The translations under genes and the position numbers were made by a program. Shown piece after piece: positions 1 through 64,000 of a DNA stretch of 64,000 nt. The notes beneath the pieces are model-generated. The model was not told where the DNA came from. It saw only the letters and a program-made list of their open reading frames with translations, and did not search any database. Each line of letters begins with the position of its first letter. The stretch's first letter is position 1. Source of the DNA: Epinephelus fuscoguttatus (lineage: Eukaryota > Chordata > Actinopteri > Perciformes > Serranidae); contig NC_064761.1 of the NCBI RefSeq assembly GCF_011397635.1, positions 25,647,643 to 25,711,642 on the forward strand, written 5' to 3'.

Positions 1-292
1 TTTTTAAAAAAATAAAAATAAAAATTGGAATCCATAGCTAGTCAAGGAGACTCAAGACTAGCCACTGCTATTGAGGTTTTAACTGTTTTATTCGGTGTAT
101 AGGCTACACATTTTTACCACTAGAGAATGGGATAATTTCTTTAGGCCAACAGCAATGATAAAAGACAATTGAAATGTAAACAAATAAATAACTATTCATT
201 TTCATTTTAGTTTTTGTCAAAGCCACATGGAGCCACTGGGGAGGGGCTAAAGAGCCGCAAGTGGCTCTGGAGGCGCAGGTTGCCTATCCCTG
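1..292. mobile_element. Terminal fragment of a hAT-like DNA transposon
   Basis: The stretch ends at 278-292 with a GC-rich terminus that reads CAGGGATAGGCAACC on the minus strand, a form typical of hAT-family termini in vertebrates. It is followed on that strand by the 'gagccacttgcggctct' motif common in fish repeats. Only one end is visible because the element runs off the window. No coding potential was seen. Confidence 0.45.
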
Positions 293-1232
293 TACTAGAC
301 TGATGACCTCAGAGGAGTTGCAGTAACATCTGTACTTTGTAATATTATGAGTGTATATTTTCCCCAGAATATTAATAATTACAAGGCTAAATTAGGCATG
401 ACTAAACTTAGAACTTAGTTTTCAGACAAAACAGCTCCATTTAGATGAGAACCACTTGGAAACCTAAAAGAAACACATTACAGTAATGTTATTGTAGCTG
501 TCTTGGCAAAACATTTGGCTACAATTATATTTTGTTAATACCAAAATACTTTGAAACAGTTAATTATTGGACTTTAGAGGATTATTGCTCTACCCTACAG
601 CCAAGTCTGCTGGGTCCAGAGTTACAAATGTGGAGAAACCCCTCTGAATACCAGGTTAAATTAAGTCCATTTACAGACAGATAAAGGTTGGATTAAAAAA
701 ACTCTACTTGTTTTTCACTGTGGTGGAATATTCCTTGTGACCCCTGCAGTATGATTTCGTCTCCCCATGCTCGCCCGCTCTCACTGTCTGTGTGTGTGGG
801 AGTGTGTGTGCCCACTGTTGTGTGAGCTCAGTGTACTGGAAAGGCCTAATCACCCGTTGCCATAGCAATGAACTTGGGTGCTGTTCACCAATTCATCCTC
901 CTTTGTTTGCTGTTTGTTTTAAAGTCCAATCACTTCTCGTGGAATTCATGGCATCCGCTGTCATTTTGTGCAGGTTTTTAAAGCTCTGAAAGCTTTTTGG
1001 ACCAGCAGTTGAACATTCTCTGTTGTTTTGCCCTCTAAGAATAATGTTAAATACTGTAGTATTATTAGTCCAAAGTGTATTTATCAACACAGCTGGTTAC
1101 AAATGTAACTCTAATGGATCCTGCATAATTCCTGCTGTTCTTGTTCTGTTTTTAGTACCTGTACATGTATGGTCTCATTTAAAAAGTTTTTTCCCCAACA
1201 GCCAGAATCACTGTAAGTGCTTCTGTCATTAA

Positions 1233-1840
1233 AGGCGCTGTATGTAAGAATATGGCCAAAACGGTTACTGCGCTCAAATTCAAAATACTGCCGCAAGTCG
1301 TGTCCGCCACCCCTCTCCTACAGATTCGAGGTTGCTGGACAGCAGCACACTGGAGACTGATTTGTTTGCCCACGGGCGGCTGCCGTGGCAGGGCCACGTC
1401 GCCGCGTCCTTGATCTTCGGTTTTCCAGCGGACCGTTCGAGCAAGTCCGGCTTCTCTGCTGCTAACGCTGCTGCCGGGATACAGCTGAGGAGAAGCTAGC
1501 TGCTCATGCTCTTATACAGTCTATGCTCATGCTATGTACTGGGACACTGCTAACGCTGCTTGCCGTGCTGCTGTAGCTCAGTCGTAACTGTAACTGATGC
1601 TGAGACTCTACTGACTGCGTAACTGGTAGACGGCGGTGGGTGGTGCAACAGGCCAAAACACAAATTCAAAACATAAACATGATTTGCGGACCGTAAAATC
1701 TTTTTTTAAATGCGAATATTCTGGCTGTACTATTGTTGTCAGTGAGATCAGTATGTTATATGAACATTATTCCTTAGTCTCTGTGACATATTAGGATGAT
1801 TTTATGACTATTTGCTTTAGATTTCTTACATATAGCTCCT
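1233..1840. mobile_element. TTAA-flanked MITE (piggyBac-like, non-autonomous)
   Basis: The termini are inverted: aggcgctgtatgtaagaa at the left and ttcttacatatagctcct at the right. Both ends are flanked by TTAA (1229-1232 and 1841-1844), the target used by piggyBac-type transposases. The 608-bp interior is GC-rich on its left side and has no meaningful ORF. It interrupts the old LRR-unit flank. Confidence 0.75.
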
Positions 1841-1844
1841 TTAA

Positions 1845-3100
1845 GTTATACAAGTTTCAATACTGAAATAGGAAGGTTTTGTATCTCGCCTGAATTTTTT
1901 TTTCTTGAAAAAAGATGCTGCAGATGACTGTAATTGGGAGGTATTAGCTGTTAAACACCATGGAAACAAAGAATTAAGAGCTCATCTAGTCCAAGTTAAA
2001 ATTTCATAACAGTACTACAGAAATGGCTTTTTTACACATGTTTTTCCAAGGATATGTCTTGGCATTTCCAAAAAGGACATTTCTGAGACTCCAAAAGGAC
2101 CCTTGGTTACTGTGGTGACATACCTATAGTAAAAAGGCTGCTGTTCTTGAACGCTTCAATGTACAGTTATGATTTTGGGCTCTACTGAAGCTGACACTCA
2201 GAGGTATCCTCTCAGGTATACAGAATCACTATCAGTATTACTGACACAGAATTAAAGAAGCATAAACACTTCATAATGCATTTTTTTTACTTTATGCATG
2301 AACTTTGTGCATGAAAAAGTAAAAACGAGTTATAGTGGACAAGCAGTTTATATAAAAAGTAACAGACATCAAACTATATACAAATCTTCATGCACACAAA
2401 TTTTATATAGGCTTCATGGATTACACTTTCTAAAGTTCTCCTGAAGAAAAAACGTGTATGAAAACTTTTAGGTAAAATTAGGAGCAACTTTGTTGTCTTG
2501 ATCTTTTTCTAGGCTATATTGTAAATTACAGTACACGTGGTGTTGGACTACTCAGTAAAAGGGAGTCATAACTGCGTACACACTGTTGTGGTTTTGTTTC
2601 ATAATAGCTGGTGAAAATACGGGGGCACAGTTTTGCGAAAGAGTCGTCTCAGCGGTCATTTTGTTCCTTGTCCTTGTGTAATCTAGACACTGACTAAATC
2701 TGAGCTTCCTGTTTTGAAGGATGTTCCAATGATGACGGTGTTACACTTCTTAGTATGAATCATTTTGGGAATTCACATTTCTCTCTCATTCCCGTCTGAG
2801 GATGAGAAACTTAGATAAGAGGGATGTTTATGGAAGCGGCTCTTCCCAAACACAATCAGTGCCTGGCACGAGTTTATGAAACGGCATACTTCCAGTTCAT
2901 GTGTAGACATTGATTTATTGGTTCATAGATTCAGCTGTGTGATCACAAGAGTGGGCTGGAACACACACTGCAGTGCTGGACCAGGTGACATTAGTATAAG
3001 ATTTCCCTTTACTAAATTCCAGTGTGCTAAGGTGAATTAGGGGAGAAATAAGAACAACAGATTTCAATAAACCTGACTGTCTGACCCATAAGCCCTTTTT
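1845..3100. other. Non-coding stretch, no gene seen
   Basis: AT-rich sequence with no ORF over 60 residues and no convincing splice-bounded exon. It holds isolated GATA (AGATAAGA near 2813) and ETS-like (TTCCTG near 2704) words, but nothing ties them to a gene inside the window. It probably belongs to the decayed flank of unit 0. Confidence 0.5.
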
Positions 3101-3307
3101 TCCATGATATTGATATTGAAGGTTGTTATTGCTAAAATGTGTGTGGCCTTGATCAGATTCAAACAGTTAACAGATGTTAAAAAAATAAAAACTCGTAACT
3201 GGGAAGAGGCAGGAATTATATCACAATGACAGCTTGGCATTTTTAAACGCCTCAGCAGCAGGAAATAAAATCCTCTGCAGACAAACAAGCTTCTCTTATC
3301 CACCAAC

Positions 3308-4725
3308 ATGGTGAAAGAAAGAAAGAAGGAAAGACATTTCCGTTTAAACATACCTTGTTTTCCTGCAGCTCCTGATACCAATCCCATTGACGTGTTTCTT
3401 TCCTTTAATCCATTGTCTAGAGCTGCACTTTCTAAATTATATAGAAGCATCTCAATGCTGATATGTTCACCTCTAGATGGGATTAAGGAAGCCTGGGTAC
3501 AAGTTCTGGGACCTATAACTGAGGACCTATGGGTCTCTATTCTTTCACCAATACATAAATCCTCACTTTGCACAAGACATTGCTTATTGCATTTAAAGGT
3601 GGTCCATAGGGCCCACATGTCTAAGGTTAAGCTATCTAGCATCCACCCTGATAAAACCCCCACCTGTGACAAAAACAATGATGCCACCATATGTACTGGC
3701 TGTGCCCTAATTTTGGAAAGATATCTTCCATACCATTTCTAAAATCCTTTAAAAAAAATAGAACTAGACCCAGGGTTCCTACACAAGTATGGAAACTATG
3801 GAAAAGTATGGAAATAAATTTGATCAATTTCCAGGTATTAAAAAGTATGGAAAATTAAAAATGAAGTATGGAAAAATATTTATGTTTCCAGATTATTACC
3901 ACGTTTCTAAAATACTGTTTTCTAAAATAGAAAATTAGGTATTTCCAATGGTGGGCTAAGCACAGTTTGTGTGAGAGCAAACGTCTCAGAAAATATAACG
4001 CCCCTTTTACCTGATTGACAAGTGGTATGTCCAGTCCGCTGCCCCATGACCCTCCTCCAGCCCCCCAGGTATCAAGTTTCACTCCAACACTGCACCATCA
4101 ACAAGAAGACGAGTTTCACGTGGTTCACAATGAGTAGATGCAAATTTTTGGATGGATGGCTTGACAATACCTTATATAAACACTGGTTTGCCAAGGATTC
4201 CCAATTCACACACAGAGCTAGATGCAAGCTTTGTGCTATTGCAAGCTATTTACCAACGGTTTAGTTCGGTTCAGAATGAGTTTTTCTGAATGCACCACTC
4301 ATATCATCCCCCTCCATTGTCTAAAACAAACCAACAGAACTCGCTAGCCAGCTAAACTCCATCCATCAATAAACGTCATGCTGTTTACTAACAGTAAAAA
4401 GGTCTACAGCCCTTGACATATAAATAAAAAAAGTGTAAAACCTGACTCCATGGATGTTGTTATTCTCCATATCAAATTTTAGACATCGTGCCGAAGGAAT
4501 ATTTAAAGGAAGGAAAAAATATGGGACAGGAGGATAGGTGGGGAGTGGGAGGGAAGAGCTGTTGTATTGTAGAAGGTTACTGTCATCGCCTCAGGGTCAT
4601 GTTTGCTCTGCACACTGATGTATACTGTATGGTGCTGTGGAATGTGTCTGCCTAACCCTGGTGTTTTTTGTTTTCCTTTTTGAAAACCTTAATAAAAATA
4701 TTTTGAAATTTAAAAAATAAAGTTA
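3308..4725 (+). mobile_element. Decayed L1-type LINE, ORF2 C-terminal end and 3' tail
   Basis: An open stretch at 3308-3742 translates to the post-reverse-transcriptase C-terminal part typical of fish L1-like ORF2. Landmarks are a W-containing segment, SSLCTRHCLLHLKVVHRAH, then SKVKLSSIHPDKTPTCDK and a Cys-containing end. It is 5'-truncated and has no reverse transcriptase core. It is interrupted at about 3771-4444 by a hAT remnant. It resumes as an AT-rich 3' end carrying AATAAA-like words near 4690. An antisense ORF at 3064-3690 is a shadow of this element. Confidence 0.7.
3771..4444 (+). mobile_element. hAT-family transposon remnant inside the LINE
   Basis: The left end, cagggttcctacacaagt, and the right end, which reads CAGGTTTTACACTT on the other strand, are imperfect inverted repeats. 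Inside, a short open stretch at 4131-4264 reads MSRCKFLDGWLDNTLYKHWF then a Cys-x2-Cys pair (RCKLCAI). This resembles the N-terminal zinc-finger segment of fish hAT transposases. The rest of the transposase is missing, so the copy is dead. Target duplications are weak (actagacc versus actccatg). Confidence 0.65.
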
Positions 4726-5177
4726 CAGTAAAGAATGTTTTTAAGTTGTGATGTCTCTTCATGCAGTTCAAAGAATTCACCACTAGATGGAAACAAATAA
4801 CTTGTAATCAATATTGACTACACTGGCTTGACTTTGGCAGGCTTAGGCTGGCTGAGACATCGTTATGTGACGTTTGGGAGCTCTGAGCAACTACCCATCC
4901 ATTTTCTATACCTGTTCATCCTCTGCAGCGTCAAAAAGACCCCAGCACACACTGAGTGAGTTTCACATCAGCTGTTTTTGGGTCAGGAGGAGTCTCGGTT
5001 TCTCGGTGTGCTTATGCTCCTGTATCCTGCTGGACACTCAGATAATTACACACATTTAGACAGTCATGTTGCCAGTAACAGTCACAAACTAAATGTCTTG
5101 ACTGGCATATTAAGCCAACCTAATGACAGAAGAGGATAGAGCCAGCCCCACTTAGCTTTTTCCATTCACTCTTTTAT

Positions 5178-5227
5178 ATGCAAATTGTAATCTTTCGTCA
5201 TCTCATCTCTCTAAGCTCTATAAAAAG
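5178..5227 (+). promoter_or_regulatory. Orphan promoter-like element: octamer plus TATA box
   Basis: A perfect ATGCAAAT octamer (5178-5185) lies 33 bp before a good TATA box, TATAAAAAG (5219-5227). A transcript would start near 5250. No intact gene follows, only a leader-like open stretch without ATG. It may be the surviving promoter of a lost gene, or chance. Confidence 0.35.
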
Positions 5228-5280
5228 CCATGATATCACTTTGCTTTCAGTTAACATTTGCACATCAGTGAAGACAACAT

Positions 5281-5587
5281 CAAGAGAGTCAAAATTTCAA
5301 GATTCAAAGTGCTGCTAGTGTGTAGCTTATTTTTATTTGGGGGTTTATAGTGATGTGGTATACATGAAAAGCAGTCTGTTGGAGCTTTCAACAATAATCA
5401 TGTTTGATTAATACAACATTTTAATATACCTTGATATATTTCCCATTCTGTTCTTATCAGTTTCATTCTCAGTGTGGACTTATGATATGTTTGTTTGCGA
5501 GAAGTAAAGGCAGACATTCAGACGGATGCACTGGAATGTCAGATACAAATTTTTGAATGCACAACTGGAACTGCCAGTATGCTAAAG
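5281..5587 (+). pseudogene. Possible relic of a small secreted-protein gene
   Basis: Directly after the orphan promoter, one frame reads FKVLLVCSLFLFGGL then a stop, a good hydrophobic leader but without an upstream ATG (an ATC stands where a start could have been, near 5279). About 120 bp on, a candidate acceptor at 5472 and a donor after 5587 bound an open frame (about 5486-5587) rich in coding-like residues, containing DALECQIQIFEC. A stop near its start breaks it. The paired-Cys pattern recalls small helical cytokines, but that is a guess; I do not recognise the gene. Confidence 0.2.
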
Positions 5588-5599
5588 GTCAGTAATTAG

Positions 5600-7620
5600 A
5601 GATTAATTGGAAGTGTGTAATGATGTTTGCTGAGGCAACAGAGAGAAACGTTAATATCTAGACTTCACTGTAGACCCATACAAAGAGAGGTAGGAGATGG
5701 GAAATGCTCCCTGAGTTAAGATGCTGGTGGTGGAGTTAAGTCAGCAGGTGGTTGATGGAAACTCTCAGTTAAATCTTTTTGAACATCACAGAGGTGGTGG
5801 GTTGTGCAATAGCAGGTCTGAAAGAGCAGCCTCAGGGAATGATTGGCTCGAGGAATGACGGGAGAAACATGATGATTGGCCAGATATGGTGGTGTCAGAA
5901 TTATGAATGTTGGGACTTTGACAAAGTGCGAAGTGACTGAGAAGTTTAGAGTAGGAGAAAAGTTCGGAAAGTCCTCTATTGATTCATAAGTGGCAGAAAG
6001 TAAAAGACAAGATCCTTACTTACTGAACTTTAACGAAAGCACTATGATGATTTGATGGTTTTTACAGAGAGTTCTTCAGGATGTGAAAAGTTTCTTGTTT
6101 TCTGTGAAGTGAGACACAGAATATAGTCCCAAGGATCTTTGTCTCCCCCTGCTGGTGAAAGAGGGTGCTTGTTGTGGCCAAGTGCCAGGACCTCAGTTTA
6201 AACAAGACAAACAGATATCCAAGATGAATTTTGTTAATCATCTTTAATGCATTATGCTTACAAAAATAGTTATTTTTCATCAAGCAAAAAGTACAACATG
6301 AGACACTTTGACATGTATGTACAGGCTGCTAAAGCATGTGATCAGTAACATGTTCATATGAGGAATGTATAGTATTAGCTTTTTTATATATATATTAATT
6401 AAAGAGGTATCTAAACCCCAGACTTTTTCCTCTTCCCTGAAATGTGAATTAAGTATCATAAATGTGCAGTACAGTGTGCAGGATTGTCCTAAATAACAGT
6501 TTATAGACTCATACAAAAGTAATGCCTCTCAATCATCACTTAAAACCAACTAGAAGTGTGTGGCAGACTGGCAGTATATTTATTTGCCGAGACCCTGCAG
6601 TTGAGTTCATGACTTCATGAAAAGGTAGCGACCAGGTGCCAGACATGTAAACAGCAGGTACAGACACAGTGCACAAAAGCAACACAGAAGTGCAAATATA
6701 GCAAACAGGAGTGAATCTAGGGTTGGCTTTCACTTTCACTTTTGCTGGCAATATCATTTACAAACAGTAATCAATAATTCTTGCATAGTATACCTTTAAT
6801 GTTTTTATGTAAAGTTACTATAATCAGTATTTTCATATTAACAACTGAACATATGACTACTTGTATGTGAAAGGGTGGTTCATAGTGACAAAACCACAGA
6901 GAAACACCCAACTCTGCAGTTCCCTTTAGCTCTACAGTCCATTTGTGTATTTTAAGGTCATTGTGTTGGTTGTACAACCCTCAACTTTGCAACTTTCACC
7001 ACTCTCTTAGCATTGTTTTTCAGCTGCAGCAGACAGCTGTTTACAGTGAAAACTCTCTAAAACATTATCTGTTCATTACCTGCTCAGCACCAAACAGCGG
7101 TCAGCACACTTGCTGGTGAACATAGTGAAGCATTTAGCTGCTTAAAAGACAAATAGTTGCCCCAGGAGTTGGTAGAGACCAAAAACCCAACTAAAAGGAA
7201 GTTAATATTTGACTTACATCTGTCAGGTGACTGGAAACAGGATCGTAGCAGCTGGCTGTTTAGATATGCACCTGTTTAGTGACAAGTTTGCATTAACTTT
7301 ATACTGTCAATGTCATGTTCACAGCTCGTTTCCAGCGCCCCCAGGTGGCTGAACCATCAGGTAATGTAGGCTAGAGAAGTTGTAGTCCCTGCATAGATCC
7401 ATCAAAATATATAATTTCAGACCTTATACATATATGGATTCCTGTTGGACAGCTAAACAATGAATAAAAGTCAGTAAAAACTCCATAATGCTGAGGGGAG
7501 CTGCAGATACAGGTTATATACGGTTAGATATTTTGAGCAACACCTCACATTAACATATTGCCATTTGATCCATTGTTATTTTTAAAATATTAACTGTAGC
7601 ATCAACTATTACATGTTAGC
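5600..7620. repeat. Repeat-rich non-coding stretch downstream of LRR copy 1
   Basis: No gene seen. About 6505-6795 is an inverted relative of the TTAA-flanked MITE at 54813-55225. Shared words include cttgcatagtatacctttaa at its right end with TTAA at 6796-6799, agactcatac, and a cacacactt block. About 7000-7450 carries another widespread fish repeat (agttggtagagaccaaaaac; gcgcccccaggtggctg). Short ORFs here are repeat-derived or chance. Confidence 0.5.
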
Positions 7621-7622
7621 CT

Positions 7623-9526
7623 TCATATCTGCCTCGGCATGGGCATTACCTCTTCCATGTTAGAGATGCTGATGAGTTTGACCATCTGGTTCATCTTCTT
7701 CCTGCGCTGCAGCAGGTGGTAAAGAGACGGGGTGAACTTAGCCAGTGCCAGCAAGCAGACGATTAATACCACCACCAGCAGTATTAAGTAGATCATCACT
7801 GGAGTGTTGTTTTTAGAAGGCATTGTTTGGGTGGTGGTTGGTTGGATGCTGAAGCTGGTGGTCGTGGGCATAATTGTTGTATGCGAAGTCGTAATGGTTG
7901 TGGTTGTACTCGAAATGGTGTTGGTGGTTAAAGTTGTTGTGGGTGTTGGTGTTGAGGTGGTGGTCATGGTGGCTGGAGTTTTTGTTATGGTGTTTGTTGG
8001 TGCCTTTGGAATGGTTGTGGCTAGTGGCATGGTTGAGACAGGGGTGTTTGCTGTAGCTGACAAAGTGGTTGCTGGTGTTGTGGTAGTAACAATGGTGGTT
8101 GTTGGTTCTGCAGTTGGGAGTGCCATGGTAGTTGTGGGAGTTGTCGTGGTGGTTGTGGTTGTGGTTGTGGAGGGGAGGGTGGGGCAGATAAGTTGATCTT
8201 CTGGTAATGATTTTATTTCTTGTCCTTTTAGATCTTCTGGATACTCACAGACAGCAGGAGACACAAGCTTGTCAGAGTTCGTCTTCATCCAGAGGTGAAG
8301 CTCTATCAGATTACAGTCACAGTGCCAAGGGTTGTCATTGAGGTAAAGTTTTCTCAGTTTTGTTAAAGGCTCAAAAATATCCCCAGGAAGCGTCTGGAGG
8401 TCGTTGTGAGCTAGCTTGAGTGTGATCAGTGATTGTAGCTTTTCAAACACATCTACGTCCAGTGACTTTATCTTGTTGTACTGTAGATTCAGGTCTGTGA
8501 GCCTCTCAGGACCTTCAAAGTTCTCAGCATAAAAGGTGACAAATTGATTCTTAGACAGATCTAACTTCTTGACTTTCTTCAGAGGGCTGAATATTCCTTT
8601 AGGAAGAGCGCTGAGATTGTTCTGACTCAGGCTTAACTCTGTCAATTTAGGCATTTCTCCAAAAGCACAGGTGGTAGACTCGTCAGTTTATTCTTCTGTA
8701 GGGTCAGTGTTTTAAGCAGAGGGAAGCCAACAAAGAATCCTTCAGGTAAACTAGTCAGGTGATTACTATCCAGGCACACCTTACTTAGTTTGTCTTTATG
8801 TGGAAATAGATTAGGTGACAATTCTGCTATTTTGTTTCCCTGCAAGCCAATTTCCTTTAGGTTTGGCAGATTCTGCAAAATATCTTCAGGAATGGTGGTC
8901 AGTTGATTCTCATAAAGCCGTAGCGTCTGTAGTTTGTTTAGGTTTGAGAACCAGCTGGTAGATACAGCGGAGAGGTTGTTTTTAGCCAAATGGAGCACTG
9001 TGAGGTTGTCAAGATCATCAAAAGTCCCATCTTCAATCGATTCTATCTCGTTTATGTGTAAAAGGAGCTCTCGTAATTTTGTAAGGCCCTCAAACAAGCC
9101 GTTCTCCAGACTACGGAGCTTGTTAAGCTTTATTACAAGCTTCTCCAGGTTGCTGAGGTCTTTAAAGACTCCCACTGGTATCGACTTTAATGGAGTGCTG
9201 GAGATCTCAATATGCTTGAGTTCTACCAAACCTTCGAAAGCTCCTGGCTCGATAGATGTCGTGGTAGTGCTCAAGAACTCCACCTTTTCAAGATGGGGGT
9301 TTTCAACAAAGGCTGCTTTGGGGATTGTGTCAATTAGGCTTTCCACAAAGAAAACTTCTGTCACACCTGGTTTTAGGATGCGTGGGATTTCTGTTGTAGA
9401 GGTACTGAAAACAGCCTGGTTCTCTTTGGGGCAGTCTGTCTCCTTTTCACATTGTTTTTGAGTTAATGAGGACTCAAACAGTAAAGACAGAAAAAGAACC
9501 ACGATTTCTCCTCTTGCCATGTTCAT
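7623..9526 (-). CDS. LRR transmembrane glycoprotein copy 1 (CPN2/GP5-like), one frameshift
   Basis: Predicted type I surface LRR protein, about 634 residues once a single-base frameshift is allowed for. Visible in order: a signal peptide (residues 1-23, core VVLFLSLLF); an N-terminal Cys cap (QCEKETDC); about 14 LRRs of the LxxLxLxxNxLxxLPxxxF type (about 60-395); a C-terminal cap beginning NPWHCDCNL (about 398-450); a Thr/Pro-rich mucin-like stalk (about 453-575); a membrane segment (about 578-598, IYLILLVVVLIVCLLAL); and a 36-residue basic tail. LRR architecture and C-cap fit the CPN2 / LRRC15 / GP5 group, and gp5 lies upstream on the same strand. The frame breaks near 8655, where an A-run is four long against five in copy 2; the halves are 8642-9526 and 7623-8654. 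The ATG at 9526 follows a possible acceptor at 9530-9531, so a 5' non-coding exon is likely. The break could be a sequencing error or a real lesion. Confidence 0.8.
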
Positions 9527-11029
9527 TCACTATAAAAAATTTTTTAAAAAAAATCATAAATTATAAAATGGAGTAGATTAGATTTAGATCTTGTATACAT
9601 ATTAGAAGGCAGTTTATTGTATGATTTGTTTTTTACTCTCCTGTGATAATATATAAGTGGTGAAATATCAGTAACATAAAGGCTTTGCTTTGTCACAATA
9701 ATATTTACTGTAAACAAATAATTTGGTTCAAGAGATGGAGAGTGATTGCACTCAACTTCAGGCTATCAGAAAGAATTCATTTTGTATTAAATAACAGAAT
9801 TTAATTTGATTGTCACTGAACTGAAGGTTTACTCAACTATTACGAACATGCACAGTACTCCTAGTACTCCTCATTGAACATATGAAGACAAGAATGAATG
9901 CAATGCTTGGTTAACAGATGGTTACAAAGAGATGTAGTCTAGCGTATGAAATTGTGACAAGATGGATGACTTTGTAGGCACAAGGAAGACCACCAAAGGG
10001 TTAAAAAAATCATTGACGATTACCTGTTATAATGAATGCACCTTCAGCAGCAGTTTTCCTCAGTTCTGACTGCAGCGTCCAACCGAGTTGTGGAGGAGTA
10101 GGGGTTGATGGGAGCGTCAGCAGGAGAGAGCTGAGGAAAGAGGAAAAAGAGAAAGAGGACGATATGGATTTCTTTGTAATTAATAGCCTCGGTCAGGGGG
10201 AAGTGTGTGACGCCCCACCACCTGTCGTAAAGATCTTGATCTGGCATGTGCATTTGATTTGAAAGTGAGTAAAAGAACAGTGCAACTTACTTTTTTTAAA
10301 CACAGCTTTTTGCAGGACACATAGTGATGAGGTCATGTATCTAGTTTTGACTATGTAAGATAATAACTAAGATTTGATGATGATGAAACAAAGTCAACTT
10401 TGCTTTAGCCACCAGCATAAATTCATATTTTAATGTAAAACCATGTCTCTCAATGTATTTCATGATATCTCCTGCTGTGCAGACACAAGGTGACTAGCGA
10501 GAGTGTGAAAGTGATCACTGTGCACCAGGCCCTTTGACATTGTAGCAGAAGTGACATAAGCATAATGAAATCCAAATATAAGTGGTCAGCTGGAGATTCA
10601 TGATAGAAACAGGTGTGAACGATGTCTCAGCTGTACATTTGTGTTACGATCACCAAAACACTTCCTAAAACCAAATGTAAACAGGGTCATGACGGCATCA
10701 GTGTTACATTGAGACTATTTCATGACCTGTTAAGAACTATTGGCTATTGCGCTTCCCCTGTCTAATTCTCCCCTATTTTGAACCTGTGCCTCAGTCTGTT
10801 CTCTTTTACAGCACACATGAAGAGGAACACTGGCTGCTCATTTTGAGCCACTGAATTCAAAAGTTGACTTATTGTTCTAGCTGTTAAAGCTACAGCAATC
10901 ATTATCCTTAGCCTATGATTAATTTCATCCTGCTATCTCCCTGCCTAACAATCCTCAAACAGTATGGTATAAGTAAGTAACGATCAGCACTCTGTTAACC
11001 AGGACAGCATGAAGTTTTGCAGAACTTAC

Positions 11030-11172
11030 CTCCAGTAGAGGCTGACGATAAAATGGACAGAGACCTTGAGTTGGTGATATCTTTGTAACTTCCTCCTTTT
11101 TTGCCTGATGTAGCGGTATGAGAGCAAGAAAACAAGAAGAAACTCCACCCTTGGGGGAATTTTGCTTATCTG
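11030..11172 (-). promoter_or_regulatory. Candidate 5' exon end and GATA/ETS promoter of LRR copy 1
   Basis: Read on the minus strand, a strong donor (CTGGAG|gtaagtt, exon end at 11030) is preceded by an ETS core (acttcct at 11088-11094, AGGAAGT on the minus strand) and a GATA site (cttatct at 11165-11171, AGATAAG on the minus strand). A second donor (AACAG|gtaatc, exon end at 10024) could close a second untranslated exon. No transcript evidence is available. Confidence 0.4.
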
Positions 11173-11949
11173 AATGCATGTGAGGAGACATGAAAACAAG
11201 TGTCAGGATTTAATCACTTCACTTTTTCCTTCTGTTTGACCCCACCCCTGCAGTATGATAGCAATCCTTTTTTTTTCTCTTTCCGTGTAATTTGTAGTGT
11301 CATTTTGTGCAAGACAGAAAACACTTCAAACATGAGTAAACATTGTTTTAGTGGCTCATATATTCAGCTGTGTCGTCCAGAGCTCCCTTTGCTCTCTGAC
11401 CCATAAATCATCTTGATTATGTTAACAATATTGCAGGTTCTCATTGGTGAAATGTAACATGTGGTCTTGGTCAGATGGAAAAAAATTTTTTTTTTAGAAA
11501 GATGCATTTGTAATTGCTGATGGGAGAGGCAGGAATAACATCATCACCACATCTTATTTTTACACACCACAGCAGCAGGAAATCTAATCCTCTATAGACA
11601 AACAAGCATCTCGTATCCACCAACAAGGAAGAAAGACATTTGCACATAATGCATTTTATTCAGACTGATTAAGCAAAAGTTACAACAAATGTTTATCATC
11701 ACTAGAGAGAAACAAATAACTAAATAACTTGACTACATTGGCCTGACTTTGCTTTATGAAGCTTAATATTACACACTACATAGGTTTTGCTCATATGGTA
11801 AACACAGATTAATATAATATGTAAAACTAACAGACTGTGAGACATTATTATGTATCACTTTTTGCGTGACGCGTTAAGACAAGGACATAGGAAGTAATCA
11901 TTAATTGGTAATTTATTTGATTTTTGTAAAACATATTCACTATTTTCAT

Positions 11950-12290
11950 CATTGAGTAATTTGCCAAATATTTTCCTGATTAACTATTTGTTTCATGAAA
12001 TGTCAAAAAAACACGCATCACAACCTCCAAGAGCCCAAAGTGACGTCTTCAAATTGCTTGATTTGTCCGACCAACAATCCAAAACTCAAAAAATATTTGA
12101 TTTATTATTATACAAGACAAATAAAAGCAGCTAAACTTTACATTTGAGAAGCTGAATCTAGCAAATGCCTGGCATTTCTGACAGAAAAATCACTGAAATT
12201 ATTGATAAATTCTCAAAATAGGTTTACATTTTTTTTTTCGATTTATCAATTGATTGATCCAAGCAGCACCTTATAGCTCTACAAATATCA
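11950..12290. mobile_element. Fish MITE copy within unit 1
   Basis: AT-rich sequence with the layout of the very common fish element whose ends carry cgattaatcg-like words and whose core reads 'caaagtgacgtcttcaaattgc'. The same copy sits at the same place in units 2 and 3, so it was present before the triplication. Confidence 0.55.
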
Positions 12291-12513
12291 TAAAGTTACA
12301 ACCAAAAATATGTTTAAAAAAAAAAGCTAATTTCAGCTGTTTGTGAAGCTTACGTACTGTATGATATGCTTAACTGTATTATATAATATTACATATGTAT
12401 TGTCTTACCATAGCCTAAGTCTTTGCTCTTTAAAATATCCTATAGCTTTAGCTTTGTCACAATATTTTAAATCCCATATTCTGACCGTCCTCACATAACA
12501 CTTGAAGATACAA

Positions 12514-12770
12514 CTTAAAGGGGTACTAAACCCCCCTCTCTGGGCATTACTCCGCCCACAGCTTGATTTAAAAAAATTCAGAAAAGATAGGCGAAGCTGA
12601 GGGAGGGAGGGAGGGGGGGCAGACAATCAGCTGAGGAAGGGGGTGGAGTGAAGATTGTCCCTCACTGCAGGGAGAGGAGAAAGGCCTTCCCCGGAGGTCA
12701 GGCCTCTTTACCTGGTCCCTCTCCTCCACACTTTGGCTTATTTTCACCCAGCCCAGCACTGGTACCTTGG
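12514..12770. mobile_element. Truncated TTAA-type MITE at the unit 1/unit 2 junction
   Basis: The segment begins with TTAA then aggggtactaaacccc, resembling the terminus of fish TTAA-inserting MITEs. It runs through a G-rich (gggagg)n tract and ends abruptly where the Thr-stalk code of LRR copy 2 starts. It replaces the sequence that in copy 1 encodes the membrane segment and tail. The same junction recurs near 17596-17850. Confidence 0.55.
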
Positions 12771-13212
12771 TGGTGGTCGGTTGTGTGCTGAAGCTGGTGG
12801 TCGTGGCATAATTGTTGTATGCATAGTCGTAATGGTTGTGGTTGTACTCAAAGTGGTGTTGGTGGATAAGTTGTTGTGGGTGTTGGTGTTGAGGTGGTGG
12901 TCATGGTGGCTGGAGTTTTTGTTATGGTGTTTGTTGGTACCTTTGGAATGGTTGTAGGCATAATTGTTGTAGGCGTAGTCGTAATGGTTGTGGGCGTACT
13001 CAAAGTGGTTGTGGTGGGTGTACTTGTTAAAGTTGTTGTGGGTGTTGGTGTTGTGGTGGTGGTCATGGTGGCTAGAGCTGTTGTTATAGTATTTGTTGGT
13101 GCCTTTGTAATGGTTGTGGCTAGTGGCATGGTTGAGCCAGGGGTGTTTGTTGTAGCTGACAAAGTGGTTGCTGGTGTTGTGGTAGTAACGATGGTGGTTT
13201 TTGGTTCTGTAG

Positions 13213-14616
13213 TTAGGAGTGCTTTGGGAGTTGTGGTGGTGGTGATGATGGTTGTGATTGTGGGGGGAGGGTGGGGCAGATAAGTTGATCTTCTGGTAAT
13301 GATTTTATTTCTTGTCCTTTTAGATCTTCTGGATACTCACAGACAGCAGGAGACACAAGCTTGTCAGAGTTCGTCTTCATCCAGAGGTGAAGCTCTATCA
13401 GATTACAGTCACAGTGCCAAGGGTTGTCATTGAGGTAAAGTTTTCTCAGTTTTGTTAAAGGCTCAAAAATATCCCCAGGAAGCGTCTGGAGGTCGTTGTG
13501 AGCTAGCTTGAGTGTGATCAGTGATTGTAGCTTTTCAAACACATCTACGTCCAGTGACTTTATCTTGTTGTACTGTAGATTCAGGTCTGTGAGCCTCTCA
13601 GGACCTTCAAAGTTCTCAGCATAAAAGGTGACAAATTGATTCTTAGACAGATCTAACTTCTTGACTTTCTTCAGAGGGCTGAATATTCCTTTAGGAAGAG
13701 CGCTGAGATTGTTCTGACTCAGGCTTAACTCTGTCAATTTAGGCATTTCTCCAAAAAGCACAGGTGGTAGACTCGTCAGTTTATTCTTCTGTAGGGTCAG
13801 TGTTTTAAGCAGAGGGAAGCCAACAAAGAATCCTTCAGGTAAACTAGTCAGGTGATTACTATCCAGGCACACCTTACTTAGTTTGTCTTTATGTGGAAAT
13901 AGATTAGGTGACAATTCTGCTATTTTGTTTCCTGCAAGCCAATTTCCTTTAGGTTTGGCAGATTCTGCAAAATATCTTCAGGAATGGTGGTCAGTTGATT
14001 CTCATAAAGCCGTAAAGGCCTGTAGTTTGTTTAGGTTTGAGAACCAGCTGGTAGATACAGCGGAGAGGTTGTTTTTAGCCAAATGGAGCACTGTGAGGTT
14101 GTCGAGATCATCAAAAGTGCCATCTTCAATCGATTCTATCTCGTTCATGTGTAAAAGGAGCTCTCGTAATTTTGTAAGGTCCTCAAACAAGCCGTTCTCC
14201 AGACTACGGAGCTTGTTAAGCTTTATTACAAGCTTCTCCAGGTTGCTGAGGTCTTTAAAGACTCCCACTGGTATCGACTTTAATGGAGTGCTGGAGATCT
14301 CAATATGCTTGAGGTCTACCAAACCTTCGAAAGCTCCTGGCTCGATAGATGTCGTGGTAGTGCTCAAGAACTCCACCTTTTCAAGATGGGGGTTTTCAAC
14401 AAAGGCTGCTTTGGGGATTGTGTCAATTAGGCTTTCCACAAAGAAAACTTCTGTCACACCTGGTTTTAGGATGCGTGGGATTTCTGTTGTAGAGATACTG
14501 AAAACAGCCTGGGTCTCTTTGGGGCAGTCTGTCTCCTCACATTGTTTTTGAGTTAATGAGGACTCAGACAGTAAAGACAGAAAAAGAACCACGATTTCTC
14601 CTCTTGCCATGTTCAT
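13213..14616 (-). pseudogene. LRR glycoprotein copy 2, broken
   Basis: Same signal peptide, LRR array and NPWHCDC C-cap as copy 1, but the frame is broken twice. One extra base near 14014 (gtaaaggcc where copies 1 and 3 have gtagcgtc) leads straight to a stop, ending the first part at 14002 (204 residues). One base missing near 13931 (tttcctgc against tttccctgc) follows. The second part (13213-13914) is open and keeps FGEMPKL, intact where copies 1 and 3 are shifted. A further indel at the start of the stalk gives a tail reading PPQSQPSSPPPQLPKHS then a stop. Thr-rich code continues out of frame at 12848-13162. The membrane segment and tail are missing, replaced by a MITE fragment. Probably a pseudogene, unless indels are assembly errors; even then it would encode a membrane-less protein. 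Confidence 0.75.
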
Positions 14617-16113
14617 TCACTATAAAAAAAATTTAAAAAAAATCATAAATTATAAAATGGAGTAGATTAGATTTAGATCTTGTATACATATTAGAAGGCA
14701 GTTTATTGTATGATTTGTTTTTTACTCTCCTGTGATAATATATAAGTGGTGAAATATCAGTAACATAAAGGCTTTGCTTTGTCACAATAATATTTACTGT
14801 AAACAAATAATTTGGTTCAAGAGATGGAGAGTGATTGCACTCAACTTCATGCTATCAGAAAGAATTCATTTTGTATTAAATAACAGAATTTAATTTGATT
14901 GTCACTGAACTGAAGGTTTACTCAACTATTACGAACATGCACAGTACTCTAGTACTCCTCATTGAACATATGAAGACAAGAATGAATGCAATGCTTGGTT
15001 AACAGATGGTTACAAAGAGATGTAGTCTAGCATATGAAATTGTGACAAGATGGATGACTTTGTAGGCACAAGGAAGACCACCAAAGGGTTAAAAAAATCA
15101 TTGACGATTACCTGTTATAATGAATGCACCTTCAGCAGCAGTTTTCCTCAGTTCTGACTGCAGCGTCCAACCGAGTTGTGGAGGAGTAGGGGTTGATGGG
15201 AGCGTCAGCAGGAGAGAGCTGAGGAAAGAGGAAAAGAGAAAGAGGACGATATGGATTTCTTTGTAATTAATAGCCTCGGTCAGGGGGAAGTGTGTGACGC
15301 CCCACCACCTGTCGTAAAGATCTTGATCTGGCATGTGCATTTGATTTGAAAGTGAGTAAAAGAACAGTGCAACTTACTTTTTTTAAACACAGCTTTTTGC
15401 AGGACACATAGTGATGAGGTCATGTATCTAGTTTTGACTATGTAAGATAATAACTAAGATTTGATGATGATGAAACAAAGTCAACTTTGCTTTAGCCACC
15501 AGCATAAATTCATATTTTAATGTAAAACCATGTCTCTCAATGTATTTCATGATATCTCCTGCTGTGCAGACACAAGGTGACTAGCAAGAGTGTGAAAGTG
15601 ATCACTGTGCACCAGGCCCTTTGACATTGTAGCAGAAGTGACATAAACATAATGAAATCCAAATATAAGTGGTCAGCTGGAGATTCATGATAGAAACAGG
15701 TGTGAACGATGTCTCAGCTGTACATTTGTGTTACGATCACCAAAACACTTCCTAAAACCAAATGTAAACAGGGTCATGACGGCATCAGTGTTACATTGAG
15801 ACTATTTCATGACCTGTTAAGAACTATTGGCTATTGCGCTTCCCTGTCTAATTCTCCCTATTTTGAACCTGTGCCTCAGTCTGTTCTCTTTACAGCACAC
15901 ATGAAGAGGAACACTGGCTGCTCATTTTGAGCCACTGAATTCAAAAGTTGACTTATTGTTCTAGCTGTTAAAGCTACAGCAATCATTATCCTTAGCCTAT
16001 GATTAATTTCATCCTGCTATCTCCCTGCCTAACAATCCTCAAACAGTATGGTATAAGTAAGTAACGATCAGCACTCTGTTAACCAGGACAGCATGAAGTT
16101 TTGCAGAACTTAC

Positions 16114-16255
16114 CTCCAGTAGAAGCTGACGATAAAATGGACAGAGACCTTGAGTTGGTGATATCTTTGTAATTTCCTCCTTTTTTGCCTGATGTAGCGG
16201 TATGAGAGCAAGAAAACAAGAAGAAACTCCACCCTTGGGGGAATTTTGCTTATCT
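16114..16255 (-). promoter_or_regulatory. Candidate 5' exon end and GATA/ETS promoter of LRR copy 2
   Basis: Equivalent of 11030-11172: donor CTGGAG|gtaagtt with exon end at 16114, an ETS core (atttcct at 16172-16178) and a GATA site (cttatct at 16249-16255). The ETS flank has changed by one base from unit 1, but the GGAA core is kept. Confidence 0.4.
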
Positions 16256-17035
16256 GAATGCATGTGAGGAGACATGAAAACAAGTGTCAGGATTTAATCA
16301 CTTCACTTTTTCCTTCTGTTTGACCCCACCCCTGCAGTATGATAGCAATCCTTTTTTTTTCTCTTTCCGTGTAATTTGTAGTGTCATTTTGTGCAAGACA
16401 GAAAACACTTCAAACATGAGTAAACATTGTTTTAGTGGCTCATATATTCAGCTGTGTCGTCCAGAGCTCCCTTTGCTCTCTGACCCATAAATCATCTTGA
16501 TTATGTTAACAATATTGCAGGTTCTCATTGGTGAAATGTAACATGTGGTCTTGGTCAGATGGAAAAAAATTTTTTTTTTAGAAAGATGCATTTGTAATTG
16601 CTGATGGGAGAGGCAGGAATAACATCATCACCACATCTTATTTTTACACACCACAGCAGCAGAAATCTAATCCTCTATAGACAAACAAGCATCTCGTATC
16701 CACCAACAAGGAAGAAAGACATTTGCACATAATGCATTTTATTCAGACTGATTAAGCAAAAGTTACAACAAATGTTTATCATCACTAGAGAGAAACAAAT
16801 AACTAAATAACTTGACTACATTGGCCTGACTTTGCTTTATGAAGCTTAATATTACACACTACATAGGTTTTGCTCATATGGTAAACACAGATTAATATAA
16901 TATGTAAAACTAACAGACTGTGAGACATTATTATGTATCACTTTTTGCGTGACGCAGCGTTAAGACAAGGACATAGGAAGTAATCATTAATTGGTAATTT
17001 ATTTGATTTTTGTAAAACATATTCACTATTTTCAT

Positions 17036-17376
17036 CATTGAGTAATTTGCCAAATATTTTCCTGATTAACTATTTGTTTCATGAAATGTCAAAAAAACAC
17101 GCATCACAACCTCCAAGAGCCCAAAGTGACGTCTTCAAATTGCTTGATTTGTCCGACCAACAATCCAAAACTCAAAAAATATTTGATTTATTATTATACA
17201 AGACAAATAAAAGCAGCTAAACTTTACATTTGAGAAGCTGAATCTAGCAAATGCCTGGCATTTCTGACAGAAAAATCACTGAAATTATTGATAAATTCTC
17301 AAAATAGGTTTACATTTTTTTTTTCGATTTATCAATTGATTGATCCAAGCAGCACCTTATAGCTCTACAAATATCA
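17036..17376. mobile_element. Fish MITE copy within unit 2
   Basis: Orthologous position and near-identical sequence to the MITE at about 11950-12290, carried along by the duplication. Confidence 0.5.
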
Positions 17377-17595
17377 TAAAGTTACAACCAAAAATATGTT
17401 TAAAAAAAAAAGCTAATTTCAGCTGTTTGTGAAGCTTTACGTACTGTATGATATGCTTAACTGTATTATATAATATTACATATGTATTGTCTTACCATAG
17501 CCTAAGTCTTTGCTCTTTAAAATATCCTATAGCTTTAGCTTTGTCACAATATTTTAAATCCCATATTCTGACTGTCCTCACATAACACTTGAAGA

Positions 17596-17850
17596 TACAG
17601 GGGAACTAAACCCCCCTCTCTGGGCATTACTCCGCCCACAGCTTGATTTAAAAAAATTCAGAAAAGATAGGCGAAGCTGAGGGAGGGAGGGAGGGAGGGG
17701 GGGCAGACAATCAGCTGAGGAAGGGGGTGGAGTGAAGATTGTCCCTCACTGCAGGGAGAGGAGAAAGGCCTTCCCCGGAGGTCAGGCCTCTTTACCTGGT
17801 CCCTCTCCTCCACACTTTGGCTTATTTTCACCCAGCCCAGCACTGGTACC
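17596..17850. mobile_element. Truncated TTAA-type MITE at the unit 2/unit 3 junction
   Basis: Same junction element as at 12514-12770. Here the left end reads gatacaggggaactaaacccc, so the TTAA and a few neighbouring bases are lost. The stalk frame of copy 3 runs on into it: the ORF at 17658-17936 fuses Thr-rich code to MITE-encoded residues beginning VPVLGWVKISQS. Confidence 0.5.
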
Positions 17851-18299
17851 TTGGTGGTGGTCGGTTGTGTGCTGAAGCTGGTGGTCGTGGGCATAATTGT
17901 TGTATGCATAGTCGTAATGGTTGTGGTTGTACTCAAAGTGGTGTTGGTGGATAAGTTGTTGTGGGTGTTGGTGTTGAGGTGGTGGTCATGGTGGCTGGAG
18001 TTTTTGTTATGGTGTTTGTTGGTACCTTTGGAATGGTTGTAGGCATAATTGTTGTAGGCGTAGTCGTAATGGTTGTGGGCGCATACTCAAAGTGGTTGTG
18101 GTGGGTGTACTTGTTAAAGTTGTTGTGGGTGTTGGTGTTGTGGTGGTGGTCATGGTGGCTAGAGCTGTTGTTATAGTATTTGTTGGTGCCTTTGTAATGG
18201 TTGTGGCTAGTGGCATGGTTGAGCCAGGGGTGTTTGTTGTAGCTGACAAAGTGGTTGCTGGTGTTGTGGTAGTAACGATGGTGGTTTTTGGTTCTGTAG

Positions 18300-19702
18300 T
18301 TAGGAGTGCTTTGGGAGTTGTGGTGGTGGTGATGATGGTTGTGATTGTGGGGGGAGGGTGGGGCAGATAAGTTGATCTTCTGGTAATGATTTTATTTCTT
18401 GTCCTTTTAGATCTTCTGGATACTCACAGACAGCAGGAGACACAAGCTTGTCAGAGTTCGTCTTCATCCAGAGGTGAAGCTCTATCAGATTACAGTCACA
18501 GTGCCAAGGGTTGTCATTGAGGTAAAGTTTTCTCAGTTTTGTTAAAGGCTCAAAAATATCCCCAGGGAGCGTCTGGAGGTCGTTGTGAGCTAGCTTGAGT
18601 GTGATCAGTGATTGTAGCTTTTCAAACACATCTACGTCCAGTGACTTTATCTTGTTGTACTGTAGATTCAGGTCTGTGAGCCTCTCAGGACCTTCAAAGT
18701 TCTCAGCATAAAAGGTGACAAATTGATTCTTAGACAGATCTAACTTCTTGACTTTCTTCAGAGGGCTGAATATTCCTTTAGGAAGAGCGCTGAGATTGTT
18801 CTGACTCAGGCTTAACTCTGTCAATTTAGGCATTTCTCCAAAAGCACAGGTGGTAGACTCGTCAGTTTATTCTTCTGTAGGGTCAGTGTTTTAAGCAGAG
18901 GGAAGCCAACAAAGAATCCTTCAGGTAAACTAGTCAGGTGATTACTATCCAGGCACACCTTACTTAGTTTGTCTTTATGTGGAAATAGATTAGGTGACAA
19001 TTCTGCTATTTTGTTTCCCTGCAAGCCAATTTCCTTTAGGTTTGGCAGATTCTGCAAAATATCTTCAGGAATGGTGGTCAGTTGATTCTCATAAAGCCGT
19101 AGCGTCTGTAGTTTGTTTAGGTTTGAGAACCAGCTGGTAGATACAGCGGAGAGGTTGTTTTTAGCCAAATGGAGCACTGTGAGGTTGTCGAGATCATCAA
19201 AAGTGCCATCTTCAATCGATTCTATCTCGTTCATGTGTAAAAGGAGCTCTCGTAATTTTGTAAGGTCCTCAAACAAGCCGTTCTCCAGACTACGGAGCTT
19301 GTTAAGCTTTATTACAAGCTTCTCCAGGTTGCTGAGGTCTTTAAAGACTCCCACTGGTATCGACTTTAATGGAGTGCTGGAGATCTCAATATGCTTGAGG
19401 TCTACCAAACCTTCGAAAGCTCCTGGCTCGATAGATGTCGTGGTAGTGCTCATGAACTCCACCTTTTCAAGATGGGGGTTTTCAACAAAGGCTGCTTTGG
19501 GGATTGTGTCAATTAGGCTTTCCACAAAGAAAACTTCTGTCACACCTGGTTTTAGGATGCGTGGGATTTCTGTTGTAGAGGTACTGAAAACAGCCTGGTT
19601 CTCTTTGGGGCAGTCTGTCTCCTCACATTGTTTTTGAGTTAATGAGGACTCAAACAGTAAAGACAGAAAAAGAACCACGATTTCTCCTCTTGCCATGTTC
19701 AT
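18300..19702 (-). pseudogene. LRR glycoprotein copy 3, frameshifted and membrane-less
   Basis: Signal peptide, N-cap, full LRR array and NPWHCDC C-cap are present, but one base is missing at the same A-run as in copy 1 (near 18840). The frame therefore splits into 18821-19702 (293 residues) and 18300-18833 (177 residues). The stalk start carries the same indel as copy 2, giving the same short tail (PPQSQP...PKHS, stop). Further Thr-rich code (18007-18249) lies out of frame. There is no membrane segment or cytoplasmic tail. If the A-run break were an error, the product would be a secreted LRR protein of about 470 residues. As written, it is a pseudogene. Confidence 0.75.
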
Positions 19703-21197
19703 TCACTATAAAAAAAATTTTAAAAAAATTATAAAATGGAGTAGATTAGATTTAGATCTTGTATACATATTAGAAGGCAGTTTATTGTATGATTTGTTTT
19801 TTACTCTCCTGTGATAATATATAAGTGGTGAAATATCAGTAACATAAAGGCTTTGCTTTGTCACAATAATATTTACTGTAAACAAATAATTTGGTTCAAG
19901 AGATGGAGAGTGATTGCACTCAACTTCATGCTATCAGAAAGAATTCATTTTGTATTAAATAACAGAATTTAATTTGATTGTCACTGAACTGAAGGTTTAC
20001 TCAACTATTACGAACATGCACAGTACTCCTAGTACTCCTCATTGAACATATGAAGACAAGAATGAATGCAATGCTTGGTTAACAGATGGTTACAAAGAGA
20101 TGTAGTCTAGCGTATGAAATTGTGACAAGATGGATGACTTTGTAGGCACAAGGAAGACCACCAAAGGGTTAAAAAAACCATTGACGATTACCTGTTATAA
20201 TGAATGCACCTTCAGCAGCAGTTTTCCTCAGTTCTGACTGCAGCGTCCAACCGAGTTGTGGAGGAGTAGGGGTTGATGGGAGCGTCAGCAGGAGAGAGCT
20301 GAGGAAAGAGGAAAAAGAGAAAGAGGACGATATGGATTTCTTTGTAATTAATAGCCTCAGTCAGGGGGAAGTGTGTGACGCCCCACCACCTGTCGTAAAG
20401 ATCTTGATCTGGCATGTGCATTTGATTTGAAAGTGAGTAAAAGAACAGTGCAACTTACTTTTTTTAAACACAGCTTTTTGCAGGACACATAGTGATGAGG
20501 TCATGTATCTAGTTTTGACTATGTAAGATAATAACTAAGATTTGATGATGATGAAACAAAGTCAACTTTGCTTTAGCCACCAGCATAAATTCATATTTTA
20601 ATGTAAAACCATGTCTCTCAATGTATTTCATGATATCTCCTGCTGTGCAGACACAAGGTGACTAGCAAGAGTGTGAAAGTGATCACTGTGCACCAGGCCC
20701 TTTGACATTGTAGCAGAAGTGACATAAACATAATGAAATCCAAATATAAGTGGTCAGCTGGAGATTCATGATAGAAACAGGTGTGAACGATGTCTCAGCT
20801 GTACATTTGTGTTACGATCACCAAAACACTTCCTAAAACCAAATGTAAACAGGGTCATGACGGCATCAGTGTTACATTGAGACTATTTCATGACCTGTTA
20901 AGAACTATTGGCTATTGCGCTTCCCCTGTCTAATTCTCCCCTATTTTGAACCTGTGCCTCAGTCTGTTCTCTTTTACAGCGCACATGAAGAGGAACACTG
21001 GCTGCTCATTTTGAGCCACTGAATTCAAAAGTTGACTTATTGTTCTAGCTGTTAAAGCTACAGCAATCATTATCCTTAGCCTATGATTAATTTCATCCTG
21101 CTATCTCCCTGCCTAACAATCCTCAAACAGTATGGTATAAGTAAGTAACGATCAGCACTCTGTTAACCAGGACAGCATGAAGTTTTGCAGAACTTAC

Positions 21198-21339
21198 CTC
21201 CAGTAGAGGCTGACGATAAAATGGACAGAGACCTTGAGTTGGTGATATCTTTGTAATTTCCTCCTTTTTTGCCTGATGTAGCGGTATGAGAGCAAGAAAA
21301 CAAGAAGAAGCCCCACCCTTGGGGGAATTTTGCTTATCT
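21198..21339 (-). promoter_or_regulatory. Candidate 5' exon end and GATA/ETS promoter of LRR copy 3
   Basis: Same layout as in units 1 and 2: exon end at 21198 with a gtaagtt donor, ETS core at 21256-21262 and GATA site at 21333-21339, all read on the minus strand. Confidence 0.4.
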
Positions 21340-22093
21340 GAATGCATGTGAGGAGACATGAAAACAAGTGTCAGGATTTAATCACTTCACTTTTTCCTTC
21401 CGTTTGAAACCACCCCTGCAGTATGACTTCCAATCCCCGTGATTACCCTGTGTGTGTGTTTGGCGGGGGGGGGGGCTTGGTCAGATGGAAAAACAATTTT
21501 AAAAAAAAAGATGCATTTGTAATTCCTGATGGGAGAGGCAGGAATAACATCATCACCACATCTTATTTTTACACACCACAGCAGCAGGAAATCTAATCCT
21601 CTGTCGACAAACAAGCATCTCGTATCCACCAACAAGGAAGAAAGACATTTGCCATTTGCACATAATGCATTTTATTCAGACTGATTAAGCAAAGGTTACA
21701 ACAAACATTTATGATCACTAGAGAGAAACAAATAACTTGACTACATTGGCTTGACTTTGCTTTATGAAGCTTAATATTACACACTACATAGGTTTTGCTC
21801 ATATGGTAAACACAGATTAACTAACAGACTGTGAGACATTATTATGTATCACTTTTTGCGTGACGCATTAAGACAAGGACATAGGAACTAATCATTAATT
21901 GGTAATTTATTTGATTTTTGTAAAACATATTCACTATTTTCATCATTGAGTAATTTGCCAAATATTTTCCTGATTAACTATTTGTTTCATGAAATGTCAA
22001 AAAAACACGCATCACAACCTCCAAGAGCCCAAAGTGATGTCTTCAAATTGCTTGATTTGTCCGACCAACAATCCAAAACTCAAAAAATATTTG

Positions 22094-22617
22094 ATTTATT
22101 ATTATACAAGACAAATAAAAGCAGCTAAACTTTACATTTGAGAAGCTGAATCTAGCAAATGCCTGGCATTTCTGACAGAAAAATCACTGAAATTATTGAT
22201 AAATTCTCAAAATAGGTTTACATTTTTTTTTTCGATTTATCAATTGATTGATCCAAGCAGCACCTTATAGCTCTACAAATAACATAAAGTTACAACCAAA
22301 AATATGTTTTAAAAAAAGCTAATTTCAGCTGTTTGTGAAGCTTACGTACTGTATGATATGCTTAACTGTATTATATAATATTACATATGTATTGTCTTAC
22401 CATAGCCTAAGTCTTTGCTCTTTAAAATATCCTTTAGCTTTAGCTTTGTCACAATATTTTAAATCCCATATTCTGACCGTCCTCACATAACACTTGAAGA
22501 TACAACTTAGCACAACATCAAGAAAACTTACACCCCAGAGAAATCGTTTATAAACTGCAACCTCGGGAAAAGGACGCTTAATCTTGATCTCTTGTGCACC
22601 TAGCCTGACAAAGTGTT
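22094..22617 (-). other. gp5 3' flank overlapping unit 3
   Basis: Downstream of the gp5 stop, the unique sequence is only about 110 bp before unit 3 begins. The first AATAAA on the minus strand is at 22095-22100, inside the unit, so the gp5 transcript probably ends within the duplicated block. Confidence 0.35.
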
Positions 22618-25181
22618 TCATAACCCTGGAGGATGTTTACACTCAGTCTTCAGTTCATTCACGGTCTTGTTGAGGCGATACATGTAAAACAGTGCACCAA
22701 GAATGAGGACCAAGCCTGTGACCACAAGAAGGATGTGAGAAAACACGAGAAGTCCGGTCATGGTCATATCTGAGGGCAGAAACCACACATACACCCAGGC
22801 CTTGTGAGGGTTGTGGTGAACAAACTCGGGCCCCTGTTCAATCACCAACATTTCATAGAAAGGAGGTGAGGGAGTCTCAGGAATGGAGAGAAACTCCTTG
22901 TTAGGCAGGGTAGGGGTGGGAGTTTGGAGAGTTGTTGGTAGGATCGTGGTATGTAAAGATGGTTGTGAAGATGGAGTGGTGGATTGTTGAGTAGCTCCTT
23001 GAATGATGGTAGATGTTTTTGGGGACGGTGTAGTTGTAGAAGCTACAACAGTTGTTTGTCCACGAGTTGAAGTGGTGTGGAATGTTTTTATTGGCTTGTG
23101 TGTCAAAAAATAACTTGGCGTGACTTTCATAGTGTCGCAAAAGTTGAACTCCTCATCACGCAGTGAGCCAACAGTACGGAGCAGTTGGTACGTTGGACTG
23201 TGACATATCACATCCTGTCCCTCAAGAACCACATGCTCATTATGTCTTATCCATTTTGCAATACCTCTGATACTACAAGTACAGTCCCAGGGGTTGCCAC
23301 TCAGTCCAAGAGCCTTCAAAGCTGTATTTGACAAGAAACTATCTCCTGGAAGAGTCATAAGCTGGTTATTCTTCAAATCAATTGACACAACCCTGCTAAG
23401 GTCCTGGAAGATGTCATCTGGAAGGCTCTGCAGCTTGTTATCATTAAGAAGCAGTATGCCAAGTGTGGTTAGTCCGGAGAACAGCCGAGGATGTAGATAA
23501 TGAAGGTTGTTGGATCTCAGTGAGAGTTTCTCAAGCTTGGGAAGGCAGCAGAAGAGGTCTGAGGGCAACTCCCTCAGATGGTCATTTAAATGGAAGTTAA
23601 GCCTCAGGAGTCCAGACATGTTGGCAAACAAATTTCCAGGAACAGTGGTGAGGTTAGTGGCATACAAATAAAAGTCAATAATGTCAGGCATGTGTCCCAT
23701 CAGCTGGTCTGGCAGAGATAACAGGGGGTTGTTGTAAATGGTTAGCTTTCTCAGCTTTGGCATGTTGTAGAAGCTCTTTTCTGGGATAGCCTGAAGTCGG
23801 TTGGAGGACAGGGTGAGGACCCTCAGGTTCTTCAGTGACCAGAACACCTGAGGTGAAAGGCTGGTAATGTAGTTTTGATGGATTTTCAGCTCCTCAAGGT
23901 TGATAAGTTTGTCAAAAATCCCAGGTTCTAGCACCTCTAGCTCGTTGTTATAGAGCATGAGCTGGTTGAGATTAGTCAAGGAGTGAAAGATGGTAGGTGG
24001 AAGCTTCTTTATGGAGTTCCTGCCGAGGTTCAGAAAGATAAGGCTGGACAGTTTATCGAAAACATCTGAAGAAGGACTACTCAGTTTGTTCCGGCTCAGG
24101 TCCAGATCCAGTAACCCGACAAGTCCTTTAAACATATCCGGGGCTATGGTCCCCAACTGGTTCCCATCTAAATGCAGCTGCTCCAGAGTGGTCATTGGAC
24201 TGAAAACCCGCGCAGGGAGGGTAGAGAGATCATTGTACGACAGCTTGACAGACTTGAGCTGTGGAGCCACATGGAAGGCTCTGGGATGGATTGTGTGTAA
24301 ATGACTGTGAGTCAGACTGAAACGCAGCAAGAGGTCCCTGTTTGCCAAGCTCTGCTCATTTATGACGTTCATTATTGTGCCGTTAAGCTGCAGCAGGTAT
24401 GTGTGGACAGGCAGCTGCTTTGGTATATCTGTGATGGTGTCACCAACACACTTCACAGCACCTTTAAAGTTACACAAGCAGCTGCTGGGGCAGAACATGT
24501 TGTAGGTAAGGTGTGGCAGTGTGAAGAGGATGAGTATCGTCCACAAGGCGCCTGCAAAGTTGAAATAACACACACAAAGACACATTTTGACACATGAGAT
24601 TCAATCGGAAATAGGGCTGGCATGACATGGCATCTTTTTGACAAATGATTTACACTCATGACAGTGTAGGGACGTGCAAAGACAGAGTCTGTAATCATGA
24701 CTGCACAAGATTGTACAAGAAGAGCAACTACACACGGACAAGCATTGGTAGAGGGAGACAAAGTGTGAACAGAAAGAAAGGCAAATGATGTATTTACATA
24801 TTATAAGATGTGTATTATTAGCATGATATCAGTGTGTCATTTTTGAATATCATCGTTATCGCCAATACACGAATAGCCCTAATTTGAAATTAAGTTTGTC
24901 CCATAATATCACCCCAAACAGCAGTGTATAGTAATGATCTTTAACTGTGTATGCAAAAGGCCAACATTCTTCTTCAACTCAAATTTTATCAAGTCAATTT
25001 TTAATTCAAATCTGGACTCCAATTCTTGATATAATTCTCAAATAATAATAATAAAAACATAAAGAAAAAATATTTAAGATATTTTTTTCTGCTCTTAAAT
25101 AATAGTCAAAAGACCAAACCTGACTTGTGGTAAAAACAAAACAAGTTGAAATATATACCAACCTCTGAAGTGCGAATCCAT
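22618..25181 (-). CDS. gp5: Platelet/thrombocyte glycoprotein V
   Basis: Two coding exons, 25163-25181 (19 nt) and 22618-24551 (1934 nt), give 651 codons, 650 residues plus stop. The short first exon is inferred from an ATG, a gt donor after AGAG, and exact frame with the acceptor ttgcag at 24552-24557; it supplies the start of the signal peptide (MDSHFRGALWTILILF). Then come an LRRNT cap (CPSSCLC, residues 27-33), about 15 LRRs, an LRRCT cap (NPWDCTC), a Thr/Ser/Pro-rich stalk, a membrane segment (LLVFSHILLVVTGLVLILG) and a short tail. The repeat with NMSGLLRLNFHLNDHLRELP matches the odd mid-array repeat of mammalian GP5. In mammals GP5 is part of the GPIb-IX-V von Willebrand factor receptor on platelets, and fish thrombocytes should use it likewise. 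Human GP5 is 560 residues; the extra length here is mainly stalk. Opening at an ATG inside the intron (24585) would give a poorer leader. Confidence 0.85.
24552..25162 (-). other. gp5: gp5 intron 1
   Basis: 611-bp intron between the 19-nt first coding exon and the main exon. It has donor gttggt and acceptor ttgcag. An ORF at 24453-24761 overlaps it and is not supported. Confidence 0.65.
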
Positions 25182-25415
25182 TATTGTCCGTTTGATATTG
25201 TGATCATGTTACTCTTCTTCTCTTCAGAGCTGTCCTAAAGAGGTGTGCACCGTTTCTATCAAGTGACCCCTCTGCCACTCCACTAAAATGCCCGTCCAAA
25301 AGTCATCCATCACACTCACACCCTTCACACTGCCCAACCACTGACGTTAGAAACTCTACTTGACATGGGGTTACATCTTCTGCTATTGTATGAGTGACAC
25401 AGAGGATGCTGGGTC

Positions 25416-25434
25416 ATTTCCTTTTGACTTATCT
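25416..25434 (-). promoter_or_regulatory. Adjacent ETS and GATA sites upstream of gp5
   Basis: On the minus strand an AGATAA GATA site (25429-25434) and a GGAAAT ETS core (25416-25421) lie within 20 bp, about 240 bp upstream of the gp5 start codon. GATA plus ETS pairs are the established signature of megakaryocyte promoters, including mammalian GP5. The transcription start is not located. Confidence 0.45.
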
Positions 25435-25439
25435 CGACG

Positions 25440-26160
25440 GGATGTTTGTCCGCTCTCTTCCTGCGCTTCAGTTTATGTACTGAATTGAAACAGATAACAC
25501 ACATTTCTGTATGGAGTCAGTTGGTGTTTTGTGTCTGATGCCTGCACTGTGACAGAGCGGTTGCATGAACTTAGCATATAAAATGACCAAAGGTGACTGC
25601 TGTAGATTTGTATAGATTCGGCAACTACAGCAGCACCTTTTCAAATGCGTCACCTCTCAACATGTCGTGTGTGTAGAGAGAGAAAGCTAGTGTTTGTGAT
25701 TCGATGGCCTTTCACTGACAGTCACAGTTAATATGAGCACCAGGCAGTGATGATTAACTGCCGAGTTACTGGATACCAACAGGTTTAGAAAAACATCTCA
25801 TGTTAGCCTAGTTTATTCAGATGTTGTAGATGTGTGATGCATGTTGAATCAGCTCACACCCCCTTGAATTCAGAGGCATATTTATCATATCAGCAAAGTG
25901 CACAGATTAATTGAATTATTAACTTGGGACAGATTTGTCAGTCAGAATTACCTGCAATTAATTGCTAATTTTAGTTTAATTGAGCTCATTTTCATGTTAT
26001 AATTATTTTTCATGTCTGTCTTTTTAAAAAACTCCATGAGCTGATAGTAATGGGGATGAACAGTGAGTGTGTGTTGCCATTAACTGCTTAACCGATGTAG
26101 TTAAAGTGGGATAGAAATAGATATAGTCCTGTATTTGGAAAAAAAAAAAAAAAAAAAAAG
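25440..26160. other. Intergenic, nothing recognised
   Basis: No ORF or exon supported. It ends in a poly(A) run (about 26140-26159) next to the TTAA element. Confidence 0.5.
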
Positions 26161-26164
26161 TTAA

Positions 26165-27868
26165 AGGATACCTTTGGCGTTTTTCAACCTGGACCCTATT
26201 TCCCTGTTTATATTAATCAAACAGACTGATGTGAACAACAGTTTTTTAAATTGGTCCAGTATTGAGGGAGCTGGCAGCGATTGGCAGCTACGCAGCAGGC
26301 TGTAATAGAAGCAGAAGGGGCAACTGAACATCGTCACAGTATGTCCATTAAAAGTGGTTATTTTTGATTGTTATTATAAGTGTCTCTTTAACTTCCGCTT
26401 GAGCCTTGTTAAGCAGAAGTCTCTCTCTGAAATATCACAAGATATCACGAGATGTGTGTGAGATTTAGAGAGAGTATAATAACCGGAGTGGTTTATAGAA
26501 AATGTATTTTAGTGTTGTCTAAAAGCTTTTCAATATCATGAGTGTTTATTTACCTGATTTCAAATGTGTCTCAGGCCTTTGATTTCTATTGCCACTGTTA
26601 TTTGTGACGAAGTGTTCGCATAACAATTGGAAGAGGAGAGAGAGAAAAAAATGCAGCAGAGGTTTTTATTTTACCATTCACATATTCATTACGTCTTGCT
26701 GATGCTACTTGTTATTACGCCATCATCTTTGCTGCTGTACCACCACAAATTTCCCCATTGCAGGAATAACAATTGATAATCTTATTAGTGTCAGGATCCA
26801 TTTGTAGCACAACTAGCCAAAACTTTAGCGCATCCATATCCAACAAAGTCTATGACAGCTGTTTGAAGTATAACTCCTCATTTTTTTCGCCACAGGTCGG
26901 AAATGCGCAAACACGAACCACTCTTTACAACATAGGCATTTTTCCTCAGTAGGAGAGGGTCACAGCAACTCCAGGAACTCCATGGTCCCCCTGCTTCACG
27001 TCCTGCAGAGCCTCTGCTGCCTTCCAAAGGTGTCATCCACATTATTGAAATCAAGTAAATAATCATCCATGACAATAAATATCTTCTAGATAACGCTAAG
27101 TTACCGTGAACTACTCTGATTACTATACTTACTCCAAAACTCACACACGTTTCCACTGTTGTTTTCGTGCAGTAAGTGACATCATGTGATATCTTGTGAT
27201 GTTTCAGAGAGAGACCTCTGCTGAACAAGGCAATAACAAACAGACCGGATCAAGTGAAAGGTAAAGAGACACTTTAGACACGTATAATAAAATCTGAGCC
27301 GCTCTGTGTCAAAAATAACCACCTTTAATGGACACATTGCAGTGCCTTCATTGCAGCTCATTCTGCGGCTGCCAGCTCCCTCAGTACTGGACCAACTTCA
27401 AAAATTGTTGTTCACATCAGTCTCTTTGATTAATTTGCACGGGGAAATAGGGTCCAGGTTGAAAATTCATTCATTCATTCATTCATCTTCTAACCGCTTC
27501 ATCCTCTTGAGGGTCGCGGGGGGGCTGGAGCCTATCCCAGCTACATCGGGTGAGAGGCAGGGTTTACCCTGGACAGGTCGCCAGACTATCGCAGGGCTGA
27601 CACATAGAGACAGACAACCATTCACACTCACATTCACACCTACGGACAATTTAGAGTTATCAATTAACCTAGTCCCCAATCTGCATGTCTTTGGACTGTG
27701 GGAGGAAGCCGGAGTGCCCGGAGAGAACCCACGCTGACACGGGGAGAACATGCAAACTCCACACAGAAGGGCTCCCACGCCCGGGATTGAACCAGCAACC
27801 CTCTTGCTGTGAGGTGAGAGTGCTAACCACCACACCATTGTGCCGCCCCCAGGTTGAAAATCTATCCT
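26165..27868. mobile_element. TTAA-flanked non-autonomous element with long inverted repeats
   Basis: TTAA lies at both edges (26161-26164 and 27869-27872). The termini start AGGATA and share, in inverted orientation, about 300 bp including ttttcaacctggaccctatttcc, the gatgtgaacaaca word, gagggagctggcag, and the ctctctctgaaa-atcacaagatatcac block. The right repeat is split by a SINE (27466-27850). The minus-strand ORF at 26878-27228 is internal to the element and has no recognisable domain. Confidence 0.7.
27466..27850 (-). mobile_element. tRNA-derived SINE inserted in the TTAA element
   Basis: The 5' head on the minus strand starts gggggcggcacaatggtgtg, with an A-box-like TGGTGTGGTGG and a B-box-like GGTTCAATCC. 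This is followed by the long, well-known fish SINE body (catgcaaactccacacagaa and ctttggactgtgggaggaag on the plus strand) and ends in a (gaat)n tail at 27466-27485. A 10-bp target duplication, aggttgaaaa, flanks it (27456-27465 and 27851-27860). Confidence 0.8.
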
Positions 27869-28319
27869 TTAAAAAGGAAAATTTAGGCATTTGCTGTTGA
27901 AGTGCTCAATGATCAAATTATTATTAGTAGTATTTTTTTTACACAGAATAATGTGTTACAGTCCCTACTGTAGATTTAATTGATGGCATAAATCGTAATG
28001 TCCATGCATGTGGCTATTATTGTGTACAGGTTACTTAATGACTCAGTGGCTCAAAGCACAACTCATCACTTTCTTTGATGCTGCTGTGATTGCAGCTGAG
28101 CGACAGATTCAGTCTGGTTTCCCTGAAACTTCCTCGGTTCATCAAATATAGTGTGGATTCAGATCTTTTCACAGCAGCTCTCCCATTATTTAGACTAAGC
28201 CTGTGAGTCAGCTCAGTCACCCTCCTCTGAAAGAACCAGCCAAATGAACTCTGCTGTGCAGTAATTCCCACGTCACTGCAGATGTGCAACATATGCCACA
28301 TTCCTTCACTTCAGCGTTT

Positions 28320-28522
28320 TGCTTAGATCTGCCCCCTCTGTTGACTCTATTAAATCCAGGCTCAAAACATATTTGAATCCTCCTGATGTGGCTGTTTTTG
28401 TTTTGTTTTGTTTTTTTACTTGTGTTGTGCGTATGAATTGTGTGCATTGGTTTTTACCTTCTTTTTTTAAAAAAAAAATTATTTAATTTATTTTTATTTT
28501 ATTTTATTTATTTATTTTATTT

Positions 28523-28558
<36 letters not shown>

Positions 28559-28640
28559 TGATTTTAGATATGGTCCAAACAGCACTTTGGACAATATGAG
28601 TTGTTTTTATCTGTGTTTTATAAATAAAATTGACTTGACT
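28320..28640 (+). mobile_element. LINE 3' tail with T-rich low-complexity core
   Basis: The 'ctattaaatccaggctcaaaaca' start and the end reading cagcactttgga...gtgttttataaataaaattgacttgactt match the 3' end style of fish L2/CR1-like LINEs. A T-rich tract (about 28466-28556) expands its middle. The ORF 28440-28703 over the T-run is an artefact. Confidence 0.5.
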
Positions 28641-29137
28641 TATTGCCACTGTTTAACGTATTTATTTTCTGAGGTCAATCGTACGAGTACGAGGGGTTAT
28701 TAGAACATGTTAAGTAATGTCCTTTTTTGATGGGAAAGCTGTGCAACCAATTGTCTCATTTTCAAACCTCAAAAAAGAGTCCATTTATTGATCCTTTTTT
28801 TACAGAGCAGAACAAACAAAAAGTACATATTCTCATTAGAATTTTATTTATTTTGTAAAATAAACAGCAGGTCAGCATTTCTGAAAGCAGTGACAGATGT
28901 GATGCTTGTTGGCAACAGTACAAAAACAATGTTATGCCCAATTTTGCCACAAGGGAGCGACATAAACACAAGCAGCAGGCAAATAAAATCCCTGTGAAAA
29001 CAATAATAATGTCTTTGCAGTCAAGTACATTTGTCTTATCTGACCCTCAAGTATTTCCAGTGAGTAGCTAATTATTTACAGATATACAGCCGCAGTCCTT
29101 AGATCTCTCATGAGGGCACCTCAGTGCTGTGGAAATG

Positions 29138-29143
29138 TTTATT
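29138..29143 (-). terminator. uts2b: Poly(A) signal of the urotensin-related peptide gene
   Basis: AATAAA on the minus strand, 138 bases past the stop codon, with no earlier signal in the 3' UTR. Confidence 0.6.
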
Positions 29144-29280
29144 AATGACTTTGATTATGACACAACTCTATATTGCTGGGATAAATGCAGAGTGATTATA
29201 TTACTGGTGTTTTGAGTCTTAAGGCTATGTGGGGCTTTGCAGCAAGATTTCACAGTGGTCCTCCTCCTTGTGCATCTGTG

Positions 29281-30322
29281 TCAGACGCAGTACTTCCAGA
29301 AGCAAGCTGCAGATGAGAGAAGATGAAGACATTGTACATGCAGAACATTAATACAGCAAAGGTTAGAATTAACTACAGATATTAATGAGTTTGTGTGATG
29401 CATTTTAATCCAGAAGTACTGAATTTAACTCACGTTCACCCCTCTTCCTAGTTATGGATTTGCCTTCTGCCAAATTGGCTGTGAGCTCCCTCTCCAGCTC
29501 CAGGTCCTCCCTCAGCGCACGCAGCTACAAGCAGAGATCAGAGTGATTAAGCGCACCACGACAGGTAGACGTCATCTCAGTGTTGACACAACATCTATTC
29601 AGGAGGCAGGTTTTCATTCAGAGCCTCATATCTGCTTAAAATTGTTTTGCTTTTTTGAGAAAATAAGAAGTATCAGACAGTGTCAACACCAAAAATTTAC
29701 ACTGCAGTAAACCATAACAGGTTTTCTCTCTAATCTACATTTTTTTCCAAATGACTTCAAGGTAAATCTGTAAATATTCTTACCTCCTCTAATTCTGCTA
29801 ATTTATTGGCCAGCTCGAGACCTGCAGACAGGAAAACCAGTTATCGTCAAAGCAAGAAATGCATCTATTTTATATATGTTAACACCACCATTTTACTTAA
29901 CCTCTCACCTAGAGCATCATCCTTTTCAACAGGAACTAAGCTCTTGTGTAGTAACAGTGCTAGAATCTTGCTCTGAGGATCTGCGTCTTCTTTGGAATTA
30001 AAAACATGGTTCCCTGCACAAACAAAGCAAATAAAAATGCAGCTTTAAACACCCCAGATATCACCAAACAAACAGAAAGTGTCACATGCATCCTATTTCA
30101 TAGTCAAACATCACCTCTTAACCTCTTGCATTTTGGCAAAACCAAACAATTAAACTGACATCACTAATTTAAGGGGTGGAGGAGTTAAAACAGTGCCATT
30201 TTTGCACACTTACCAGGGTTAAATATGCTCCGTCCCTCCACATTTAGCATTCCCTGCAGTAATAACAAACCCAGGAGTCCAAAGCAGTAGTTCACAACTG
30301 TAACCCTATCCATAGTACGCAT
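29281..30322 (-). CDS. uts2b: Urotensin II-related peptide (URP / urotensin 2B) precursor
   Basis: Five small coding exons: 30214-30322, 29909-30013, 29784-29821, 29440-29524 and 29281-29306. All have gt-ag introns and exact phase agreement, totalling 363 nt, 120 residues plus stop. The last eight residues are ACFWKYCV, the conserved cyclic URP hormone (disulphide Cys114-Cys119), preceded by the furin-type site RKR (110-112). The RKR is in exon 4 and the hormone spans into the 26-nt exon 5 (intron phase 1, G|CT). The N-terminus is a signal peptide (core YCFGLLGLLLLQG). The middle is a Leu/Glu-rich helical propeptide. URP acts through the urotensin II receptor (a Gq-coupled receptor); fish URPs from spinal CSF-contacting neurons help keep the body axis straight. 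The gene lies divergent from ccdc50, as UTS2B does in mammals. A second in-frame ATG at 30313 is possible. Confidence 0.93.
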
Positions 30323-30403
30323 TGTAAAGTCCCAAACTATTGCTGCACTATGAGCACTCCCTCAAGCAAGACAGGCAATCCACTGCCTTGAGTCCATCCC
30401 GTC

Positions 30404-30413
30404 AATATATTTA
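30404..30413 (-). promoter_or_regulatory. TATA box of the urp gene
   Basis: The minus strand reads gataaatatatt about 85 bases upstream of the first ATG, a sensible TATA position for a short 5' UTR. A CRE-like half site (tgacgt at 30545-30550) lies about 135 bp further upstream. Confidence 0.45.
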
Positions 30414-30559
30414 TCCTCTCCGGGATCAGGAGGAGGGGCCAGTCGGCCCCTTGCGTATTGAATCAATAGCTAGTCATCGTGGGTTTCGTCAATGGGCCAC
30501 CTTTTCACATGGACCATGGAGCGTCTGAGTGAATTACGGTGATGTGACGTTGTAGGCAA

Positions 30560-31700
30560 GGCCAGTAACCCTACATCACTCTGACACGTGCAAATCAAAC
30601 CAAGAGAGGAAGTTATCAATCAGCTTGTTGGTTATGTGGGACCAGAATCAGATGTTCTTGGCACCTGCAAGTCTTTTTCTTTTACATTAATTGCTTCTTT
30701 AAATAGATACATGGGAGTGTGTTGGTCTGGGAGAAGAGGGTGGGGGGAAGTAAATTGATTCGGTCCCTAAGTGCATCATACCCGGAGATGAGATCCTCAA
30801 TCTTGGCTTCAGGTCTGATTTGGAGCTGAAGGAACATCCATCACTGCGGCCGAGCCAACTACCCAACACCTCCTAAGTCACTGTGGTCTTTTTTGTGCAT
30901 CAAGGAAATCACATCTCATACCTCTGCCAGAGGAGCAGGTATTGTGCGTGTGCAGTGTTAGGGAAATGAGCTGGCTGGCACCCACTGAATTTGGCTGGTG
31001 AGGGCCTCATAAAAGCTGCCTTGTAGGCCTTAAGACTTGACTTAGGAGCCTGTGACGTCTGGTGTTACGTGTCCAAGATCCTTTCATGAATCCATCACTT
31101 CGGTGACTTAACTTTTTGAACACACAACAGCTGAAGACTGAGTCTGATGAAGACTAAAACTAGCAATGTGGGGTCTTGGGGGTCAAATCACCAATTTGGA
31201 GTTTTAGCACCTGAAACAGACGAACTACACAAAGTGGAAAGGGGAACCTAGAAAAACAGTGTTACGAAAAGTTTGGCTTTGTTTGCAGTTTTTTTTAAGT
31301 TATTGGTGTTAGAACAAAATTAAAATTGGCTGAATAAATCAGTTGAAAGAATGAACTTTGTATATATATATTTTTTTTAAAAAAAAAGCTGCCTGAGGCT
31401 CCTCTCACCCTTTAACAGCGCAAAATGGTTTCATCTACCCCTCTGCTAAATGCAGCTGGACCAAGAAAGGGAAAACAGGGTTAGAAAGCAAACTAAATTC
31501 AAAAGGTGTTTGAGAAAGATGATCAAGAGAGGAAGAGCGGGGCACCCTCAGAGACTGCTTGTGCATAGGGCCCACATTTTGGTGCTGTGCCCCTAGTTTG
31601 CATACACCCAGGCCTTTCTTTGTACTCTGAATCATGCAGCATCATAATTCAAAGCTTTTTGCAAACAGGTGAAACAATTTGAGTTTCTATTAATGTGTGC
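30560..31700. other. Intergenic between urp and ccdc50, nothing recognised
   Basis: Divergent upstream region of urp. No ORF or splice-bounded exon is supported. The short ORFs (31435-31635, 31632-31895) have no features of a protein family. Confidence 0.5.
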
Positions 31701-31707
31701 ACTAATC

Positions 31708-32035
31708 CGGTGGTTCCCAGCTGGTGGGTCATGGTTCAAAAGTGGGTCGCGGGTCCATTCTGAATGGAAGTGACTTGAGAACATGTCAAGTTTGTGAACT
31801 TTATTTTGAAGTATTTGAAGTAAAGTGAATTTCTGGCGCATAGCTTTTATTTCAAAGCACCATTTCCTGCTGTGGAGTGAATGACTAACGGACAACTACT
31901 CAACAGAAACAGCAAACTAGCTTGACAACATAACCAAACGCAGGTATGATGTTGAACATATTAAACTGTGTGGACATTGAACTAATGACTAAGGAGGAAT
32001 CTGGACCCCGTAGCTGGACTAGTTGGGAACCACTG
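31708..32035. mobile_element. hAT-type MITE with 8-bp target duplication
   Basis: The 328-bp element has inverted ends cggtggttcccagct and, on the other strand, CAGTGGTTCCCAACT. The duplication is cactaatc (31700-31707) and tactaatc (32036-32043), 7 of 8 bases identical. The interior has no ORF of note. Confidence 0.75.
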
Positions 32036-33247
32036 TACTAATCAATCCTGTATCTGCTCCCCACCAGTCCACTGCATCAATAATGAAATGGGAATAGGTC
32101 AGGGCCATGTTGTCCTCCTGATAACAGTTCTAACTGTTATTCAGTAAAGAAAATGAACTGCCAGCAGGCGTGGTGCAGGTGTAGTAGATACCTGAAGATT
32201 GAAATGCTGAACACTAGAGGGCGCACTGACATTAATACATTGACAATAACAGCAGCTGTCAGAACACATGACACGTGTGTGTAACCTTTACAGGTTTGAA
32301 ATGGTGTAGATAAAGAGAGGGAAAACATGAAGAGCACAGAGACAGCTCATAGCCCACTTTATCTCATACATGTGTGTCCTCTTCATTCACACAAACACGT
32401 CTGTAGTCATTTTACTGTTGCAGTTTTAGCCGCGTGCAGCGCCTCGAGGCATTATTTTGCATGTGCACCATAGATTTAGCCCAGGGAGGTGTGTTCCCTT
32501 TCGCTTCGTGCTGAAGATCTCTTGCAGCTGCAGATGTCTACAGTCACTGAGCACCGAGGAGGGGAGCTGCGTCAAGTTAACGAGCTGTAGACAGACTTAT
32601 ACCGGAAGTGTGATCATTTATACTTCAAAATTAAATTGCAAGTTGAGAGCACGGCTGCTGGTAGGCTTTTGGAAAACTGGCAGAAAAGTATTTTAACATT
32701 GTTGTTCTTCCAGCGATTGTATCACTTGTGAATTATAATTGTACAGTTTTGTTATTTTGGATGCCATAAATACTGAGTACACGATACATTTTAAAACGGT
32801 TTGAGTTTAAGCCACTATTGTTTTTAACAAACTACAGCACTACCTGCATTTTTGTGTCATCATTTATTCAGGGAAAATTGACTGAGCGTTAAGCTCTTTT
32901 ACATCAATGCCCTGAGTTCACATTCAATGGGACAGAAGGATACAAATATATAATAGCAATCGCAAACAAGTAATGAAGAAAGTCCAGGGAAAAAAAAGGT
33001 AGCAGCAATGTATATCAACAATTAAAAACAGCAATGAAAAGTATAAAGATGAAAAAGTTAAATAATAAGAAAAGAATCTGATGTAAAGGTCGGATACATA
33101 ACAACAACAATTAAAACAGCAAAATGTAGAAGAAAAAAAATTACATTCAATCAAAAAAACAAAAGTCAAAGTTCACTCATTAGGTTTCCACAATATCCCA
33201 CAGCTTTCTCAGGTAATGTAGCTTTAGTTTATTGATGTGAACTATGA

Positions 33248-33880
33248 AGCCAATTTTGATCAAATTTGGCACAAACATCCCCCTTGGACTCAGCAATGAC
33301 CTGATTGGATATTGGTGATCATAGGTCACAAATCAAGTTTACTATGACCTTGTCTGTCTCATCCTTGTGAATGCAATATCTCAACAACACCTTGACGGAC
33401 TTTATTTTTATTTATTTTATTTTATTTTTTTAATTTGGCACAAACGTTTATATAGACTCATGGATGAACTGATTAGACTTTAATGGCCATAGGTCACAGG
33501 TCAAGGTCAATGTGATCTTGCATCCATCCCTTTCCTGTGGATGTGAAATCTCAAGACAACCTTTGGGGAATTTCTCCAAATTTGGCACAAACATCCACTT
33601 GAATTGAAGAAAAAACTGATTAGAATTTGGTGGTCAAAGGTCAAAGATCAAGGTCAGTGTGACCTCACAAGACATGTTTTTGGTCATAGCTTAAGAACTC
33701 TTGTGCTAAGTATGACAAAACTTCACACAAATGTCTTATAGGATACAATGATGACATTTAATATCCAAAAGGTCAAAGGTCAGCTTCATTTTGACATGAT
33801 AATGTTCTGCATTCAACACTTTTCTGTCCATTACACGATGTCATATCTCAGGAATCGGTGGGGAAACATTTGGTCAGATA
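33248..33880. repeat. Four-unit degenerate tandem repeat rich in AGGTCA half sites
   Basis: Units of about 145 bp start near 33257, 33432, 33577 and 33717. Each has a 'tttggcacaaac' head, a 'gat-aactgatta' part, a ggtca cluster and a 'catatctca' type end. Direct repeats of AGGTCA with one-base spacing appear at 33491-33503, about 33631-33643 (TGGTCA A AGGTCA) and about 33770-33782. Similar arrays are widespread in fish genomes. Confidence 0.65.
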
Positions 33881-34199
33881 CTGAATTAGTGACACTGATC
33901 TTGGTTGCACCTTAAACTCTGCCAATTGTATAAATTAATGAGGGGGTAAGATGTGTGTGAAGCAATCATGTTTTCACAGGCATGGATGTAAACTGTGAGA
34001 GAAACTTGTCTGGTGTCTGGAGGCACTTATTCTAGTTTTCTATTTCTATATGATCTTGACTTTTGCATTTAATTTTATTTCCTCTTAATCTGTTTATTGT
34101 ATGCACCAAACACCAGGGCAAACTCCCTGTAAGTGATAACCTACATTGTGATTAACCGTACACTGCTTCTGAAAATTCCGAGTCTTTTATTTTGACATG

Positions 34200-34511
34200 T
34201 GTAACCGGAAGTGGTGTGTTGAGCCCTGGACAGTTGGCTGGCTGCTTGTATGAAGGTTCAGGGAGGGAGGGACGCTCGTAGAAAACCCTGACACGCTAGC
34301 TTCATCAGAGTAGCTGCAAGGCAATTAACGTACAGCAGCGACGCACCGAGAGAGGGTGGCCACCGAAACTAATCAAAAGGGCCGTCCGGCACCTGAACCA
34401 TCAATCGGGTTTATGAGTTAAGGCGATCAATCAGCCTGCGGTTAACCTTCGGTGATACGCGGAAGCGTAATTCAACGTCAACGGGTCTTTTGACTTATTA
34501 TCGGTGACAAC
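34200..34511 (+). promoter_or_regulatory. ccdc50: ccdc50 promoter and 5' UTR (CpG-rich, TATA-less)
   Basis: CpG density rises sharply before the ccdc50 start codon (gacgctcg, cagcgacgcaccgag, atacgcggaagcg), and no TATA box is evident. An ETS-type site, accggaagtg (34204-34213), suits a housekeeping promoter. The exact start is not resolved. Confidence 0.5.
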
Positions 34512-37500
34512 ATGGCTGAATGTAACGTTAGCATCGACAAGAATAAACTACCTGGAGTGAAAGAGGGTAAAGTCTACAACATATTTACTGCTGCTAGCTG
34601 TTTAGCATCACACATATGTAGCTAGGTGACACAGGCGAGGCTAATGCTAACCTTGTGAACACAGGTGTTTCTCTTTGGTGTGATGGTTGTTAGCACAGCT
34701 TGCTAGTTGATGCTAGGTCAGTAGAGTTAATGCTGGAGTCAGGTAGCCAGCACTGATTAGACTTCTTAGCCTGGGTTACAGGCGTCGTGCCAGATTTGGT
34801 GTCAAAATCCGTCTCCAGGCAAGGCTGGAGGGCGAGACATTATTTTAGCAGCGAGAAAACAGGTTCCACTTCATGTTATACATGTTTGGATTATGGTGAA
34901 AGGGGTTGTGGGCAAAGGGACACACACTGATGGGTATACACAATCTGGCACGACACCGGTGTGTGTGAATTCAGTGTAGGAGCCAGGTAGCCTCAGTGCT
35001 GCCCACATGGAGGTGTTTGCCTGTTGTTATATGGAGGACAAGATGCTTTGTCTGTTGTGATGAGAGCACCTTTAACAGTGGCCTCTTCCTTTTGAATTAC
35101 ATATCTGACATACCCGGTTACACCTTGCCTTTGGTTGTAAAATCTGCAACTGCTTTGAAACATTATCTTGAAAGACTTTGTCACCCCTCCTCCCTCATAA
35201 TTTTTATAGCTCCCAAAACTTTGTGTGCTGGTACTGCACAGGCGCAGGTGGAAAGTGTTGCGTTCACGCTGAAGCAGGTTTTGGATGGGATGCTGTGCTG
35301 GAAGGAAGGACCCGTCCTGTTACTGCGAAGCAGCTGCTCAGCAGGATGCTTGTTATTCTGGTCAGAGAGAGAAGGAACGTGCATTGCCACTGCTTGGCTG
35401 GTCTGTAGAGGGAAAGACTGAGAAAGCTGCTGGAAAAGTTTAAGTTTCATCCCTCATGCGTTGGGAAAATAGTAAATATTGTGAGCTGTCGAGTTGTACT
35501 GCTGTACTGTAACTCACAGATGAACCGAGCTTGTGATTTGCCTTTTCCCTCTGCACATGGAGCACAAAGACTTGACTCTTGTGGTCCTTTGTGCATTGTG
35601 GTGTCAGGGTGATTTTCTGTTTCCAGCACAAAGGGATCAAAGGATGGTGTGAGAACTATAGCAGCTGTAATCCTTCTGTCACTTGCCAGTGTCATTAAAA
35701 CTAACCCCAGTTAAAAACAGCATTCTCCCTCAATGCTAACTCCTACGAGCTTTTGAGGAACCCAAATTGTTGAAAAGTAGTTCAAACGACTGGTTTGTAG
35801 AGCTATACCAGCCAAAACAAATCTCAGGTTTCTTGGCTAAGAAGATTAGGCATATGGTTGAAAAATGCTCTGTGTTAATCAAATCCCATACTGGTCGGAG
35901 GCAGTGAGTGGGGGGCTTTGTGGAGGTCTCGCCCTCCTCTTCACAGCATCTGTTTAAACCCAAGCATCCATGCAGTGTCCTCCCATCGTATTAAACCAGA
36001 CAATCTGGACCACTCATCAGTGTTGTCTTTGAGTCCCAGGCGTTTTGGTGCTTGTCAATAATGCACGCCAACACATAGTCATAGACTGTTGCCTGTTATT
36101 AATTTTTTATGGGGATGAAGTAATCTTTGTGAGAGCAGATGATGTGCTGTGGGCTTGGTAGTGTGAGGCTGAGTGTGGCTAGGCTCTGTAATAAAAGCTG
36201 TAAATACAATACAAGACAAGTGTCACAGAAAGGATTAACATGCAGACTATATATGATGTATGATGTGAGTAGTTCTCATTATGTAACAAGAGTAGGTAAA
36301 TGAAAGACTCTAAGGAAGTTAAATATTTCTTTATTTTGGTCTTCACTGAACAGAACCACAGCCAACAGCAAAGCGGTGTGTGGCTGCTTGCAAGATGAAA
36401 TCATGGCTTAACTTTGTCCTTCTATATTTGATGCAGTGATGTTTACACAAGATTTGCAGCTGAAGAAAAGTTTCTTAGTGCAGTATTATGAGAAATATGC
36501 TAAGCAGAGGGTAGGTAGATCCATGTCAACTGAACTGTAGAGGCACATGCTTTAGGGTACGTTCGCCCTACGCTATAAGGTCCACATCCATAATTAGCTG
36601 AGGCTGTAAGAAAGGTCTTAAAGGTCCCCTTAGCTTCCCCCGTCTCCTACACAGGAAACTGTCAGCATTTGAACACTGGGAGATCCACAATGTTCAAAAG
36701 AAGAAAAGCTGCCTCGTTTTTAGAACAGTTCAGATGGATGTGTGGTGATGGTATTGGGTTTTTTATGAGGAAAGCTCCCCTCCTACAAGCATTGTTTCCA
36801 GAATGAATGTTCACAGCACTTTGGCAGAGTCTGTAATATTGAAACTATTAACGGAAAGTCCGCTGGAGATTTTAGAGTTGTAGTGAAGATGGGAAAACAA
36901 GCAGTACAATATCTCACATTCTGTATGCAGATATTTGAGATCATGATTTTATCCATGCATGTGCAGTTTGAGTCAGTGAGCTTATGACTAAGATAATGGG
37001 CCTAGTAAAAAAAATCAGCTATAAATTGCTGCCAGAAACTTTAGTAAAATATGACTCACTGGTGGATCGGTTTGTTCAGATTTTTAGGTCTCATGCTGAC
37101 TGTGATATTTTAGGTTAGACCTGTATGATGTATATAACCACATGAGCATTTAGGATACATCATCTGATTTAAAATATACATAACTACATTTTCCTCTGTC
37201 TGTGCCTTGCTGATAAACACAATTAGTTTTTCGTTGTGGGAAGTTTTACACATGTACTGTATTTGCCTGCTTGTCACATTTTGTGGATTTAAACCAGCAC
37301 CTTGTCAGTAATAAACCTACTTCTCTCTTAATGCCTCTCGCAACTCTAAATAACTTTCAAGGAAGAGCTTAAGAGCTCCCTCAACATCAGTCTTTATTTA
37401 GGCTCTTACAGGCTAAGGGCGATCGTTCCTCATTCACAGTTTCACTTCGTCTTTACAGTCAGAAAATAAGCAAACCACACGCCACTAGACGTACAGTTTT

Positions 37501-39014
37501 TAAATGTCTCTTCATGTTAGCATCATGATATGAAACACATCTTTGGATTTTGCTTCGGTATCATCCGGTAGCCTCTCAGGGCAAATCCGTGCTTCACACT
37601 GTAAATTGTGTAATATTTATGGTAATACTAATTATGTTGCAATTTTTTTCATTACTTTTGCTGTGAAGCAGACTTATCAGCTCATCATATGAGTCACAAC
37701 ACCAGCAAGAGTAACTCTCCTAAGTTGCATCCATTTAGCCTGATTTCCTGTTCTTGATCGTGGGTCAGATTTTATTTATTTTTCTGTGTAAGCATGTGTG
37801 CGGGCAGATGGGCCGGATGTGACACACCTGAAACTGTGAATGTCAGATAGAGATCTAACATCTTAACTAACATACTTCAGAGTCTGAGTCGACAAGCATA
37901 CAGTAGTTGAAACTAATTCTAAACTTTGGCTTTCTCAGTACTCTTTTTCAATTTTCTTTTGTCTTTTTTCAGTGTGCCGAGACTTTGCTGTGCTGGAGGA
38001 CCACTGCCTGGCCTACAACCTTCAGGAGCAAGAAAGTAAGAAACTACACATTAGCCAGTGTTTTTTTGTTTGTTTGTTTGTTTGTTTTTTGTTTTTCACT
38101 CAACCAAATCGCACATGCAAATTCGTCTGCAACCTTTCGGTCCTTTTTCAGTTTCCAAGGGCCACTATCAACTAGTTTTCAACACGTGGCGCTGAGCAAA
38201 TCAAGTCTGCCTGGTGTAGATGGCCACTCACAGCTCAGTAGTACCAGCCAATCACAGCACATTATGGCAGAACTTGGCTGCAGCCTTATTTGCTGTTTTC
38301 AAAAATGCCTCAAGGGCCCCACATTAGATCAAGAGTTGTGATTGGCCTGGGAAGGGGAACCAGACGCATCTCCCAGAGCAAATAAAACATGAGCTCACAG
38401 ATTTGTCTGGTTTCCAGACAGTATGTTATCCCCTTAAGAGACAGGTATCTCCAGCTTCAAACAGGGGACGTCTGCTTCAAACAGATACTGTAGGTCTGTT
38501 CCCTTTCCCCTGACAGTCTGTTTAAACACTTAAGTCATTTATTATTGTAATGTTTTCTGCATCAGACCGTTGCGTCACTGTAGACTGTTTTGTCTAGCTG
38601 CCCTGCTGCATTCCTCCTCTAGGTCACCTAATGCTTACCTTGCAAAAGAACAAACTATGAATGATGGTTTTAAGAACGTTGCAGTAGGAAATGAATGTGG
38701 TCCACGATGCTCCTCTTTTTTCCTTCTGGAAAATTTGTCAAGTCTAACAAACTGCAGCGTCAGTGGCTGCAGCCTGCTAAAGCCTACATAAACCCTGCTT
38801 CAGCCACACAGTTAACTGTGTGAATAGTGCAGGATGCCACAACGATACTGTATCAGGGCAGGGCTGAGGCAGACTACAGTGGGCTGGTGCATGTGATTTG
38901 TTTGGATCACACTCATTTGTGTGTGCCGCAGCTGTAGCACAGAGAAGCTGGATCTGAAGTTAAACGGCACAGTCAGCTCAGCAAGGGAACACTCTGTGAG
39001 ACACTATTGTCTCT

Positions 39015-39063
<49 letters not shown>

Positions 39064-42000
39064 TGTAAAGGAACATTTTGTGTGTACGTGTTGTGCAAGT
39101 GTTTGTCCCTGCATGCCTCATTAGATTAGCTGGTGCTTTTATGTGAGCTCATACGTGTGTAATTAGCCGGCATCTTTTTCACGTGAGTTAAAAGGCACTT
39201 TGGGGACTCACTAAGGAGGGTTTGTTCCCATGCTGCTGAATCCCCCCGCCCCCATAAGTGCATTAAATGAATTTCTGAAATATTATCATCATTATAAGAT
39301 TAATATTATTTTGCTTCAGGGTTTTTTTGTCGTTGAAATTCTCTCAGGAACTGCTCGCGCCTCTCTGTCTGTTGTCTCCTGCTGGATTGGGTTGGAGCGA
39401 GACTTTGTGACCCAGACATGAATGAATGAAAGAATCAACACAAATTAATATTTGCAGATGGCTAATAGCCACCACACCTCCTCATATCCTTCACCTGCAC
39501 ACGCACATAAAGAAATGACAGGAAGCAACGGAAAGAGGCTTCAGCTATGAGGCTATGCAAGAACTTAGGGTGCTCTGCTCTCAGGCCTAGAGTTGTCTTG
39601 CTTTGGTCTGAATCAGGGACTAATTTTATGACAAAGTTGCATAATTGCCTCGAGTTGGTTTGTGTTCTCACAGCAGCATTTACAGTACAAGTGAACCAGA
39701 TAAAATGCCTTGCACAAGAGAGCTGCTTTTGACTGGTCAGAATTTCCATGTGGGAAAAATCCAGGAAGTAAACAAAACATTGAAGGAGAGTACACTTGCA
39801 GGATAAATGTGACACTTTCTAATGTCACAATGGAAGGACAACTACGCAGGTTGATTTTAGCGCTGCTCATCGTGGACTATATTGCTGTCATTGCTCATTT
39901 TAGTCAAACCATACAGTTTGAAAACGAAGCGCGGCTCCAACTAGAAAACAATGTTTTGATGCATTGGATGTGCTGAATGTGCATATTAAGGCAGCACAGG
40001 AGGAGGTGCACATTAATAATCCTCCAGGACTGTAACATGCTCATGTTTAACCCAAACAATGTGTAATGCAACTGCAGTTGGTTCGGTTCAGATGTGTTTG
40101 GTGAGCTTTTGATTTGCAGGGATTGATAAATACAGAGTGTAGACAGTCGTAACATGAGCACAATAGTTTAGTTTTTTTTAATGTTTCCATAAATATGTCA
40201 TTCCGAGTCACCATTAGAGCAAATTTTGCAACAAGCTCTACAAGAAATAAGGCCAGATGTCACCCAGCTGTACCCTAAGTGCAGATCAGGCTCTGTTTTA
40301 GCTGTGATTAATTGGACTTTGGCCGCCTGTCCATGTGCTGTCATTAACCCTTTAAAAGCCTTTGTGATCCATGACCGAGGCTCATCTCCCTTTGCTCCCT
40401 TTGTTGCTGCACTAACTGATCTGCACTGAGCTGGAAAAATCGTTGTTTCGCTTTTGACCCAGGAGGTCACTGAGGAGAATGCTGGCTGACAAAGCCTGAT
40501 AGTTTTCTTAATGTGCAGTGTCCCTTTTTTCCTGGATCACATCAACAGATGGCCGTCCCAAAAGAGGCTTTTTAGTGCAATCACTTTGAGATAACGTGGA
40601 GTTAAAGCTGGCTTTTATTTCCATTTAAAATGCTGAGAGTGAAGCATCCAAATGTCGCATGGAAAACATTTCTTTATGGTTGTGTCAGCACTTGGCGTGT
40701 TTGTTTCTGGAATGTGTTTCCCCTGTTTCAGTGTGCAGCTCTTCACTGATATGTCTGAGGTTCAGATAGTCCAGCTTTCTAACCTTAATTCCCCTTTTGC
40801 TCAATGATGCGAGACCTCTTCAAGGTTGAGTTTGTTGAATGAACGAATGTCATGATGTTTGGTCTTTTTTTTTTTTTTTTTTTTTTGCTGCCTTGAAAAT
40901 GAATCAATTTCCCTGTTGAAAAATATGGCAGCGGATAAATGATAGCCCTATCTTAAGTTGTGACATCAGTTTTTCCCCTCAGATATTTTTTCGTAAGGTG
41001 TCATAAACTTAAACAATTGATCGGCGTCATCCAAAAAAAAATCAATGTCAACCCCTTGACTTTTTATCAGGTTGCCACAGCTGTGACTCACAGTTTCCTC
41101 TTTCAGTCCCACCGGTCAGAAAGCAGAAACTTTATGGAGCCTCTCTCGGGTAAATTGCCAAACGTAATTTGGTCCTCTTCACATGAAAGCTGGGAACAGA
41201 TCGATAGCCAGGTGAAACAGAGCTGAGCGAGTGAGTGATGCTCTCCATGCTCACCAAGTGTTCGATGTGCGTCAGCAAGTAGGATTTATCATCTGTTATG
41301 GCCCACAACGTGCCATCACACAACCTTGGAACGGCACCTCAGCTGTGAACATTCATTTCTCAGTGACTAAGAGCGCTCTCTGTTTATCACCAAAGACTGA
41401 AGCGTCTGTGTCCTCAATGTTTATCTTGTTCTGTTCAGACCATCACAACACTACTGCTCCTCAGAGGAAAACATCAAGAACGTGTGGATCTGTAAATAAA
41501 CTCCACAGCACTATGCTGCCCATCACTCATCTAATTCCTCTTCACTAGTGCAGTCCAGTCAGCTGACCTACTCCTGTTGGTTTGTATGTATATGTTTTAA
41601 GAGCAGTGCTTATATGTTTGTGTCTAACAGTCGAGAGCCACTTGGCGTCAAACGTCAACAAGAGCCGTCTGGTGCAGAAAGACTTGCAGGTGGCCAAGAA
41701 GCTGCAGGAGGAGGAGGATCAGAGGGCCAAGGTCCAGACCCAGAAACACCATGTTGAAATGTGAGTGTTTCTCACACACCAACACACAGTTATGAATACC
41801 ACTCAGCCACAACATTAAAGCTACTGAAGTGACGTGAGTGACATTGATCATCTCGTTACAATGCAATGATCTGCTGGGAAACCTTGGGTCCTGGCATTCA
41901 TGTAGATGCCACCTGACATGCACCACCCACCCAAACACTGTTGCTAGCCAAGTGCACCCCTTCATGATGGCAGTGGCCTCCCCAGCAGAGTGATGCGCCA

Positions 42001-45000
42001 TGCCACATCAGAAAGCTGACAGAAAGCCCAAGGTGTCAATCTGGCCTTTCAGATTCCCAAGATCCCAATCCAGTCAAGCAGTCATGGGACGGACAACCAC
42101 TGAGAATGTCCTGTGGTGTTTAGCATTAGGGTGTTGGCGGCGTATACTTTGATTCCTGTGGGTTGTGTGCTGAAGTACCCGGACTTCCTACAGACCCTTA
42201 ATCGGATTGGTATCTGCGGAATTTGGAGGCCAAGGTGATACCTTGAGCTCTTTGTCGCATTCCTTGGGTCATTATATGCATTATAACAAGATGAACAATG
42301 TGATTCACTTTAGTACAATTCCATTGGGAGAAACTGATAATAAAACTGTACACAAACACTGTATAAGTTAATTGCACATATATAATATGATAAATTACAC
42401 TAGATTTAGCATTTACTGGAAAGCGCTTATCTGGTTGTAATTTTATTTAATCATCTAGGTGTAGCTGTAACCATCCTAAATGTAGAATCATGAATTTGTA
42501 TTGGTCTAATTCCTGAAATTAAATGACCCTCAAACACTTCATGAAGTCACCAGAATACTTTTGCAGTGATAGCTGTGTACAGTATTCGCCGCTTCGTTGA
42601 TAGCATCTGTTTCAGATTAGTGTAATCTCATGTAATTACTCCCAAACCCTATAACCAGACAGATTTATGCTTCACCAGCAAACTGATCCATCACTCCTGC
42701 TGTAGATAACTCCAAAATGATTTATCGTTCAGAGCAGGTTTAACCCTTTTATTGTCATAAATTAGCAGGTCAGGTCTTTCATTCACTACCAGCTTGTCTA
42801 TGCTCTTTCATTCAGTTTGAGCTAGAGGGCATAGATGTGAATGTTTGGCTTTGTTGTCCAGGTTAGATATACTTTTGATCACTGAGGAGACTGGGTTATA
42901 CATTCAGTATCCACAAGATGCAGCTGACTTTAATGTCTGCGCTCAGTTTGTGTTAACAAAAGATCACGAAATACGCATTTTTCCAGCATTACTGAAAAAG
43001 AGAGGGAGCCTGTCTTCAGCTTGATGTGTTGTTTTAATAAACACAGAGGAGAAAACACAAGCAGCCCAAGCAGATACTTCACAGTTTTTGTGGTCTCTGT
43101 GCGGTGTCCCCATAGCCCTGATATATAATCATCTTTTCTGTTGGGTTTGGGTCAGTTTCAGCTGCACGTCAAAAGCTATGCAGACATTTAGTAGTGGGAT
43201 TGCATCCCCAGAGAGAGGCCAGATGCTCCTCCACGATGCAGGCAGGCCAGTACTGCTTGTCATGCTGCACACTGCCATCCACCCTGCACCTTCCAATGCC
43301 ACTTCAGATACACCCACTCTTGAGTAGCTTAACAAAACACACACAGTATCACTTAATATCTTAGTATGATCTGTTGAAGGCATGCTACACACCATTTACT
43401 TTTGTCAGTTTAAGTCCTCCTGAGCTGTTGGCTGCTCGGGTCAAATACAGGTGCGACACAAGCTAGTTAAGCTGTCACTGGTCCTTTTAAGTAAAGCATT
43501 ACACTTGTGTGCATCAACACTCACAAACTGGGAATAATCTTTAATAACAGCCCTCCAGGCAGATGGTGTTGTTATCAAAATCACGTCTTTAAAGACGTAA
43601 GTGAGCCAAAGCGAGCTGTTAAGATCAACATCGCATCAGGCGAGAATATTCCTGCTCTTGCCTGAAGCACACACTCTGCACGCTCTCAAAACATATTAAA
43701 TAACTTCAGTGTCTTATGTAGTGCGTTCACTGCTCTGTCTCTCTCTGGTGTTACATGATTAACTCAACTGTTGTGCAGATATTACTTCACTGTGGGTTCA
43801 TTCATGTATACTACATTGTGAATTTATATTTTCACAATTAGGAAATGTCATGTATTTAGTGTTATTAAGTCTTAGTTTGCTGTAGGCTAGAGGCTAGAGT
43901 TATCTTTAACATCATGGCACGTTAGGCTTAAATGTACTCTATAGCTCCTTTCCAACTGGATGAAAAAGCCACTTATACCCACAAACATCTGGCTTTTGTC
44001 TTTAGTGGGAAAGGTTACAACTGCCATTCATTCCTGAGACAAATTGCTCTGCAGTATTCATGGGTATTTATTGGCTCCAGCTCCTGTCAGCCGTGATGGA
44101 AACATGACACCGGGGTAGATCACTAATTTGTGCCCCTTTGTGGCACGATGCAATGACAGGCCACCACAAACTGCGTCTGTCTCCATCCAAGCAGCACTTT
44201 CGTCTGCGCTGAGTTTGAAATACATACAAAAAAGGAACAGATACAAAAAGGAAGCAACTAACATTTTCTCTGGCCTCTTTTTACTTTTCTTTTTTACTGT
44301 TACAACGCCGTTGTGTGGTGCGTTTGTGACATCAAAGGTGACACATCAGTAAAAAAAAATAAAAATAAAAAATAAGAGATATAAGAAAGGCATACTTGTT
44401 ACTGCAGGCCATGGAAAATGAGTCTATCATCTATTTTAAGGGGTTTCCCCACTTTTAAAAAATCTGCACATACACACTAATTTTGGTGCAAAAGAGTAAA
44501 TATGATGTGTAGTATCTAAAGAAGTGAGATAATAGTATTGAGGATCAGAAGGATGGCAGCTGAAGCATCAGCAGAAAGTACTCAGAAAGAGAGACATTGA
44601 AGTACTAAACAAATATCTTGGAGAGAAACACAGGAACAAAGATAATCCTCCACATTCTTCCTCATACAATTACATTCGTTACTAATTAAACATTGTAAGT
44701 TAGAGCTTGTATTGTTATCCATAAGCTATTACCAGTTGTATATATGTTGTAATATTCTCCAAAATCCCTCCCTATGTACACATGAACCTTGGTAACGTCA
44801 GTGAGCGTCAAGACATTGAGATCGCCCAGGAAATTCAGGATCAACTGGTCCGACAGGCAGAACAACAGCGACAACAGGAAGAGAAGGATGCGGTAAGAAA
44901 CACGCACCCATACTGACATTTCTGCCCAGTCAAGCACAATGGTGGTCACATGCTGCCTTCAATGACCTCTAGTATCGATGTTCTGTACTGGGTGGGTCAT

Positions 45001-48000
45001 TCCACTTGAATCATCACCTTGTTTGTGCCTCTTCATTGTGTTAATGGAATGACGGCTACAGTCACCTGACCTGTATTTTTTTCCACAATGTTTATACCCT
45101 ACTTAAGAGCAGAGATTTAAGTTTATTATTATACACACAATGAGATTAGACAAAGGGATATGGTTCAGTAGGGGTCCATAAATAAATAATTTGACATGTA
45201 AGGTATTACATGTATAGTCCTCAAGGGTGGGCTCCACCATTTTTAAAATTGACAGTGAATCTTTCAAAATAGCTGAGATGCCACGGATTATTTCTTGCCC
45301 TAAATTGAGGAAATGCTGGGTCTCATCGCTCTGTGGTTCTGTGGGAAAAAAATGCACTAATTGGCCCAAGTTTGGCACACACATCAGGGACAGATGCATC
45401 TTGCCACAGTAATTTGTGTGAAGCTACACTGACTGGCAAAAGAGAAAAACTGCAACTCAAACCAAAGTGACATATTTGTCACAGATCGGCTCAAACAGAG
45501 ACTTTTTTCATTCACCCGTGGGACGACATGTTTACTGTGGCCTTGTTTGTTTGTAGGCCATCGCTCGTAAGCTGCAGGAGAAGGAGATGAAAGAGGAAAA
45601 GAGGAGACAGAAGCAGCTGGAAGCAAACTTTGAGGAGGAGTACTTTGAGGATCACGGAGGTAGGGAGAGCACGAGTGGCTCATGTTGATGTGTGGCTGTT
45701 TCTATGTGTGTGTGTGTGTGTCTGTCTGTCTGTCTGTCTGTCTCCTCTCTGTCAGGACACGAGAAGATATAGCTCCTCTCCCGTGGATTGGTATTTTTTC
45801 AGCTCAGGATGTGTGAGGGTGTGCTTTTGATGCTGCACAGTGCTGGAGATTGTGGCTGACTCGAGGCAATGATTTTGGAATGCATTTATAAGCTTATAAT
45901 TAACCTTGAAGGGAGGCTTACATGTTCCTACAGAGAAATAATTTGTCATTTCGCTCCCATTCAAGAGCAAACACCGGCGTAAATGGGTTTAACAGTGCTC
46001 CAGTTTTAAGATCCAGCTAGAATGTGCATTGATAGCAGATTTTACCTCAGATATTAAATGAATATCTGGTTAGTGGGTAATGAATGCATTGAGGAAAGCA
46101 TTTAGATGTCACATACCCGCAAATCTGTATTTGTTATGCTTCTATAACATATTTGTCCCAGTGTCACATATTGGAATCTGTTTCAAGTCTTTTCACGCAC
46201 ACGTCACCCGACTGCGTGATTCATCCCACTGGAGGTCTGTTTATTTTCTGCTGAAAGAAAAACAGCAGCTCATTTATAATCTCCCTCTCTTCTTTGACTT
46301 CTTTGTAAATAGTGTAACCCTGTGTCAGGTAACCTGCGCAGGCAATTCACCTTAAGATCGGGGTTGATCCTACATCCTGCGTCATCTCCATGTTGACAAA
46401 TGCAGGTTCAATTATGGTTCTTTTTATAGTAAAGTGCTATCAGCTTGTCAGCATGAGAACGGCAGCAGTCTGACAGTGTGTGGCTTGGTCTGAATGCAGT
46501 TTTAGTTCTTGACCCGTAGGTGTGACTTTGAGTATAAGAGGAAAGCATATTTCACACACTTATAATGTTCCCTTCTGACTCATAAAAGTTTGGCTTTTTT
46601 CTCCGCAGCTTTGTCAGCCTGCTGACTCTAATCTGGCAGATTGACTCCCAGTTTTGCTGCTTCAACCCTTGGCCATGTTGTGTTTGGATTTTGTTTGTGT
46701 TCAGCATACACACCATACTCATATCATTCCAAGATGGTTAGCAGAGGAGGAAAATAACAATCAGTCTCGACTTTCTCTGCTTTGCTTTTCGGTGCCTAGG
46801 GCCCAGTTGTTCAGAAGTAATCTGATCAAATTTCGGCTTTCAAATTGGATCAAATCATACAGTAGGGTTGTTCAAATGAAATAAAGGATTCTGAAATTGT
46901 ATTAGTGGTAAAACTTTTGAATTTGTCAAATAATGCAACATTTGACTCATGTCATAGACAGACAGACAGATAGATATTCTGCACTTCATTTGTTTGTGTT
47001 TCTAGTCAAAGTAGATAAAATAGATGTGAGCGATTATACTTGATGTATCGTGGCTTGTTTCACTTGACATGTATAAAAAAAACTGCATCGCAAACAGTAA
47101 AAATTATCACCTCATTTTTAACTCGCCGGTACAAGACATGCTTCAGCGTTTCAGTTCTCCTTTGCTCTTTATGACTCTCTTTCTCTCAAACACAAAAAGA
47201 AAAAAAAGACCCAAACGTGATTCATCACACACTCCTACACTCCTCCAGGCCACTCTCTTCTGGCCGATAGTGTGTGAGCAGGTGAGGCGTGTGTTTTTGT
47301 ATCTGCGGAGCTGCAAACCACCACTCTTTAGTCACATTTTGCAACCATGGAGCACCAGTGCAAGAGGAGTTTAAGGTTTTTCTATCTCTCAGCGTTTCAG
47401 GATATGAGTGGAAGTTAAACATGGGATGCAAAACAGGACAGAAGGACAGGCACAGTGGTAAACAAAGACTAACTGCTGTAGAGGTGTGGTTTAGAGAGTG
47501 CAGTGTCTCTGTCTGCACTTTGTTGACATAAACACAACTGCGAAAATGTCCCCAGCTGTCAGTCTACCTGTCCTGTTGTGTCTGTATAGATCACCAGCTG
47601 TCCAGGTGCTTTACCTCCATCTAAAGATGTCACACATGGCAGGTGGTCAGGATACAGCCTCAGTTCGTCCTTGCTGACCGTGCAACTCTGCCCTGCTGTA
47701 TTTATACTAGAATATTTGTGCCACTGCCAAGCTCACTATGTTTGCAGTATTGCCTTGCAAGTTGCATAACTGCTCACCTATAATGTCCCTACTCTTTGTG
47801 TGTGTGTGTGCATTCAACTGTGGCAGTGTGAATGTACACACAGTAGAACAGAGATTCAGCTCCTTTGTTTACCCTCCATCTATCAGGCCTGACGTCACAG
47901 TGAGTGATCAGATACATTTCATACAGGTTACAGGTTTGTCACTCTGCACAAAGTGTTCAGCTTGAGGCTCGATCTCTGAGCAGTTTCACCATCTTGTGCT

Positions 48001-48062
48001 TGTGAGTATTTCATTTTAAATCTCCGTCCCACTAGTTTTTATATCCTCCTTAGGCACATGGG

Positions 48063-48115
<53 letters not shown>

Positions 48116-51100
48116 CTGAGAAATCATGTTGCTTTTCATCCAGCCATGTAATTGGCTGCTCCTCTCAGGAAATGAGGGGCTGCTAGCTGTGTTTGTCTTA
48201 ATCCAGTGGATTACAGTTGCAGACAAACCAGCATGGGGGAGAACCTGTCTCCACTTGACAGATACACCAATGGGGAAAAATAGGGAGGAGGAGAAAAAGT
48301 GTATTTGAAAGTGAGATAGGACAGAAGAGAGCAAATGCTGAAGCTAGCCCAGAGAAGGTACGAGTCAGGCTGTCTTTGTACCTGCCTACTTTTTCAAAAG
48401 GTTGAACAGAGTCTCGTCGAGTAGACGTCAAACAGCCAGTTAGATTACTTGAATTCCATTGAGCTGACTGAGTGCTGGCCTCTGCTGTGTGCTTCCTCAA
48501 GGTGCTTTTCCACTCATTTGTTTTCATTCAAACGTTTGTCAGTCACAGGCCAACTCCCAGCACGATGGTTTTCGTAAGACATGAACATGTTGTTCTCAAA
48601 CTCAAGTACAGTTTCACCCATAGGCGTCATTTAGGTATGGCAAGGTATGGCAGCTGCCATACCTTGGAATCGGGAGGAAAAAAAAGAGAGAGGTTCTGTA
48701 GTCATTGTATTGCACTTAAATAGGTCAATAATATGCTCATCAGTGAATACGAGTGTTATTGAATCAAATTGTTGGCCACTTCGCTCCTCTGCAAGTTATG
48801 ATTTATGTGAGTTATCTGTGTGTTGTAAAAGCATTTTGCTGTGCTGTTGTAGACAGCCTGTCTAAATGATGTCTTGAAGCCTGTCTGATTGTATGTGGGT
48901 TTTTTTTCCTTCATGTCGGCATTTTAAGCTTGTATTTTTGGTCTCTGGAGAGACACTCCAATAAATTCGCCTATACAGTATTGTACCAAATTGGCCTATG
49001 TTTTACTGTGTTTCATACACCGGGCCCCTTGGTTATCTTCTAGAAATGAGCTTGTAATTAATTTATTTTCTTTATTTTCTGTGAAGTTAAACACATGACT
49101 AATGATAATTAAACGTCCGCTCACTGTCCGTGGTGCTGAAATATGCGCCGAAATAGGTCCTATGTTTTCACTGCTCTCACTAAGTCGTGCATTACATGCA
49201 GACATGAGGTATTATGAATGTGAGAAACAGCTTCATGTCCTTTGAAACAGTTTTCAGTAGCATAGTATGTACTTCTGACAGGTCAAAGACCAAAGTGAAG
49301 TTTTTTATAAGTTAGTTCATATTTTTGAGACTGGCATCATGTCATATTGCCATACCTTAGCTTTTGCTGAAACGACGCCCCTTGTTTTACCCCTTTTAAG
49401 TCAATCGTGCTCTGGTTAAAACACAGTATTGGCTTTTATTGCATGATGTACAGTACAGGCCAAAAGTTTGGACACCTTCTCATTCAATGCGTTTTCTTTA
49501 TTTTCATGACTATTTACATTGTAGATTCTCACTGAAGGCATCAAAACTATGAATGAACACATGTGGAGTTATGTACTTAACAAAAAAAGCTGAAATAACT
49601 GAAAACATGTTTTATATTCTAGTTTCTTCAAAATAGCCACCCTTTGCTCTGATTACTGCTTTGCACACTCTTGGCATTCTCTCCATGAGCTTCAAGAGGT
49701 AGTCACCTGAAATGGTTTTCCAGCAGTCTTGAAGGAGTTCCCAGAGGTGTTTAGCACTTGTTGGCCCCTTTGCCTTCACTGAGCGGTCCAGCTCACCCCA
49801 AACCATCTCGATTGGGTTCAGGTCCGGTGACTGTGGAGGCCAGGTCATCTGCCGCAGCACTCCATCACTCTCCTTCTTGGTCAAATAGCCCTTACACAGC
49901 CTGGAGGTGTGTTTGGGGTCATTGTCCTGTTGAAAAATAAATGATCGTCCAACTAAACGCAAACCGGATGGGATGGCATGTCGCTGCAGGATGCTGTGGT
50001 AGCCATGCTGGTTCAGTGTGCCTTCAATTTGGAATAAATCCCCAACAGCGTCACCAGCAAAACACCCCCACACCATCACACCTCCTCCTCCATGCTTCAC
50101 AGTGGGAACCAGGCATGTGGAATCCATCCGTTCACCTTTTCTGCGTCTCACAAAGACACGGCGGTTGGAACCAAAGATCTCAAATTTGGACTCATCAGAC
50201 CAAAGCACAGATTTCCACTGGTCTAATGTCCATTCCTTGTGTTTCTTGGCCCAAACAAATCTCTTCTGCTTGTTGCCTCTCCTTAGCAGTGGTTTCCTAG
50301 CAGCTATTTGACCATGAAGGCCTGATTCGCGCAGTCTCCTCTTAACAGTTGTTCTAGAGATGGGTCTGCTGCTAGAACTCTGTGTGGCATTCATCTGGTC
50401 TCTGATCTGAGCTGCTGTTAACTTGCGATTTCTGAGGCTGGTGACTCGGATGAACTTATCCTCAGAAGTAGAGGTGACTCTTGGTCTTCCTTTCCTGGGT
50501 CGGTCCTCATGTGTGCCAGTTTCGTTGTAGCACTTGATGGTTTTTGTGACTCCACTTGGGGACACATTTAAAGTTTTTGCAATTTTCCGGACTGACTGAC
50601 CTTCATTTCTTAAAGTAATGATGGCCACTCGTTTTTCTTTAGTTAGCTGATTGGTTCTTGCCATAATATGAATTTTAACAGTTGTCCAATAGGGCTGTCG
50701 GCTGTGTATTAACCTGACTTCTGTACAACACAACTGATGGTCCCAACCCCATTGATAAAGCAAGAAATTCCACTAATTAACCCTGATAAGGCACACCTGT
50801 GAAGTGGAAACCATTTCAGGTGACTACCTCTTGAAGCTCATGGAGAGAATGCCAAGAGTGTGCAAAGCAGTAATCAGAGCAAAGGGTGGCTATTTTGAAG
50901 AAACTAGAATATAAAACATGTTTTCAGTTATTTCAGCTTTTTTGTTAAGTACATAACTCCACATGTGTTCATTCATAGTTTTGATGCCTTCAGTGAGAAT
51001 CTACAATGTAAATAGTCATGAAAATAAAGAAAACGCATTGAATGAGAAGGTGTGTCCAAACTTTTGGCCTGTACTGTATGCCACACATTAGTTTTGAATT

Positions 51101-54100
51101 ATGTCCATCAAACAACAAGCTGTTAAAGAACATAGTGTTAATTCACAAAAATTCTGAAGTGTTTGGAACTTTTCCATTCTTTAGGACTATCCTGCATTAA
51201 TATACCATCTTTATTTAGTAGGGATGCACCGAAATGAAAATTTGTGGCCCAAGCCGAATATTATTGAATGCTTGGCCGAATACCCAGTACCGAATACCGA
51301 ATATCATTGTTTAGTTTTTCATTAGTTTTTGCAGATGAACACCCTCCAGATTAGTGTTGTCACGGTACCAAAATTGGGACCCACTGTGCGATACCAATGA
51401 AAATATCATGGTTCTGAGTAGTATCACGATACCACAGCGAAAATGAGGCAGATGTGCCTTTTGTCATTTATAAAAAGATTTTCTATAACACATCAATGAT
51501 ATTTCAATGGAATAAATTACTTATGGACTTATTCATACTTCAAAAACAGCATCAATGAGTGATTAACATAGGGGGGATCAAAATAAAATAAATAAATGAA
51601 ATAAGAATCAACCAGCCACCCTCCTCCCCTGACAGTCCCTTCATAAGTAAAGAACAGTCCCTGAAGTGCAGTGAGGTTTGTGGGCTGTTACTGCCAGAAA
51701 GAGTAATGTGAACGGCTCGTTTCTCCTCTGAAACGTCACATACCTGTGTTCGGCTGGCTCGGCTGTTCAGGTACTTTTTGGCAGTCATGACACCAAGAAG
51801 AGGATATTATTGGAACCGAGTTCTCCGTCGCCGGTAAGCCGATGGCTGCCGTATTTGACAGGAATACATTACTGTCTGTGTCTGTGACCCCCGTTCAACC
51901 CACAATCGGTGGGATTCGCCTTTCGTTTCTGCTGCTGGTTGAAATCTGTAGGCTGCTCGCTCAGCGTGCTGAATGATTTAAGCCTATTTTGCTTGCTCAA
52001 AACTATTTTTAGTCGCAAATGCGAGTGCCGTGATGGACGGATCGCCACACTGCCGACATTTTATTCTGCCCGTCATGGCACGCTGTTTGATTGCATTATC
52101 AAAACACGCCGCTATTATTCGGCCTTGCTTTTAACTTATTCCACCGAATACCGAATGTGTGTTTTATTGCAATATTCGGCAGAATATATTTGGTTACCGA
52201 ATATTCGGTGCATCCCTAATCTTTAGGCTTTAAACACTTGTTGCCTTTATTAAAATAATTCCAGGGTAGTAACCACATCTAAACATTTTGGGAGCAGCTC
52301 ATTCCTACACTCTTTACAACTTGTCTTTTGACCATCACTGTCCTCACAGGTGCTTGTCTAACCCAGTGCTTACTAACCATCTTACCTTACGTCATTCCAA
52401 TCCCATCTATGTTTTTTTTCACATTTCCATGTTTGCATCAACCATCATCTTCATCATTCTCTCCACACCGCCCTCATTCCACCCTCGCTCCTTCTTCTCT
52501 GCCTTGTTCAGCTGCACGAAGACCCCTTGACTTGGACAAACCCGCTCATCACAAGTCCCCGGGCAGACATGATGCCTATGCTCCAGTGAGCTCACATAGG
52601 GATTACTCCCCAGATTATAGCTCAACAGAGCCCAAAAGGAGCAGGTACCCAAGGCAGGACCCAGCAGCACCCCACAGCCGCTCCAGATACCCTGAGCACT
52701 ACCTAGTGGCAGAAGGGGGGCGAAGCAGACATGCAGATCCGTATCCAGAGCACCTGCTGCCCTCTAGAGCCAAGCATGGGGACAGGTACCCACATTATGA
52801 GCCCACAGAGACTGGCAGAGCCAGGGGCCCAAGCTGGGAGGACACAGAGAGAGTGGTGAGGAGGAAGGAAAGACCAGGCAGACCACCTCCACCACAAAGC
52901 CAAGTAGATAGAGACAAGGCTTGGGACAAAAAACGGGACAGGCAACACAACCGAGACAGGGGCAGAGACCCAGAATGGGAGAGGCATATTGGCAAGGAGC
53001 AGAGGAGAGACAGGGAGCAGGACCTCAGGGGGGCAAGAGCAGCAGGAAGAGACAGAGAAAGATCCAGAGAGAGAGGACTGAGTGGGGACAGACAACGAGA
53101 AAGAGACAGGCAGAGACAGACAGACAAAGACAGACAACGAGTGAGAACCAGGAGTATGGAGAGAGGACTTGACGACGAGCCTGGGCACAGCAGGGACTGG
53201 CCGAGGGAGGGCAGGGCTTCTTGGGAGGAGGAAGGGGATGATGGTGAGAGGGAGAGAAGGGCTGGGGGCCGGCAGCGCGTCCACTCCGGCCCTGACGAGG
53301 TGTTTGACGAGCTGGAAGAGCAGGGTGAGGGTCCTGGCAGGGAGCGCAGTCATTCTCACCCCAGCGAAGATACAGGTACCGCCTGAGCCCCCCTCTGGGC
53401 TCTGCGGGGGTGTTTGTGTGGTGTGCTGCAATTGCTTTTTTGCTTGGGCAATCTCAGGTGGTGGGTTGATCTAGCATCGCAATCACTAATGAACACACTA
53501 ATTTCTTCTCTTCTCATGAGAGCGACAACTATTCCAAAAGTAATTTCTGATGAGTGATGTGATTCAGATTTTGATGGTTTGGAATAATTGGATTTGTTGC
53601 TGTTGTGCTGTGGGGTTTGCTCACTCTTGTATTGTCTGCTGGGTTTTGGATTGAGCAAGACAAGATTACACTGCTGAGACTGAAATGTGTGCTGTGATTT
53701 TTAGAGTAGAATAGCTTCCTGGATTTTGATGAGCTAAAATTTGGCATTCACAAAGGGTTTCAGGGCTGGTGAGCTGGTTGCATTTAACAAAACACAGTGA
53801 CGAACACCAGTAGCGCTCTTAAGCCCTTTTTGGTGCCTTGTGGCATTAATCCAACTGTGAATGTATCTGTTTTAGTGCTGAAATGATGAATCACTTGATC
53901 AGTCAAAGAATTATTCTGATCATTCTAATTATTTTGTCATTTATCAAGAGAAAATTCCCCCCAAAAATCAGGCAAAATAAGAAATTGAAAGACAGCCCTG
54001 GATGATTTCCTGATGTCTGTAAAATTTGAAAATAAAGACTAAAGAAATCAACAGATTATTGGCTAATGAAAATAACCCTTAGTTGGCAGCCCTTATCTGT

Positions 54101-57100
54101 TGTTAATAAAATTTGCTGACATCCGCAGGTCGTATCGTGCACCGAGTGAGTGGGGCAGTGGTAGCAGAAACGGAGTACGGAGTGAGCGAGGCCACCAAGG
54201 GGCTGACAAAGCTTGATATCCGTGAGCAGGAGCTGAAGGACATGGAGGTGGCCAGGAAACTGCAAGAGGAGGAAATCAAGGTGAGGAAGGGACTGGGAAA
54301 GTATTTAGTTTATATGTGCATATAAAAGGTAAACAGTTTTATGCGTGAGATTAAAATCAAATCCCAGAGACCCCAGAGAAAATGACAGGTATCTTATCGT
54401 ACATACATTTTATGCGTTTAACAGTTGCTCCCACGTTAAGCTGCTGTGTTCTGCTGAGCAGTTTGTGCATGTAAACCAAGATCTAATTAAACTTGATATT
54501 ACTGAAGGCTACAAAGAGCTACCCAGCTTCTGAATGATGCTTGAATGGGAAGTCAGGTCAGATATAAAACGTTAGTGAGCTGATAATAAATTTGTTATCA
54601 GAGTCTGACAGAAGGCTTATGATAAGTCTGACACAGAAATAATAGGCTCATTGTAACTAGTACAGTATCGGTTCTGTACACTGTTGGTCTCATGGGGAAT
54701 TTTTCAGCCGTCTATAGAATTCCTTTAATAGCATGAGAAAAATTATAAAAGAAAAAGCATGTAAGGTCACTTAAATTATGTGTGAAGTCTACTTTTCATT
54801 TGGCATGTTTAAAGGTGTACTATGCAGGATTGTCAGTTGCTGTTTGTAAACATGCCCACCGGTGAAAGTGAAAGTAAAGCCTGGCACCTGGTCACGTCCT
54901 TTTTATAAAGTCCAGACCTCACCTGAGTGCTGTGGGGGGACACGCCCATAAATGCACAGAAGATAAGAAAGTACAGGCAGAGGGTAGAGTCTCTGCAGAT
55001 AAATACACCTCCACACACTCCTATTGGGTCATAAGTTGAGAGGGATTACTTCTGTATGAGTCTACACATCGTAGTATATCTATAAATAATCATGCAACTA
55101 CACTGTTGCAGCAGCTTCAATATCTGGAGCAAATGTTGTGAGAAAGACGCACAGGAATGGCACGATGTGATAAATACGCCTAACAGTCTTTGCTGTAAAT
55201 GACTTGAGGCCTGAAAAAACATACTTTAAAGCCTCAACCTCAGTCGTTTCCTATGTTATATAACGTCGGGACAGTGTGTTCTTGTGTTCTACTCCGGGGA
55301 GAATGTGACTTTTTGATTGTTCTCTGGTTTCAGGCCAGCAAGATGCATGTGCGTGCAGCCCAAGTGGCACAGGATGAGGTGAGTGGGTATGAAGTATGGA
55401 AACTTTCCTTATGTTCTGTGTCCTCTTTTTATACCCTTTCATTTCCAGAGCCAAGCCAATTGAATTAACTTTATTGTCATATAACCCTGAGTATATAAAG
55501 CCATGTCTAAACCAGACTGACCCAAGGTTATGTAAGAAGAGCGCTTCTACTACTGTGGAAGTGACCTTATAGTTATTTAATGCTCTTTTAAGTATGGCTG
55601 TGAAACAGGTGTTTTCTACATGCAGATCTCATATTTATAGAATGTATAGTACAAATATGATGTGACGGGAAACGGAATCAACCTGCCGCCTACACACTGA
55701 GTCACAAAGGATTTGGAGGTTTTTCTGTGGTCGTGTTCATGAACTAGTTGATGTGGATGTGTCTGATGTCTCGCTCCGGCAGGAAATCGCCCGACTGATA
55801 ATGGAACAAGAGAAGAAGGAGTACAAGAGGAATCGAGAGCGGGAGCATGACAGAGAGCGGGAGAAAGACAAGGAACGGGAGAGGGACAGGGAGAGGTTGG
55901 CCATGGAGAGGATGGCAATGGAAAGGAGGCGGGCAGAGGGAGACTACAGGGTAATTTTCCCTAACCATACTCCATTTTAAAATGTGTGCTTTGGGGTGGA
56001 ATATTTTTGCAGCCTCTGACTTTATTTTCTGTGAAAGTGCGTTTCCACTGTGGTACCACAACCATAATTTTTGCTGCTTTCCAGCCAAACTCAGAGGAAG
56101 TAGTGCGGCCCCGAACACGAGACGAGTATGAATACCAGAGGCAGAGGAACCACAAGCCTGCTAGGTACAAGATTCATTACTGCTCATGACCAAATATTTC
56201 CAGTCAGTCAAGAAGAAGAAACTCAATTATTTCATTAATTTCCTGTCTCTGTTGTTTCCTCTGTGTCTCTGTCCTTCCCTCTGTGTGTCTCAGGCCTCCT
56301 CAGCCTCGTGCACCAAACTATGAGAATGTGAACTCTGGTGGCTATGGCTACATGGACCACGCTGTTCCGCCTCGCGCTCCCACTAGGCCTGAGGCTGCTT
56401 ACAAAGGTATGATGTCCGCGTGACAGAGCGGCTGTGTTGCTTAATTTTCAGCAAAAAGTCATATCAGACTAAATAAGGATGGACCCCAGCGCCGTGATTG
56501 TATTGGATAATTGTGCATAATTTTATCTGTTCCCCCAAATCTGGCACTTAAATGTGGTAAATTTCTGCACACATTTACAACAAATGATGTTCAGTCAGTG
56601 TTTGCACTGGTGTGGAATGTGGCCTGTGGGCGGACTGGCCGGAATGCTGCATGAGACAGACCAACTTCCGTCCCCTGCACAGCTATGTCTGCCTCTGCCG
56701 TTGTCGCATCTCTCAGTAACATATACAGACAGGTTTCAATGATGTTATCTTGAAGGCATGCAACATGAACCATGGGCTAAAACATAGATTTACACTCAGA
56801 AAAAAGCAGCGGAACCTGAAGGGACTAGCACAAACAGCACAGCCAGTGTTGTCAGTGTTAACAACAGTGATCCTCTGGGTCTCCAAGACCGGTAACTGTA
56901 ACGTTAGTAAAGTGAAGCAGCAAGCCAAAGACACGTGCCAGGCTAACTGGCTTGCAGTTTACAACAGTGAAATGAGCTGTTTGATTTGTAAAATGTACAG
57001 TACTGCGCATTTTATGCTTTACGCTGTTATCAAAGTGAACTTAAAGTTGCTCGGACATAGTTTCTCATACAGCAGGGGATGGATGAGAATGGAACACGGA

Positions 57101-58299
57101 GACAAAAGAACAGCAGGAGCTGCCAAAAGAAAGAGTAAGGATCAGTGATCAAAGAAGTATTCAGGTCTTTTCCTTTAAAAGTAGCCATACTTTAATATAG
57201 AAATACTTCGTTACAATTAAAAGTCCTTTATTCACAATCTTACTTAAGTAAAGGTATAAAGTAGCAAAAAATAGAAATACGCAATTTAAGTACCTCACAA
57301 TTGCACTTACACTACTTGAGCAAGTGTATTTTCTTCATTAATTTAATCACAAATTGTATATTGTTAACGTTACTGCTCACTATTTTTCTTTTACCATATT
57401 AGATCTTTATTCTTTCGGACAGTTTTCATAGCTGAATGTGATTCTTTTCTCATGGTACTCTTAGCTGTGTGCATGCACAAAACATGACTGTCCCAACTGC
57501 AAATATTCTGGGAAGGAAGTGTTGATTCTAAAGTTGCTAAAGCTAGAAATATGCCAATAGATTTCCTCTGCTCACACACACTAACCATAATGTATTAATC
57601 CTGAAAAAATAAAATGGACAATACTTGCTCAATGAGTGTGTTGTGGCTGTTAGATAATGGCATTAATCGGGAAGTTGGTGTTAAAGTAAAAAAAACTCAT
57701 TCCTTTGATGTATGAAAACAAGGGGTGCAAAAAATGTATGTTTATTTGTTTATATGTATATATGTTTATTATTTATTTGTTTGTATACTATGAATTCAAG
57801 AGTACTTAAAAAGCGCTCTGTTTGTTTCTCTACATTTGTTTCTTTTTCATCGTTACTCTTTCGGATTTTTTTGCAAATATGTAAGCACAGGGTGTAACAC
57901 AAAGGGGAAGAACACTGAACAAAATCAAAAATAAAACAACAGCCAGTAAACAGTTGCCTTTCTTAGTAAGATGACAGTTAAGAGATGACAGGAAATGAAC
58001 CAGCGGTGTTGCAGCAGCAGATGGTCTTCGCCTCTCGACCAGCAGAGCGCCCTGATTAGTGATGCATTTCACAGAGAGATAAACAGTGCTTGTTTCACAT
58101 GAGCAGAAGACTTATGTGAAGAAAGCAGACAGCAGAAATAAATCCCAGATCTCAAAGAAGACAAACTGATGTCTGGAAAGTGTAAAAACAACACAACACA
58201 ACAACTATGATCCAACTTAAATTGTGTTGTGATGTATGAAGCTGCTGATAGATCTCTCTGTCTCCTCCATCTTTTCCAGGTGCCTATTACAAGCGGTGA
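34512..58299 (+). CDS. ccdc50: Coiled-coil domain-containing protein 50 (Ymer), ubiquitin-binding adaptor
   Basis: Twelve coding exons: 34512-34566, 37973-38035, 41631-41760, 44802-44892, 45557-45659, 52512-53375, 54129-54280, 55334-55378, 55783-55950, 56085-56164, 56294-56406 and 58280-58299. Together 1884 nt, 627 residues plus stop, every junction in phase. The start MAECNVSIDKNKLPGVKE and then CRDFAVLEDHCLAYNLQEQE closely match vertebrate CCDC50. Helical ubiquitin-interacting-type motifs recur: DLQVAKKLQEEE (exon 3), DIEIAQEIQDQL (exon 4), AIARKLQEKE (exon 5) and DMEVARKLQEEE (exon 7). Exon 6 (about residues 148-435) is a disordered RD/RE-rich tract. Exon 9 is a basic/acidic coiled coil, and exons 10-12 are Pro/Tyr-rich, ending YYKR. 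In mammals CCDC50 binds polyubiquitin and EGFR and tempers NF-kB and RIG-I-like signalling. The ATG at 34512 has a good context (acaacATGG). Confidence 0.9.
34567..37972 (+). other. ccdc50: ccdc50 intron 1, nothing else recognised
   Basis: The 3.4-kb first intron begins gtaaag and ends ttttcag. Open stretches at 34996-35421 and 35178-35408 overlap on several frames, lack splice or family support, and are taken as chance. Confidence 0.55.
38036..41630 (+). other. ccdc50: ccdc50 intron 2 with simple repeats
   Basis: Contains a (GTTT)n run near 38065-38090, a (GT)n microsatellite (39019-39062) and a T-run (about 40867-40886). No gene is seen; the ORFs at 39462-39976 and 41231-41548 are unsupported. 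Confidence 0.5.
39019..39062. repeat. (GT)n microsatellite
   Basis: About 22 uninterrupted GT repeats in ccdc50 intron 2. Confidence 0.95.
41800..42290. mobile_element. Decayed Tc1/mariner-type transposase fragment
   Basis: The plus strand retains the wreck of a DDE transposase end: DAPCH-like code near 41990-42010, then about 42040-42080 recalling the W-P-x-S-P-D-x-N-P catalytic block (cagattcccaagatcccaatccag). From about 42110 the sequence runs as an inverted relative of the same block (ggattggtatctgcggaatttggaggccaa), so the remnant is partly palindromic. It carries several stops and is not functional. It lies in ccdc50 intron 3. Confidence 0.6.
42291..44801 (+). other. ccdc50: Rest of ccdc50 intron 3, nothing recognised
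   Basis: No ORF with family features and no clear transposon termini were seen. The acceptor acgtcag at 44795-44801 is pyrimidine-poor, but phase and the conserved IERQDIEIAQEIQ that follows support it. Confidence 0.45.
44893..45556 (+). other. ccdc50: ccdc50 intron 4, nothing else recognised
   Basis: 664-bp intron with donor gtaaga and acceptor ttgtag. The minus-strand ORFs 45103-45399 and 45384-45683 have no support. Confidence 0.5.
45704..45743. repeat. (TG)n/(TCTG)n microsatellite
   Basis: TG repeats passing into TCTG repeats just after ccdc50 exon 5. Confidence 0.9.
45744..48620 (+). other. ccdc50: ccdc50 intron 5, left part: no gene seen
   Basis: Contains short (GACA)n near 46961-46975 and a long (CA)n at 48065-48113. 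The ORFs here are chance readings, and no exon with conserved sequence was found. Confidence 0.5.
48065..48113. repeat. (CA)n microsatellite
   Basis: About 24 uninterrupted CA repeats in ccdc50 intron 5. Confidence 0.95.
48620..49381. mobile_element. Probable MITE with GGCGTC-type inverted ends
   Basis: The left end, taggcgtcatttaggtatggca, has an inverted counterpart at the right (tgccataccttagc...aaacgacgcccc). Flanking tttcaccc and ttttaccc may be an 8-bp target duplication (7 of 8), pointing to the hAT group. No coding content. Confidence 0.45.
49451..51076 (-). mobile_element. Tc1/mariner transposon, DD38E type (Intruder-like), apparently complete
   Basis: A 1626-bp element with TA at both flanks (49449-49450 and 51077-51078), ends CAGTACAGGCC...GGCCTGTACTG, and nearly perfect inverted repeats of about 269 bp (49451-49719 and 50808-51076). 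The repeats differ by a 2-bp indel near the tips and one base in an A-run. The near identity and intact transposase suggest a recent insertion. It lies antisense inside ccdc50 intron 5. Confidence 0.9.
49612..50664 (-). CDS. Tc1/mariner transposase, DD38E, intact
   Basis: 350-residue transposase from MARTNQLTKEKR; the longer frame from 50763 lacks homology before this ATG. The N-terminus has two helix-turn-helix segments (LRNEGQSVRKIAKTLNVSPS and the RTTVKRRLRESGL part) joined by a GRPR hook (KGRPR). Catalytic residues are the first D in WSDESKFEIFGS, the second in QQDNDPKHTS and the E of LNPIEMVW. The spacing from second D to E is 38 residues rather than the 34 of classic Tc1, which is the mark of the DD38E (Intruder) sibling family. 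No stop or frameshift interrupts it. It would cut and paste its own element at TA sites. Its last 36 codons or so lie inside the left inverted repeat. Confidence 0.9.
   Translation of the reverse strand: MARTNQLTKEKRVAIITLRNEGQSVRKIAKTLNVSPSGVTKTIKCYNETGTHEDRPRKGRPRVTSTSEDKFIRVTSLRNRKLTAAQIRDQMNATQSSSSRPISRTTVKRRLRESGLHGQIAARKPLLRRGNKQKRFVWAKKHKEWTLDQWKSVLWSDESKFEIFGSNRRVFVRRRKGERMDSTCLVPTVKHGGGGVMVWGCFAGDAVGDLFQIEGTLNQHGYHSILQRHAIPSGLRLVGRSFIFQQDNDPKHTSRLCKGYLTKKESDGVLRQMTWPPQSPDLNPIEMVWGELDRSVKAKGPTSAKHLWELLQDCWKTISGDYLLKLMERMPRVCKAVIRAKGGYFEETRI
51219..52218. mobile_element. 1-kb hAT-like non-autonomous element
   Basis: The termini are perfect inverted repeats, TAGGGATGCACCGAA and TTCGGTGCATCCCTA, followed inside by palindrome-prone 'ccgaatattcgg' words. 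Flanks ttatttag and atctttag form a degenerate 8-bp duplication (6 of 8). A second repeat start (gttgtcacggtaccaaa, about 51356) suggests a nested insertion. The ORFs are short and show no transposase motifs. Confidence 0.75.
52219..52511 (+). other. ccdc50: End of ccdc50 intron 5
   Basis: Pyrimidine-rich run into the acceptor ccttgttcag (52511). The frame is open upstream from 52328, but the phase and the start of the conserved charged exon place the exon start at 52512. Confidence 0.6.
53376..54128 (+). other. ccdc50: ccdc50 intron 6
   Basis: Donor gtaccg, acceptor ccgcag. The part at about 53875-54090 resembles the common fish MITE with cgatt/aatcag-like ends. No other gene. Confidence 0.5.
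54813..55225. mobile_element. TTAA-flanked MITE in ccdc50 intron 7
   Basis: TTAA at 54809-54812 and 55226-55229; the left end is aggtgtactatgcagg and the right end reads agtatgttttttcagg on the other strand. It is related to the copy near 6505-6795, which is inverted relative to it. Confidence 0.65.
56407..58279 (+). other. ccdc50: ccdc50 intron 11
   Basis: 1.9-kb last intron, donor gtatga and acceptor tttccag. About 57160-57330 is a repeat of the common fish 'agtaaa-gta-ttaagta' type. The ORF at 56750-57148 has no family features. No gene seen. Confidence 0.5.
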
Positions 58300-60625
58300 C
58301 TCAGGCTCTCCACCATGTCCAGACATGCTGTCAATCCTCCTTTGTCCCCCTTTTTTTTTCTTATTTATCTTTTTGTTTTTAACCATTCGCACTCTGTTGA
58401 CCAAAAGCCTTCGGACAATCTAATGAGTTGGCAATGGGATTGTTTTTTTAATACCCTCCAAAGTTAGTAAAGGAAGTGGGTCTGTGAGTGCTGGAAGCAC
58501 ACTCATCTTTTCCGTTTTTTTAATTTGTTAATTGTAATGAATATTATTATTATTATTATTTCTTTTAACTGACTCAACATCAAACAAGCCAATATGGCAG
58601 CCTCCTGACATTGACACCACCCCCCCACCCCACCCTTTAGCTGTTGGAAACCGAGGAACTGGCGCCTCACCTTCTGTCGTCATCATGTGCTGATGTTCGT
58701 CCCATCTGTGGACCATTCCGTCACAAGGGCTCAAGGCCTCTGCTGGATATAACCATGCAATCTCAAAATCCCTCATGACTCTTTCATGGGACGTGCCTGG
58801 CTGCTACAGTGTCTTAGATACCAACATGGCAGCTGCTTTGTACACCCATGCTGCAGTTCTGTTCTCATCACATTGCGCAACGAGACTCAACAGGCCCTCT
58901 CCATGTGCCACACAGCATACGACCCCGGAGGGATACGCTCCTGTTGCTGTGTTCAAACTACACACAAAACATAAGCCTTTATCAAGATGCTGGTAGTTTT
59001 GGCTTTGACCTGTTGTACCACCTTGTTCCAGTGCAGAGGAGGTGGAGCTTTGTGATGATCCATGGACATTTAACTGGCTGTCGTAGGCTGTCGTCTTCTG
59101 CTTGTGAGGGGCACTTTTCAACCCCGTCACCCTTCAAACTGTGGATGGATGATACTCTTGTGTATGACTCACTGTTTCTATGTGCATGCTTACTGAAAGT
59201 GTACAACTGTGTACCTGCATTTCAGCTCTATATCAAACTATCTGGCTCCCTCTTTGTTGTCAGAAAGGGCTAAAGCCACAAGAAGCCAATAATCTCTCTC
59301 TTTGTGAATGAACAAAATTTGTCAGCTCATATACTGCTGTACAATATATCACCTTTCTGCCACTCCACATCGGCCTCGTCATTTACAAACCAAAACTGGC
59401 CCGTAAAAGAACCAGTACCAAAATGAAATGCATGTACATTGCTTGTCTGTGTCAAACCTGAACTCATGCTTGTGCTTACGGCACAGACGTCATGCGATTG
59501 AATATTTGCTCCTGTTTTATTTAAATGTAAATATCTTTTTTGTTTTCTTAATTTTGCTACCAGTTCTGTTCCCCATTGTGGAAAACACGCTTCTCTTTTC
59601 ATTCCTTTTCTTTATCTCCCACTTGTTATATTTGTTCAGAAAGGGAACCTTTATATTTTATTTTTTTTTTACAATATTTTGTTGGTCTTTCCTCAGATTG
59701 TCTCCTCTAAAAGTTTCCCCGCTGTCACTTCCAGTCCTCTTCTTTGTGTCCAGCTCAAAGGCAGACGTCACTTCCTGCCTGCAGAAAAGACAAACATTCC
59801 CACAATAGAAGGCGTCTGGATGGAGGGAGATCAGTCACACGATCAGTTCTAATTTATATTACTACTACTCAAAGGGACCTATTTTAGCATTTTTACAACT
59901 CCGGGATCCATTATTTTCTGTTCATATGGAATAATAAGGGTGATGAGGAAAATGAAGAACACAACCAGGCTTTTAAGTTTACTGATATTTTTCTGGTGGC
60001 CACAAAGTGACTCTTTGACCATTCAGTGCTGCTTCCAAGTTCACACGTCGTAATAAATGTTGAAATTATAAACCGCCTTCCAAAATGACTCCCTCCCCGT
60101 TCAGAGAAAGTGTGAGATGTTTGCGTTGCCAAGGACAAACACACAGATGTTATGGAGATATATGATGTGCTAACTGTTGACAGAATGAGATTTGTGCCAT
60201 ATGTTTGTAATTGTTTTCAGGGATTTGAAAATGGGAAGAGCTTAAAGTAGTTGTGCTTGTAGCAGAGCTACCACACCCACAGAGGTGGGACTCCTTATTT
60301 ATTCTTTGGTGAGAGCACCACCGTGTGGACATGTTGAAAAATGAGGGGGGGAAAAGTACAAAATTGATGAGATCAGGATGCCTCTTTGTGTATTTGTGGA
60401 TGTTGTGCATCAGACATTACTTTGGGATCAAGTGCTGTCTACATCAAACATTGAGTGCTATGTTTTTTTTATGTTCTTTAATCCAGGGCTTGTATGCAAT
60501 CTACAGATCATGAATCAACTCATGTTGGCACTTGCTGTAACAGAACTTTTTTTTAAGTACAATGAATTAACAAGTTGCTTTTATCTATAGCATCTCAAAA
60601 TGTAATAAACTGTATCAGCATTTCC
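58300..60625 (+). other. ccdc50: ccdc50 3' UTR
   Basis: Downstream of the TGA at 58297-58299 there is no coding sequence. Possible poly(A) signals are AATAAA at about 60052-60057 and at 60604-60609; the latter is followed by a TG-rich stretch and would give a 2.3-kb UTR. The many short ORFs here (58775-59273, 59428-59808) have no support. Confidence 0.55.
60604..60609 (+). terminator. ccdc50: Likely distal poly(A) signal of ccdc50
   Basis: Canonical AATAAA followed about 25 bp later by a TG-rich stretch (tgttcatgagtgcg). An earlier AATAAA near 60052 is an alternative. Confidence 0.45.
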
Positions 60626-60642
60626 ACTGTTCATGAGTGCGA

Positions 60643-60952
60643 CTCATTCAGTCACAGTGAGGCCCCTGAAACACCTGAGGCCGCTCAGCATGTCGCAGTT
60701 CAACCTGTTAAACGGAGGCCTCATATAACCCTTGAGGAATACCTTAAGGTTTCTTTGAGTCATTTATACACCACACTTTGCGTTTTTATTGTCAGAATGT
60801 TGCCTCACCACAGAGAATACACACCGTCTACCTGTAGTACAGGTTTTAAGCTTTCCAGGAAAGATGGAAAAGGCATTTTGTGCGTGTTATCTTAAGCTGC
60901 ATCTCGTCCCTCCAGCCACTGACCTGCTGGAACTACAGGCCCACAGCAAATC
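60643..60952 (+). other. Two weak exon-like stretches of an unrecognised gene
   Basis: An open frame with coding-like composition (HSEAPETPEAAQHVAVQPVK then RRPHITLEEYLK) ends at a possible donor (cttaag|gtttct, about 60749). A later acceptor (ccctccag, 60916) opens a frame reading TDLLELQAHSKSTLQK and stop. The phases do not agree with a simple join, so the link is doubtful. I do not recognise a family. Confidence 0.2.
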
Positions 60953-62430
60953 TACATTACAAAAATAGCATATTTAAAATTGCAGCAGTGTTGCCTGACG
61001 CCCAGGGGTCATCTGAATGTTAAATAATGTCTCACTCACCTGTTAGCAGTGTTAATGCAGGTAGTGCTGGTCAGTATTCACACAAATTCGCTCTGCACCT
61101 TGGCTTTATCAAATGAACCCAGGCTTGAAGAAACCTGTTTGAGCTGTGTAGACCTCCAGCTGTTTGCGCACACAAATACTAACCACAAGCTAAAAGACTG
61201 CTGAGACAAGAAAGCTGACTTCCTCACAAGCATTTCTCATTTATTTCTGCAGGAACAGACACACACAAATACATTCACTGTGAGCAGAAGCTAATACACA
61301 ACACTCCACTTTGATCCTGACTCATCTCAAACTCAATAATGTGCCATCACTTCCTTGTGTGTAGTGTCAGGTAGTCTTTTATTGTCAACAGTTTTAATAA
61401 ATCATGCCACTTGCGAGGAAAGTACAGAGTTACACCCATCATCTGAGAATGGCTGAGTGGATCTGGTTCACCAACATACCTGACATACTGATGCCTCGTC
61501 TGCATGTGGTAACACCACTGCCATGCCCTCAGTGGGATATGTCACAACTAAACTACTGGTAGCTACACCTCCATAACCAGAAAAGCAGCCACTGCTGTTG
61601 TTTGGAGATTAAAAAGTGTCGAAAGCAGACAGGATCTGTTTTGCTCCTGGTGGCCTTGAAAGTTAAAATGCTCTTCAGATGAGATGTGTTAAAAGAGGAG
61701 GACCATCATGTGGCTATGCAGCTTTAACAGATCAATACATTCTACAGTGAAGATGCAGATTTAGCTCTCCAGGCAGCTGAGCTCAGCAGAGTTTTATGCT
61801 GGCATCTATTTGGCCCTCTTCCTCCTCACAGACATCAGACATTTGTCCAAAGCAGAGATCAATTCTGTACCTCAGTGTGAAGATTGCAGTCAAACTATCC
61901 ATCCAAACCTCCACTGTGGCTCCTCTCTTTGGCCTTGGATGCATGTTACACACACGACCAGAAACAATGACTGAAATTTTTGAAAACAGAAATTCCCAGG
62001 CAAAGTTTCCAGCTGTATGGGCAACAGAAACACTGCGAGACAACCCCCTCTGTGAAAAAGAAACAAGAGTTATTACCAGCAATATAAAGCTTAGCTGCGC
62101 GTCACAGGAGGCCTGCATGTTTGATCGTGCTCCTCTTACACTGGCTGCATCACAAACACTCACACACACACACACTGATCCTGCAGCTCACATCTGCAAG
62201 CAAATATTGATTCATGTTCATGTGCTCAAACTCGTTTGATGCGCTGGGTTCATTAATTTGACTCATCACCGTGGAGCACACGATCATTCAACAGCCGCGA
62301 CAGGTGTTTGCACTGAAAACTGACAAAGGAGCACGATCACACGCACCGTGACGAGCAGGTGACACTGTTGCATAACTGCTAAACTGAACAATGAGTATCA
62401 ATAAGTATGAGCAGGTAATTGAACTCACCT
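60953..62430. other. Intergenic, nothing firmly recognised
   Basis: Overlapping ORFs on both strands at 61783-62239 (130 and 147 residues) show no domain, and neither has a supported start or splice frame. Short (CA)n near 62160-62175. Confidence 0.4.
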
Positions 62431-62607
62431 GTCCTCCAGGTAATCAAGTGGCACCAGAGTGATGAAGGAGCTGCCGTATTCACCGAGTGAGTGAAATGAT
62501 CTCTGAGGACTGAGTGTTTTTTTCTCCTGTGTCTCACCTGGCAGGTAAGAGGGTGAGTGCTGCTGTCTATCAACTGCTGCACGCCGTGTTGAGACACGAA
62601 GACACAC
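62430..62607 (-). other. Possible first exon of an unknown minus-strand gene
   Basis: A 60-residue open frame from the ATG at 62607 ends in GEYGSSFITLVPLDYLED and a good donor (GACAG|gtgagtt, about 62428-62436). A second donor (tgccag|gtgaga) lies within it. No following exon was identified. Confidence 0.2.
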
Positions 62608-62818
62608 CCACTTATTACAGAGACAGAGAAAGGAGGAGGAGGAGGAGGAGGAGGGGGACTACCTACACACTACATACTGCAGGTCTGCAGGTTTCTGTCT
62701 ATCCAGCTCACAGAGAGGAAATAAAACATGTGCTCCCTCCACTCTTTGATAGGAGATCTGTAAAGGAAAAAGTGCCAGTCACTTTAATGCAATGCATCAC
62801 ATGCCTCTCCCCCTCTAT

Positions 62819-62822
62819 GTGT

Positions 62823-62858
<36 letters not shown>
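62819..62858. repeat. (GT)n microsatellite
   Basis: GT repeat with one TA interruption. Confidence 0.9.
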
Positions 62859-62859
<1 letters not shown>

Positions 62860-63338
62860 TCTTTCTCTCTCAGCCTGATGAAGCCTGGGGCGCATCTTCA
62901 GGAAAAACCGGTGGAGGTAGTCAGAGAGCTTTTTTGTCAGGCGTTCAACTGATCCAACCCTCAACAGAGCACAGCCAAACTCTAACTCTGACCTTTTTTT
63001 TTCCGTTGGGAGGTGATCATTACAGCCAGCTACAGATTAAAATGTAAATTAAAGGGAAAAAGAGAATTGAACTAAGTTATTTAAACACTACATTTCCAGT
63101 TTTTCTTTTTTAATCCAAGCACTTTGTGCACTGCAAATGCTTCACAAACAGGACTGCATCAGCAGAGCTGTCTGTGGTGCCACACCTTCAGCCACACACC
63201 ATGTTTCCATATATTAATACATCTATCCACTTTGCATTCACAGAAAAGAGCCCATAGTCTAACACCAGTCTGTACAGAATACATTTAGTAAATGCACAAC
63301 ACTTAATATGCCCTATAATATCAGACTAATGTCAGAGG

Positions 63339-63693
63339 CAGTGTTAGGTTACAGATTACTCAGTACGCTGTTAAAAATGTAATATGTAATGCAACTACTT
63401 TAAATTACTTCATCAAAGTAATGTAACTTAATACATCGGATTACTTTTCAATGTTTGAAACTCTTCAACAAAGCTGAAAAATGCAGAAATACACTACGGC
63501 AAAATAATTTATTCCTGCATGGTGAAAAGATGCACTGCAACAAAATAAATGTTTAATTTTGCATATAAACTTTTTACCATAAATGATATATTCAGAGGTA
63601 ACCCCTTTGTAATAACCAGCAGATTTTAGTAGTAGCTGTAATTTAATTACATATTTTTCTCAGTAATATGTAACTAGTTACTCCACAACACTT
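63339..63693. mobile_element. hAT-type MITE with perfect 8-bp target duplication
   Basis: A 355-bp element beginning cagtgttaggttac and ending gtaactagttactccacaacactt, the common fish 'CAGTGTT...gtaact' repeat. The target duplication gtcagagg is perfect (63331-63338 and 63694-63701). Confidence 0.8.
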
Positions 63694-63701
63694 GTCAGAG
63701 G

Positions 63702-63850
63702 TGATATTTTTATTTTATTGAACCCATATTTAACTAGGTAAGTCCTGTTAAGATCAACAATCTCTTTTACAAGGGAGACCTGGCCAAGACAGCAGCACAC
63801 AGAAAGATACAGCCAAACAACCACAGGATAAAAATAGAAAAGATTTACAG
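63702..63850. repeat. Interspersed fish repeat fragment
   Basis: The words aggtaagtcctgttaagatcaa and caagggagacctggccaaga belong to a repeat seen across fish genomes. The class is not resolved here. Nothing is recognised from 63850 to the window end. Confidence 0.4.
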
Positions 63851-64000
63851 TAACAGGTAGAAATATTTGAACACCTGCGCACAATGACAAGACCCAACCG
63901 ACTCATCCACCCTTGTACTTACGAGAGCTTTAAAATCAGGCAAGGACCAGTTCACGTATGACAATTGTGGTCATATGCTTAATGTCTGCTCTCATGTTTC

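What the first reader, a model, noticed from the sequence alone, without database searches (positions are those of the whole stretch)
7623..22508. Young tandem triplication of an LRR surface-receptor gene beside gp5
Three head-to-tail units of about 5.09 kb lie directly downstream of gp5 on the same strand. Near-identical non-coding DNA shows the duplications are recent. Only the copy farthest from gp5 keeps the membrane segment. A species- or lineage-specific expansion of thrombocyte-type LRR receptors would be of interest for haemostasis or immunity in fish.
Basis: partly seen in the sequence, partly recalled or inferred. Interest (0 to 1): 0.7.

Follow-up and report, generated by a model that had tools for sequence, protein, structure and literature searches.

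The report
Tandem cpn2/lrrc15-like gene array beside gp5
Next to a platelet-glycoprotein-like gene in what looks like a fish genome, a related leucine-rich-repeat gene is written three times in a row; the duplication cut off the membrane anchor of two copies, and the middle copy looks like a recombinant of the outer two, so its reality and the health of all three copies still need checking in raw reads.

Summary
In detail: three head-to-tail units (offsets 5,090 and 5,085 bp) lie directly downstream of gp5 on the same strand, without gaps, with nearly identical non-coding DNA; only the distal copy keeps the transmembrane segment. (2) TM loss has a clear cause: the breakpoint fell in the Thr-rich stalk and joined it to about 250 bp of filler; a shared 7-bp difference also ends copies 2 and 3 just after the C-cap. 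(3) The middle unit is a mosaic: gene end like copy 3, upstream end like copy 1. Unequal crossover predicts this, but so does one extra turn around an assembly loop; its private one-base indels (seven of seven deletions in homopolymer runs) hint at consensus error. At least two copies are well supported; the third is not proven. The gene sits in the known Cpn2-Lrrc15-Gp5 cluster, so 'thrombocyte-type receptor expansion' is not supported. Recency is uncertain: copies 1 and 3 differ by 0.5-0.6% in the core, 1.4% in distal upstream DNA, 10.8% in the stalk. Modest interest.

The parts
7623..9526 (-). Copy 1 coding exon: hydrophobic, signal-like N-terminus (by eye), LRRs, C-cap, Thr-rich stalk, TM (VMIYLILLVVVLIVCLLAL), short tail. 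Frame broken by one missing base at 8660/8661.
   Evidence: ORFs 8642-9526 and 7623-8687; alignment; hydropathy; LRR families
7623..7829 (-). TM segment, tail and adjoining stalk, found only in copy 1
   Evidence: no counterpart at 12769 or 17853
7830..12517 (-). Unit 1 (from the stalk breakpoint to the upstream breakpoint)
12518..12768 (.). Filler 1 (251 bp) at the unit 1/unit 2 junction, absent between unit 3 and gp5
12769..17598 (-). Unit 2 (mosaic: gene end like unit 3, upstream end like unit 1)
13213..14616 (-). Copy 2 coding exon, LRR part; frame broken at 13930 (-1) and about 14014 (+1 with neighbouring changes); open at the site broken in copies 1 and 3; ends at the PKHS stop
   Evidence: ORFs 14002-14616 and 13213-13977
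17599..17852 (.). Filler 2 (254 bp), like filler 1 apart from a 7-bp indel at its edge, a 4-bp (GAGG) indel and a substitution
17853..22509 (-). Unit 3, nearest gp5; lacks about 160 bp present in units 1 and 2 (near 21468) and has other private indels
18300..19702 (-). Copy 3 coding exon, LRR part; same one-base loss as copy 1 (18839/18840); ends at the PKHS stop
   Evidence: ORFs 18821-19702 and 18300-18866
22618..24600 (-). gp5-like ORF (stop to stop, 660 aa), open throughout; its stop lies 109 bp from the array breakpoint
2898..4836 (.). Older diverged copy of the upstream block (2898-2940, 3077-3322, 4777-4836 are collinear with 11331-11373, 11392-11636, 11696-11751; 71-86%)

Best explanation
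A cpn2/lrrc15-like LRR gene next to gp5 was tandemly duplicated by a break inside its Thr-rich stalk joined, through about 250 bp of filler, to a break 109 bp past the gp5 stop codon. The daughter gene (copy 3) kept upstream DNA, N-terminus, LRRs and caps but lost the TM and tail. The core was later kept similar between copies, probably by gene conversion. An unequal crossover between copy 3 and copy 1 then made the mosaic middle copy. SHOWN: repeat structure, filler, breakpoints, mosaic, TM only in copy 1, frame breaks as written. INFERRED: gene conversion; crossover rather than assembly loop; and that the ancestor encoded a stalked type I membrane protein while the daughters, where their frames are open in life, give a secreted LRR ectodomain, a plasma-CPN2-like form. 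If the frame breaks are real, the array is a set of fresh pseudogenes.
For: Same filler at both internal junctions and none beside gp5. Mosaic: of 79 variable substitution sites (11250-11515 left out), 45 group 2 with 3, 23 group 1 with 2 and 11 are private to 2; the 68 two-against-one sites of the first two kinds are split by position, with 0 of 2,000 shuffles reaching the observed maximum chi-square; without the stalk 35 sites, 2 of 2,000. Structural markers agree: 2 and 3 share the filler end, an extra stalk repeat, and 7-bp, 9-bp and 3-bp differences from 1; 1 and 2 share the ~160-bp stretch and the 7-, 8- and 14-bp states that differ in 3. Heterogeneous u1-u3 divergence. LRRC15 is the best solved relative; caps most CPN2-like (recalled); Cpn2, Gp5 and Lrrc15 are in tandem in mammals (PMC2235866, passages).
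Against: The same mosaic arises from one surplus traversal of an assembly loop. Unit 2 carries 10 private one-base indels against 11 private substitutions; unit 3 has 0 against 7 left of 11230 (it has one 2-bp and one 7-bp indel there). Whole unit 2 against left unit 3 gives Fisher p = 0.03; like for like on the left p = 0.05, and 0.02 or 0.12 with other ways of counting, so this is suggestive only. Seven of the 10 are deletions, all seven in runs of 2-5 bases. No copy has an open frame as written. Core and distal upstream differ only modestly (Fisher p = 0.010). Sites against the mosaic: 7 of 51 two-against-one substitutions left of 11230 group 1 with 2, and 1 of 46 right of it groups 2 with 3 (the right-hand count includes an ambiguously aligned stretch). 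The best break moves with the site set (9761-10010 with the stalk, 11089-11142 without).
Confidence: 0.5

Rival explanations
1. Two real tandem copies; the middle unit is an assembly artefact (repeat loop walked twice, perhaps with allelic reads, and poorly polished).
For: The order L1R1-L3R1-L3R3 is exactly what looping through a near-identical core gives. Private one-base homopolymer deletions gather in unit 2. False duplications are widespread in assemblies (PMC9516828, passages).
Against: No gap in the array. Fillers 1 and 2 differ by a 7-bp and a 4-bp indel. Units 2 and 3 have similar numbers of private substitutions left of 11230 (9, three of them in one cluster, and 7), as real copies or alleles would.
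Confidence: 0.38
2. The array is non-functional (compatible with either copy number): the gene, or at least copies 1 and 3, was already frame-broken, and the duplication is neutral.
For: Copies 1 and 3 share the one-base loss; all three ORFs are broken. The 7 u1-u3 coding substitutions are 4 nonsynonymous and 3 synonymous, from the proteins printed and the sites, so no sign of constraint.
Against: No substitution makes a stop in the LRR part: each copy is open piecewise. Copy 2 is open at the site broken in 1 and 3. The shared loss lies in a T5 run, a usual place for consensus error (general knowledge).
Confidence: 0.35
3. All three copies are functional thrombocyte/immune receptors expanded for adaptation.
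For: Proximity to gp5; low core divergence.
Against: Frame breaks, TM missing in two copies, better scores with LRRC15/CPN2 than with GP5.
Confidence: 0.04

Closest known systems
CPN2 (carboxypeptidase N regulatory subunit)
   Same: LRR ectodomain; N-terminal stretch scores 180 with it (GP5 140, LRRC15 131, LRG1 85) and C-cap 130 (LRG1 101, LRRC15 88, GP5 62) (human sequences recalled); neighbour of Gp5 in mammals (PMC2235866)
   Different: Copy 1 has a Thr-rich stalk and TM; mammalian CPN2 is a secreted plasma protein (recalled)
LRRC15 (Lib)
   Same: Best solved-structure match (9oib, E 5.3e-60 and 1.1e-57); best long alignment of all four array pieces tested (recalled sequence); membrane LRR protein (recalled) of the same cluster
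   Different: Only about 35% identical; C-cap less similar than CPN2's; the window gp5 also has LRRC15 as best solved match
GP5 (platelet glycoprotein V)
   Same: Same LRR subcluster (PMC2235866); adjacent gene
   Different: Array copies match recalled GP5 less well (copy 1 N part 106 bits against 140 LRRC15 and 135 CPN2); gp5 itself is the separate open ORF at 22618-24600

Membership tests
Cpn2-Lrrc15-Gp5 LRR subcluster | extracellular LRR domain with caps | tested here: met
   LRR_8 in all 6 array pieces; LRRCT passed E 0.001 in 1 of 6 (copy 3, E 7.7e-4); no N-cap family was listed
Cpn2-Lrrc15-Gp5 LRR subcluster | tandem neighbour of gp5, same strand | tested here: met
   mammalian tandem arrangement in PMC2235866
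CPN2 ortholog | reciprocal best match / gene tree with CPN2 apart from LRRC15 | tested here: inconclusive
   caps favour CPN2 but the long alignments score LRRC15 slightly higher in 4 of 4 array pieces (four recalled human sequences); no vertebrate gene set for a tree
CPN2 ortholog | secreted, no TM | tested here: not met
   copy 1 has a TM; copies 2 and 3 lack one, but by truncation
GP5 / GPIb-IX-V thrombocyte receptor | closest match GP5 | tested here: not met
   GP5 third of four in all 4 array pieces (recalled sequences)
GP5 / GPIb-IX-V thrombocyte receptor | thrombocyte expression | not testable with these tools
   no RNA data
recent segmental tandem duplication | uniform low divergence across the unit | tested here: not met
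   u1-u3: stalk 10.75%, LRR coding 0.52%, proximal upstream 0.58%, short switch section 1.40% (2 of 143), distal upstream 1.44% (11233-11515 not counted)

The most novel reading that the evidence does not exclude
One duplication event whose breakpoint fell in the stalk turned a membrane-anchored cpn2/lrrc15-like LRR protein into a secreted one, and unequal crossover is amplifying the secreted form beside its anchored parent: a soluble partner or decoy born in one step.
Probability: 0.2. Interest if true: 0.5.

Novelty: new member of a known kind. Interest (0 to 1): 0.3.

Why it matters
If real, it is a readable example of how a tandem duplication can convert a membrane LRR protein into a secreted one and how unequal crossover adds a copy. 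It is also a cautionary case: a perfectly mosaic middle copy with private one-base indels is what a mis-assembled repeat looks like, so copy-number claims in LRR clusters need read-level support.

Tried and rejected
Intron or programmed frameshift over the shared one-base loss: rejected by inspection, since the LRR sequence is continuous across it in copy 2 (LPPVLFGEMPKL) and the site is not a canonical slippery heptamer (recalled rule). Filler as a known RNA-derived repeat: no Rfam match at gathering threshold in the whole window; no other match longer than 32 bp in the window beyond the two fillers, so its origin is unknown. A fourth coding copy to the left: tblastn of five window LRR pieces found nothing convincing left of 7.5 kb (best E 0.55), though an old upstream block is there. 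Phage search with the LRR DNA: no match, and uninformative for an animal gene. Paper searches showed no title or abstract start about such an array, but the listings were capped (20 of 58; 20 of 29; 12 of 47); I read passages of only two papers, PMC2235866 and PMC9516828. A codon count for the part before the break was out of frame (it printed a stop; it gave 5:2) and was discarded; the 4:3 count is from the printed proteins. Signal peptide: the 19-residue scan found no peak in the N pieces; a shorter window finds IVVLFLSLLF at 3.29, so the signal peptide is by eye. No structure was predicted.
Full report
The observation. Self-alignment of the window shows three head-to-tail units with offsets 5,090 and 5,085 bp (7859/12949/18034), on the minus strand, ending at 22509, 109 bp short of the end of the gp5 ORF. 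The window holds no N. The main match is 8.5 kb at 98.4%, far beyond chance.

Anatomy. Copy 1 (7623-9526) encodes a hydrophobic, signal-like N-terminus, LRRs, a C-cap with four cysteines, a long Thr-rich stalk, a TM and a short tail, in two overlapping open frames. The signal peptide is by eye: a 19-residue hydropathy scan does not reach the TM threshold there, a 10-residue window gives 3.29. Pfam lists only LRR families. Just before the ATG each copy has a pyrimidine-rich stretch ending in ATAG that looks like a splice acceptor, which would fit a 5' non-coding exon plus one coding exon (inference). A TM-like peak exists only in copy 1. In copies 2 and 3 the stalk, which carries an extra repeat (12798-12959 against 12949-13120, 85%), runs into a ~250-bp filler; a shared 7-bp deletion relative to copy 1 ends their frame at CPTLPPQSQPSSPPPQLPKHS, just after the C-cap.

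Breakpoints. Unit 1 runs ...GATACAACTTA (to 12517) into filler; unit 3 runs from the same bases (to 22509) into the gp5 3' flank; unit 2 has lost 7 bp across that edge and enters filler at 17599. At the other side the stalk of copy 1 continues into the TM while copies 2 and 3 meet filler, with TTGG/GTGG-rich similarity at the join. This is a tandem duplication with extra DNA at the junction. It explains why only the distal copy kept its membrane segment: the duplicated segment began inside the stalk.

The middle unit is a mosaic. Left of about 11.1 kb (unit 1 coordinates) unit 2 mostly shares unit 3's states; right of it, unit 1's. With the ambiguous stretch 11250-11515 left out, 79 substitution sites vary: 45 join 2 with 3, 23 join 1 with 2, 11 are private to unit 2. 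A maximum chi-square scan of the 68 joint sites exceeds 2,000 of 2,000 shuffles; without the stalk (35 sites) 2 of 2,000 reach it. The best break falls at 9761-10010 with the stalk and at 11089-11142 without it, so the switch point is only bracketed. Sites against: 7 left of 11230 join 1 with 2 (expected as changes private to unit 3), and 1 right of it joins 2 with 3. The order L1R1-L3R1-L3R3 is the product of an unequal crossover in a two-copy array, but equally of an assembler walking the loop once too often. Against artefact: the two fillers differ by 7-bp and 4-bp indels, and units 2 and 3 have similar private substitutions on the left (9, three of them clustered with an indel, and 7). For artefact: unit 2 has ten private one-base indels, seven of them deletions, all seven in runs of 2-5 bases and four of seven in runs of 4 or more, where only 9.5% of unit 1's bases lie. 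Unit 3 has no one-base indel among its private left-side changes, but two longer ones. The contrast is suggestive, not strong: Fisher p = 0.03 for whole unit 2 against left unit 3, and 0.05, 0.02 or 0.12 for left-only counts. Allelic reads mixed into unit 2 could explain both sides. False duplication is widespread in earlier vertebrate assemblies (PMC9516828, abstract and other passages). At least two copies are well supported (inference): the stalk ends of 1 and 3 differ at 33 of 307 sites, only one leads to a TM, and the other leads through filler to the upstream DNA of its neighbour.

Frames. Copies 1 and 3 lack one base in a T5 run (8660/8661 and 18839/18840) that copy 2 has; copy 2 has its own two breaks (13930 and about 14014). 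The gp5 ORF next door, 1,980 bp with five runs of 5 or more, is open, so there is no sign of generally poor base quality. Whether the T4 form is a consensus error or a true shared lesion cannot be told from the sequence.

Age. u1-u3 differences are 7 of 1,350 in the LRR coding part, 9 of 1,550 proximal upstream, 2 of 143 in the switch section, 14 of 973 distal upstream (coding plus proximal against distal, Fisher p = 0.010) and 33 of 307 in the stalk. A single young age does not fit all sections; conversion in the core, plus a fast-changing stalk repeat, does (inference). An older block (71-86%) of the same upstream DNA at 2898-4836 points to an earlier duplication; no coding part of it was found in the window.

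Identity. The best solved relative of the array copies is LRRC15; it is also that of the gp5 ORF, and no CPN2 or GP5 chain stands among the 60 rows shown in each of those calls. Against recalled human sequences, long alignments score LRRC15 slightly above CPN2 in 4 of 4 array pieces, GP5 third and LRG1 fourth; the N-terminal stretch and C-cap alone score highest with CPN2 (180 against 140 GP5; 130 against 101 LRG1). The neighbour ORF scores highest with GP5 over its length (239 bits, LRRC15 213, CPN2 177), its N-terminal part equally with GP5 and LRRC15 (175, 174), and its C-cap lowest with GP5 (50; CPN2 78), so 'gp5' is likely but rests on recalled sequences. In mammals Cpn2, Gp5 and Lrrc15 form one subcluster and lie in tandem (PMC2235866, passages). 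This is therefore the expected gp5-lrrc15/cpn2 neighbourhood, not an expansion of gp5-type receptors. Orthology to cpn2 alone is not settled.

Verdict. A tandem array of at least two copies of a known gene family, with a neat breakpoint history; the third copy and the function of any copy remain open.

Noticed in passing
49449-51078: Complete-looking Tc1/mariner-type element: 386-aa open transposase frame (HTH_Tnp_Tc3_2, DDE_3) between ~272-bp inverted repeats 98.9% alike, probably young.
   Followed up: partly
37888-55977 (+): Scattered exons of a ccdc50-like gene; 2 of 5 pieces sent match CCDC50_N (E 2e-7 and 7e-4, the second below Pfam's cut-off), the others by recall only.
   Followed up: partly
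2898-4836: Diverged copy of the array's upstream block, split by about 1.45 kb that holds a 157-aa open frame resembling a LINE RT tail (recalled; no Pfam match).
   Followed up: partly
26181-27465: Imperfect inverted repeat, arms of about 280 bp, 68% alike over 319 columns.
   Followed up: no
12518-12768 and 17599-17852: Filler of unknown origin containing GGGGTACTAAACCCC and a GAGG run; may be a fragment of a dispersed repeat, not testable without the genome.
   Followed up: partly
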